Source: Arenicola marina (taxonomy: Eukaryota > Annelida > Polychaeta > Arenicolidae). Taken from it: 64,000 nucleotides of DNA. The translations under genes and the position numbers were made by a program. The notes under the pieces are model-generated. The model had not been told where the DNA came from. It saw only the letters and a list, made by a program, of their open reading frames with translations, and ran no database searches. The stretch is from NCBI GenBank assembly GCA_964019135.1, contig OZ025258.1:15531771-15595770 (forward strand), given 5' to 3'. Below, one piece after another: positions 1 through 64,000 of the stretch (position 1 is the first letter of the stretch; the number at the start of each line of letters is the position of its first letter).

Positions 1-500
1 CAAACGCACATTTTCAGAGTCCTCCTCTAGAGGTATACCATGGTAAGGTATACCATGCTATACCATGGTATAGCATAGCTTACCATGGTAAACCATGGTA
101 TATTTTCATAAGGGTAGGACGCCATCCCCTCTTTATATTAAGTCCTTAAATGTCGGTTCCATACAGTGAGCACTTTGTTTCAAGCAAACATGTTTTCGTA
201 TATTGAATTCTCCTTGAATTAAATAAATGATAAATCTGGCAAATATTGGAAATATATTATTCCGCGTAAGCTAGTACTCCGCTTAAACTGAGCGGGAATC
301 GGTCTATAGCTCAGCTGATTTCGTAGCCCGCCCGAGCTCGACTTTCACACCTCGCTTACACATTGCAGTTAGCGTCAATCTGATCGATTTCATAGTCGCA
401 ATCCAGATATTAGTAAACGTGAAAAAGGAGCATTTTGGATGAATGCAAGTATAGGCTTATATCCCATACCCGAGCCCGACCAAGTTAGCTAGGACAGACG
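1..500. other. Non-coding flank with CCATGG palindromes
   Basis: No gene is seen here. Bases 34-102 are packed with CCATGG-centred palindromes. The best is a perfect 22-bp palindrome at 55-76, built on TATACCATGGTATA. Short direct repeats of an ACGTGGGACGTCTGA-like motif lie just beyond, at about 497-540. The rest is ordinary AT-rich sequence. Confidence 0.6.
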
Positions 501-662
501 TGGGACGTCTGAATTATGACGTACGTGGGACGTCTGAGTTAAGACCACATTGCGACCAGACTAAATTGGTCTTGACCTGGTCTTCAGGTAGTCTTCGACC
601 GACCGACCAATATAAGACGTCTTCCCGACGTCGGGTGCCCACTGGGTATCTATTTTTGCCAA

Positions 663-1285
663 AACGTTCTCGATGCAAACATTAATATACAAACTGTTAT
701 ATAATATTGGAGTAACGCTCTCAATGAAAACGTTAATATGCGAACTGTAATCTAATGTTGTGGTACCGTTCTCGATGCAAACGTTAATATACAAACTGTT
801 ATATAATGTTGTGGCACCGTGCTCGATGCTAACGTTGAAATGCGAATTGTTATCTAATGTTGCCAAAACGTTCTCGATGCAAACGTTAATATACAAACTG
901 TTATCTAATGTTGTGGTACCGTTCTCGATGCAAATGTAAAAATGCAAATTGTTATCTAATGTTGTGGTAACGTTCTCGATGCTAACATTAATGGGCGAAT
1001 TGTTATCTAATGTTGTGGTAACGTTCTCGATGCAAACGTTAATATACAAACTGTTATCTAATGTTGTGGTAACGTTCTCGACGCTAATGTTAATATGCGA
1101 ATTGTTATCTAATGTTGTGGTACCGTTCTCAGTGCAAACGTTAAAAGGCGAATTGTTATCTAATGTTGTGGTAACGTTCTCGATGCTAACGTTAATAGGC
1201 GAATTGTTATCTAATGTTGCGGTAACGTTCGCGATGCTAACGTTAATATGCGAATTGTTATCTAATGTGGTAGTAACGTTAGCAT
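663..1285. repeat. 51-bp minisatellite, about 12 copies
   Basis: The motif ACGTTCTCGATGC recurs at 970, 1021 and 1072 with exact 51-bp spacing, and diverged copies extend to both sides. Two sub-types roughly alternate, one with GCAAACGTTAATATACAAAC and one with GCTAACG followed by ATGCGAATTG, suggesting a 102-bp higher-order unit. Because 51 is a multiple of three, open frames of 17-residue repeats run through both strands. I regard these as by-products of the repeat, not genes. Confidence 0.9.
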
Positions 1286-1570
1286 GCTAACGTAAACCAA
1301 AAAACAACCAATCTAACCATGATAAAACGTTAAACTAACGTTTACATGCTATCTGGGGTAACCATGGCAAAATACCATATACATGTATTATCCTATTATA
1401 TCCTGAATGTATTTCTTTGTTTTACTTGTATTGAATTGAATGCAAGGGCTCTAGGGGCCAGGGTATTAGCCGGTGTTTGTTTGCCATCCAAAAGCGTTCC
1501 CCCGCCCCTTGGACCCTCCACTGGGCTACAAACTGTATCTTTGCTAGTGAACATTAATATAAGGTTTAAA
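1286..1570. other. Spacer without recognisable gene
   Basis: Short AT-rich sequence between two repeat fields. The phrase CATGCTATCTGGG occurs near 1347 and again near 1987, so the intervening repeat field may be bounded by a short direct repeat. Confidence 0.4.
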
Positions 1571-1985
1571 TAACGGTTCAACCATGGTTAGATAATGGTT
1601 AGCATTTAACGTTAAATAGTGAGCATTAATATAATGTTATTGGTATAACGGTTCAACCATGGTTAGCATTTAACGTTAATCTTTGATTTAACGGTTTAAA
1701 CATGGTTAGATAATGATTAGCATTTAACGTTAAATAATGAGCATTAATATAACGTTATTGATATAACGGTTCAACCATGGTTTGCATTTAACTTTAAACA
1801 TTAATTAATATAACGTTTTTGATTTAACGGTTCAAACATGGTTAGATAATGATTGGCATTTAACGTTAAATAGTCAACATTAATATAACGTTAAGTCAAT
1901 GAGCAAAAAAATAGTTTCTTAACGTTCGTCTAAAACGTTGCATTAACGCTACTGCAAACGATAATTTAACGTTAAGTTAATGTTG
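1571..1985. repeat. CCATGGTTAG / TTTAACGTTAA repeat field
   Basis: Several degenerate copies of a block containing TAACGGTTCAACCATGGTTA and CATTTAACGTTAAA occur near 1571, 1647, 1689, 1765 and 1825, in direct orientation. Copies differ by internal gains and losses. AACGTT is self-complementary, so the region is rich in small hairpins. No coding potential was recognised. Confidence 0.7.
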
Positions 1986-1990
1986 GCATG

Positions 1991-2345
1991 CTATCTGGGT
2001 AGAACTCGTTTGTCGTTCACTTTAATCTCAAGCCAAACACTTTCAGTAATCATATCTTCCAAGTCGTGACGTCGAACCGAAGCTACCTCATCCTTCACGT
2101 AAACCATAACACCACCGCCACGTGTCGCCCTGTCGTGCCTGTGAACGTGATATTCGGGCAGGTCAATTAAATCATTAACAATATCCCCATTTAACCAGGT
2201 CTCGGACACGCCTATAACATCGAATTTGTCATCCAATACATATGACTGGTACATTTCATCTAGTTTCGTACACTGTTCACCGAGAGGCGCAAGGGTTCCA
2301 CTGCGATCACTGAGAAGACTCCAGGCGTTAAAGTGACATACACTG
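1991..2345 (-). mobile_element. LINE fragment, APE endonuclease domain
   Basis: The minus strand encodes a recognisable N-terminal endonuclease of a CR1/L2/Rex-type LINE. A segment reading CHFNAWSLLSD leads to KLDEMYQSYVLDDKFDVIGV, then SETWLN, the central metal-binding Glu block of APE-type LINE nucleases. This continues to a DRATRGGGVMVYVKD block and a DL-ESVWLEI end. Only about 115 residues remain. The catalytic C-terminal part and the reverse transcriptase are absent, so it is a dead fragment. The family call rests on motif order and is not a search result. Confidence 0.85.
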
Positions 2346-3059
2346 AAATCCTTTGATGGTATTACCGCGGGACATAATTGATATAAATGTAAATAGTTAT
2401 TACAATAATTCCGACTCCCATTTGCTTGGTAGTTCTTATAGAACTGTCACCTGTCTTGTAGCAAAAGGTCTGGTTTGAGCAAGAAACCAATATAATTAAC
2501 GTATATACAAAAACATAACAATGCAGAACACAATTGATAATTGAATAACCAATATTCATGTTTGTATAACATATCGTATCTGGGCCTTGCAGCCTATTGA
2601 GACATAAAACATTTTGTTGAATAGATAATAGTAAATAGTAAACAAATGGCGCTGTGCCACCATTAATATAAGACTTTAAATAACAGCTGGAGCTTGCACT
2701 CAGTTCGAGTGAGTAAACAACTACTCACGTTGGGGCCATGTCCACATTACCACCACCATAAATGGCAAGACTCACAATATCAACGAGAGCTTGCACTGAG
2801 TTCAAGTGGGCAACACTTGCCCAACTAATGACATCGTCACAAGGGCAGCGGAACCCGGTACAGTGGCAATTAAGCACTCTTATTCGTTTTATCCATGGCG
2901 AGTTTCTTGTCCCACAGAGCCATCGCTGCCTCGACCGCTTTTTCGATGATGCTGGTAGATTCCCGGAGTGGCGTCTTGTTGACCGTGACGAAGACGGTGA
3001 TGTTGGTGGCCGATGGATGTTTCGCTTGTATAAGTTTGACGACGGAGTGACAGCTTTTC
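2346..3059. other. Gap with no recognised gene
   Basis: AT-rich spacer up to about 2700, then moderately GC-rich sequence that is open on both strands at 2725-3060. I recognise no domain in either translation. The part next to 3060 may be the decayed 3' end of the neighbouring LINE. Confidence 0.4.
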
Positions 3060-4960
3060 TGTGATTCACATTGGTGATATCCTTTAAATACAGTTCTGGT
3101 TCTAGCAAGAATTGAAATTGCACTAACGTATCAATTTTACTGCACTCGTTTAATCCGCTTAGCCACTCGTGTTGAGCCACATCATTTATTCTCTGACTAA
3201 ATTTACTAATAAACATTTCAACATTCCCACCTCCTGAGTTATCCAACTAATACCAATTTACCTAGTATATAGAGTGTTTTTGACGCCGGTAGCGTCTGGA
3301 GTTATCTGGAGTTATCCATCCTTAAAAAAATTACACCAATATTTTATAACTCGTTAAATGGATAATACCAAGGATAGTGCATAATTATACACTATCCTTG
3401 ATAATACTTTGATGGGCCTTCTTTCACATTCCCCCATGGCAGCTACATTGGCAGTTTGACCAGGTACTTGCAGGATGCGCTTGCAAAATCTGGTTTGAAC
3501 CGGTTTAATACAGTCATGAGTACTATTTCCCCATATTTCACTACCATATGTCAATACAGGAATAACCATTTTATCAAAAAGCCTCTAATAGTCTCAATAT
3601 CAAAAATGTTTACCTGCCTTGCCACTTGTAATATAAAGGCAACCGTCCTATCGGCCTGTAGATCGAGCCAGGGTTTTCTGTGTCCAGTTCAATCGACTGG
3701 AAAAATCTATTGTATGTATGTATTTGTAATAAGACACAGCTTCAACTTGTTTCCCGTCCAGCTACTATTTCTCATTATCTTTAACTACACCTCCATTTGT
3801 AAAAAACATGACCTTTGTCTTCGCGAGATTGACTGACAGTCCCCATTTACTGCAGAAATTTTATAAACCATCAATAAGTGTTTGCAGTCGACCTATAGTA
3901 TCACTTATTTCATTTAAATTGTCTGCATACAATATAACACATACATTGCCAAATTGTTTATCTATGTAACTACCGTTTTTCCCAGTCTTAAGTACTGAAT
4001 TAACATAAATAATAAATAACAATGGGATGACGAGGCAGCCGTTTGGTATAAACTACCGTATCGAAATAAGCAGAGATACCTTCGCTTGTAGCCTCAACCG
4101 AGTTTAGTTTAGAATTACCGTGCATATGCCTGAGTCAATCATATACCCAAGCAATTTTGATTAACAGAATCAAATGCTTTACTAAAATCAAGAAATATAC
4201 AGTAAAATCTGGTCGATTTTCCACACACGTCTTACACTGGGCTTCATGTGATTATAGATCATAAGGCTTCCAGCAGGTGTTTGCATCGTTTAAATTCTGT
4301 TTGAGTTTTAATGTTTTTCGTTCCTGGTATTCACTATGAAGAAGACTATTACACAAGTTATTATGTTGGCGTTTGGCTTCAATGTATTTAGCAAGACATT
4401 ATTCACATTTTCTCTTTCTAAATACAGCAGGTGCTTCTTCTTTAACACTTCTTCATTCATTTCCACCATGGTTGCGTTTTCCTTCCCACTACCCCCATTC
4501 CCTTTTTATTACAGAAGCCAAGTATTTATATAAATTGCCTCTTGTAGTTTGTTCCCTGCAAATTATTACTGACCACCTCTTGCTTGAAATGCTGTACCAC
4601 TTCTCCACACTGTAAATCAAACTGTCTGCCACACATTGTTTTACAAAATTCAGGTTTCCAAATATATCTTTCCCGCATAGACATTTGCTCGGGACGGAAC
4701 TGAGTTACTTCTGCTTTCACTGATAGCTTCACTGGGAAATGATGGAATAAATCATCTTGTACAACCACTAAATCTGTAGATCCGACTCCTGCCAACAAAA
4801 CCAATGTCACATAATACATCTTCTATTTCGTGACCTAGCTGGAGCTGCCCAAGTCTCTTGAAATGCTACAATATCCACATCCTTCACAATGTCGGATATA
4901 TCCTGAAAATGATTTGTCACCTTACCCCTAAACCCTTCAATGTTCTATGACAGGACATTC
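3060..4960 (-). mobile_element. Decayed LINE (endonuclease + reverse transcriptase)
   Basis: Reading the minus strand from 4960 downwards, domains appear in LINE order but in shifting frames. An endonuclease start resembles NIEG-RGKVTNH and leads to VAFQETWA near 4860. The endonuclease end HHFPVKLSV lies near 4730. Reverse transcriptase motif A, LDFSKAFDSVN, is near 4180. The VIPLLFIIYVN and LYAD blocks lie at about 3920-4040, with ADN in place of the usual ADD, and are followed by KWGLSVNLAKTKVM. A post-RT segment VIPVLTYGSEIWG is at 3354-3569, and a C-terminal tail with LNECSKIDTLVQFQFLLEPE is at 3060-3246. Stops, frame changes and a shortened middle show it is inactive. The endonuclease is close to the fossils at 50.9 and 58.6 kb but has the opposite orientation. 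Confidence 0.85.
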
Positions 4961-5100
4961 ACCTTTCGATAGTCGGTAATCATAGATTGTGTAATATTAA
5001 TAGCTGAATTCCATAAACAAGAATATTCATCCGTTCATACTAAGAGGAAATGTGTATACAATTAAGCACACACAAATGTCTACGCTTGGATGCGGTTCAA

Positions 5101-6489
5101 TTAAGGAAGAGAGGCATGTCCACGAGTCGGAAATGAATACGCTGGATTAACGAACACTTCATTATTAGCGCAATCCTTCGACTTGCAAAATGCCTTGAAG
5201 TCGTAACGCGCCGGGAAGTAGCCATGTTGTAGGACAAGGTCCCGGATATCCTGGTCTCTGTCGTGACCCATTTCTATCATAATGACGTAAACCGGGATGT
5301 CCCAGTCCATAGTCTGGAGCACAAGAAACTCGGCACCCTCCACATCGAGGCTCAGCAGATCAACATGGCGAATGTCTGCCTCGCGCAGGTAATCGGCTAG
5401 AGGGCGACATGGGACGTTCACTTGCTTGTGGCCCTCGGGAATCCACCGCTTCTCGTATTGTGACGTCATCTGGCTCTTGTCACCACCGGTGGCTAGGGGT
5501 TTGTTCTTGTTATCTCTGTAGACCATCGTCACGTTGGTCTGTCCCGCAGGGCAGACGGCGCCGAAGAACTTCCGGGACCGTGGACGCCCTTTGCGTAGCA
5601 TGGCGAAGTTATCCGGATTGGCTTCGATGAGTAAGCCGCGCCAGCCTAAGGTATCCTCATAGAACTTGGTGTTGCTGTACAGGACGCCATCCACTGCGCC
5701 CAGCTCGACAAATGTACCGTTACAGACGACGGGGTTGCCGAAATACAAGTTCAGAAGAGTCCAATCCTCGTTGCTCTGACTATAAAACTTTCGCTTCTTT
5801 GCCTCAGGTATTTTGCAATCTAAAATGCCAAGGAAAGACAATACAATTTGTTTATTAATCATGCCATGCCATATCATATCATATCATATCATATCATATC
5901 ATATTATATCATATCATATCATATTATATCATGTCATATATCATATATCATTAAAGCAATTGCACATGTCGAGTTCGATGCTATACAGAGATGTCAAAAT
6001 GAGAGATATGTCGAATTAAACTAATCGTATGTACAAATATTTGCACATGTGTGTAATTACTTGGAGATGTCCAAATGAATTAATGATACGTGCAAATACT
6101 CAGAGATACATGTGCAAATGAGCAAAGACAATTTTTAGAACATTAATTGCCTCTAACATATCTGAACATACATATTCATCAACACAACTATCGTATACAG
6201 TTTCGTGGCTGTATCCAGGATTTAGAATTGTCCTACTGCATATAGACAAACACCGTGAACAAATGACGACTGAGAATTTACCAGATGTGACTTCAGTGTT
6301 AACAAATGGCCTACGTATCCGATTGAGGTCAACTATTGGGCGTTGAATCAGCGCGAGCATATCTTCAGTAACCAGTGTCTTCTGCATAGCATTGCGATAG
6401 CATAATGGTCCAAACTCCCAAAACGCGACAAGCAAAAGGAAGGCAAATATGGTGGATGAAGTCGCGACTATTTTAACGCAGCTAGTCAT
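5101..6489 (-). CDS. FkbM-family methyltransferase, copy A (two exons)
   Basis: Exon 1 is 6489-6282 and exon 2 is 5819-5101, joined across a 462-bp intron with donor GTAAAT and acceptor TTTTAG. The phase-1 split codon restores one 308-residue frame. Residues about 10-27 are a hydrophobic helix after a short N-terminus containing lysine, predicting a type II membrane protein. The FkbM methyltransferase fold follows. YSQSNEDW is at 82-89. The SAM-binding motif FVELGAVDG is at 106-114, LIEANP at 133-138 and LLSLDVEGAE at 224-233. NGT (103) and NVT (165) are possible N-glycosylation sites, consistent with a lumenal domain. FkbM enzymes methylate hydroxyls on small molecules or sugars, but the substrate here is unknown. 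Copy A differs from B/C by six residues in exon 2 and by small indels after the membrane helix. It has no intronic SINE. Its upstream region is interrupted by the Polinton-like insertion 333 bp from the start codon, so its promoter may be affected. Confidence 0.88.
5865..5952. repeat. (ATATC)n microsatellite in intron A
   Basis: A pentanucleotide tract, mostly CATAT/ATATC, lies just inside the intron of gene A next to the acceptor. The same tract is longer in B and C, so it is a fast-changing intronic repeat. Confidence 0.9.
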
Positions 6490-6815
6490 ATTTCTGGACA
6501 GCTTTGCTACCTTTGCTTTCGTTCCAGCAGCTATAGTTCAATAATATACTCCCAACAATACACAACCTGTTTACACACCTTGCTATCTTTTTTTTTGTGT
6601 GTGCAAAACTTCAAAAGGAGACTATTATATGCGCATATGGTTGTGGTGGGGGGGGGACTCCAGTAAAGACTGAGAGAGCGGATATTTCTATAAATGTAGT
6701 AGCCCCCGGCCGGTGGTAAAAGATGATCTACCGCCGCTGTAGATTGGATCAAAGTCCATTTACTCGTCGACTCGGAAAACGCCTTCTGGGGACTGATCGT
6801 AATCTCTGATTAGTA
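6490..6815. other. Upstream region of gene A
   Basis: The 5' flank of copy A is homologous to 54535-54949 (B) and 62150-62570 (C), apart from a 79-bp block present only in B and C. It contains a poly-G run near 6648. No TATA box or other promoter element can be assigned with confidence. Confidence 0.5.
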
Positions 6816-6821
6816 GATAGC
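6816..6821. repeat. 6-bp target-site duplication, left (GATAGC)
   Basis: GATAGC immediately precedes the left terminus AGTAGTATATGG of the Polinton-like element and is repeated immediately after its right terminus. Copies B and C have a single GATAGC at the same place with no insertion. Confidence 0.93.
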
Positions 6822-6872
6822 AGTAGTATATGGTGAGCTTTTTGCTACCCCCATGACCCCCTCACTCCTCCC
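6822..6872 (+). repeat. Left terminal inverted repeat of the Polinton-like element
   Basis: The first roughly 50 bp pair with the last roughly 50 bp of the element (21215-21264), apart from a few changes. The repeat runs from AGTAGTATATGGTGAGC into a C-rich stretch containing TGACCCCCTCAC. Confidence 0.88.
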
Positions 6873-7432
6873 CCTCCGAGATGATATTTCCGTGGATTGG
6901 TGGTCTGTTGCAATTCTCGATCTATGGTGTTTGTCAATGTCTGCAACATCTTCCAGCGGGTTGTGATGAAATTGACACCCACTTTTGTAGGGTAATCACG
7001 GCCGTTGTCTTGACACACCCACTTTCTAATATCAAAGCGTAAAACGTCTTTGAAATACTGAACAGTTAAATAGACATTTTCTCCGATGCACTCTTGACAG
7101 CGTATATCGTGAGTTTGCTCGGAAGTACACTGCGTATTCTCCCATTTTCTTTTCTTGGCCAGCGGGATGAGTGGTAGCCGATTGGAGGGAGCGAAGCCCG
7201 CTGTTGTCTTGTGGGAAGTCATGTCGTTGTGGTGAAAAGATGGAGACCGCCCGTACATTATATTGGCAACGCCCCCCCTCCGCCTCCTCGTCATCCACCC
7301 ACTTGGGACGTGTCTGAACATGCTTTGGCGAGGTGTAAAAATAGCATCACGACTGACGTCATACATCGGCGTGGCTTTGTCATCTGTTTAAAGATAGACA
7401 GAGAGGGGCGTGGCCAACGGGCTTTGTACGCA

Positions 7433-7536
7433 CGGGTAATCGCTGTAAATGAGCGATCAATCACTTTTTTAATCCCAACAACTCAAGCCCGCGTTATAAT
7501 AAGACTGAGTCGCTTCATTACGTTTTATAATAATTG
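7433..7536 (-). promoter_or_regulatory. TATA-bearing module, left-arm copy
   Basis: Mirror copy of the module at 19247-19346. On the minus strand it carries TATAAAACG followed by GAAGCGACTCAGTC. It lies just outside the partial PC4 gene of this arm and points at it. A promoter role is inferred from position and the TATA box. Confidence 0.4.
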
Positions 7537-9199
7537 GTTCATGCACTACTGTGTGTGAATTGTGAGATTGATGTTAAAGGTCTCAGAAAAGGGCCGTGGA
7601 TGTTTTAAAACTCATCAAAATGCTTCCTTTGTGAAAGAGCGGTGACTTTAAGGACTTGTCTGCGAGCGACAGATGTTTCGTGGTCTTTGTCTTGATATGT
7701 AGAGTTGCAGCGACAATTATTTATTTTCGGTCGGTTATTTTTTTAAATGCGCGTTTGAATTCACCGGTGGGAGGGCAGTGAGTCGAGCCCGCGGGCGCGC
7801 GAGCGCGCTGGTCGGTGGGGGCGGGGCTTCGACCGAGACAAATATCGATTTTTTTTTCCAAGCCCCTCAACACAGCACCCGCTGGCCGTCACGACCTAGT
7901 GATTTTCAAAAGTTCGGGCGAGCCAGCGAGCCAGAGTCAGCGGAGCGTCATGTGGTTTTTGGCGGGGTATTGGCCGACGGTCTGTGTACGCACAAGTTTG
8001 GGAGTGTCGCTGTGATATATTGTGAAATATCGGAAGGAATAATCACCTTAATTTTAGTTTCGGTTGTAACATTATTCAACTGTCGCCGATGTAATAAGGA
8101 TGCATCTATAAACGTTCGAACAAACAAGTCGTGGAGACAAGCGCCCGGTTGGCGTCCTTTTGTCGCGAGGGAGAAGAGTTATGACAGTTGTTTGATGAGT
8201 CAGTCTATTATTTCGATAGTAATAAGCGGGCTTTATGCTCTTCACCTCAGGTATTATTTATCTGCAAGCCATTAGTACGTCGGCCGGAAAGGTCAATGGG
8301 TTAACCTCTTTAACAACCACCCGTGGGTATTTCATTATACCTTCCCCTCCTAGATAACTAGGCGTGGCAGCTGGTTACTATGTGGTGGCAGTAAAATTCA
8401 CTGTTGTATATGATACGAGGCGTCATTGTGTACTGATGGAAACATAAGAAGCTTGTGTTATAGGTCCACCCTTCCCCCTGCCCCCCTTTCTCTCCCCCAT
8501 CTATTCACTGACGATTCTGAACACGTGACTCCCATGCTACACCTGCCCTCTTCGATGCAGTTTTAAAATCATAATGGAGTGAATGGTGACGTCATTGACA
8601 TTTAGTCATCTGTTTGTTCAGGACCTATATAAAACGGGAGAGATGAGTTAATTGGTTGTTTCTTTATGTTGGCAACCCCTTGACCTCTGTAGCCGACGTT
8701 CTGTTTGCTTGCATATGCATCCAAAAGAAGGTAGGGAGGGTGAAGGATATAACATCAATCGCCTATGTCATTGCTATACACGTTCTTGGGGAGTGTCTGT
8801 GGGTTTTTTATTGCATTGGAGTTACCAATGTTACGAGCACCCCACATCCGACGGTACGTTTAAACGAGTTTGGGGAAAGAGCGACTGGCTCCCTCCACCT
8901 CCATACACCATACACTCACAATATTCCTATTAGGTTATTTTGCTGTTACTCCGTCAAGTGAAAACTATTATGGTGCATGACCGCTTTTCTAGTTCATTAA
9001 AAGAAGCAGTTGCATTTGCTTGTGACATCTGCAACCAACGTCGCATTCATATAACTCATACACCGTTAAAGGAATTATTCTGTAAGTTTGAACATTGTTA
9101 CTCGTTAAGTCAGTGTAAAGTAACATATATGTTAAAAATGTATTGTATTGAACTTTATTTGTTTTTATTGCACTTTTAAAAGCAGCTAAAGTAAAAACA

Positions 9200-12072
9200 C
9201 ATACTAACATAAATTTTACCAACAATAACCGTATCCATCCATGTCAAGGAACGTAGTCAACAATTAACTTTAGCGTAATTTAAATAACTCACAAATTTCA
9301 TATGTCACCACGTCACAACTCATTCCTAGGTTTCAACAAGACTTTAAACCATTTGCAAAAGTGATTATAAAAGTGAATGCATCAACTTTAAAAATGATAT
9401 TTTACGTATTGTATGTATGAAGTATTCGTTTTCCGTCACGTGTTTATATATTTTTTAAACTATCAAGTGTTACAGTAACACAATAAGTTATGCATGTATC
9501 ATATATTTGTGAAACATCTATTTACCTTATTGCAATACGTCTAGGTTTACACATACACTTACAACTATGCAACTAGTCTTGTAGAATGTCATGTTTCATA
9601 AAGTTAACAAGTTATTGAATCAACAGATTGACGCGTGTTACGCGTGCGTGTATCGCGAATGTGAACTGAATTAAAAGTCGTCATCACGTTAACGAATTAG
9701 GAAGTGAGTATAAACACTGCCATGTAATTTTTAGTGAGTAGCATTTGCGGTAAAAGAACTTCGCTATTGAGATAGCGTTAGCAACAGGCAAGTACTAATT
9801 CCACACAATCATGACAAGTTCTTAAATTTTATTTAGTGAACATTGCAATTCCAAAAACAACGATATTTGTGGTGACAACATATCTGCAATGAAGTAAGAG
9901 AGAAGTAATTAGACATAAAAAATAGCGAAGCCAACGTGATGTATGTGCGAATTTAATGAATTGAATTCACCGGTATAATCAGATACATTCTAAACTACGG
10001 TGCGTAGAGAAGTATTGAATAGACTCATGACTGCCAAGAGTTTATCAAATGAATAACATTTGGAACATAACACAATATATGGATAATATAAACCTAATAC
10101 TTTTGATTACAATACAACTCACGCGAGTATTCTGAGAGAACATGTTGTAAACGGAATAAATCATCAGTTTGTAACCATACAAAGAGATGAATGAAACATA
10201 TCATTTACTTTATCTCGTAACATACATTCTAAACTTAGAAAGAGGATCGTATTAAGTAGTTGTCATAGCAAACACTAACATAAACATAACGAATGAATTA
10301 TCTGTCTTTTTTGGTATATCTTGGTGCAATGTATAACGTATCTAACTCGTGTTTTCTCTCTGCGTAGAAGGTATGTCAAAACTGTGAGTATGTATCCTCT
10401 TTTTTTTTATACATCAAGAAGTTAAACAGATAGAATAGAATTCTCATGAGTTGTGATGTCAAGGACAATGAATCAGTATTCAGTTTGGTTTTATTACACA
10501 TATCCCAAAACAGTTTTCTTACTCTTACTCAACCAGATTATGTAGGAATGTATGGTAATGTAATTTTTAGAACCCTTAACTTCCTACATGAATTGATACT
10601 TCTAGTATCTAATTAATCTTACCTTAAGCTATCCTGAAAGAAATTTCAGGGTCCACTCGTCTCCTGCGAGAATGTAACAATCTGTTTAGTTGATTTATAA
10701 CATTTAGATTTTATCTACATGAAACGAATGCTTATTTTTTATTTTTAAACTATTAACATTCGTACTGAGTTTAACTCATTTTACTTACCACTCTCTTTCC
10801 TCTGGCGCACAGTAAACCGTTATACACTTACACCTATGACTAGTTACAAATGGAAGTATTAATAAAGTTAACAAGTTATTGAATCAACAGATTGACGCGT
10901 GTTACGCATGTGTATATCGCGAACATGAAACGTTTGATCCGCAAGTGCCATCACGTATGATATGTTAACTGGTTGGGTGGACACATGTGAAACCAAAAGG
11001 TAGAATTCTGTCAGTTACATGCCGTCATCGAGTTTGTTACATTCGTGTAATTTGAAAGACAACGAAGAAGAAAGATGTCACTTTTTGTATTCAACATAAC
11101 ATCAAGTTTATACTTAATGTAACATGTGTGAAATAAATATCATGTCACATCTATGTACTCAATAGTCAACCGCAAAAGTAAAAAGCTGTAAGTATTGTGT
11201 GTGTGTATTCACTGTAACATATGTCTGTGGATAGTAATCATTTGCATACGATTTTACTTATTGTAGATGACACAACGATGAATAACGTGTTCATGCTAGA
11301 TATATAAAAACATACACCTCCGTTGAACGAACGGTGTACGAGAAAATTAAATGACTTGTAAATAATATAGATGTGATCCGTACTACACATGTGTCACAAT
11401 TGACATGATCGTTTGATAGAACAACTATCGGTCTTGTCTTTTTCAAGTGAAGTAAATCGGGTTTGCAGACTCTTAAGAAAGTAACCGAGTGCGTAATACA
11501 ATATATATATTTAATGAAGTAATATTTTTGGGAAAAGAGTCGTTATATAGTTTCGCTGTATGTTAACATACTTGAACACAAGAAAACGGTAACAAAAGTT
11601 AATGAATGATTGAATGCGAATATTTTCTTTGATATGTTTTGGATGAATTAGTTAACATTAATGCTACTGACTAACAACAACAACCACGGGAACCACCATA
11701 ACCATAATATCGCCAACTGTTTGAGTCAAAGGACAAAGTGTGCATGTGAAAACTTGTTTTATAAATGTAATGGTAATACCAAAGATCTCTATACATCTCC
11801 AATGCGACATGAGTCACGATTAATGTTTTGAAGCTGCAGTGTTTTTATATTAAATCGAGTTCACGTAAGCACAGTCAGCAGTTTTGATTATATGGTTATC
11901 AATGTGTTTACATTTGTATATGTATATCGCATCAGTCAGTCGGTAAACAACGTGGACTGTAAAAAATCACACCAGAAAAGGGTGGATGACAAACTTTCAG
12001 GAAAACGATATGTTTGTAAGTTAACTTCTGAAGCGTGGTGAGCTGTATCGGACAATGCGGCAGCCCTCGACA
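9200..12072. other. AT-rich non-coding part of left arm
   Basis: About 2.9 kb without a convincing open frame on either strand. It contains two copies of a 65-67-bp sequence (9600-9666 and 10864-10928) including GATTGACGCGTGTTACGC and TATCGCGAA. Another shared phrase, CATACACTTACA or TATACACTTACA, lies just upstream of each, so the stretch seems partly built from an old internal duplication. No function can be assigned. Confidence 0.6.
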
Positions 12073-12246
12073 GAGCACTGAATGTGATAAACCTGCAAAG
12101 AACTTACACCCTCACAAGATTTCTGTTGGTTGACTGCTGCATTCGAGCAGAGTATGCGTAAATAAATATAGGTGTTACGATATTACTGCGTTACGTTAAG
12201 GGGGGGGGGGGGTGAAGAAATACGATGGATTTCAGATTAAATACCG

Positions 12247-12252
12247 TTTATT
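12247..12252 (-). terminator. AATAAA polyadenylation signal
   Basis: AATAAA on the minus strand, 77 bp beyond the stop of the proline-rich core gene. Its placement suits the 3' end of that gene or of a shared transcript. Confidence 0.45.
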
Positions 12253-12274
12253 AACATCAAGAATATATAGTTTA

Positions 12275-12277
<3 letters not shown>

Positions 12278-12320
<43 letters not shown>
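12278..12320. repeat. (TA)n(CA)n microsatellite
   Basis: An alternating TA run that passes into CACACA, in the core of the Polinton-like element. Confidence 0.95.
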
Positions 12321-12328
12321 TAAAATGA

Positions 12329-13042
12329 TTATATATATGGATCCAGCGGAGTATCCAATTGAATAAGTTGCATTAAAATATCGTCTTCAGAGCACAGTGG
12401 AGGATATGGGGACGGCGATCTAGGCGCCGCAGTTCCGGGTGCACCTGGGCGATTTCTTATAAAGATCCGTTGTGGTTCGTCCTCTTCATCCGACGAAATA
12501 GTGATTACTTCTTGTCGGCGCAGGACTCGCCCGATCGGTATCTCCAGTTGTGTGTTTTCGCCTCGCCGCAATAAAGTTGGAGATGGCGTCGGCGAGGGCA
12601 TCCTACTTTCAATAGGGAGGCGGCGACCTCCCTCGTAGGCAAGACGGATGGCTGCCGGGAACTGGTCTGGAGCTGGCGTCGGCGAGGGTATGCTACTTTC
12701 GATGGGGAGGCGGCGACCTCCCTCGTAGGCCAGACGGATGGCTGCCGGGAACTGGTCTGGAGCTGGCGTCGGCGTGGGTGTGCTACTTTCGATGGGGAGG
12801 CGGCGACCTCCCTCGTAGGCCAGACGGATGGCTGCCGTGAACTGCTCTGGCCGCAGGATGAGGAAGGGCGGCTGGATTTGTGCAATTTGCTGTGGTTGTC
12901 CAGTTGACAAACCGATTCCGGGGAATTGTTCGAGTGGACACGGCTGGTGATATTGACCGTCTTGGTCATCCATGCCTGTGTATGCACCGTTACTGTAGCT
13001 AAACATACCGGACCCGGTGAACCAATTGTTGATTGGTGGCAC
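12329..13042 (-). CDS. Proline-rich triple-repeat protein with SIM-like motif (fossil element)
   Basis: A 237-residue open frame in the core of the Polinton-like element. Residues about 66-150 hold three near-identical repeats of roughly 28 residues built around QFPAAIRLAYEGGRRLPIES, separated by short PTPTPA linkers. The repeats are also near-identical in DNA, so they arose recently. Further on, VITISSDEEDE matches the classic SUMO-interaction pattern of a hydrophobic core followed by acidic and serine residues. The C-terminus is acidic and Leu-rich. The protein looks disordered. I do not recognise the family. Minor virion or regulatory proteins of adenovirus-like elements are possible roles by position only. 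It lies 70 bp downstream of the zinc-ribbon-like frame on the same strand, so the two may be co-transcribed. Confidence 0.55.
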   Translation of the reverse strand: MPPINNWFTGSGMFSYSNGAYTGMDDQDGQYHQPCPLEQFPGIGLSTGQPQQIAQIQPPFLILRPEQFTAAIRLAYEGGRRLPIESSTPTPTPAPDQFPAAIRLAYEGGRRLPIESSIPSPTPAPDQFPAAIRLAYEGGRRLPIESRMPSPTPSPTLLRRGENTQLEIPIGRVLRRQEVITISSDEEDEPQRIFIRNRPGAPGTAAPRSPSPYPPLCSEDDILMQLIQLDTPLDPYI

Positions 13043-13112
13043 TTCTTGACAGCGAACACGAACTATTTACGTTGTGCTATTTAACCAATATGACGTGAAG
13101 TGCCGCACAGAG

Positions 13113-13460
13113 CTAAAAATCGCACTGACCACAGGTACGATAGTAGTGGTTCTGTTCCCACCACTGTTTTTTACCCTGGGTCAACGCTCTTTCTCGCTCT
13201 AGAACTGAACACTTACAATGCCAGAGCGCCCATTGAGAGGCACTACTATATGGTTTTTTCGAGCACCGAAATAGATGACCAGACTGTCTGGCCGGCGTGT
13301 TTCTGACAATAGCGTTACACCATCGACAATAAAAATACGGTTCACCTGGATCGATGACGTTTGTTTTCAAACCGTGGCACTTGATACAGAACCAGCTGGA
13401 TGGCAGCTCTTCCGGTGGTGGGGGTAGATATTGTCGAACAGCGGCGGTACTGTCTGTCAT
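13113..13460 (-). CDS. Small Cys-rich, zinc-ribbon-like protein (fossil element)
   Basis: A 115-residue frame on the minus strand with paired cysteines: CIKC, CRWC, CSK, CKC and CGQC. The first two pairs flank about 20 residues (FCIKCHGL and YFYCRWCN), a spacing typical of a zinc ribbon. The last CGQC sits at the very C-terminus. I do not recognise a named family. It precedes the proline-rich frame in the same direction. Whether it is expressed is unknown. Confidence 0.5.
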   Translation of the reverse strand: MTDSTAAVRQYLPPPPEELPSSWFCIKCHGLKTNVIDPGEPYFYCRWCNAIVRNTPARQSGHLFRCSKKPYSSASQWALWHCKCSVLERERALTQGKKQWWEQNHYYRTCGQCDF

Positions 13461-13569
13461 ATCTTCTTATTTTCATTCTTCGTGCGTTTCGTGTAACTAC
13501 CGGTATCATCAGACAAATTGTCAAGTTGTCCTGACTATAAAATCCGGGGGCCCTTATATACACCCACAA

Positions 13570-14025
13570 CCACCTACGCCCCCCCCCCCCCCCCCATGGA
13601 AGAGCACACGCAGTAATGGCTTTGTCTCACCTCCCCCGGTCTTGTGCAGGGCCTTCTGCCGGGAGAGGGTGAGAGGGGACGACAGACGGGCAGTTTTTTA
13701 TGTTGAAGAGGTTAACCAATCCACCTCCCTGTCCGACTTAATAATAACAATGTTGAACGACCGTTTTTGACTTTACCAACCTTCTGCATTGTTCAGGGCA
13801 ATCTAGCGGGAGAGGATGTTTATGTTAAAGAGGTTAACCAATGCACCTCCCTGGTCAATAAAATCTTATACCAAATGTTCATTTGCAATACAGACAACTG
13901 TATTACTCTATTTCATAGTTCACCGCACGTTGATCCATAACTTAAAGATAATTGCAGCCATCTGGTCATCATCTCTACAGCTGCTCGAGCTTGTATTGCA
14001 CTGTATTGCATGGATCCGCGAACAA
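13570..14025. other. Core spacer with direct repeats
   Basis: A poly-C run lies near 13580. Two direct copies of a block containing GAGGTTAACCAATNCACCTCCC occur near 13703 and 13823, each preceded by a GGGAGAGG patch. The same GTTAAAGAGGTTAACC phrase occurs once in each arm (near 8299 and 18546). No coding signal was recognised. Confidence 0.55.
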
Positions 14026-14131
14026 GTTATAATAAAACGCAGTGAAGCGACTCAGTCGCATTATAACACGAGCTTGAGGGTTGTCGGGGTTAATAGAGTA
14101 ATTGGTCGCAGGCTCATTTACAGTGATTATC
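14026..14131 (+). promoter_or_regulatory. Diverged third copy of the TATA module
   Basis: It resembles 19247-19346 over about 100 bp. Shared words include GTGAAGCGACTCAGTC, TTATAAC, GCTTGAG, GGTTAAT or GGATTAA, and CTCATTTACAG. Its similarity to the arm copies is much lower than that of the arms to each other, so it is an older duplicate. Confidence 0.5.
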
Positions 14132-14790
14132 TCCACCTACGGGGCAGATGACGGAATGGGGGGGGGGGGTGAAGATATAGTGAGTATGTGGGAAGGGGAG
14201 GGAGTGAGAGGGCAGGTGGTTCACGATGGACGTTATAGGGGGCGTGGAGTAGGTGTGAGATGCGGTGACCTTGGCGTCACCGAAGCCTAACGGTGGGGGG
14301 GGGGGCGCCTACATCCCAACTCAAATTTACGGTTGCCGCCCGTCCACGACCGTCCACTGACACTTTTCAGGCGTTTCGATAGAGGGTGTTAGCCGCCGGG
14401 GAATGAATTTACAGTTTAACCGAGAAATCACCCAGGTCCAACCGACACACTAAATAAATATCACTAAACATGATTTCAGAATTTGTGTAGATCCATACGG
14501 TGCGATCCGCGCAACGATACTTTTCAAACTCATCAGATTACAATTAACAATACCTTTTATATGCTGAATCACTATAGTTTGTTAAAGATACTTTACATCA
14601 CCTGTTTAGCAAGGTTCTACATATAGATTACTACAACACCATCAATAGTGAGTTATTGGATTGTTCATTTGATGTTTAACTTCACAGAAATCAACAAACA
14701 TTATACATAAATTTAAATATTTTACTACAACTAGATCTATCATCATTACATAAATCAGACCTAGTACGTAATGTGAGCGATAACTGAAAA

Positions 14791-17630
14791 TGTCGAGGGC
14801 TGCCGCATTGTCCGATACAGCTCACCACGCTTCAGAAGTTAACTTACAAACATCGTTTTCCTGAAAGTTTGTCATCCACCCTTTTCTGGTGTGATTTTTT
14901 ACAGTCCACGTTGTTTACCGACTGACTGATGCGATATACATATACAAATGTAAACACATTGATAACCATATGATCAAAACTGCTGACTGTGCTTACGTGA
15001 ACTCGATTTAATATAAAAACACTGCTTCAAAACATTAATCGTGACTCATGTCGCATTGGAGATGTATAGAGATCTTTGGTATTACCATTACATTTATAAA
15101 ACAAGTTTTCACATGCACACTTTGTCCTTTGACTCAAACAGTTGGCGAGATTATGGTTATGGTGGTTTCCGTGGTTGTTGTTGTTAGTCAGTAGCATTAA
15201 TGTTAACTAATTCATCCAAAACATATCAAAGAAAATATTCGCATTCAATCATTCATTAACTTTTGTTACCGTTTTCGTGTTCAAGTATGTTAACATACAG
15301 CGAAACTATATAACGACTCTTTTCCCAAACATATTACTTCATTAAATATATATATATTGTATTACGCACTCGGTTACTTTCTTAACAGTCTGCAAACCCG
15401 ATTTACTTCACTTGAAAAAGACAAGACCGATATTTGTTCTATCAAACAATCATGTCAATTGTGACACATGTGTAGTACGGATCACATCTATATTTTTTAC
15501 AAGTCATTTAATTTTCTCGTACACCGTTCGTTCAACGGAGGTGTATGTTTTTATATATCTAGCATGAACACGTTATTCATCGTTGTGTCATCTACAATAA
15601 GTAAAATCGTATGCAAATGATTACTATCCACAGACATATGTTACAGTGAATACACACACACAATACTTACAGCTTTTTACTTTTGCGGTTGACTATTGAG
15701 TACATAGATGTGACATGATATTTATTTCACACATGTTACATTAAGTATAAACTTGATGTTATGTTGAATACAAAAAGTGACATCTTTCTTCTTCGTTGTC
15801 TTTCAAATTACACGAATGTAACAAACACGATGACGGCATGTAACTGACAGAATTCTACCTTTTGGTTTCACATGTGTCCACCCAACCAGTTAACATATCA
15901 TACGTGATGGCACTTGCGGATCAAACGTTTCATGTTCGCGATATACACATGCGTAACACGCGTCAATCTGTTGATTCAATAACTTGTTAACTTTATTAAT
16001 ACTTCCATTTGTAACTAGTCATAGGTGTAAGTGTATAACGGTTTACTGTGCGCCAGAGGAAAGAGAGTGGTAAGTAAAATGAGTTAAACTCAGTACAAAT
16101 GTTAATAGTTTAAAAATAAAAAATAAGCATTCGTTTCATGTAGATAAAACCTAAATGTTATAAATCAACTAAACAGATTGTTACATTCTCGCAGGAGACG
16201 AGTGGACCCTGAAATTTCTTTCAGGATAGCTTAAGGTAAGATTAATTAGATACTAGAAGTATCAATTCATGTAGGAAGTTAAGGGTTCTAAAAATTACAT
16301 TACCATACATTCCTACATAATCTGGTTGAGTAAGAGTAAGAAAACTGTTTTGGGATATGTGTAATAAAACCAAACTGAATACTGATTCATTGTCCTTGAC
16401 ATCACAACTCATGAGAATTCTATTCTATCTGTTTAACTTCTTGATGTATAAAAAAAAAGAGGATACATACTCACAGTTTTGACATACCTTCTACGCAGAG
16501 AGAAAACACGAGTTAGATACGTTATACATTGCACCAAGATATACCAAAAAAGACAGATAATTCATTCGTTATGTTTATGTTAGTGTTTGCTATGACAACT
16601 ACTTAATACGATCCTCTTTCTAAGTTTAGAATGTATGTTACGAGATAAAGTAAATGATATGTTTCATTCATCTCTTTGTATGGTTACAAACTGATGATTT
16701 ATTCCGTTTACAACATGTTCTCTCAGAATACTCGCGTGAGTTGTATTGTAATCAAAAGTATTAGGTTTATATTATCCATATATTGTGTTATGTTCCAAAT
16801 GTTATTCATTTGATAAACTCTTGGCAGTCATGAGTCTATTCAATACTTCTCTACGCACCGTAGTTTGGAATGTATCTGATTATACCGGTGAATTCAATTC
16901 ATTAAATTCGCACATACATCACGTTGGCTTCGCTATTTTTTATGTCTAATTACTTCTCTCTTACTTCATTGCAGATATGTTGTCACCACAAATATCGTTG
17001 TTTTTGGAATTGCAATGTTGACTAAATAAAATTTAAGAACTTGTCATGATTGTGTGGAATTAGTACTTGCCTGTTGCTAACGCTATTTCAATAGCGAAGT
17101 TCTTTTACCGCAAATGCTACTCACTAAAAATTACATGGCAGTGTTTATACTCACTTCCTAATTCGTTAACGTGATGACGACTTTTAATTCAGTTCACATT
17201 CGCGATACACGCACGCGTAACACGCGTCAATCTGTTGATTCAATAACTTGTTAACTTTATGAAACATGACATTCTACAAGACTAGTTGCATGGTTGTAAG
17301 TGTATGTGTAAACCTAGACGTATTGCAATAAGGTAAATGGATGTTTCACAAATATATGATACATGCATAACTTATTGTGTTACTGTAACACTTGATAGTT
17401 TAAAAAATATATAAACACGTGACGGAAAACGAATACTTCATACATACAATACGTAAAATATCATTTTTAAAGTTGATGCATTCACTTTTATAATCACTTT
17501 TGCAAATGGTTTAAAGTCTTGTTGAAACCTACGAATGAGTTGTGACGTGGTGACATATGAAATTTGTGAGTTATTTAAATTACGCTAAAGTTAATTGTTG
17601 ACTACGTTCCTTGACATGGATGGATACGGT
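14791..17630. other. AT-rich non-coding part of right arm
   Basis: Mirror of 9.2-12.07 kb, with the two copies of the GATTGACGCGTGTTACGC-type repeat at about 15930-15994 and 17192-17258. No gene was recognised. Confidence 0.6.
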
Positions 17631-19246
17631 TATTGTTGGTAAAATTTATGTTAGTATGTGTTTTTACTTCAGCTGCTTTTAAAAGTGCAATAAAAACAAA
17701 TAAAGTTCAATACAATACATTTTTAACATATATGTTACTTTACACTGACTTAACGAGTAACAATGTTCAAACTTACAGAATAATTCCTTTAACGGTGTAT
17801 GAGTTACATGAATGCGACGTTGGTTGCAGATGTCACAAGCAAATGCAACTGCTTCTTTTAATGAACTAGAAAAGCGGTCATGCACCATAATAGTTTTCAC
17901 TTGACGGAGTAACAGCAAAATAACCTAATAGGAATATTGTGAGTGTATGGTGTATGGAGGTGGAGGGAGCCAGTCGCTCTTTCCCCAAACTCGTTTAAAC
18001 GTGCCGTCGGATGTGGGGTGCTCGTACCATTGGTAACTCCAATGCAATAAAAAACCCACAGACACTCCCCAAGAACGTGTATAGCAATGACATAGGCGAT
18101 TGATGTTATATCCTTCACCCTCCCTACCTTCTTTTGGATGCATATGCAAGCAAACAGAACGTCGGCTACAGAGGTCAAGGGGTTGCCAACATAAAGAAAC
18201 AACCAATTAACTCATCTCTCCCGTTTTATATAGGTCCTGAACAAACAGATGACTAAATGTCAATGACGTCACCATTCACTCCATTATGATTTTAAAACTG
18301 CATCGAAGAGGGCAGGTGTAGCATGGGAGTCACGTGTTCAGAATCGTCAGTGAATAGATGGGGGAGAGAAAGGGGGGCAGGGGGAAGGGTGGACCTATAA
18401 CACAAGCTTCTTATGTTTCCATCAGTACACAATGACGCCTCGTATCATATACAACAGTGAATTTTACTGCCACCACATAGTAACCAGCTGCCACGCCTAG
18501 TTATCTAGGAGGGGAAGGTATAATGAAATACCCACGGGTGGTTGTTAAAGAGGTTAACCCATTGACCTTTCCGGCCGACGTACTAATGGCTTGCAGATAA
18601 ATAATACCTGAGGTGAAGAGCATAAAGCCCGCTTATTACTATCGAAATAATAGACTGACTCATCAAACAACTGTCATAACTCTTCTCCCTCGCGACAAAA
18701 GGACGCCAACCGGGCGCTTGTCTCCACGACTTGTTTGTTCGAACGTTTATAGATGCATCCTTATTACATCGGCGACAGTTGAATAATGTTACAACCGAAA
18801 CTAAAATTAAGGTGATTATTCCTTCCGATATTTCACAATATATCACAGCGACACTCCCAAACTTGTGCGTACACAGACCGTCGGCCAATACCCCGCCAAA
18901 AACCACATGACGCTCCGCTGACTCTGGCTCGCTGGCTCGCCCGAACTTTTGAAAATCACTAGGTCGTGACGGCCAGCGGGTGCTGTGTTGAGGGGCTTGG
19001 AAAAAAAAATCGATATTTGTCTCGGTCGAAGCCCCGCCCCCACCGACCAGCGCGCTCGCGCGCCCGCGGGCTCGACTCACTGCCCTCCAGACAAAGACCA
19101 CGAAACATCTGTCGCTCGCAGACAAGTCCTTAAAGTCACCGCTCTTTCACAAAGGTAGCATTTTGATGAGTTTTAAAACATCCACGGCCCTTTTCTGTGA
19201 CCTTTAACATCAATCACACAATTCACACACAGTAGTGCATGAACCA

Positions 19247-19346
19247 ATTATTATAAAACGTAGTGAAGCGACTCAGTCTTATTATAACGCGGGCTTGAGT
19301 TGTTGGGATTAAAAAAGTGATTGATCGCTCATTTACAGCGATTACC
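19247..19346 (+). promoter_or_regulatory. TATA-bearing module upstream of the PC4-like gene
   Basis: TATAAAA at 19252-19258 precedes GTAGTGAAGCGACTCAGTC. The PC4-like frame opens about 160 bp further on. The module occurs three times in the element (both arms and the core), each time next to or facing coding sequence, which suits a reused promoter. The promoter call is inference. Confidence 0.45.
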
Positions 19347-19414
19347 CGTGCGTACAAAGCCCGTTGGCCACGCCCCTCTCTGTCTATCTTTAAACAGATG
19401 ACAAAGCCACGCCG

Positions 19415-20188
19415 ATGTATGACGTCAGTCGTGATGCTATTTTTACACCTCGCCAAAGCATGTTCAGACACGTCCCAAGTGGGTGGATGACGAGGAGGCG
19501 GAGGGGGGGCGTTGCCAATATAATGTACGGGCGGTCTCCATCTTTTCACCACAACGACATGACTTCCCACAAGACAACAGCGGGCTTCGCTCCCTCCAAT
19601 CGGCTACCACTCATCCCGCTGGCCAAGAAAAGAAAATGGGAGAATACGCAGTGTACTTCCGAGCAAACTCACGATATACGCTGTCAAGAGTGCATCGGAG
19701 AGAATGTCTATTTAACTGTTCAGTATTTCAAAGACGTTTTACGCTTTGATATTAGAAAGTGGGTGTGTCAAGACAACGGCCGTGATTACCCTACAAAAGT
19801 GGGTGTCAATCTCATCACAACCCGCTGGAAGATGTTGCAGACATTGACAAACACCATAGATCGAGAATTGCAACAGACCACCAATCCACGGAAATATCAT
19901 CTCGGAGGTTTGGTGATGGCCGAGGTCCTGCCCCGTGGCCAGTTTCTAGATATTCGAAAATACTGGTTGCCGGATACACAAGATACGCCCGTGCCGACCC
20001 GAAAAGGAATTACTCTCGATTTAAAGCAGTGGAATTTACTTAAGTTCCATCTCAACACGATCCATGATAAGTGTGTTCCGGAACTCACCGAGTTGGTTGA
20101 TTGTATGTCATCTCACCAAAATCAGGAGGGGTACTTTGACTGTGTTGAATGTTACCCGAAAGGTTTGGATAAGATACATCTATCCTAA
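19415..20188 (+). CDS. Tandem PC4-like ssDNA-binding domain protein (fossil element)
   Basis: A 257-codon frame with two PC4/p15-like folds. The second (about residues 162-225) is the clearer: FLDIRKYWLPD, an acidic loop, then PTRKGITLDLKQWNLLK, which is the PC4 pattern of a DIR-YW strand followed by KGI-L---QW--L. The first (about 95-152) repeats it in weaker form: LRFDIRKWV, KVGVNLITTRWKML. A basic KKRKWE patch near residue 71 could be a nuclear signal. An internal Met at residue 49 is an alternative start. PC4 proteins bind single-stranded DNA and act in transcription or replication. Such a role in element replication is inference. A partial copy lies in the left arm (6874-7366). Confidence 0.7.
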   Translation: MYDVSRDAIFTPRQSMFRHVPSGWMTRRRRGGVANIMYGRSPSFHHNDMTSHKTTAGFAPSNRLPLIPLAKKRKWENTQCTSEQTHDIRCQECIGENVYLTVQYFKDVLRFDIRKWVCQDNGRDYPTKVGVNLITTRWKMLQTLTNTIDRELQQTTNPRKYHLGGLVMAEVLPRGQFLDIRKYWLPDTQDTPVPTRKGITLDLKQWNLLKFHLNTIHDKCVPELTELVDCMSSHQNQEGYFDCVECYPKGLDKIHLS

Positions 20189-20222
20189 ATGTTTATGTAT
20201 CCACTAACCAATTCGTGCCTAT

Positions 20223-20504
20223 GTGAACCTTAAACACTTGGAATATTTTATTCAACAACCCATGAGAGCGGTGTGGCAGTCACCTGGCACAGATGTATGC
20301 GGAGAATACTGTCTATTTTACTTATATTTCAAATGTCGAAATTACTCCATGTCACGAATCTATCGAGAGTATTGGTCTCCACACACCATGTGCAATGACA
20401 ACTATATTCATAATTTCCAATCTGTTCACTTTCCGCGTATCACTCGCCGGCAGTCCCCGCGTTTTATGCAAACCGCGTGCAAGACCTCTTTACCCATTGT
20501 CTAA
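20223..20504 (+). pseudogene. Adenovirus-type (adenain-like) protease, partial fossil
   Basis: A stretch of about 93 codons contains QSPGTDVCGEYCLFYLYF, the signature around the catalytic cysteine of adenain-like proteases of Polintons, adenoviruses and relatives. A Ser/Arg-rich region and CNDNYIHNFQS follow, matching the usual C-terminal pattern. Only part of the protease is recognisable and it is treated as broken. With the 6-bp duplications, it is the best protein evidence for a Polinton relationship. Confidence 0.65.
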
Positions 20505-20611
20505 ATTGTCATGTATAATAATATGATATGAAGGTGTATATTTTTGTGATACTAAGTTTTTGACCACGATAGATGTTGTAGCGGGTAAAGGTATTCATGT
20601 AGTGATATAGG

Positions 20612-20617
20612 AATAAA
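20612..20617 (+). terminator. AATAAA polyadenylation signal
   Basis: AATAAA about 110 bp after the protease fragment, well placed as the 3' end for the plus-strand PC4/protease region. Confidence 0.5.
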
Positions 20618-20769
20618 AACTTTTCAAAATGGATGATTGTATTTGCGTTAATATGGTTTACTCGAAACATATCCTATGGTTTTTACAAACAAACAAACAT
20701 ATTACACAGCATATAGGATCTCACATGGCCTGTTCAACGCAAACATTGATTATATACACGTGTCATTGA

Positions 20770-21190
20770 CGATTAATCGTACTGTAACGCGAGAATATAC
20801 AGTTTACATGGCGATATGTATAGCGATTAAATGATTTACTTTTTCATCAAAGCAAAATGACTTGTTCATCTATTACCTATTCATAATAGTACTTGATCGC
20901 AGATTGAAGACTTCAAACAATGATTAATGACATAGTTAACACCTTCATTGCCTCTTCCACCACCCATGTCTTCTTCATTCACTCGTACTATAGCACGAGA
21001 ACATAAGACACACAATGATTAATAACCTTGTTGAATATACCTATTTACATACTAATTTATGCTAATTATACCCCGTGCTATAGCACGGAAACAAAGACTT
21101 TTGACAAAAATTAATGACCTCATTAACTCGTGAGCGGGCATTTTCAAACCGATATTTCAAAATTTTCGGTCGCGCTATAGCACGACCAAA
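20770..21190. repeat. Subterminal palindromic repeats of the Polinton-like element
   Basis: CTATAGCAC-centred palindromes recur at 20984-20997, 21073-21088 (perfect, 16 bp) and 21168-21187, about 90 and 97 bp apart. A degenerate forerunner is near 20788. Phrases such as AATGATTAAT or AATTAATGAC plus GTTAAC or ATTAAC sit between them, so this is a tandem repeat of about 90-100 bp next to the right terminus. Confidence 0.75.
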
Positions 21191-21264
21191 GGGGGGGGGG
21201 GGAGGGGGGGGGGGGGAGGGGTGAGGGGGTCACGGGGTTAGCAAAAAGCTCACCATATACTACT
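21190..21264 (-). repeat. Poly-G tract and right terminal inverted repeat
   Basis: A long G run with two interruptions (21190-21220) passes into GTGAGGGGGTCACGGGG and ends in GCTCACCATATACTACT, the inverted partner of the left end. Confidence 0.88.
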
Positions 21265-21270
21265 GATAGC
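21265..21270. repeat. 6-bp target-site duplication, right (GATAGC)
   Basis: Exact partner of 6816-6821. It is followed by GCATTGGGCTAAACG, which continues the flank as in B (54951 onward) and C. Confidence 0.93.
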
Positions 21271-21410
21271 GCATTGGGCTAAACGAATGCGGTAGCCGCA
21301 AATAAACGAGTGCCGCAAATGACCGTCGTAAATCCGTATCTTAGTGCCGCTTGAAGTGGGAGGTGTACGCACTGTCGGCGTTGAAGCCTGTGCTCTCTTC
21401 GCGCTTCAGC

Positions 21411-21575
21411 GTTTTTTTTTTATTTTTTATTTTTTATAGATTTATTGCTCAAAAACAAAACTCAGTTGATACAGCAGTGCACAGGTACATGGGGTACATA
21501 TATATACATACAGATAACGGGTATCGACCATCGTGGCTGCCAACTGGTTATTATATTCTAATCTGCAACTTTCCG
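21411..21575 (-). mobile_element. Short retroelement 3' end, unit A only
   Basis: About 165 bp present in A but absent at the matching place in B (near 55082) and C. It starts with a T-rich run on the plus strand, i.e. a poly-A tail of a minus-strand element, and has GTACATGGGGTACATAT nearby. It loosely resembles the tail region of the Tx1/L1-like insert at 62.76 kb. Target duplications are unclear. Confidence 0.5.
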
Positions 21576-21694
21576 CGTTGATCTTTGGACCACATAAAAC
21601 TTTACAATGGCACAGGCAGTGTGTGAGGGTGAGGGGGGTGGGGGTTGAGGGGTGTGGGGGGCTTATGCCTTGGCCAGGTCGATGGTAGGTCTCA

Positions 21695-21745
21695 CAATGA
21701 GGTCTGAAAAGATATGACTATATCATATCTTTTCTGACCTCATTG
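21695..21745. repeat. 51-bp near-perfect palindrome, unit A only
   Basis: CAATGAGGTCTGAAAAGATA and its inverted partner meet at a short loop. B (about 55205-55240) and C have only one half, so A gained an inverted duplication here. Confidence 0.85.
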
Positions 21746-21796
21746 CTCCCCTACGTTATAGTTATTTGTACACATATGCCACTCTAGGTATAGTGC

Positions 21797-22234
21797 ACCT
21801 ACCTCACTCATTAGCCAGTAAAAGTTTGCTAACGAGTGAGGTATGTAGGTCCCGCTTTGGGTTATGTAATGATTATTTCTTACACTGCGGCACATACATA
21901 CGCTAAAACTGCTCGTATCTTGATACTACCGAGTGTTTATCAATATCGGATGAGTGAATCGTACATATTCCGAGGTATTAATATCCACCTACCTTAATTA
22001 CTCATTAGCCAGTAAAAGTTGGCTAACGAGTCGGGTAGGTAGGTCCCGCTTTGGGTCATATAATGAGTATTTCTTACACTACGGCACATAAATACACAGA
22101 GACTATTCCTATCTTTGCTGCTACAGAGTGTTAATTTCCAGCCGAACAGAAAATCGTACATAATCCGAGGTATTAATACCCACCTACCTCGCACATTAAC
22201 CAGTAAAAGCTGGCTAACGAGTGAGGTACGTAGG
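21797..22234. repeat. Three tandem hairpin repeats, unit A
   Basis: Three copies at about 21797-21850, 21986-22044 and 22181-22234, at a period of about 190-195 bp. Each pairs CCTACCTCACTCATTAGCCA with TGGCTAACGAGTGAGGTAGG around a short AGTAAAAG loop, and is followed by TCCCGCTTTGGGTAAT and a TTTCTTACACTAC tail. The array of 36-bp units starts directly after the last tail. Confidence 0.88.
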
Positions 22235-25200
22235 TCCCGCTTTGGGTAATGTAATCAGTATTTCTCACACTACATTACCCCCTCCGTCACCTCCATAACC
22301 TCCCTCCGCGCCGCCCTTTCCGTCACCTCCATAACCTCCCTCCGCGCCGCCCCCTCCGTCACCTCCATAACCTCCCTCCGCGCCGCCCTTTCCGTCACCT
22401 CCATAACCTCCCTCCGCGCCGCCCTTTCCGTCACCTCCATAACCTCCCTCCGCGCCGCCCCCTCCTTCACCTCCATAACCTCCCTCCGCGCCGCCCCCTC
22501 CGTCACCTCCATAACCTCCCTCCGCGCCGCCCCCTCCGTCACCTCCATAACCTCCCTCCGCGCCGCCCTTTCCGTCACCTCCATAACCACCCTCCGCGCC
22601 GCCCCCTCCGTCACCTCCATAACCTCCCTCCGCGCCGCCCTTTCCGTCACCTCCATAACCTCCCTCCGCGCCGCCCCCTCCGTCACCTTCATAACCTCCC
22701 TCCGCGCCGCCCTTTCCGTCAGCTCCATAACCTACCTCCGCGCCGCCCCCTCCGTCACCTCCATAACCTCCATCCGCGCCGCCCCCTCCGTCACCTCCAT
22801 AACCTCCCTCCGCGCCGCCCTTTCCGTCACCTCCATAACCTCCCTCCGCGCCGCCCTTTCCGTCACCTCCATAACCTCTCTCCGCGCCGCCCTATCCGTC
22901 ACCTCCATAACCTCCCTCCGCGCCGCCCTTTCCGTCACCTCCATAACCTCCCTCCGCGCCGCCCCCTCCGTCACCTCCATAACCTCCCTCCGCGCCGCCC
23001 CCTCTGTCACCTCCATAACCTCCCTCCGCGCCGCCCCCTCCGTCACCTCCATAACCTCCCTCCGCGCCGCCCTTCCGTCACCTCCATAACCTCCCTCCGC
23101 GCCGCCCCCTCCGTCACCTCCATAATCTCCCTCCGCGCCGCCCCCTCCGTCACCTCCATAACCTCCCTCCGCGCCGCCCCCTCCGTCACCTCCATAACCT
23201 CCCTCCGCGCCGCCCCCTCCATCACCTCCATAACCTCCCTCCGCGCCGCCCTTTCCGTCACCTCCATAACCTTCCTCCGCGCCGCCCCCTCCGTCACCTC
23301 CATAACCTCCCTCCGCGCCGCCCTTTCCGTCACCTCCATAACCTCCCTCCGCGCCGCCCCCTCCGTCACCTCCATAACCTCCCTCCGCGCCGCCCTTTCC
23401 GTCACCTCCATAACCTCCCTCCGCGCCGCCCCCTCCGTCACCTCCATAACCTCCCTCCGCGCCGCCCTTTCCGTCACCTCCATAACCTCCCTCCGCGTAG
23501 CCCCCTCCGTCACCTCCATAACCTCCCTCCGCGCCGCCCCCTCCGTCACCTCCATAACCTCCCTCCGCGCCGCCCCCTCCGTCACCTCCATAACCTCCCT
23601 CCGCGCCGCCCTTTCCGTCACCTCCATAACCTCCCTCCGCGCCGCCCTTTCCGTCACCTCCATAACCTCCCTCCGCGCCGCCCCCTCCGTCACCTCCATA
23701 ACCTCTCTCCGCGCCGCCCCCTCCGTCACCTCCATAACCTCCCTCCGCGCCGCCCTCTCCGTCACCTCCATAACCTCCCTCCGCGCCGCCCTTTCCGTCA
23801 GCTCCATAACCTCCCTCCGCGCCGCCCCCTCCGTCACCTCCATAACCTCCCTCCGCGCCGCCCTTTCCGTCACCTCCATAACCTCCCTCCGCGCCGCCCC
23901 CTCCGTCACCTCCATAACCTCCCTCCGCGCCGCCCCCTCCGTCACCTCCATAACCTCCCTCCGCGCCGCCCTTTCCGTCACCTCCATAACCTCCCTCCGC
24001 GCCGCCCCCTCCGTCACCTCCATAACCTCCCTCCGCGCCGCCCCCTCCGTCACCTCCATAACCTGCCTCCGCGCCGCCCTTTCCGTCACCTCCATAACCT
24101 CCCTCCGCGCCGCGCTTTCCGTCACCTCCATAACCTCCCTCCGCGCCGCCCCCTCCGTCAACTCCATAACCTCCCTCCGCGCCGCCCTTTCCGTCACCTC
24201 CATAACCTCCCTCCGCGCCGCCCCCTCCGTCACCTCCATAACCTCCCTCCGCGCCGCCCTTTCCGTCACCTCCATAACCTCCCTCCGCGCCGCCAACTCC
24301 GTCACCTCCATAACCTCCCTCCGCGCCGCCCCCTCCGTCACCTCCATAACCTCCCTCCGCGCCGCCCCCTCCGTCACCTCCATAACCTTCCTCCGAGCCG
24401 CCACCTCCGTCACCTCCATAACCTCCCTCCGCGCCGCCCCCTCCGTCACCTCCATAACCTCCCTCCGCGCCGCCCTTTCCGTCACCTCCATAACCTCCCT
24501 CCGCGCCGCCCCCTCCGTCACCTCCATAACCTCCCTCCGCGCCGCCCATTCCGTCACCTCCATAACCTCCCTCCGCGCCGCCCCCTCCGTCACCTCCATA
24601 ACCTCCCTCCGCGCCGCCCTTTCCGTCACCTCCATAACCTCCCTCCGCGCCGCCCTTTCCGTCACCTCCATAACCTCCCTCCGCGCCGCCCCCTCCGTCA
24701 CCTCCATAACCTCCCTCCGCGCCGCCCTCTCCGTCACCTCCATAACCTCCCTCCGCGCCGCCCTTTCCGTCACCTCCATAACCTCCCTCCGCGCCGCACC
24801 CTCCGTCACCTCCATAACCTCCCTCCGCGCCGCCCCCTCCGTCACCTCCATAACCTCCCTCCGCGCCGCCCTTTCCGTCACCTCCATAACCTCCCTCCGC
24901 GCCGCCCTTTCCGTCACCTCCATAACCTCCCTCCGCGCCGCCCTTTCCGTCACCTCCATAACCTCCCTCCGCGCCGCCCCCTCCGTCACCTCCATAACCT
25001 CCCTCCGCGCCGCCCCCTCCGTCACCTCCATAACCTCCCTCCGCGCCGCCCCCTCCGTCACCTCCATAGCCTCCCTCCGCGCCTCTCCCTCCGTCACCTC
25101 CATAACCTCCTTCCGCGCCGCCCTTTCCGTCACCTCCATAACCTCCCTCCGCGCCGCCCCCTCCGTCACCTCCATAACCTCCCTCCGCACCGCCCTTTCC

Positions 25201-28200
25201 GTCACCTCCATAACATCCCTCCGCGCCGCCCCCTCCGTCACCTCCATAACCTCCCTCCGCGCCGCCCCCTCCGTCACCTCCATAACCTCCCTCCGCGCCG
25301 CCCTTTCCGTCACCTCCATAACCTCCCTCCGCGCCGCCCTTTCCGTCACCTCCATAACCTCCCTCCGCGCCGCCCCCTCCGTCACCTCCATAACCTTCCT
25401 CCGCGCCGCCCTTTCCGTCACCTCCATAACCTCCCTCCGCGCCGCCCCCTCCGTCACCTCCATAACCTCTCTCCGCGCCGCACCCTCCGTCACCTCCATA
25501 ACCTCCCTCCGCGCCGCCCCTTCCGTCACCTCCATAACCTCCCTCCGCGCCGCCCCCTCCGTCACCTCCATAACCTCCCTCCGCGCCGCCCTTTCCGTCA
25601 CCTCCATAAACTCCCTCCGCGCCGCCCCCTCCGTCACCTCCATAACCTCCCTCCGCACCGCCCCCTCCGTCACCTCCATAACCTCCCTCCGCGCCGCCCT
25701 TTCCGTCACCTCCATAACCTCCCTCCGCGCCGCCCTTTCCGTCACCTCCATAGCCTCCCTCCCCGCCGCCCCATCCGTCACCTCCCTCCCCGCTGCCCCC
25801 TCTGTCACCTCCATAACCTCCCTCCGCGCCGCCCCCTCCGTCACCTCCATAACCTCCATCCGCGCCGCCCTTTCAGTCACCTCCATAACCTCCCTCCGCG
25901 CCGCCCCCTCCGTCACCTCTATAACCTCCCTCCGCGCCGCCCCCTCCGTCACCTCCATAACCTCCCTCCGCGCCGCCCCCTCCGTCACCTCCATAACCTC
26001 CCTCCGCGCCGCCCCCTCCGTCACCTCCATAACCTCCCTCCGCGCCGCCCCCTCCGTCACCTCTATAACCTCCCTCCGCGCCGCCCCCTCCGTCACCTCC
26101 ATAACCTCCCTCCGCGCCGCCCCTTCCGTCACCTCCATAACCTCCCTCCGCGCCGCCCCCTCCGTCACCTCTATAACCTCCCTCCGCGCCGCCCCCTCCG
26201 TCACCTCCATAACCTCCCTCCGCGCCGCCCCCTCCGTCACCTCCATAACCTCCCTCCGCGCCGCCCCCTCCGTCACCTCCATAACCTCCCTCCGCGCCGC
26301 CCTTTCCGTCACCTCCATAACCTCCTTCCGCGCCGCCCCCTCCGTCACCTCCATAACCTCCCTCCGCGCCGCCCTTTCCGTCACCTCCATAACCTCCCTC
26401 CGCGCCGCCCTTTCCGTCACCTCCATAACCTCCCTCCGCGCCGCCCCCTCCGTCACCTCCATAACCTCCCTCCGCGCCGCCCTTTCCGTCACCTCCATAA
26501 CCTCCCTCCGCGCCGCCCTTTCCGTCACCTCCATAACCTCCCTCCGCGCCGCCCCCTCCGTCACCTCCATAACCTCCCTCCGCGCCGCCCCCTCCGTCAC
26601 CTCCATAACCTCCCTCCGAGCCGCCCCCTCCGTCACCTCCATAACCTCCCTCCGCGCCGCCCCCTCCGTCACCTCCATAACCTCCCTCCGCGCCGCCCTT
26701 TCCGTCACCTCCATAACCTCCCTCCGCGCCGCCCCCTCCGTCACCTCCATAACCTCCCTCCGCGCCGCCCCCTCCGTCACCTCCATAACCTCCCTCCGCG
26801 CCGCCCTTTCCGTCACCTCCATAACCTCCCTCCGCGCCGCCCTTTCCGTCACCTCCATAACCTCCCTCCGCGCCGCCCCCTCCGTCACCTCCATAACCTC
26901 CCTCCGCGCCGCCCTTTCCGTCACCTCCATAACCTCCCTCCGCGCCGCCCCCTCCGTCACCTCCATAACCTCCCTCCGCGCCGCCCCCTCCGTCACCTCC
27001 ATAACCTCCCTCCGCGCCGCCCCCTCCGTCACCTCCATAACCTCCCTCCGCGCCGCCCCCTCCGTCACCTCCATAACCTCCCTCCGCGCCGCCCTTTCCG
27101 TCACCTCCATAACCTCCCTCCGCGCCGCCCCCTCCGTCACCACCATAACCTCCCTCCGTGCCGCCCCCTCCGTCACCTCCATAACCTCCCTCCGCGCCGC
27201 CCTTTCCGTCACCTCTATAACCTCCCTCCGCGCCGCCCCCTCCGTCACCTCCATAACCTCCTTCCGCGCCGCCCCCTCCGTCACCTCTATAACCTCCCTC
27301 CGCGCCGCCCCCTCCGTCACCTCCATAACCTCCCTCCGCGCCGCCCCTTCCGTCACCTCCATAACCTCCCTCCGCGCCGCCCCCTCCGTCACCTCTATAA
27401 CCTCCCTCCGCGCCGCCCCCTCCGTCACCTCCATAACCTCCCTCCGCGCCGCCCCCTCCGTCACCTCCATAACCTCCCTCCGCGCCGCCCCCTCCGTCAC
27501 CTCCATAACCTCCCTCCGCGCCGCCCTTTCCGTCACCTCCATAACCTCCCTCCGCGCCGCCCCCTCCGTCACCTCCATAACCTCCCTCCGCGCCGCCCTT
27601 TCCGTCACCTCCATAACCTCCCTCCGCGCCGCCCTTTCCGTCACCTCCATAACCTCCCTCCGCGCCGCCCCCTCCGTCACCTCCATAACCTCCCTCCGCG
27701 CCGCCCTTTCCGTCACCTCCATAACCTCCCTCCGCGCCGCCCTTTCCGTCACCTCCATAACCTCCCTCCGCGCCGCCCCCTCCGTCACCTCCATAATCTC
27801 CCTCCGCGCCGCCCCCTCCGTCACCTCCATAACCTCCCTCCGAGCCGCCCCCTCCGTCACCTCCATAACCTCCCTCCGCGCCGCCCCCTCCGTCACCTCC
27901 ATAACCTCCCTCCGCGCCGCCCTTTCCGTCACCTCCATAACCTCCCTCCGCGCCGCCCCCTCCGTCACCTCCATAACCTCCCTCCGCGCCGCCCTTTCCG
28001 TCACCTCCATAACCTCCCTCCGCGCCGCCCCCTCCGTCACCTCCATAACCTCCCTCCGCGCCGCCCCCTCCGTCACCTCCATAACCTCCCTCCGCGCCGC
28101 CCCCTCCGTCACCTCCAAAACCTCCCTCCGCGCCGCCCCCTCCGTCACCTCCATAACCTCCCTTCGCGCCGCCCTTTCCGTCACCTCCATAACCTCCCTC

Positions 28201-29614
28201 CGCGCCGCCCCCTCCGTCACCACCATAACCTCCCTCCGCGCCGCCCCCTCCGTCACCTCCATAACCTCCCTCCGCGCCGCCCTTTCCGTCACCTCTATAA
28301 CCTCCCTCCACGCCGCCACCTCCGTCACCTCCATAACCTCCCTCCGCGCCGCCCTTTCCGTCACCTCCATAACCTCCCTCCGCGCCGCCCCCTCCGTCAC
28401 CTCCATAACCTCCCTCCGCGCCGCCCCCTCCGTCACCTCCATAACCTCCCTCCGCGCCGCCCCCTCCGTCACCTCCATAACCTCCCTCCGCGCCGCCCCC
28501 TCCGTCACCTCCATAACCTCCCTCCGCGCCGCCCTCTCCGTCACCTCCATAACCTCCCTCCGCGCCGCCCTTTCCGTCACCTCCATAACCTCCCTCCGCG
28601 CCGCCCCCTCCGTCACCTCCATAACCTCCCTCCGCGCCGCCCCCTCCGTCACCTCCATAACCTTCCTCCGCGCCGCCCTTTCCGTCACCTCCATAACCTC
28701 CCTCCGCGCCGCCCTTTCCGTCACCTCCATAACCTCCCTCCGCGCCGCCCTTTCCGTCACCTCCATAACCTCCCTCCGCGCCGCCCCCTCCGTCACCTCC
28801 ATAACCTCCCTCCGCGCCGCCCCCTCCGTCACCTCCATAACCTCCCTCCGCGCCGCCCCCTCCGTCACCTCCATAACCTCCCTCCGCGCCTCCCCCTCCG
28901 TCACCTCCATAACCTCCTTCCGCGCCGCCCTTTCCGTCACCTCCATAACCTCGATCCGCGCCGCCCCCTCCGTCACCTCCATAACCTCCCTCCGCACCGC
29001 CCTTTCCGTCACCTCCATAACATCCCTCCGCGCCGCCCCCTCCGTCACCTCCATAACCTCCCTCCGCGCCGCCCCCTCCGTCACCTCCATAACCTCCCTC
29101 CGCGCCGCCCTTTCCGTCACCTCCATAACCTCCCTCCGCGCCGCCCTTTCCGTCACCTCCATAACCTCCCTCCGCGCCGCCCCCTCCGTCACCTCCATAA
29201 CCTTCCTCCGCGCCGCCCTTTCCGTCACCTCCATAACCTCCCTCCGCGCCGCCCCCTCCGTCACCTCCATAACCTCTCTCCGCGCCGCACCCTCCGTCAC
29301 CTCCATAACCTCCCTCCGCGCCGCCCACTCCGTCACCTCCATAACCTCCCTCCGCGCCGCCCCCTCCGTCACCTCCATAACCTCCCTCCGCACCGCCCCC
29401 TCCGTCACCTCCATAACCTCCCTCCGCGCCGCCCTTTCCGTCACCTCCATAACCTCCCTCCGCGCCGCCCTTTCCGTCACCTCCATAACCTCTGTCCGCA
29501 CCGCCCTCTCCGTCACCTCCATAACCTCCCTCCGCATCGCCCCCTCCGTCACCTCCATAACCTCCCTCCGCGCCGCCCTTTCCGTCACCTCCATAACCTC
29601 CCTCCGCGCCGCCC

Positions 29615-29785
29615 TTTCCGTCACCTCCCTTCCCGCTGCCCCCTCAGTCACCTCCATAGCCTCCCTCCCCGCCGCCCCATCCGTCACCTCCCTCCCCGCT
29701 GCCCCCTCTGTCACCTCCATAGCCTCCCTCCCCGCCGCCCCATCCGTCACCTCCCTCCCCGCTGCCCCCTCTGTCACCTCCATAA
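29615..29785. repeat. 63-bp variant block inside the array (example)
   Basis: The ordinary units are replaced by a longer form with CCCCGCCGCCCCATCCGTCA and CCCCGCTGCCCCCTCTGTCA. Similar blocks lie near 25745, 31575, 39900, 42000, 43945, 46885, 47480, 47920, 48410 and 48915. They mark recurring segments of the higher-order repeats. Confidence 0.85.
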
Positions 29786-32700
29786 CCTCCCTCCGCGCCG
29801 CCCCCTCCGTCACCTCCATAACCTCCATCCGCGCCGCCCTTTCAGTCACCTCCATAACCTCCCTCCGCGCCGCCCCCTCCGTCACCTCTATAACCTCCCT
29901 CCGCGCCGCCCCCTCCGTCACCTCCATAACCTCCCTCCGCGCCGCCCCCTCCGTCACCTCCATAACCTCCCTCCGCGCCGCCCCCTCCGTCACCTCCATA
30001 ACCTCCCTCCGCGCCGCCCCCTCCGTCACCTCTATAACCTCCCTCCGCGCCGCCCCCTCCGTCACCTCCATAACCTCCCTCCGCGCCGCCCCCTCCGTCA
30101 CCTCCATAACCTCCCTCCGCGCCGCCCCCTCCGTCACCTCTATAACCTCCCTCCGCGCCGCCCCCTCCGTCACCTCCATAACCTCCCTCCGCGCCGCCCC
30201 CTCCGTCACCTCCATAACCTCCCTCCGCGCCGCCCCCTCCGTCACCTCCATAACCTCCCTCCGCGCCGCCCTTTCCGTCACCTCCATAACCTCCCTCCGC
30301 GCCGCCCCCTCCGTCACCTCCATAACCTCCCTCCGCGCCGCCCTTTCCGTCACCTCCATAACCTCCCTCCGCGCCGCCCTTTCCGTCACCTCCATAACCT
30401 CCCTCCGCGCCGCCCCCTCCGTCACCTCCATAACCTCCCTCCGCGCCGCCCTTTCCGTCACCTCCATAACCTCCCTCCGCGCCGCCCTTTCCGTCACCTC
30501 CATAACCTCCCTCCGCGCCGCCCCCTCCGTCACCTCCATAACCTCCCTCCGCGCCGCCCCCTCCGTCACCTCCATAACCTCCCTCCGAGCCGCCCCCTCC
30601 GTCACCTCCATAACCTCCCACCGCGCCGCCCCCTCCGTCACCTCCATAACCTCCCTCCGCGCCGCCCTTTCCGTCACCTCCATAACCTCCCTCCGCGCCG
30701 CCCCCTCCGTCAGCTCCATAACCTCCCTCCGCGCCGCCCCCTCCGTCACCTCCATAACCTCCCTCCGCGCCGCCCTTTCCGTCACCTCCATAACCTCCCT
30801 CCGCGCCGCCCTTTCCGTCACCTCCATAACCTCCCTCCGCGCCGCCCCCTCCGTCACCTCCATAACCTCCCTCCGCGCCGCCCTTTCCGTCACCTCCATA
30901 ACATCCCTCCGCGCCGCCCCCTCCGTCACCTCCATAACCTCCCTCCGCGCCGCCCCCTCCGTCACCTCCATAACCTCCCTCCGCGCCGCCCTTTCCGTCA
31001 CCTCCATAACCTCCCTCCGCGCCGCCCTTTCCGTCACCTCCATAACCTCCCTCCGCGCCGCCCCCTCCGTCACCTCCATAACCTTCCTCCGCGCCGCCCT
31101 TTCCGTCACCTTCATAACCTCCCTCCGCGCCGCCCCCTCCGTCACCTCCATAACCTCTCTCCGCGCCGCACCCTCCGTCACCTCCATAACCTCCCTCCGC
31201 GCCGCCCCCTCCGTCACCTCCATAACCTCCCTCCGCGCCGCCCCCTCCGTCACCTCCATATCCTCCCTCCGCGCCGCCCTTTCCGTCACCTCCATAACCT
31301 CCCTCCGCGCCGCCCCCTCCGTCACCTCCATAACCTCCCTCCGCACCGCCCCCTCCGTCACCTCCATAACCTCCCTCCGCGCCGCCCTTTCCGTCACCTC
31401 CATAACCTCCCTCCGCGCCGCCCTTTCCGTCACCTCCATAACCTCTCTCCGCACCGCCCCCTCCGTCACCTCCATAACCTCCCTCCGCACCGCCCCCTCC
31501 GTCACCTCCATAACCTCCCTCCGCGCCGCCCTTTCCGTCACCTCCATAACCTCCCTCCGCGCCGCCCTTTCCGTCACCTCCCTTCCCGCTGCCCCCTCAG
31601 TCACCTCCATAGCCTCCCTCCCCGCCGCCCCATCCGTCACCTCCCTCCCCGCTGCCCCCTCTGTCACCTCCATAGCCTCCCTCCCCGCCGCCCCATCCGT
31701 CACCTCCCTCCCCGCTGCCCCCTCTGTCACCTCCATAACCTCCCTCCGCGCCGCCCCCTCCGTCACCTCCATAACCTCCATCCGCGCCGCCCTTTCAGTC
31801 ACCTCCATAACCTCCCTCCGCGCCGCCCCCTCCGTCACCTCTATAACCTCCCTCCGCGCCGCCCCCTCCGTCACCTCCATAACCTCCCTCCGCGCCGCCC
31901 CCTCCGTCACTTCCATAACCTCCCTCCGCGCCGCCCCCTCCGTCACCTCCATAACCTCCCTCCGCGCCGCCCCCTCCGTCACCTCTATAACCTCCCTCCG
32001 CGCCGCCCCCTCCGTCACCTCCATAACCTCCCTCCGCGCCGCCCCTTCCGTCACCTCCATAACCTCCCTCCGCGCCGCCCCCTCCGTCACCTCTATAACC
32101 TTCCTCCGCGCCGCCCCCTCCGTCACCTCCATAACCTCCCTCCGCGCCGCCCCCTCCGTCACCTCCATAACCTCCCTCCGCGCCGCCCCCTCCGTCACCT
32201 CCATAACCTCCCTCCGCGCCGCCCTTTCCGTCACCTCCATAACCTCCCTCCGCGCCGCCCCCTCCGTCACCTCCATAACCTCCCTCCGCGCCGCCCTTTC
32301 CGTCACCTCCATAACCTCCCTCCGCGCCGCCCTTTCCGTCACCTCCATAACCTCCCTCCGCGCCGCCCCCTCCGTCACCTCCATAACCTCCCTCCGCGCC
32401 GCCCTTTCCGTCACCTCCATAACCTCCCTCCGCGCCGCCCTTTCCGTCACCTCCATAACCTCCCTCCGCGCCGCCCCCTCCGTCACCTCCATAACCTCCC
32501 TCCGCGCCGCCCCCTCCGTCACCTCCATAACCTCCCTCCGAGCCGCCCCCTCCGTCACCTCCATAACCTCCCTCCGCGCCGCCCCCTCCGTCACCTCCAT
32601 AACCTCCCTCCGCGCCGCCCTTTCCGTCACCTCCATAACCTCCCTCCGCGCCGCCCCCTCCGTCACCTCCATAACCTCCCTCCGCGCCGCCCCCTCCGTC

Positions 32701-34120
32701 ACCTCCATAACCTCCCTCCGCGCCGCCCTTTCCGTCACCTCCATAACCTCCCTCCGCGCCGCCCTTTCCGTCACCTCCATAACCTCCCTCCGCGCCGCCC
32801 CCTCCGTCACCTCCATAATCTCCCTCCGCGCCGCCCTTTCCGTCACCTCCATAACCTCCCTCCGCGCCGCCCCCTCCGTCACCTCCATAACCTCCCTCCG
32901 CGCCGCCCCCTCCGTCACCTCCATAACCTCCCTCCGAGCCGCCCCCTCCGTCACCTCCATAACCTCCCTCCGCGCCGCCCCCTCCGTCACCTCCATAACC
33001 TCCCTCCGCGCCGCCCTTTCCGTCACCTCCATAACCTCCCTCCGCGCCGCCCCCTCCGTCACCTCCATAACCTCCCTCCGCGCCGCCCCCTCCGTCACCT
33101 CCATAACCTCCCTCCGCGCCGCCCTTTCCGTCACCTCCATAACCTCCCTCCGCGCCGCCCTTTCCGTCACCTCCATAACCTCCCTCCGCGCCGCCCCCTC
33201 CGTCACCTCCATAACCTCCCTCCGCGCCGCCCTTTCCGTCACCTCCATAACCTCCCTCCGCGCCGCCCCCTCCGTCACCTCCATAACCTCCCTCCGCGCC
33301 GCCCCCTCCGTCACCTCCATAACCTCCCTCCGCGCCGCCCCCTCCGTCACCTCCATAACCTCCCTCCGCGCCGCCCCCTCCGTCACCTCCATAACCTCCC
33401 TCCGCGCCGCCCTTTCCGTCACCTCCATAACCTCCCTCCGCGCCGCCCCCTCCGTCACCTCCATAACCTCCATCCGCGCCGCCCTTTCAGTCACCTCCAT
33501 AACCTCCCTCCGCGCCGCCCCCTCCGTCACCTCTATAACCTCCCTCCGCGCCGCCCCCTCCGTCACCTCCATAACCTCCCTCCGCGCCGCCCCCTCCGTC
33601 ACCTCCATAACCTCCCTCCGCGCCGCCCCCTCCGTCACCTCCATAACCTCCCTCCGCGCCGCCCTTTCCGTCACCTCCATAACCTCCCTCCGCGCCGCCC
33701 CCTCCGTCACCTCCATAACCTCCCTCCGCGCCGCCCTTTCCGTCACCTCCATAACCTCCCTCCGCGCCGCCCTTTCCGTCACCTCCATAACCTCCCTCCG
33801 CGCCGCCCCCTCCGTCACCTCCATAACCTCCCTCCGCGCCGCCCTTTCCGTCACCTCCATAACCTCCCTCCGCGCCGCCCTTTCCGTCACCTCCATAACC
33901 TCCCTCCGCGCCGCCCCCTCCGTCACCTCCATAACCTCCCTCCGCGCCGCCCCCTCCGTCACCTCCATAACCTCCCTCCGAGCCGCCCCCTCCGTCACCT
34001 CCATAACCTCCCTCCGCGCCGCCCCCTCCGTCACCTCCATAACCTCCCTCCGCGCCGCCCTTTCCGTCACCTCCATAACCTCCCTCCGCGCCGCCCCCTC
34101 CGTCACCTCCATAACCTCCC

Positions 34121-37100
34121 TCCGCGCCACCCCCTCCGTCACCTCCATAACCTCCCTCCGCGCCGCCCTTTCCGTCACCTCCATAACCTCCCTCCGCGCC
34201 GCCCTTTCCGTCACCTCCATAACCTCCCTCCGCGCCGCCCCCTCCGTCACCTCCATAACCTCCCTCCGCGCCGCCCTTTCCGTCACCTCCATAACCTCCC
34301 TCCGCGCCGCCCCCTCCGTCACCTCCATAACCTCCCTCCGCGCCGCCCCCTCCGTCACCTCCATAACCTCCCTCCGAGCCGCCCCCTCCGTCACCTCCAT
34401 AACCTCCCTCCGCGCCGCCCCCTCCGTCACCTCCATAACCTCCCTCCGCGCCGCCCTTTCCGTCACCTCCATAACCTCCCTCAGCGCCGCCCCCTCCGTC
34501 ACCTCCATAACCTCCCTCCGCGCCGCCCCCTCCGTCACCTCCATAACCTCCCTCCGCGCCGCCCTTTCCGTCACCTCCATAACCTCCCTCCGCGCCGCCC
34601 TTTCCGTCACCTCCATAACCTCCCTCCGCGCCGCCCCCTCCGTCACCTCCATAACCTCCCTCCGCGCCGCCCTTTCCGTCACCTCCATAACCTCCCTCCG
34701 CGCCGCCCTTTCCGTCACCTCCATAACCTCCCTCCGCGCCGCCCCCTCCGTCACCTCCATAACCTCCCTTCGCGCCGCCCCCTCCGTCACCTCCATAACC
34801 TCCCTCCGCGCCGCCCCCTCCGTCACCTCCATAACCTCCCTCCGCGCCGCCCTTTCCGTCACCTCCATAACCTCCCTCCGCGCCGCCCCCTCCGTCACCA
34901 CCATAACCTCCCTCCGCGCCGCCCCCTCCGTCACCTCCATAACCTCCCTCCGCGCCGCCCCCTCCGTCACCTCTATAACCTCCCTCCGCGCCGCCCCCTC
35001 CGTCACCTCCATAACCTCCCTCCGCGCCGCCCCTTCCGTCACCTCCATAACCTCCCTCCGCGCCGCCCCCTCCGTCACCTCTATAACCTCCCTCCGCGCC
35101 GCCCCCTCCGTCACCTCCATAACCTCCCTCCGCGCCGCCCCCTCCGTCACCTCCATAACCTCCCTCCGCGCCGCCCCCTCCGTCACCTCCATAACCTCCC
35201 TCCGCGCCGCCCTTTCCGTCACCTCCATAACCTCCCTCCGCGCCGCCCCCTCCGTCACCTCCATAACCTCCCTCCGCGCCGCCCTTTCCGTCACCTCCAT
35301 AACCTCCCTCCGCGCCGCCCTTTCCGTCACCTCCATAACCTCCCTCCGCGCCGCCCCCTCCGTCACCTCCATAACCTCCCTCCGCGCCGCCCTTTCCGTC
35401 ACCTCCATAACCTCCCTCCGCGCCGCCCTTTCCGTCACCTCCATAACCTCCCTCCGCGCCGCCCCCTCCGTCACCTCCATAACCTCCCTCCGCGCCGCCC
35501 CCTCCGTCACCTCCATAACCTCCCTCCGAGCCGCCCCCTCCGTCACCTCCATAACCTCCCTCCGCGCCGCCCCCTCCGTCACCTCCATAACCTCCCTCCG
35601 CGCCGCCCTTTCCGTCACCTCCATAACCTCCCTCCGCGCTGCTCCCTCCGTCACCTCCATAACCTCCCTCCGCGCCGCCCCCTCCGTCACCTCCATAACC
35701 TCCCTCCGCGCCGCCCTTTCCGTCACCTCCATAACCTCCCTCCGCGCCGCCCTTTCCCTCACCTCCATAACCTCCCTCCGCGCCGCCCCCTCCGTCACCT
35801 CCATAACCTCCCTCCGCGCCGCCCTTTCCGTCACCTCCATAACCTCCCTCCGCGCCGCCCCCTCCGTCACCTCCATAACCTCCCTCCGCGCCGCCCCCTC
35901 CGTCACCTCCATAACCTCCCTCCGCGCCGCCCCCTCCGTCACCTCCATAACCTCCCTCCGCGCCGCCCCCTCCGTCACCTCCATAACCTCCCTCCGCGCC
36001 GCCCTTTCCGTCACCTCCATAACCTCCCTCCGCGCCGCCCCCTCCGTCACCACCATAACCTCCCTCCGCGCCGCCCCCTCCGTCACCTCCATAACCTCCC
36101 TCCGCGCCGCCCTTTCCGTCACCTCTATAACCTCCCTCCGCGCCGCCCCCTCCGTCACCTCCATAACCTCCCTCCGCGCCGCCCTTTCCGTCACCTCCAT
36201 AACCTCCCTCCGCGCCGCCCTTTCCGTCACCTCCATAACCTCCCTCCGCGCCGCCCCCTCCGTCACCTCCATAACCTCCCTCCGCGCCGCCCTTTCCGTC
36301 ACCTCCATAACCTCCCTCCGCGCCGCCCTTTCCGTCACCTCCATAACCTCCCTCCGCGCCGCCCCCTCCGTCACCTCCATAACCTCCCTCCGCGCCGCCC
36401 CCTCCGTCACCTCCATAACCTCCCTCCGAGCCGCCCCCTCCGTCACCTCCATAACCTCCCTCCGCGCCGCCCCCTCCGTCACCTCCATAACCTCCCTCCG
36501 CGCCGCCCTTTCCGTCACCTCCATAACCTCCCTCCGCGCCGCCCCCTCCGTCACCTCCATAACCTCCCTCCGCGCCACCCCCTCCGTCACCTCCATAACC
36601 TCCCTCCGCGCCGCCCTTTCCGTCACCTCCATAACCTCCCTCCGCGCCGCCCTTTCCGTCACCTCCATAACCTCCCTCCGCGCCGCCCCCTCCGTCACCT
36701 CCATAACCTCCCTCCGCGCCGCCCTTTCCGTCACCTCCATAACCTCCCTCCGCGCCGCCCCCTCCGTCACCTCCATAACCTCCCTCCGCGCCGCCCCCTC
36801 CGTCACCTCCATAACCTCCCTCCGAGCCGCCCCCTCCGTCACCTCCATAACCTCCCTCCGCGCCGCCCCCTCCGTCACCTCCATAACCTCCCTCCGCGCC
36901 GCCCTTTCCGTCACCTCCATAACCTCCCTCAGCGCCGCCCCCTCCGTCACCTCCATAACCTCCCTCCGCGCCGCCCCCTCCGTCACCTCCATAACCTCCC
37001 TCCGCGCCGCCCTTTCCGTCACCTCCATAACCTCCCTCCGCGCCGCCCTTTCCGTCACCTCCATAACCTCCCTCCGCGCCGCCCCCTCCGTCACCTCCAT

Positions 37101-38600
37101 AACCTCCCTCCGCGCCGCCCTTTCCGTCACCTCCATAACCTCCCTCCGCGCCGCCCTTTCCGTCACCTCCATAACCTCCCTCCGCGCCGCCCCCTCCGTC
37201 ACCTCCATAACCTCCCTTCGCGCCGCCCCCTCCGTCACCTCCATAACCTCCCTCCGCGCCGCCCCCTCCGTCACCTCCATAACCTCCCTCCGCGCCGCCC
37301 TTTCCGTCACCTCCATAACCTCCCTCCGCGCCGCCCCCTCCGTCACCACCATAACCTCCCTCCGCGCCGCCCCCTCCGTCACCTCCATAACCTCCCTCCG
37401 CGCCGCCCCCTCCGTCACCTCTATAACCTCCCTCCGCGCCGCCCCCTCCGTCACCTCCATAACCTCCCTCCGCGCCGCCCCTTCCGTCACCTCCATAACC
37501 TCCCTCCGCGCCGCCCCCTCCGTCACCTCTATAACCTCCCTCCGCGCCGCCCCCTCCGTCACCTCCATAACCTCCCTCCGCGCCGCCCCCTCCGTCACCT
37601 CCATAACCTCCCTCCGCGCCGCCCCCTCCGTCACCTCCATAACCTCCCTCCGCGCCGCCCTTTCCGTCACCTCCATAACCTCCCTCCGCGCCGCCCCCTC
37701 CGTCACCTCCATAACCTCCCTCCGCGCCGCCCTTTCCGTCACCTCCATAACCTCCCTCCGCGCCGCCCTTTCCGTCACCTCCATAACCTCCCTCCGCGCC
37801 GCCCCCTCCGTCACCTCCATAACCTCCCTCCGCGCCGCCCTTTCCGTCACCTCCATAACCTCCCTCCGCGCCGCCCTTTCCGTCACCTCCATAACCTCCC
37901 TCCGCGCCGCCCCCTCCGTCACCTCCATAACCTCCCTCCGCGCCGCCCCCTCCGTCACCTCCATAACCTCCCTCCGAGCCGCCCCCTCCGTCACCTCCAT
38001 AACCTCCCTCCGCGCCGCCCCCTCCGTCACCTCCATAACCTCCCTCCGCGCCGCCCTTTCCGTCACCTCCATAACCTCCCTCCGCGCTGCTCCCTCCGTC
38101 ACCTCCATAACCTCCCTCCGCGCCGCCCCCTCCGTCACCTCCATAACCTCCCTCCGCGCCGCCCTTTCCGTCACCTCCATAACCTCCCTCCGCGCCGCCC
38201 TTTCCCTCACCTCCATAACCTCCCTCCGCGCCGCCCCCTCCGTCACCTCCATAACCTCCCTCCGCGCCGCCCTTTCCGTCACCTCCATAACCTCCCTCCG
38301 CGCCGCCCCCTCCGTCACCTCCATAACCTCCCTCCGCGCCGCCCCCTCCGTCACCTCCATAACCTCCCTCCGCGCCGCCCCCTCCGTCACCTCCATAACC
38401 TCCCTCCGCGCCGCCCCCTCCGTCACCTCCATAACCTCCCTCCGCGCCGCCCTTTCCGTCACCTCCATAACCTCCCTCCGCGCCGCCCCCTCCGTCACCA
38501 CCATAACCTCCCTCCGCGCCGCCCCCTCCGTCACCTCCATAACCTCCCTCCGCGCCGCCCTTTCCGTCACCTCTATAACCTCCCTCCGCGCCGCCCCCTC
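34121..38600. repeat. 2,448-bp higher-order repeat (68 x 36 bp)
   Basis: Three rare variants recur at exactly 2,448 bp: GCCAC at 34126 and 36574, TCAGCG at 34481 and 36929, and the GCGCTGCTCC variant at 35636 and 38084. The region is therefore a tandem duplication of a 68-unit block. Confidence 0.9.
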
Positions 38601-39599
38601 CGTCACCTCCATAACCTCCCTCCGCGCCGCCCTTTCCGTCACCTCCATAACCTCCCTCCGCGCCGCCCCCTCCGTCACCTCCATAACCTCCCTCCGCGCC
38701 GCCTCCTCCGTCACCTCCATAACCTCCCTCCGCGCCGCCCCCTCCGTCACCTCCATAACCTCCCTCCGCGCCGCCCCCTCCGTCACCTCCATAACCTCCC
38801 TCCGCGCCGCCCTCTCCGTCACCTCCATAACCTCCCTCCGCGCCGCCCTTTCCGTCACCTCCATAACCTCCTTCCGCGCCGCCCCCTCCGTCACCTCCAT
38901 AACCTCCCTCCGCGCCGCCCCCTCCGTCACCTCCATAACCTCCCTCCGCGCCGCCCTTTCCGTCACCTCCATAACCTCCCTCCGCGCCGCCCTTTCCGTC
39001 ACCTCCATAACCTCCCTCCGCGCCGCCCTTTCCGTCACCTCCATAACCTCCCTCCGCGCCGCCCCCTCCGTCACCTCCATAACCTCCCTCCGCGCCGCCC
39101 CCTCCGTCACCTCCATAACCTCCCTCCGCGCCGCCCCCTCCGTCACCTCCATAACCTCCCTCCGCGCCTCCCCCTCCGTCACCTCCATAACCTCCTTCCG
39201 CGCCGCCCTTTCCGTCACCTCCATAACCTCCCTCCGCGCCGCCCCCGCCGTCACCTCCATAACCTCCCTCCGCACCGCCCTTTCCGTCACCTCCATAACA
39301 TCCCTCCGCGCCGCCCCCTCCGTCACCTCCATAACCTCCCTCCGCGCCGCCCCCTCCGTCACCTCCATAACCTCCCTCCGCGCCGCCCTTTCCGTCACCT
39401 CCATAACCTCCCTCCGCGCCGCCCTTTCCGTCACCTCCATAACCTCCCTCCGCGCCGCCCCCTCCGTCACCTCCATAACCTTCCTCCGCGCCGCCCTTTC
39501 CGTCACCTCCATAACCTCCCTCCGCGCCGCCCCCTCCGTCACCTCCATAACCTCTCTCCGCGCCGCACCCTCCGTCACCTCCATAACCTCCCTCCGCGC

Positions 39600-42500
39600 C
39601 GCCCACTCCGTCACCTCCATAACCTCCCTCCGCGCCGCCCCCTCCGTCACTTCCATAACCTCCCTCCGCACCGCCCCCTCCGTCACCTCCATAACCTCCC
39701 TCCGCGCCGCCCTTTCCGTCACCTCCATAACCTCCCTCCGCGCCGCCCTTTCCGTCACCTCCATAACCTCTGTCCGCACCGCCCCCTCCGTCACCTCCAT
39801 AACCTCCCTCCGCATCGCCCCCTCCGTCACCTCCATAACCTCCCTCCGCGCCGCCCTTTCCGTCACCTCCATAACCTCCCTCCGCGCCGCCCTTTCCGTC
39901 ACCTCCCTTCCCGCTGCCCCCTCAGTCACCTCCATAGCCTCCCTCCCCGCCGCCCCATCCGTCACCTCCCTCCCCGCTGCCCCCTCTGTCACCTCCATAG
40001 CCTCCCTCCCCGCCGCCCCATCCGTCACCTCCCTCCCCGCTGCCCCCTCTGTCACCTCCATAACCTCCCTCCGCGCCGCCCCCTCCGTCACCTCCATAAC
40101 CTCCATCCGCGCCGCCCTTTCAGTCACCTCCATAACCTCCCTCCGCGCCGCCCCCTCCGTCACCTCTATAACCTCCCTCCGCGCCGCCCCCTCCGTCACC
40201 TCCATAACCTCCCTCCGCGCCGCCCCCTCCGTCACCTCCATAACCTCCCTCCGCGCCGCCCCCTCCGTCACCTCCATAACCTCCCTCCGCGCCGCCCCCT
40301 CCGTCACCTCTATAACCTCCCTCCGCGCCGCCCCCTCCGTCACCTCCATAACCTCCCTCCGCGCCGCCCCCTCCGTCACCTCCATAACCTCCCTCCGCGC
40401 CGCCCCCTCCGTCACCTCTATAACCTCCCTGCGCGCCGCCCCCTCCGTCACCTCCATAACCTCCATCCGCGCCGCCCCCTCCGTCACCTCCATAACCTCC
40501 CTCCGCGCCGCCCCCTCCGTCACCTCCATAACCTCCCTCCGCGCCGCCCTTTCCGTCACCTCCATAACCTCCCTCCGCGCCGCCCCCTCCGTCACCTCCA
40601 TAACCTCCCTCCGCGCCGCCCTTTCCGTCACCTCCATAACCTCCCTCCGCGCCGCCCTTTCCGTCACCTCCATAACCTCCCTTCCGCGCCGCCCCCTCCG
40701 TCACCTCCATAACCTCCCTCCGCGCCGCCCCTTCCGTCACCTCCACAACCTCCCTCCGCGCCGCCCTTTCCGTCACCTCCATAACCTCCCTCCGCGCCGC
40801 CCCCTCCGTCACCTCCATAACCTCCCTCCGCGCCGCCCCCTCCGTCACCTCCATAACCTCCCTCCGAGCCGCCCCCTCCGTCACCTCCATAACCTCCCTC
40901 CGCGCCGCCCCCTCCGTCACCTCCATAACCTCCCTCCGCGCCGCCCTTTCCGTCACCTCCATAACCTCCCTCCGCGCCGCCCCCTCCGTCACCTCCATAA
41001 CCTCCCTCCGCGCCGCCCCCTCCGTCACATCCATAACCTCCCTCCGCGCCGCTCTTTCCGTCACCTCCATAACCTCCCTCCGCGCCGCCCTTTCCGTCAC
41101 CTCCATAACCTCCCTCCGCGCCGCCCCCTCCGTCACCTCCATAACCTCCCTCCGCGCCGCCCTTTCCGTCACCTCCATAACATCCCTCCGCGCCGCCCCC
41201 TCCGTCACCTCCATAACCTCCCTCCGCGCCGCCCCCTCCGTCACCTCCATAACCTCCCTCCGCGCCGCCCTTTCCGTCACCTCCATAACCTCCTTCCGCG
41301 CCGCCCTTTCCGTCACCTCCATAACCTCCCTCCGCGCCGCCCCCGCCGTCACCTCCATAACCTCCCTCCGCACCGCCCTTTCCGTCACCTCCATAACATC
41401 CCTCCGCGCCGCCCCCTCCGTCACCTCCATAACCTCCCTCCGCGCCGCCCCCTCCGTCACCTCCATAACCTCCCTCCGCGCCGCCCTTTCCGTCACCTCC
41501 ATAACCTCCCTCCGCGCCGCCCTTTCCGTCACCTCCATAACCTCCCTCCGCGCCGCCCCCTCCGTCACCTCCATAACCTTCCTCCGCGCCGCCCTTTCCG
41601 TCACCTCCATAACCTCCCTCCGCGCCGCCCCCTCCGTCACCTCCATAACCTCTCTCCGCGCCGCACCCTCCGTCACCTCCATAACCTCCCTCCGCGCCGC
41701 CCACTCCGTCACCTCCATAACCTCCCTCCGCGCCGCCCCCTCCGTCACTTCCATAACCTCCCTCCGCACCGCCCCCTCCGTCACCTCCATAACCTCCCTC
41801 CGCGCCGCCCTTTCCGTCACCTCCATAACCTCCCTCCGCGCCGCCCTTTCCGTCACCTCCATAACCTCTGTCCGCACCGCCCCCTCCGTCACCTCCATAA
41901 CCTCCCTCCGCATCGCCCCCTCCGTCACCTCCATAACCTCCCTCCGCGCCGCCCTTTCCGTCACCTCCATAACCTCCCTCCGCGCCGCCCTTTCCGTCAC
42001 CTCCCTTCCCGCTGCCCCCTCAGTCACCTCCATAGCCTCCCTCCCCGCCGCCCCATCCGTCACCTCCCTCCCCGCTGCCCCCTCTGTCACCTCCATAGCC
42101 TCCCTCCCCGCCGCCCCATCCGTCACCTCCCTCCCCGCTGCCCCCTCTGTCACCTCCATAACCTCCCTCCGCGCCGCCCCCTCCGTCACCTCCATAACCT
42201 CCATCCGCGCCGCCCTTTCAGTCACCTCCATAACCTCCCTCCGCGCCGCCCCCTCCGTCACCTCTATAACCTCCCTCCGCGCCGCCCCCTCCGTCACCTC
42301 CATAACCTCCCTCCGCGCCGCCCCCTCCGTCACCTCCATAACCTCCCTCCGCGCCGCCCCCTCCGTCACCTCCATAACCTCCCTCCGCGCCGCCCCCTCC
42401 GTCACCTCTATAACCTCCCTCCGCGCCGCCCCCTCCGTCACCTCCATAACCTCCCTCCGCGCCGCCCCCTCCGTCACCTCCATAACCTCCCTCCGCGCCG

Positions 42501-43800
42501 CCCCCTCCGTCACCTCTATAACCTCCCTGCGCGCCGCCCCCTCCGTCACCTCCATAACCTCCATCCGCGCCGCCCCCTCCGTCACCTCCATAACCTCCCT
42601 CCGCGCCGCCCCCTCCGTCACCTCCATAACCTCCCTCCGCGCCGCCCTTTCCGTCACCTCCATAACCTCCCTCCGCGCCGCCCCCTCCGTCACCTCCATA
42701 ACCTCCCTCCGCGCCGCCCTTTCCGTCACCTCCATAACCTCCCTCCGCGCCGCCCTTTCCGTCACCTCCATAACCTCCCTTCCGCGCCGCCCCCTCCGTC
42801 ACCTCCATAACCTCCCTCCGCGCCGCCCCTTCCGTCACCTCCACAACCTCCCTCCGCGCCGCCCTTTCCGTCACCTCCATAACCTCCCTCCGCGCCGCCC
42901 CCTCCGTCACCTCCATAACCTCCCTCCGCGCCGCCCCCTCCGTCACCTCCATAACCTCCCTCCGAGCCGCCCCCTCCGTCACCTCCATAACCTCCCTCCG
43001 CGCCGCCCCCTCCGTCACCTCCATAACCTCCCTCCGCGCCGCCCTTTCCGTCACCTCCATAACCTCCCTCCGCGCCGCCCCCTCCGTCACCTCCATAACC
43101 TCCCTCCGCGCCGCCCCCTCCGTCACATCCATAACCTCCCTCCGCGCCGCTCTTTCCGTCACCTCCATAACCTCCCTCCGCGCCGCCCTTTCCGTCACCT
43201 CCATAACCTCCCTCCGCGCCGCCCCCTCCGTCACCTCCATAACCTCCCTCCGCGCCGCCCTTTCCGTCACCTCCATAACATCCCTCCGCGCCGCCCCCTC
43301 CGTCACCTCCATAACCTCCCTCCGCGCCGCCCCCTCCGTCACCTCCATAACCTCCCTCCGCGCCGCCCTTTCCGTCACCTCCATAACCTCCCTCCGCGCC
43401 GCCCTTTCCGTCACCTCCATAACCTCCCTCCGCGCCGCCCCCTCCGTCACCTCCATAACCTTCCTCCGCGCCGCCCTTTCCGTCACCTTCATAACCTCCC
43501 TCCGCGCCGCCCCCTCCGTCACCTCCATAACCTCTCTCCGCGCCGCACCCTCCGTCACCTCCATAACCTCCCTCCGCGCCGCCCCCTCCGTCACCTCCAT
43601 AACCTCCCTCCGCGCCGCCCCCTCCGTCACCTCCATATCCTCCCTCCGCGCCGCCCTTTCCGTCACCTCCATAACCTCCCTCCGCGCCGCCCCCTCCGTC
43701 ACCTCCATAACCTCCCTCCGCACCGCCCCCTCCGTCACCTCCATAACCTCCCTCCGCGCCGCCCTTTCCGTCACCTCCATAACCTCCCTCCGCGCCGCCC
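39600..43800. repeat. 2,098-bp tandem duplication within the array
   Basis: GCCCACTCCG occurs at 39601 and 41699, the off-phase CTTCCGCG at 40681 and 42779, and CCACAACC at 40743 and 42841, always 2,098 bp apart. The GCCCACTCCG marker also occurs at 29323, about 10.28 kb earlier, with similar following variants, pointing to a larger and older copy. Confidence 0.9.
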
Positions 43801-46800
43801 TTTCCGTCACCTCCATAACCTCTCTCCGCACCGCCCCCTCCGTCACCTCCATAACCTCCCTCCGCACCGCCCCCTCCGTCACCTCCATAACCTCCCTCCG
43901 CGCCGCCCTTTCCGTCACCTCCATAACCTCCCTCCGCGCCGCCCTTTCCGTCACCTCCCTTCCCGCTGCCCCCTCAGTCACCTCCATAGCCTCCCTCCCC
44001 GCCGCCCCATCCGTCACCTCCCTCCCCGCTGCCCCCTCTGTCCCCTCCATAGCCTCCCTCCCCGCCGCCCCATCCGTCACCTCCCTCCCCGCTGCCCCCT
44101 CTGTCACCTCCATAACCTCCCTCCGCGCCGCCCCCTCCGTCACCTCCATAACCTCCATCCGCGCCGCCCTTTCAGTCACCTCCATAACCTCCCTCCGCGC
44201 CGCCCCCTCCGTCACCTCTATAACCTCCCTCCGCGCCGCCCCCTCCGTCACCTCCATAACCTCCCTCCGCGCCGCCCCCTCCGTCACCTCCATAACCTCC
44301 CTCCGCGCCGCCCCCTCCGTCACCTCCATAACCTCCCTCCGCGCCGCCCCCTCCGTCACCTCTATAACCTCCCTCCGCGCCGCCCCCTCCGTCACCTCCA
44401 TAATCTCCCTCCGCGCCGCCCCTTCCGTCACCTCCATAACCTCCCTCCGCGCCGCCCCCTCCGTCACCTCTATAACCTCCCTCCGCGCCGCCCCCTCCGT
44501 CACCTCCATAACCTCCCTCCGCGCCGCCCCCTCCGTCACCTCCATAACCTCCCTCCGCGCCGCCCCCTCCGTCACCTCCATAACCTCCCTCCGCGCCGCC
44601 CTTTCCGTCACCTCCATAACCTCCCTCCGCGCCGCCCCCTCCGTCACCTCCATAACCTCCCTCCGCGCCGCCCTTTCCGTCACCTCCATAACCTCCCTCC
44701 GCGCCGCCCTTTCCGTCACCTCCATAACCTCCCTCCGCGCCGCCCCCTCCGTCACCTCCATAACCTCCCTCCGCGCCGCCCTTTCCGTCACCTCCATAAC
44801 CTCCCTCCGCGCCGCCCTTTCCGTCACCTCCATAACCTCCGTCCGCGCCGCCCCCTCCGTCACCTCCATAACCTCCCTCCGCGCCGCCCCCTCCGTCACC
44901 TCCATAACCTCCCTCCGAGCCGCCCCCTCCGTCACCTCCATAACCTCCCTCCGCGCCGCCCCCTCCGTCACCTCCATAACCTCCCTCCGCGCCGCCCCCT
45001 CCGTCACCTCCATAACCTCCCTCCGCGCCGCCCCCTCCGTCACCTCCATAACCTCCCTCCGCGCCTCCCCCTCCGTCACCTCCATAACCTCCTGCCGCGC
45101 CGCCCTTTCCGTCACCTCCATAACCTCCCTCCGCGCCGCCCCCTCCGTCACCTCCATAACCTCCCTCCGCACCGCCCTTTCCGTCACCTCCATAACCTCC
45201 CTCCGCGCCGCCCCCTCCGTCACCTCCATAACCTCCCTCCGCGCCGCCCTTTCCGTCACCTCCATAACCTCCCTCCGCGCCGCCCCCTCCGTCACCTCCA
45301 TAACCTCCCTCCGCGCCGCCCTTTCCGTCACCTCCATAACCTCCCTCCGCGCCGCCCCCTCCGTCACCTCCATAACCTCCCTCCGCGCCGCCCTTTCCGT
45401 CACCTCCATAACCTCCCTCCGCGCCGCCCTTTCCGTCACCTCCATAACCTCCCTCCGCGCCGCCCCCTCCGTCACCTCCATAACCTCCCTCCGCGCCGCC
45501 CCCTCCGTCACCTCCATAACCTCCCTCCGCGCCGCCCTTTCCGTCACCTCCATAACCTCCCTCCGCGCCGCCCCCTCCGTCACCTCCATAACCTCCCTCC
45601 GCGCCGCCCCCTCCGTCACCTCCATAACCTCCCTCCGCGCCGCCCCCTCCGTCACCTCCATAACCTCCCTCCGCGCCGCCCCCTCCGTCACCTCCATAAC
45701 CTCCCTCCGCGCCGCCCCCTCCGTCACCTCCATAACCTCCCTCCGCGCCTCCCCCTCCGTCACCTCCATAACCTCCCGCCGCGCCGCCCTTTCCGTCACC
45801 TCCATAACCTCCCTCCGCGCCGCCCCCTCCGTCACCTCCATAACCTCCCTCCGCACCGCCCCCTCCGTCACCTCCATAACCTTCCTCCGCGCCGCCCCCT
45901 CCGTCACCTCCATAACCTCCCTCCGCGCCGCCCTTTCCGTCACCTCCATAACCTCCCTCCGCGCCGCCCCCTCCGTCACCTCCATAACCTCCCTCCGCGC
46001 CGCCCTTTCCGTCACCTCCATAACCTCCCTCCGCGCCGCCCCCTCCGTCACCTCCATAACCTCCCTCCGCGCCGCCCTTTCCGTCACCTCCATAACCTCC
46101 CTCCGCGCCGCCCTTTCCGTCACCTCCATAACCTCCCTCCGCGCCGCCCCCTCCGTCACCTCCATAACCTCCCTCCGCGCCGCCCCCTCCGTCACCTCCA
46201 TAACCTCCATCCGAGCCGCCCCCTCCGTCACCTCCATAACCTCCCTCCGCGCCGCCCCCTCCGTCACCTCCATAACCTCCCTCCGCGCCGCCCCCTCCGT
46301 CACCTCCATAACCTCCATCCGAGCCGCCCCCTCCGTCACCTCCATAACCTCCCTCCGCGCCGCCATTTCCGTCACCTCCATAACCTCCCTCCGCGCCGCC
46401 CCCTCCGTCACCTCCATAACCTCCCTCCGCGCCGCCCCCTCCGTCACCTCCATAACCTCCCTCCGCGCCGCCCCCTCCGTCACCTCCATAACCTCCCTCC
46501 GCGCCGCCCTTTCCGTCACCTCCATAACCTCCCTCCGCGCCGCCCTTTCCGTCACCTCCATAACCTCCCTCCGCGCCGCCCCCTCCGTCACCTCCATAAC
46601 CTTCCTCCGCGCCGCCCTTTCCGTCACCTCCATAACCTCCCTCCGCGCCGCCCCCTCCGTCACCTCCATAACCTCCCTCCGCGCCGCCCCCTCCGTCACC
46701 TCCATAACCTCCATCCGCGCCGCCCCCTCCGTCACCTCCATAACCTCCCTCCGCGCCGCCCTTTCCGTCACCTCCATAACCTTCCTCCGCGCCGCCCCCT

Positions 46801-49440
46801 CCGTCACCTCCATAACCTCCCTCCGCGCCGCCCCCTCCGTCACCTCCATAACCTCCCTCCGCGCCGCCCTTTCCGTCACCTCCATAACCTCCCTCCCCGC
46901 CGCCCCATCCGTCACCTCCCTTCCCGCTGCCCCCTCTGTCACCTCCATAGCCTCCCTCCCCGCCGCCCCATCCGTCACCTCCCTCTCCGCGGCCCCCTCT
47001 GTCACCTCCATAGCCTCCCTCCCCGCCGCCCCGTCCGTCACCTCCCTCCCCGCTACCCCCTCTGTCACCTCCATAACCTCCCTCCGCGCCGCCCCTTCCG
47101 TCACCTCCATAACCTCCCTCCGCGCCGCCCTTTCCGTCACCTCCATAACCTCCCTCCGCGCCGCCCCCTCCGTCACCTCCATAACCTTCCTCCGCGCCGC
47201 CCTTTCCGTCACCTCCATAACCTCCCTCCGCGCCGCCCCCTCCGTCACCTCCATAACCTCCCTCCGCGCCGCCCCCTCCGTCACCTCCATAACCTCCCTC
47301 CGCGCCGCCCCCTCCGTCACCTCCATAACCTCCCTCCGCGCCGCCCTTTCCGTCACCTCCATAACCTCCCTCCGCGCCGCCCCCTCCGTCACCTCCATAA
47401 CCTCCCTCCGTGCCGCCCCCTCCGTCACCTCCATAACCTCCCTCCGCGCCGCCCTTTCCGTCACCTCCATAACCTCCCTCCCCGCCGCCCCATCCGTCAC
47501 CTCCCTTCCCGCTGCCCCCTCTGTCACCTCCATAGCCTCCCTCCCCGCCGCCCTATCCGTCACCTCCCTCCCCGCTGCCCCCTCTGTCACCTCCATAGCC
47601 TCCCTCCCCGCCGCCCCATCCGTCACCTCCCTCCCCGCTACCCCCTCTGTCACCTCCATAACCTCCCTCCGCGCCGCCCCCTCCGTCACCTCCATAACCT
47701 CCCTCCGCGCCGCCCTTTCCGTCACCTCCATAACCTCCCTCCGCGCCGCCCTTTCCGTCACCTCTATAACCTTCCTCCGCGCCGCCCCCTCCGTCACCTC
47801 CATAACCTCCCTCCGCGCCGCCCTTTCCGTCACTTCCATAACCTCCCTCCGCGCCGCCCTTACCGTCACCTCCATAACCTCCCTCCGCGCCGCCCCCTCC
47901 GTCACCTCCATAACCTCACTCCCCGCCGCCCCATCCGTCACCTCCCTCCCCGCTGCCCCCTCTGTCACCTCCATAACCTCCCTCCGCGCCGCCCCCTCCG
48001 TCACCTCCATAACCTCCCTCCGCGCCGCCCTTTCTGTCACCTCCATAACCTCCCTCCGCGCCGCCCTTTCCGTCACCACCATAACCTCCCTCCGCGCCGC
48101 CCCCTCCGTCACCTCCATAACCTCCCTCCGCGCCGCCCTTTCCGTCACCTCTATAACCTCCCTCCGCGCCGCCCCCTCCGTCACCTCCATAACCTCCCTC
48201 CGCGCCGCCCTTTCCGTCACCTCCATAACCTCCCTCCGCGCCGCCCCCCCCGTCACCTCCATAACCTCCCTCCGCGCCGCCCCCTCCGTCACCTCCATAA
48301 CCTCCCTCCGCGCCGCCCCCTCCGTCACCTCCATAACCTCCCTCCGCGCCGCCCCCTCCGTCACCTCCATAACCTCCCTCCGCGAGGCCCCCTCCGTCAC
48401 CTCCATAACCTCCCTCTCCGCCGCCCCATCCGTCACCTCCCTCCCCGCTTCCCCCTCTGTCACCTCCATAACCTCCCTCCGCGCCGCCCCCTCCGTCACC
48501 TCCATAACCTCCCTCCGCGCCGCCCTTTCCGTCACCTCCATAACCTCCCTCCGCGCCGCCCTTTCCGTCACCTCCATAACCTCCCTCCGCGCCGCCCCCT
48601 CCGTCACCTCCATAACCTCCCTCCGCGCCGCCCCCTCCGTCACCTCCATAACCTCCTTCCGCGCCGCCCCCTCCGTCACCTCTATAACCTCCCTCCGCGC
48701 CGCCCCCTCCGTCACCTCCATAACCTCCCTCCGCGCCGCCCCCTCCGTCACCTCCATAACCTCCCTCCGCGCCGCCCTTTCCGTCACCTCCATAACCTCC
48801 CTCCCCGCCGCCCCCTCCGTCACCTCCATAACCTCCCTCCGCGCCGCCCTTTCCGTCACCTCCATAACCTCCCTCCGCGCCGCCCCCTCCGTCACCTCCA
48901 TAACCTCCCTCCGCGCCGCCCCATCCGTCACCTCCCTCCCCGCTACCCCCTCTGTCACCTCCATAACCTCCCTCCGCGCCGCCCCCTCCGTCACCTCCAT
49001 AACCTCCCTGCGCGCCGCCCTTTCCGTCACCTCCATAACCTCCCTCCGCGCCGCCCCCTCCGTCACCTCCATAACCTCCCTCCGCGCCGCCCCCTCCGTC
49101 ACCTCCATAACCTCCCTCCGCGCCGCCCCCTCCGTCACCTCCATAACCTCCCTCCGCGCCGCCCCCTCCGTCACCTCCATAACCTCCCTCGGCGCCGCCC
49201 TTTCCGTCACCTCCATAACCTCCCTCCGCGCCGCCCCCTCCGTCACCTCCATAACCTCCCTCCGCGCCGCCCTTTCCGTCACCTCCATAACCTCCCTCCC
49301 CGCCGCCCCCTCCGTCACCTCCGTCACCTCCGTCACTTCCATAACTTTCCTCCCCGCCGCCCCCTCCGTCACCTCCATCCCCGCCGCCCCCTCCGTCACC
49401 TTCATAACCTTCCTCCCCGCTGCCCGCCCTGTCACCTCCA

Positions 49441-49640
49441 TAGCCTCCCTCCCCGGCCACCCCCTCCGTCACCCCATAAGCTCCCTCCCGGCCGCCCTCC
49501 ATCACTTTCATCGCCTCCACCCCACCGTCCCCACCATCCGGTCTCTCCCAGCCGTTCCCTGTCTTCTCCATAACCTCGCCCCGCCTCCCTCCATTCCCTG
49601 CCGTCCCTGCCATCCCATCTGTCGCCTCCTGGGTGGTCGC
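49441..49640. repeat. Degenerate right edge of array A
   Basis: Units decay into looser CT-rich sequence ending GTCGCCTCCTGGGTGGTCGC. The same edge, nearly base for base, closes array B at 57115-57325. It therefore predates the duplication and is not being homogenised. Confidence 0.85.
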
Positions 49641-50849
49641 AAGTTATATGAGTTGGCATATTGCCAAAATATTTCACTAAATTCTAAAATGTATGACACA
49701 AATACTTCTAAGGCAGCCTTTTTCCCGTTCGTCACTTCTTGATAGACTACTCGTTAAGCCTGAACATATGCATAGCTGCCATGGCGTTCATGAAGAAATC
49801 TTGCAACAAACGGCTTAATTTAAATTCCTTTTGAGACACTAAGGTCTACATTTGCGATTTCCACCGGCTCCAAGGTTGGCAGCGTTGGTGCGCAAAGGCG
49901 GACAATGGTGCCTACACCAGACCGAGGCGGTGGTCAGCCTTCTTCAGACTATAGCTAAAGCGAGGGATGAGAAAGCTTTCGAAGAATCTGTCATTCGCGT
50001 GAGAGAAAGCGAAGTTTGAGCCACGTTTTATTTTATTTATTTTCTTTTCTTTATAAGCAATTTCATTTATAAATCTTATAACCAAAGAATACAACATGGT
50101 CGTTGTCTTTATTCATGTTTTTCACTCGAACCCAAGCACATTACAGCATTTCTCAGCACGCTCAGACCGCAATAATAAACATATGACATTTTCAAGATAA
50201 GCATGTACCAAAACCATAGGAACATATAAACCGCTCGTATCATCTTCGAAACAGAGCTTAACTTAGATGACAGATCACAACTGAACGCTTTCAGGTACCT
50301 AGGTCAAAAGTCACCCGTAGCTCAAAAACTGGACGACATATGACATATAAACATTAAGTTGTTCAGACAGATGGATAAATGTGATGTATAGCCGATAAGA
50401 GCTATAATTAGTTTAAAAGCGAACGTATAAATAAGCGGTGTACAGAAACAGGATGGTCAGTCTTGTAGTTTCATATCCTTTAAAGTTCAATGTCCAAATG
50501 TGTAAAATAGGTCTGTTATGTCTACTTCAATGCCCGTTGAATAAAATAGTACTGTATATATTTACATTACACAACAGTTGCGACGTGGTGAATATGTAAA
50601 GAAAGAAGAAAAACTATAATAGTAAGAGCTGAGGGTAGTCGTTCTTCCATGACAGAGCAAACCATATTTTCAGCATAGCTCACGTATAATTCGCGCCTAC
50701 TGTTTACCACCAAAATTGTTTTCTTCAGATATGTGAAGCTCGACATACAATTCTCCGCAAAGACCGCGGCTTACAGCGATGACATCCCGCAGTTCCTGCA
50801 GAATCGACCCATACCCCTCATCAAACACGTCCGAATGAGGCACAGTTCC
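49641..50849. other. Inter-array spacer, unit B, no recognised gene
   Basis: About 1.2 kb of AT-rich sequence nearly identical to 57327-58540. It contains ordinary low-complexity patches and short open frames that do not resemble known proteins. A minus-strand frame open in the C copy (58257-58532) is not kept in B, so I do not call it. Confidence 0.5.
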
Positions 50850-51300
50850 TCGTTAGAATTCATGAGTCATGACATTACAAACTTGGGCAATGGAACATTG
50901 AAGGGCTTAGGGGTAAGTTGACAAACCATTGTCAGGATATATCCGACATTGTGAAGGATGAGGACATTGTAACATTTCAAGAGACATGGGCAAGTCCAGA
51001 TCACGAAATAGATGATGGTATGAGTCGAATCTGGGATAAGCATTACATCAGAGGTCATCACCCAGGTGGAATTAGCGTATTTTTCAGTAAAAAAAGTTGC
51101 AGAGGGGATTAAAATCATGAACATAATTGTAAATAAGTTTATTATTCCAGTTTTGTGTGACAAACTGTTCTTTGTTTTTTAGCGTGATATTATAATATTT
51201 TGTTGTTATCTGCCACCAGCCGGGTCTTCCTGTTATGGTCACTGTCAAAGTCTATCGTTGCCAATTATTACTCAATAATTATCAGATGACAACAAGCTCC
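50850..51300 (+). mobile_element. LINE fragment, APE endonuclease, unit B
   Basis: Plus-strand translation gives TNHCQDISDIVKDEDIVTFQ then ETWASPDH, HHPGGISVFFSK, a VLCDKLFFVF block and CCYLPPAG, the order of conserved blocks in APE-type LINE endonucleases (QETW, GG-SVF-SK, D--FF, Y-PP). Frame changes occur within it and the reverse transcriptase is absent. Family resemblance is closest to the minus-strand LINE at 3060-4960. Confidence 0.82.
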
Positions 51301-52580
51301 AAGTGACTGCTAAGGCCTAAAGAATGTGTAATCAGGTGTCGTGATCAATGTCTTGGGGTTTGAGTAAAAATTAGGTGAACTCAGATCATATAGCGTATGA
51401 TCATATATAGATCTATAGGTATAGCTGCCATGGGTGTCTGGCTCCCGCTGTCTGGGTACCTTTGACCAATCTGACAAAGCTAGCCAGACCGGGGAAAAGC
51501 AAAGCCTTGGTCTGCATTTCTACTTAACGCTTGTCAAGTTATTTTTTTAATGTTTATAAGCATTTATAAACTGTTTTTTATTATTATTCTTTTTCAGATT
51601 CCAGAGATGGGTGGTCAATGCAAGAAGGAAAGACTTGTTGAATAGGTCCAGTATCCACATCAGCTGAATTACTTTATATTAATTTCATAAAACTTTTCAT
51701 GTCTTAAAGAGTTTCAGTAGAGTTTGAGTAATCTTGTTGATTTTGTATTTTTGTATTAAAACATATTATTTGGTTAGCATGGCTTTGTTGTTTATCCTCA
51801 ATATTTAGGCTTAGAATATATCACTGAACATCGGGCGTCGTGGGGTTTGTTATACACTTGTTGGGAGCCTGTGTTGGCAGTGGGGGGGGGGGGGGGTGGG
51901 GGTGGTCGTGTTCCCAGATCACGAAGAATAAAATCCTTGATCACGACGGTCAGCTAATATCCCATTCCCAGTCCATGAAGAATCATTTGCCTAAACCCCA
52001 GTTCACGGTGAAATGAAAACCCCATTGCCAAGGAACGGAAACACCCCTTGCCCACCCCCCAACCCCCCACCCGCCTGCAGCGGCGTCGACGAGTAGACGA
52101 ATCTATTGTGTGACCAAATAAAACAAAGACAGGAGACCACCTATGCGAAATAATTGTGAAGTTGTGTTCAATAATGGAACCGTCAAGGGTACGTCTTATT
52201 TTTCAGCCAGTAAAATTATCAGCAAGTTAGGGGAGCCAAACAGTTGACTGTCAGTGAATGACTTACTCGGAATATGACGCCTTGATGACACTAACAACTA
52301 TTTATGGCCGTCCAAAAATTTTCAAAAGTAAATGTATTTAATGGTAAATATACCTGAAAGCACGAAGGGACACCACCAGGCTTTACATCAAAGGGATTAA
52401 TAGCGCTAAAATCCAATTTGTAGTTCACAGGGCGCCGCTTATTACGCAGACAGCGTTATCGTCAGCGCAGTGGCAGCCCAACGTTACGCGCTCACCGCAT
52501 AACGGCGCCACTACTCGCCGCATTACACATTTTGCAATGGGCGCTCGCCGTATGACCTATCTTGGTGTACTAATGTCTTT
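51301..52580. other. Spacer, unit B, with possible exon remnant
   Basis: Mostly non-coding. At 51575-51665 a strong acceptor-like tract (TTATTATTATTCTTTTTCAG) precedes a short frame reading RFQRWVVNARRKDLL. This weakly recalls a THAP-domain segment, but it is too short to call. A G run lies near 51880, and a CpG-rich patch with CGCC and GCGC words at 52430-52560. Confidence 0.4.
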
Positions 52581-52645
52581 GTTCATAGTAAAGAGGAAAT
52601 GTGTATACAAGCCCACACAAATGTCCACGCTTCGGTGCGGCTCAA

Positions 52646-54534
52646 TTAAGGAAGAGAGACATGTTCACGAGTCGGAAATGAATACGTTGGATTAACAAAC
52701 ACTTCATTATTAGTGCAATCCTTCGACTTGCAAAATGCCTTGAAGTCGTAACGCGCCGGGAAGTAGCCATGTTGTAGGACAAGGTCCCGGATATCCTGGT
52801 CTCTGTCGTGACCCATTTCTATCACAATGACGTAAACCGGTATATCCCAGTCCATAGTCTGAAGCACAAGAAACTCGGCACCCTCCACATCGAGGCTCAG
52901 CAGATCAACATGGCGAATGTCTGCCTCGCGCAGGTAATCGGCTAGAGGGCGACATGGGACGTTCACTTGCTTGTGGCCCTCGGGAATCCACCGCTTCTCG
53001 TATTGTGACGTCATCTGGCTCTTGTCACCGCCGGTGGCTATGGGTTTGTTCTTGTTATCTCTGTAGACCATCGTCACGTTGGTCTGTCCCGCAGGGCAGA
53101 CGGCGCCGAAGAACTTCCGGGACCGTGGACGCCCTTTGCGTAACATGGCAAAGTTATCCGGATTGGCTTCGATGAGTAAGCCGCGCCAGCCTAAGGTATC
53201 CTCATAGAACTTGGTGTTGCTATACAGGACGCCATCAACTGCGCCCAGCTCGACAAATGTACCGTTACAGACGACGGGGTTGCCAAAATACAAGTTTAGA
53301 AGAGTCCAATCCTCGTTGCTCTGACTATAAAACTTTCGCTTCTTTGCCTCGGGTATTTTGCAATCTAAAGTGCCAAGGAAAGACAATACAATTTGTTTCA
53401 TAATCATGCCATGCCATGCCATGCCATACCATATCATATCATATCATATTATATCATATCATATTATATTATATTATATCATATTATATCATATCATATT
53501 ATATCATATCATATTATATTATTTCATATTAGATCATATCATATTATATCATATCATATCATATATCATTAAAGCAATACAGAGATGTCAAAATGAGAGA
53601 TATGTCGAATTAAACTAATTGTATGTACACATATTTGCACATGTGTGTAATTATTTGGTTGGTTGGTTATTGAGGACGCTTTAACCACTCTTGGCCATAT
53701 CGCGTCAATGTCCCTGGGGGGAACCCTCTACTCTTTACGAAGGAAGACATGGGATCTTTATCCTGCGACCACACAGACATGGCCACAGCAGGGCTCGAAC
53801 CAGCGACCCACGTGCCGTTGGGCTCTCAGGTGACCAGAGCACGCAATGCGAGCGCTCTAGCCCACTGAGCTATCGCGCCGGCCCCCAACGGGAGAAGGAA
53901 GGGAGAGTGGAGCCATGTTCCGGGGTTAACCCGGTACTCTTTGCGAAGAAGGACGTGGTATCTTTATCCTGTGATAACATAGACATGGCCACAGCAGGGC
54001 TCGAACCACCGACCCACGTGCCGTTAGGCTCTCAGGTGACCAGAGCGCTCACCGCGAGCGCCCTAGCACACTGAGCTGTCCCGCCGGCCACGTGTAAGTA
54101 CTTGGAGATGTCCAAATGAATTAATGATACGTGCAAATACTAGAGATATATGTGCAAATAAGCAAAGACGATTTTTAGAGCATTCATTGCCTCTAACATA
54201 TCTAAACATACATATTCATCAACACAACTATCGTATACAGTTTAGTGGCTGTATCCAGGATTTAGAATTGACCTACTGCATATATAGACATACACCGTGA
54301 ACAAATGACGACTGAGAATTTACCAGATGTGACTTCAGTGTTAACAAATGGCCTGCGTATCCGATTGAGGTCAACTATTGGGCGTTGAATCAGCATATCT
54401 TCAGTAACCTGTGTCTTTTGCATACCTGGTTCGGTATTGCGATAGCCTAATGGTCCAAACTCCCAAAACGCGACAAGCAAAAGTAAGGCAAATATGGTGG
54501 AAGAAATCGCGACTCTTTTAACACAGCTAGTCAT
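52646..54534 (-). CDS. FkbM-family methyltransferase, copy B (two exons)
   Basis: Exon 1 is 54534-54324 (211 bp) and exon 2 is 53364-52646 (719 bp), joined in phase 1 to give 309 residues. The plan matches copy A: an N-terminal membrane helix, a stem of about 50 residues, then the FkbM fold with FVELGAVDG, LIEANP and LLSLDVEGAE. After the helix it reads GYRNTEPGMQKTQVTED, longer by a few residues than in A, and it lacks the ALI-type difference seen there. The 959-bp intron is enlarged by a 437-bp dimeric SINE and a longer ATATC tract. The protein is identical to copy C. I saw only two base differences in exon 2 between B and C, both synonymous. All key residues seen in the family are present, so it looks intact. 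Confidence 0.9.
53404..53575. repeat. CATAT/ATATC microsatellite in intron B
   Basis: The pentanucleotide tract begins with CATGC repeats and passes into interrupted ATATC/ATATT. It is about twice as long as in A and the same as in C. Confidence 0.92.
53654..54090 (-). mobile_element. Dimeric tRNA-derived SINE in intron B
   Basis: Two related monomers (53886-54090, then 53654-53885) lie head to tail on the minus strand. Each starts GGCCGGC and carries a tRNA-like A box (ATAGCTCAGTGGGCTAGAGCG in the better copy, split here by one residue from the consensus) and a B box, GGTTCGAGCCC. The tail is (AACC)n-like. Copy A lacks it. An imperfect duplication of about 10 bp resembling GTGTAATTAC flanks it. 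Confidence 0.85.
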
Positions 54535-54726
54535 ATTTCTGGACAGCTTTGCTACCTTTGCTTTCGTTCCAGCAATAGTTCATTAATATACTGCCAACAA
54601 TATACACTAGCTGTTTACACGCCTTGATATCTTTCTTTGTTTTCGTGTGCAAAACCGCAAAAGGAGACACTATTATATGCACATATGGTTGTGGGGGGGG
54701 GGGGGGGGTTCCAGTAAAGACTGAGA

Positions 54727-54805
54727 TAGGCTCTTCCACAGCCCCACCTCCGCTCGCTCCTGGGTGAGCTGCATGGCCACGCAGCGGGGGGCCGTGGAGG
54801 AGACT
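54727..54805. repeat. 79-bp insert flanked by a 10-bp duplication, unit B
   Basis: AAGACTGAGA occurs at 54717-54726 and 54806-54815. Unit A has it once with no insert. The insert is GC-rich and has an open minus-strand reading containing AMQLTQERAEVGLWKSL. Its source is unknown. Confidence 0.8.
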
Positions 54806-54943
54806 AAGACTGAGAGGGCGGATATTTCTAATAATGTAGTATCCCCCGGGGTAAAAGATGATCTACCGCCGCTGTAGATTGAATCAAGGTCGATTTAATC
54901 GTCGACTCGGAAAACGCCTTCTGGGGACTGGTCGTAATCTCTG

Positions 54944-54975
54944 ATTAAAAGATAGCGCAGTGGGCTAAACGAATG
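54944..54975. other. Empty target site of the Polinton-like element, unit B
   Basis: CTGATTAAAAGATAGCGCAG continues without interruption through the point where unit A carries the 14.44-kb element. This is the pre-insertion state with a single GATAGC. Confidence 0.9.
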
Positions 54976-55284
54976 CGGTAGCCGCAAATGAACGAGTGCC
55001 GCAAATGACCCTCGTAAATCCGTATCTTAGTGCCCCTTGCAGTGGGAGGTGTACGGCTTTGAAGCCTGTGCTCTCTTCGCGCCTGTTGATCTTTGGACCA
55101 CATAACATTTTACAATGGCACAGGCAGTGTGTGTGGGTGAGGGGGGTGGTGGAGGGGGGTGGGGGGCTTATGCCTTGACCAGGTCGGTTGTATTCCTAGG
55201 TCTCACAATATATAGTCATATCTTTTCAGACCTAATTGCTCCCCTACGTTATAGTTATTTATACACATATGCGACTCTAAGTAT

Positions 55285-55535
55285 AGTGCCTCACTCATTA
55301 GCCAGTAAACGTTGGCTAACGAGTGAGGTAGGTAGGTCCCTCTTTGGGTAATATAATCATTATTTCTTACACTACGGCACATACATACGCTAAAATTGCT
55401 CTTATCTTGATACTACCGAGTGTTTATCAATATCGGATGAGTAAATCGTACATATAATAAAAGGTATTAATATCCACCTACCTCGCACATTAACCAGTAA
55501 AAGTTGGCTAACGAGTGAGGTAGGTAGATCCCGCT
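55285..55535. repeat. Two tandem hairpin repeats, unit B
   Basis: Copies at about 55288-55338 and 55474-55530, homologous to the three in unit A. The array follows after CAGTATTTCTTACACTACAT. Confidence 0.87.
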
Positions 55536-55567
55536 TTTTGGTAATGTAATCAGTATTTCTTACACTA

Positions 55568-57115
55568 CATTATTTCCTCCGTCACCTCCATAACCTTCAT
55601 CCCCGCCGCCCCCTCCGTCACCTACATAACCTCCCTTCCCGCCGCCCCTTCCGTCACCTCCATAACCTCCCTCCGCACCGCCCCTTCCGTCACCTCCATA
55701 ACCTTCCCCCCTGCCGCCCCCTCCGTCACCTCCATAACCTCCCTCCGCGCCGCCCCTTCCGTCACCTCCCCCCCCGCCGCCCCCTCCGTCACCTCCATAA
55801 CCTTCCCCCCCGCCGCCCTTTCCGTCACCTCCACAACCTCCCTCCGCGCCGCCCCCTCCTTCACCTTCCTCCCCACCGCCCCCTCCGTCACCTCCATAAC
55901 CTTCCTCCCCGCCGCCCCCTCCTTCACCTTCCTCCCCACCGCCCCCTCCGTCACCTCCATAACCTTCCTCCCCGCCGCCCCCTCCGTCACCTCCCTCCCT
56001 GCCGTCACCTCCATAACCTTCCCCCCCGCCGCCCTTTCCGTCACCTCCACAACCTCCCTCCGCGCCGCCCCCTCCTTCACCTTCCTCCCCACCGCCCCCT
56101 CCGTCACCTCCATAACCTTCCTCCCCGCCGCCCCCTCCTTCACCTTCCTCCCCACCGCCCCCTCCGTCACCTCCATAACCTTCCTCCCCGCCGCCCCCTC
56201 CGTCACCTCCCTCCTTGCCGTCACCTCCATAACCTTCCCCCCCGCCGCCCTTTCCGTCACCTTCACAACCTCCCTCTGCGCCGCCCCCTCCTTCACCTTC
56301 CTCCCCACCGCCCCCTCCGTCACCTCCATAACCTTCCTCCCCGCCGCCCCCTCCTTCACCTTCCTCCCCACCGCCCCCTCCGTCACCTCCATAACCTTCC
56401 TCCCCGCCGCCCCCTCCGTCACCTCCCTCCCTGCCGTCACCTCCATAACCTCCCCCCCCGCCGCCCTTTCCGTCACCTCCACAACCTCCCTCCGCGCCGC
56501 CCCCTCCTTCACCTTTCTCCCCACCGCCCCCCCCGTCACCTCCACAACCTCCCTCCGCGCCGCCCCCTCCTTCACCTCCCTCCCCACCGCCCCCTCCGTC
56601 ACCTCCACAACCTCCCTCCGCGCCGCCCCCTCCTTCACCTTTCTCCCCACCGCCCCCCCCCGTCACCTCCACAACCTCCCTCCGCGCCGCCCCCTCCTTC
56701 ACATCCCTCCCCACCGCCCCCCCCGTCACCTCCACAACCTCCCTCCGCGCCGCCCCCTCCTTCACCTTCCTCCCCACCGCCCCCCCCCCCGTCACCTCCA
56801 CAACCTCCCTCCGCGCCGCCCCCTCCTTCACCTCCCTCCCCACCGCCCCCCCCGTCACCTCCACAACCTCCCTCCCCGCCGCCCCCTCCTTCACCTTCCT
56901 CCCCGCCGCCCCCTCCGTCACCTCCATAACCTTCCTCTCCGCCGCCCCCTCCCTCCCTGCCGTCATCTCCATAATCTCCCTCCCCGTCGCCCCCTCCGTC
57001 ACCTCCATAACCTTCCACCCCGCCGCCCTCTCCGTCACTTTTATAACCTCCATCCCCGCCGCCCCCTCCGTCACCTCCGTCACCTCTATAACCTTCCTCC
57101 CCGCTGCCCGCTCTG
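55568..57115. repeat. 36-bp minisatellite array B, about 1.5 kb
   Basis: The family matches array A but the array is more mixed: many units read CTTCCTCCCCACCGCCCCC or end ACAACC. A GCCGTCACCTCCATAACC junction recurs at 56001, 56217 and 56433, exactly 216 bp (6 x 36) apart, so a six-unit block has been repeated. The degenerate edge continues to about 57325. Confidence 0.95.
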
Positions 57116-57326
57116 TCACCTCCATAGCCTCCCTCCCCGGCCACCCCCTCCGTCATCCCATAAACTCCCTCCCGGCCGCCCTCCATCACTTTCATCGCCT
57201 CCACCCCACCATCCCCACCATCCGGTCTCTCCCAGCCGTTCCCTGTCTTCTCCATAACCTCGCCCCGCCTCCCTCCATTCCCTGCCGTCCCTGCCATCCC
57301 ATCTGTCGCCTCCTGGGTGGTCGCAA

Positions 57327-58539
57327 GTTATATGAGTTGGCATATTGCCAAAATATTTCACTAAATTCTAAAATGTATGACACAAATACTTCTAAGGCAG
57401 CCTTTTTCCCGTTCGTCACTTCTTGATAGACCACTCGTTAAGCCTTAACATATGCATAGCTGCCATGGGGTTCATGAAGGAATCTTGTGCATGCAACAAA
57501 CGGCTTAATTTAAATTCCTTTTGAGACACTAAGGTCTACATTTGCGATTTCCACCGGCTCCAAGGTTGGCAGCGTTGGTGCGCAAAGGCGGACAATGGTG
57601 CCTACACCAGACCGAGGCGGTGGTCAGCCTTCTTCAGACTATAGCTAAAGCGAGGGATGAGAAAGATTTCGAAGAATCTGTCATTCGCGTGAGAGAAAGC
57701 GAAGTTTGAGCCACGTTTTATTTTATTTATTTTCTTTTCTTTATAAGCAATTTCATTTATAAATCTTATAACCAAAGAATACAACATGGTCGTTGTCTTT
57801 ATTCATGTTTTTCACTCGAACCCAAGCACATTACAGCATTTCTCAGCACGCTCAGACCGCAATAATAAACATATGACATTTTCAAGATAAGCATGTACCA
57901 AAACCATAGGAACATATAAACCGCTCGTATCATCTTCGAAACAGAGCTTAACTTAGATGACAGATCACAACTGAACGCTTTCAGGTACCTAAGTCAAAAG
58001 TCACCCGTAGCTCAATAACTGGACGACATATGACATATAAACATTAAGTTGTTCAGACAGATGGATAAATGTGATGTATAGCCGATAAGAGCTATAATTA
58101 GTTTAAAAGCGAACGTATAAATAAGCGGTGTCCAGAAACAGGATGGTCAGTCTTGTAGTTTCATATCCTTTAAAGTTCAATGTCCAAATGTGTAAAATAG
58201 GTCTGTTATGTCTACTTCAACGCCCGTTGAATAAAATAGTACTGTATATATTTACATTACACAACAGTTGCGACGTGGTGAATATGTAAAGAAAGAAGAA
58301 AAACTATAATAGTAAGAGCTGAGGGTAGTCGTTCTTCCATGACAGGGCAAACCATAGTTTTAGCATAGCTCACGTATAATTCGCGCCTACTGTTACCACC
58401 AAAAGTGTTTTCTTTAGATATGTGAAGCTCAACATACAATTCTGCGCTAAGGCCGCGGCTTACAGCGATGACATCCCGCAGTTCCTGCAGAATCGACCCA
58501 TACCCCTCAACAAACCCGTCCGAATGAGGCACAGTTCCT
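57327..58539. other. Inter-array spacer, unit C, no recognised gene
   Basis: Near-identical to 49641-50849, with scattered substitutions and a few small indels. One is a CATGCATGC-like gain near 57488. No gene was recognised. Confidence 0.5.
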
Positions 58540-58990
58540 CGTTAGAATTCATGAGTCATGACATTACAAACTTGGGCAATGGAACATTGAAGGGCTTAGG
58601 GGTAAGTTGACAAACCATTGTCAGGATATATCCGACATTGTGAAGGATGAGGACATTGTAACATTTCAAGAGACATGGGCAAGTCCAGATCACGAAATAT
58701 ATGATGGTATGAGTCGAATCTGGGATAAGCATTACATCAGAGGTCATCACCCAGGTGGAATTAGCGTATTTTTCAGTAAAACAACGTGCAGAGGGGATTA
58801 AAATCATGAACATAATTGTAAATAAGTTTATTATTCCAGTTTTGTGTGACAAACTGTTCTTTGTTTTTTAGCGTGATATTATAATATTTTGTTGTTACCT
58901 GCCACCAGCCGGGTCTTCCTGTTATGGTCACTGTCAAAGTCTATCGTTGCCAATTATTACTCAATAATTATCAGATGACAACAAGCTCCA
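58540..58990 (+). mobile_element. LINE fragment, APE endonuclease, unit C
   Basis: Same fossil as 50850-51300, duplicated with the unit. The readings DIVTFQETWASPDH and GGISVFFSK are retained, with a few base differences. Confidence 0.82.
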
Positions 58991-60260
58991 AGTGACTGCT
59001 AAGGCCTAAAGAATGTGTAATCAGGTGTCGTGATCAATGTCTTGGGGTTTGCGTAAAAATTAGGTGAACTCAGATCATATAGCGTATGATCATATATAGA
59101 TCTATAGGTATAGCTGCCATGGGTGTCTGGCTCCCGCTGTCTGGGTACCTTTGACCAATCTGACAAAGCTAGCCAGACCGGGGAAAAGCAAAGCCTTGGT
59201 CTGCATTTCTACTTAACGCTTGTCAAGTTATTTTTTTAATGTTTATAAGCATTTATAAACTGTTTTTTATTATTATTCTTTTTCAGATTCCAGAGATGGG
59301 TGGTCAATGCAAGAAGGAAATACTTGTTGAATAGGTGCAGTATCCACATCAGCTGAATTACTTTATATTAATTTCATAAAACTTTTCATGTCTTAAAGAG
59401 TTTCAGTAGAGTTTGAGTAATCTTGTTGATTTTGTATTTTTGTATTAAAACATATTATTTGGTTAGCATGGCTTTGTTGTTTATCCTCAATATTTAGGCT
59501 TAGAATATATCACTGAACATCGGGCGTCGTGGGGTTTGTTATACACTTGTTGGGAGCCTGTGTTGGCAGTGGGGGGGGGGGGTGGTCGTGTTCCCAGATC
59601 ACGAAGAATAAAATCCTTGATCACGACGGTCAGCTAATATCCCATTCCCAGTCCATGAAGAATCATTTGCCTCAACCCCAGTTCACGGTGAAATGAAAAC
59701 CCCATTGCCAAGGAACGGAAACACCCCTTGCCCACCCCCCAACCCCCCACCCGCCTGCAGCGGCGTCGACGAGTAGACGAATCTATTGTGTGACCAAATA
59801 AAACAAAGACAGGAGACCACCTATGCGAAATAATTGTGAAGTTGTGTTCAATAATCGAACAGTCAAGGGTACGTCTTATTTTTCAGCCAGTAAAATTATC
59901 AGCAAGTTAGGGGAGCCAAACAGTTGACTGTCAGTGAATGACTTACTCGGAATATGACGCCTTGATGACACTAACAACTATTTATGGCCGTCCAACAATT
60001 TTCAAAAGTATATGTATTTAATGTAAAATATACCTGAAAGCACGAAGGGACACCACCAGGCTTTACATCAAAGGGATTAATAGCGCTAAAATCCAATTTG
60101 TAGTTCACAGGGCGCCGCTTATTACGCAGACAGCGTTATCGTCAGCGCAGTGGCAGCCCAACGTTACGCGCTCACCGCATAACGGCGCCACTACTCGCCG
60201 CATTACACATTTTACAATGGGCGCTCGCCGTATGACCTATCTTGGTGTACTAATGTCTTT
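58991..60260. other. Spacer, unit C
   Basis: Counterpart of 51301-52580. The acceptor-like tract and short frame recur at about 59256-59346. In C the frame reads RFQRWVVNARRKYLL then NRCSIH. A shorter G run replaces the longer run of B. No gene is called. Confidence 0.45.
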
Positions 60261-60325
60261 GTTCATAGTAAAGAGGAAATGTGTATACAAGCCCACACAA
60301 ATGTCCACGCTTCGGTGCGGCTCAA

Positions 60326-62149
60326 TTAAGGAAGAGAGACATGTTCACGAGTCGGAAATGAATACGTTGGATTAACAAACACTTCATTATTAGTGCAATC
60401 CTTCGACTTGCAAAATGCCTTGAAGTCGTAACGCGCCGGGAAGTAGCCATGTTGTAGGACAAGGTCCCGGATATCCTGGTCTCTGTCGTGACCCATTTCT
60501 ATCACAATGACGTAAACCGGTATATCCCAGTCCATAGTCTGAAGCACAAGAAACTCGGCACCCTCCACATCGAGGCTCAGCAGATCAACATGGCGAATGT
60601 CTGCCTCGCGCAGGTAATCGGCTAGAGGGCGACATGGGACGTTCACTTGCTTGTGGCCCTCGGGAATCCACCGCTTCTCGTATTGTGACGTCATCTGGCT
60701 CTTGTCACCGCCGGTGGCTATGGGTTTGTTCTTGTTATCTCTGTAGACCATCGTCACGTTGGTCTGTCCCGCAGGGCAGACGGCGCCGAAGAACTTCCGG
60801 GACCGTGGACGCCCTTTGCGTAACATGGCAAAGTTATCCGGATTGGCTTCGATGAGTAAGCCGCGCCAGCCTAAGGTATCCTCATAGAACTTGGTGTTGC
60901 TATACAGGACGCCATCAACTGCGCCCAGCTCGACAAATGTACCGTTACAGACGACGGGGTTGCCGAAATACAAGTTCAGAAGAGTCCAATCCTCGTTGCT
61001 CTGACTATAAAACTTTCGCTTCTTTGCCTCGGGTATTTTGCAATCTAAAGTGCCAAGGAAAGACAATACAATTTGTTTCATAATCATGCCATGCCATGCC
61101 ATGCCATACCATATCATATCATATCATATTATATCATATCATATTATATTATATTATATCATATTATATCATATCATATTATATCATATCATATTATATT
61201 ATTTCATATTAGATCATATCATATTATATCATATCATATCATATATCATTAAAGCAATACAGAGATGTCAAAATGAGAGATATGTCGAATTAAACTAATT
61301 GTATGTACACATATTTGCACATGTGTGTAATTATTTGGTTGGTTGGTTATTGAGGACGCCTTAACCACTCTTGGCCATATCGCGTCAATGTCCCTGGGGG
61401 GACCCCCTACTCTTTACGAAGGAAGACATGGGATCTTTATCCTGCGACCACACAGACATGGCCACAGCAGGGCTCGAACCAGCGACCCACGTGCCGTTGG
61501 GCTCTCAGGTGGCCAGAGCACGCAATGCGAGCGCTCTAGCCCACTGAGCTATCGCGCCGGCCCCCAACGGGAGAAGGAAGGGAGAGTGGAGCCATGTTCC
61601 GGGGTTAACCCGGTACTCTTTGCGAAGAAGGACGTGGTATCTTTATCCTGTGATAACATAGACATGGCCACAGCTGGGCTCGAACCACCGACCCACGTGC
61701 CGTTAGGCTCTCAGGTGACCAGAGCGCTCACCGCGAGCGCCCTAGCACACTGAGCTGTCCCGCCGGCCACGTGTAAGTACTTGGAGATGTCCAAATGAAT
61801 TAATGATACGTGCAAATACTAGAGATATATGTGCAAATAAGCAAAGACGATTTTTAGAGCATTAATTGCCTCTAACATATCTAAACATACATATTCATCA
61901 ACACAACTATCGTATACAGATGACGACTGAGAATTTACCAGATGTGACTTCAGTGTTAACAAATGGCCTGCGTATCCGATTGAGGTCAACTATTGGGCGT
62001 TGAATCAGCATATCTTCAGTAACCTGTGTCTTTTGCATACCTGGTTCGGTATTGCGATAGCCTAATGGTCCAAACTCCCAAAACGCGACAAGCAAAAGTA
62101 AGGCAAATATGGTGGAAGAAATCGCGACTCTTTTAACACAGCTAGTCAT
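60326..62149 (-). CDS. FkbM-family methyltransferase, copy C (two exons)
   Basis: Exon 1 is 62149-61939 (211 bp) and exon 2 is 61044-60326 (719 bp). The predicted protein has 309 residues and is identical to copy B. The gene carries the same intronic ATATC tract and dimeric SINE as B. The intron differs from B next to the donor, where about 65 bp present in B (around 54239-54305) are missing in C, without touching the GTAAAT donor. The FkbM and membrane-anchor features are as described for copy A. At both exon-2 positions where B and C differ, C agrees with A, so B carries the derived bases. Confidence 0.9.
61084..61255. repeat. CATAT/ATATC microsatellite in intron C
   Basis: Same tract and length as in copy B. 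Confidence 0.9.
61334..61769 (-). mobile_element. Dimeric tRNA-derived SINE in intron C
   Basis: The same insertion as in B, at the same intronic site, with few base changes. It was therefore present before B and C separated. Confidence 0.85.
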
Positions 62150-62329
62150 ATTTCTGGACAGCTTTGCTACCTTTGCTTTCGTTCCAGCAATAGTTCATTA
62201 ATATACTGCCAACAATATACACTAGCTGTTTACACGCCTCGATATCTTTCTTTGTTTTCGTGTGCAAAACCGCAAAAGGAGACACTATTATATGCACATA
62301 TGGTTGTGGGGGGGGGTGGGGGTCCAGTA

Positions 62330-62425
62330 AAGACTGAGACAGGCTCTTCCACAGCCCCACCTCCGCTCGCTCCTGGGTGAGCTGCATGGCCACGCAGCGG
62401 GGGGCCGTGGAGGAGACTAAGACTG
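62330..62425. repeat. 79-bp insert with 10-bp duplication, unit C
   Basis: Counterpart of 54717-54815, nearly identical. AAGACTGAGA flanks it on both sides. Confidence 0.78.
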
Positions 62426-62754
62426 AGAGGGCGGATATTTCTAATAATGTAGTATCCCCCGGGGTAAAAGATGATCTACCGCCGCTGTAGATTGAATCAA
62501 GGTCGATTTAATCGTCGACTCGGAAAACGCCTTCTGGGGACTGGTCGTAATCTCTGATTAAAAGATAGCGCAGTGGGCTAAACGAATGCGGTAGCCGCAA
62601 ATGACCGTCGTAAATCCGTATCTTAGTGCCCCTTGCAGTGGGAGGTGTACGGCTTTGAATCCTGTGCTCTCTTCGCGCCTGTTGATCTTTGGACCACATA
62701 ACATTGTACAATGGCACAGGCAGTGGGTGTGGGTGAGGGGGGTGGGGGGCTTAT

Positions 62755-63484
62755 TTTTTATTTTTTTTTTTTTTGGTAAAATCGTTTATTTCGAATCCAA
62801 ACAGTTGTGGGTACATAGCAGCCATACATCTGACATATAAAACATTAGTTCGCAGCAAGTATATATTTAGGTATAATCTGACAATGTTGTCAAGATACTA
62901 ATTTACTAAATTGTCGCTAAGTGCTCTTGCATTCTATATAATGTCTCTCTCGATTCTGTACTAAGTATATTCTTATATATTAATGATCGATAGTGCAGTT
63001 CTCTTCTAAGGAAAGGGACAGTTTCGCTCCAAGTTCTTGATTTCTGTTGGGCGTTGCATACCAGCCATTCCTTATAAATAAAATAGGTCATAAGTGAGAT
63101 AATAAAATTGGTTGTTGTATTCTTGTCCCCTAATACAACATTATGTAAACAAATATCAATTTTTAATACATCGGCAGCACAAGACCATATTTTCTTTGCA
63201 TGCTTACACTGGTATAGAAGGTGCCAGGTATCTTCCTCGGTTCCGCATATTTGACAACAATCGCTGCTGGCTTTCCCCCATTTATACAAATTTTTATTAC
63301 ATGGGAGTATTAGGTTTAGTATTTTGTATCTGAATTCTGCAAGTTTAAGATCTTGAATCTTTACTATACTTCGTTCATATACATCAGAAAACGTGATTTC
63401 TTGATCAGAAAACAATGCACTTAATTTCCCTTGCGCTATAGGTTTTTCTGCCTTTCTACGTAATAGTATATTCCTATATTACTA
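62755..63484 (-). mobile_element. 5'-truncated Tx1/L1-like LINE, unit C only
   Basis: A 730-bp insert flanked by a perfect 12-bp duplication, TGGGGGGCTTAT (62743-62754 and 63485-63496). The plus strand starts with a long T run, i.e. a poly-A tail. The minus-strand frame (63415-62906) encodes the C-terminal zinc-binding domain of reverse transcriptases (zf-RVT): FRYKILNLILPCN, CCQICGTEEDTWHLLYQC, then a hydrophobic tail. Everything upstream of this domain is missing, as usual for 5'-truncated target-primed insertions. B lacks the insert, so it is younger than the B/C split. Confidence 0.88.
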
Positions 63485-63604
63485 TGGGGGGCTTATGCCT
63501 TGACCAGGTCGGTTGTATTCCTAGGTCTCACAATATATAGTCATATCTTTTCAGACCTCATTGCTCCCCTACGTTATAGTTATTTATACACATATGCGAC
63601 TCTA

Positions 63605-63694
63605 AGTATAGTGCCTCACTCATAAAAGTTGGCTAACGAGTGAGGTAGGTAGGTCCCTCTTTGGGTAATATAATCATTATTTCTTACACTACAT
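63605..63694. repeat. Reduced hairpin repeat, unit C
   Basis: One hairpin copy with part of its left stem missing (CCTCACTCATAAAAGTTGGC). The array starts right after its TTTCTTACACTACATTAC tail. Copy number is thus three, two and one in A, B and C. Confidence 0.8.
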
Positions 63695-64000
63695 TACTCC
63701 CTCCGTCACCTCCATAACCTTCATCCCCGCCGCCCCCTCCGTCACCTACATAACCTCCCTTCCCGCCGCCCCTTCCCTCACCTCCATAACCTCCCTCCCC
63801 GCCGCCCCTTCCGTCACCTCCATAACCTTCCCCCCTGCCGCCCCCTCCGTCACCTCCATAACCTCCCTCCGCGCCGCCCCTTCCGTCACCTCCCCCCCCC
63901 GCCGCCCCCTTCGTCACCTCCATAACCTTCCCCCCCGCCGCCCTTTCCGTCACCTCCACAACCACCCTCCGCGCCGCCCCCTCCTTCACCTTCCTCCCCA
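63695..64000. repeat. 36-bp minisatellite array C (cut by window end)
   Basis: Opens like array B, with GTCACCTCCATAACCTTCAT and the GTCACCTACATAACC variant, and continues beyond the window. Its full length is unknown. Confidence 0.93.

Follow-up and report, generated by a model that had tools for sequence, protein, structure and literature searches.

The window, a stretch of 64,000 nucleotides from the annelid Arenicola marina (C11:15531771-15595770), contains a 14.4-kb insertion at 6822-21264 that is built as a near-palindrome, with two long inverted arms around a 2.7-kb loop. We read it as a non-autonomous Polinton that would have arisen by terminal transposition, in the manner of a defective genome, so that both of its ends are left ends, and whose founder was amplified in trans. 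We put the probability of this reading at about 0.77. Judged against the open-licence literature, the element appears to be a new structural variant within the Polinton order.

The element abuts GATAGC on both sides, and AGTAGTATATGGTGAGCTTTTTGCTA lies immediately inside the left copy with the reverse complement of AGTAGTATATGGTGAGCTTTTTGCTA immediately inside the right one (Table 1). The unit that carries it, unit A, has two sister units in the window, B and C, in which the target is uninterrupted and reads CTGATTAAAAGATAGC; unit A reads CTGATTAGTAGATAGC, with two mismatches. Allowing up to 3 mismatches, the target pattern occurs 3 times in the window, where 0.36 occurrences would be expected on average by chance; none of 100 shuffles reached 3. 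The left flank of A (150 bp, flanks joined) is identical to B in 134 of 145 columns, and likewise to C; the right flank (134 bp) agrees in 120 of 126 columns with B and in 104 of 109 with C, where a 17-bp gap is found among others, and these matches continue right up to GATAGC. When 300 bp on each side were aligned, as the earlier sequence-only reading of this DNA had proposed, 392 of 450 (B) and 375 of 414 (C) aligned columns were identical, with long gaps farther out. That reading had described a 14.44-kb element between two GATAGC copies, with exact ends, a 6-bp duplication and an empty target in both sister units. All of this was borne out, except that it had placed the empty targets at 54944-54975 and about 62556-62587, a few bases off. 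Units B and C are 96.9% identical over 849 bp; as near-copies of each other they do not provide two independent observations of the empty site and may go back to a single ancestral one. The flank alignments and the target pattern support insertion into unit A after its separation from B/C, and the relative timing that had been proposed is thereby retained.

Table 1. Features of the insertion and of its empty target sites; positions are those of the window.
Feature	Position	Strand	Remark
Left target-site duplication GATAGC	6816..6821	+	Sequence read directly
Left terminal tip	6822..6877	+	Inverse of 21209-21264; 57-column alignment including one flank base, 93%
Truncated left-arm copy of the PC4 ORF, one PC4 match	6845..7387	-	PF02229, E 1.7e-6; cut by the left-end deletion
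Left arm of the giant inverted repeat	6873..12072	+	Inverse of the right arm
Central loop	12073..14790	+	Sequence between the arms
245-aa loop ORF	12329..13066	-	30-aa internal repeat (90-bp DNA unit); no Pfam match
117-aa cysteine-rich loop ORF	13113..13466	-	Zinc-ribbon-like by eye; no Pfam match
Right arm	14791..19908	-	Inverse of 6873-12072
264-aa ORF, two PC4 (transcriptional coactivator p15) matches	19394..20188	+	PF02229, E 1.3e-15, 2 stretches
Outer part of the right arm	19909..21208	+	At both ends in sister copies, missing at the left end of the window copy
C-terminal fragment, probably of the Polinton cysteine-protease ORF	20208..20504	+	C-terminus same as L027:1700-2284
Right terminal tip	21209..21264	-	Inverted-repeat alignment
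Right target-site duplication GATAGC	21265..21270	+	Sequence read directly
Empty target site, sister unit B	54941..54956	+	Pattern search and flank alignment
Empty target site, sister unit C	62554..62569	+	Pattern search and flank alignment

The tips of the window element read AGTAGT...ACTACT, and the outermost 26 bases of both are exact inverse copies. Nine elements were seen at both ends (the window copy, C12a, C2a, C2b, C18, C7b, C1, C14 and C2auto). The ends of these copies, a further check raised by the sequence-only reading, agreed with those in the window: at AGTAGT/ACTACT tips, which were found with patterns starting AGTAGT, eight of the nine carry a perfect 6-bp target duplication, and C2a has CACATG/CATATG (5/6). 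The two ends of C12a bear differing tip types.

Over 5202 columns with gaps, the two arms of the window copy are 97.8% identical, and in the two main blocks 99.1% and 99.3%. Compared with its own right arm, the left arm lacks ~1.3 kb beside the tip, or ~1.45 kb when compared with the sister copies; in the outer part of the right arm a further ~150 bp of the sister copies is absent at 20206/20207. Since the sister copies hold both the outer stretch and these ~150 bp, the window copy is the deleted one. At the left-end junction (poly-C/CCTCCG near 6871-6877), the tip's poly-C directly adjoins CCTCCGAGATG of the arm, consistent with a microhomology deletion. Each arm also contains two non-tandem copies of a ~110-bp motif that are 83% alike.

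We scanned all 21 ORFs of at least 90 aa that overlap the element with Pfam profiles, and the two PC4 ORFs were the only ones above the cut-off. The 264-aa ORF in the right arm is the longest stop-to-stop ORF between 6822 and 21264. PF03175 (DNA polymerase B) had no match in the window or in any of the 21 ORFs, no rve integrase was matched at E up to 1, and no packaging ATPase was matched in this set; a probable C-terminal fragment was all that was found of the protease. The ORF that ends in the same way, L027:1700-2284, has weak matches to Peptidase_C5 (E 0.0053, below the cut-off) and to protease S273R (E 0.018), and the window fragment on its own has no Pfam match. The probable cysteine-protease ORF overlaps the terminal repeat in polB-type elements. 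On its gene content the window copy is non-autonomous, with a Pfam-detected polymerase, integrase and ATPase all absent.

The genome searched comprises 867 Mb in 762 contigs. PF03175 was found at 32 polB places, all above the curated cut-off, and in none of 14 control genomes; the search misses C14 (14.7 bits), and it could likewise overlook a polymerase close to a loop that is diverged or broken. The element C2auto (C2:1511860-1526850) has a 1204-aa polB ORF and exceeds the cut-off for DNA_pol_B_2 (26.4 bits), rve (46.3 bits), Chromo (32 bits) and PC4; its ATPase-like ORF is a weak match below the cut-off, and its ATPase and integrase stretches are broken up among several ORFs. C5auto has a stop inside the polB match and the polB of C14 is frame-broken; the names C18auto and C5auto are labels and not claims of activity. 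Between the left end of C2auto and the outer arm, identity is 94.9-97.5% over the main blocks; at the other end of C2auto, too, its 1.3-kb terminal repeat includes a portion of the PC4 gene. Because relatives in the same genome with polB and rve integrase have the same ends, the assignment of the window element to the Polinton/Maverick order, as a non-autonomous member, is supported. The (AGT)2//(ACT)2 end motif and the 6-bp target duplication, both of which are given for vertebrate Mavericks in the survey of these elements (PMC8097293), argue for the same assignment, and the Polinton-like character noted in the sequence-only reading is thus upheld.

Gene orientation shows that both arms derive from the same Polinton end, the left one with PC4. 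In C14 and C2auto a PC4 ORF is found close to the left end, directed toward the tip; in the window element it faces the tip in both arms, and each arm runs inward as left ends do. Farther in, the window arm and then the loop are matched, with some gaps, by C18auto (from ~8200) and C5auto (from ~8785) as far as 12856; ~70 bp beyond the equivalent position, the polB-type ORF of each begins. The remaining loop sequence, 12857-14790, in which the 117-aa ORF lies and the 245-aa ORF starts, has no more than short matches in the four polB-type elements compared, so the founder did not arise from any of these four by simple deletion.

Ten other arm-bearing loci were taken for comparison, and five of these (C12a, C2a, C2b, C18 and C7b) have a long arm at both ends. 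The loop is complete in C12a and C2a, and also in C2b, where a 3.4-kb interruption lies in one arm; it is partial in C18, and in C7b ~2.5 kb of different sequence replaces part of it. The other five are C1, a shorter 6.3-kb derivative without the loop; C14, a polB-type element; and C10a, C10b and C7a, with a tip-side arm at one end only within the stretch examined. The arms of C2a (307-6594 and 9777-15948) are ~6.2 kb each. An identical 51-bp spacer sits at the loop/right-arm junction in all four sisters printed (C12a, C2a, C2b and C7b), and the alignment of C18 has a gap of equal size at this place; the window copy lacks the spacer. For the sisters seen, the common junction suggests one founding event followed by amplification as the simplest reading. 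The loop has opposite orientations on the contig strand among the copies. We considered loop inversion and rejected it as a separate explanation, because with inverted arms it is equal to a reversed insertion.

A 1931-bp loop query matched at least 40 places, including the window copy (best 40 of 428 candidates scored), and was covered in full at 22 of them; one place has a second loop piece that is not counted among the 40. At 6 of these best 40, the window copy and five others, both ends were seen to have long arms. No polB hit (n = 32) was found within 20 kb of any of the 40 loop places (best 40 of 428). The two exact tip types gave 26 and 59 matches, and the reversed control pattern gave 0. 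Within 16.5 kb inward of these 85 tips we found a scored loop in 31 cases (loops from the best 40 of 428), polB in 15 and neither in 39, and both tip types occurred with both the loop-type and the polB-type class. Among 16 pairs of facing tips less than 25 kb apart, 8 enclose a loop (best 40 of 428), 4 polB, 0 both and 4 neither; one of the last 4 is the frame-broken polB-type C14.

The arms of one element are not uniformly each other's closest relatives. In the region 10250-11600, arms are closer within the element than to any other element in 4/4 cases; in the region 8400-10100 this holds in 3/5, the exceptions being the window copy and C12a, and in the outer region 6990-7680 in 1/5, plus one tie. 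Over the stretch equivalent to 6990-7680, the left outer arm of C12a shows 0.15% difference (~1 of 690 columns) from the left end of C14, and differs from its own right arm in 16 of 690 columns. These distances, with the two tip types of C12a, indicate that ends have probably been exchanged between loop-type and polB-type elements.

Two left Polinton ends in opposite orientation could also mean that two separate insertions or fragments came to lie head to head, with no single mobile unit. This is very improbable, since the whole unit is bracketed by one 6-bp duplication, five other long-arm loci have bracketing duplications of their own (4 perfect and 1 with 5/6), the loop/arm junction is common to 4/4 printed, and the sister copies at other loci contradict it. 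Fold-back long reads can yield false inverted duplications, and the palindrome might be such an assembly artefact. However, ~0.6-0.9% of positions differ between the window arms in aligned blocks, a 74-bp indel (7696-7769) and the left-end deletion set them further apart, and the same architecture recurs at other loci, each with its own target duplications; we give an artefact almost no credence. Very long inverted repeats around a short loop would also fit a Foldback-type element (FB, Galileo, Tetris) with no kinship to Polintons. Foldback elements are defined by long inverted repeats made of internal tandem repeats, whereas TRF (score 50) found no tandem array in the arms here, except for a poly-G tract at 21191-21229 near the right tip. 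The ends, the PC4 gene and the arms are common to Polintons that bear polB and integrase, the element has AGTAGT tips and 6-bp duplications, and a transposase of another superfamily was not seen in the elements examined with the same tips. A Foldback origin is thus highly unlikely.

The long arms might instead have been built stepwise in chromosomes, by gene conversion or recombination between terminal repeats and without any linear replicating form. Such a history would fit the varying length of the terminal repeats (C14 ~1.0 kb, C2auto 1.3 kb, sisters ~6.2 kb) and the window arms, which extend 454 bp deeper into the loop than those of the sisters. Against it, the junction common to the sisters printed resembles a single event followed by amplification, and the loss of the whole right gene block would be explained most simply by its replacement with a left-end copy. 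We regard stepwise growth as unlikely, although it deserves some weight.

Under the terminal-transposition reading, an ancestral Polinton would have been deprived of polB and of its right end, with the integrase, ATPase and capsid genes and the greater part of the protease gene; an inverted copy of the outer left ~6.2 kb would have taken the place of the lost end, leaving two left ends. Linear, protein-primed molecules are regarded as the replicating form of Polintons. On linear DNA with inverted terminal repeats, a lost end could be regained by copying the opposite end, and terminal transposition or strand snap-back would give such a product; we infer that the founder formed in this way while replicating as linear DNA. 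With its tips retained, the element could be replicated and inserted, with 6-bp duplications, by the polymerase and integrase of polB-type Polintons in the same genome, and the founder would have spread through the genome. That a multi-copy class devoid of core genes has normal tips and target duplications points to this mobilisation in trans by proteins of polB-type elements. The window copy would have entered unit A after the A/B-C separation and, at some stage, lost the 1.3-1.45 kb beside its left tip.

Kalilo is a linear protein-primed plasmid, and Vierula and Bertrand reportedly described in 1992 a deletion derivative of it that forms hairpin and duplex DNA. This is a mitochondrial fungal plasmid, unlike the element here. 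Poxviruses offer another comparison: in their genomes, stretches of as much as 18,200 bp have been duplicated to the opposite end while as much as 16,900 bp was deleted where the copy inserted, and repeats of 6400 bp have lengthened to as much as 24,600 bp in outbreak genomes (PMC10230479). As in that account of ITR expansion, one end would have been copied to the other, with deletion of the receiving end and longer inverted terminal repeats as the outcome (PMC10230479); poxviruses are another virus group, however, and here the core genes are gone and the product is a set of chromosomal insertions. Galileo, which is grouped with P elements (PMC3573991), and Tetris (PMC4079207) have long inverted repeats as a main feature, but neither is presented as a Polinton in the descriptions given there. 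Intact vertebrate Mavericks are listed at 12.7-24.6 kb with terminal repeats of 46-1,447 bp (PMC8097293). The window element resembles the Polintons/Mavericks of that description in its end motif, 6-bp duplications, overall size and polB/integrase relatives in the same genome; it differs in the missing Pfam-detected polymerase, integrase and ATPase, in having the same Polinton end twice, and in the ~6.2-kb terminal repeats of its sisters (PMC8097293). Among the open-licence papers searched, none that describes a non-autonomous Polinton with inverted arms of kilobase length came to notice, and no paper on adenovirus inverted duplications was found.

At the time of the vertebrate survey, no viral particles of Mavericks had yet been seen (PMC8097293). 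If our reading is correct, an integrated family that matches the product of terminal transposition or snap-back would be a chromosomal record of a linear stage, and Polintons would be able to carry multi-copy non-autonomous passengers. The empty sites and common tips make mobilisation in trans testable. More tentatively, and rather doubtfully at present, the family may be a Polinton satellite comparable to a defective-interfering genome: a palindromic derivative which, with its duplicated replication-origin end, competes with or modulates its helpers, recombines ends with them and keeps the PC4, 117-aa and possibly 245-aa genes for this purpose.

PHROGs gave nothing notable for the loop ORFs, the PDB yielded nothing useful by sequence for either the 117-aa ORF or a supposed capsid ORF of C14, and a single-sequence fold of the 117-aa protein (mean pLDDT 41.7) was set aside. 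The 245-aa ORF contains the stretch VITISSDEEDE, which we take to be SUMO-interacting-motif-like. It is stop-free in 17 of 19 full-length copies (>=98% identity), which is no proof of function because its pooled pN/pS is 1.00 (6 copies); for the window copy against two polB-type relatives, the values are 0.93 and 1.10. The 117-aa ORF has a pN/pS of 0.60 (5 copies, few changes) and is stop-free in 18 of 19 full-length copies (>=96% identity). For the PC4 ORF the pooled value is 0.69 from 25 rows, of which 2 have a stop, 19 have gap columns and at least 2 duplicate a place (L007/L020, L008/L026); pooled figures of this kind carry no proper error because the copies have common ancestry. Diverged relatives of the 117-aa/245-aa gene pair, with no PF03175 match near those compared by eye, occur elsewhere in the genome at roughly 70% and 50% identity, partly in arrays.

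One locus that carries the element arm, C1, holds a derivative without the loop (12073-14790 in the window). Its arms are unequal and joined directly, and it is flanked by a perfect 6-bp target-site duplication, GCTACA. Two other loci with the arm, C10a and C10b, each contain a 1055-aa ORF at an equal position, with identical first and last residues, and the C10a ORF has reverse transcriptase and endonuclease matches. C10a and C10b look like segmental duplicates bearing a retroelement insertion.

The pair of loop ORFs (117 and 245 aa) has diverged relatives elsewhere in the genome, many with open frames. Some are arrayed, with a spacing of ~8.5 kb on C9. No match to PF03175, the profile used for the polB search, was seen near those compared by eye. 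These relatives may represent a separate class of element, from which the loop may have come.

Each of the three sister units of the window encodes an ORF of 260-265 aa; the one scanned, that of unit B, matched an FkbM methyltransferase domain (PF05050, E 7.6e-19). All three units also contain a C-rich minisatellite with a 36-bp unit and strong strand asymmetry, its array length being very unequal between units A (27 kb) and B (1.6 kb).

Coordinates of features in the window and at other loci of the genome (G000)
Feature	Location	Strand	Remarks
Loop-free derivative, C1	L015 = G000:C1:63961500-63968400		6.3 kb
1055-aa ORF, C10a	L016:5744-8908
1055-aa ORF, C10b	L018:5671-8835
Loop-pair relatives	C9:40.79-40.87 Mb
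Loop-pair relatives	C7:28.42-28.44 Mb
Loop-pair relatives	C3:21.3-21.6 Mb		further places besides
ORF, unit A	5101-5883	minus
ORF, unit B	52646-53443	minus
ORF, unit C	60326-61123	minus
Minisatellite, unit A	22278-49497		762 copies; GC skew about -0.68
Minisatellite, unit B	55576-57181
Minisatellite, unit C	63699-64000		truncated by window end
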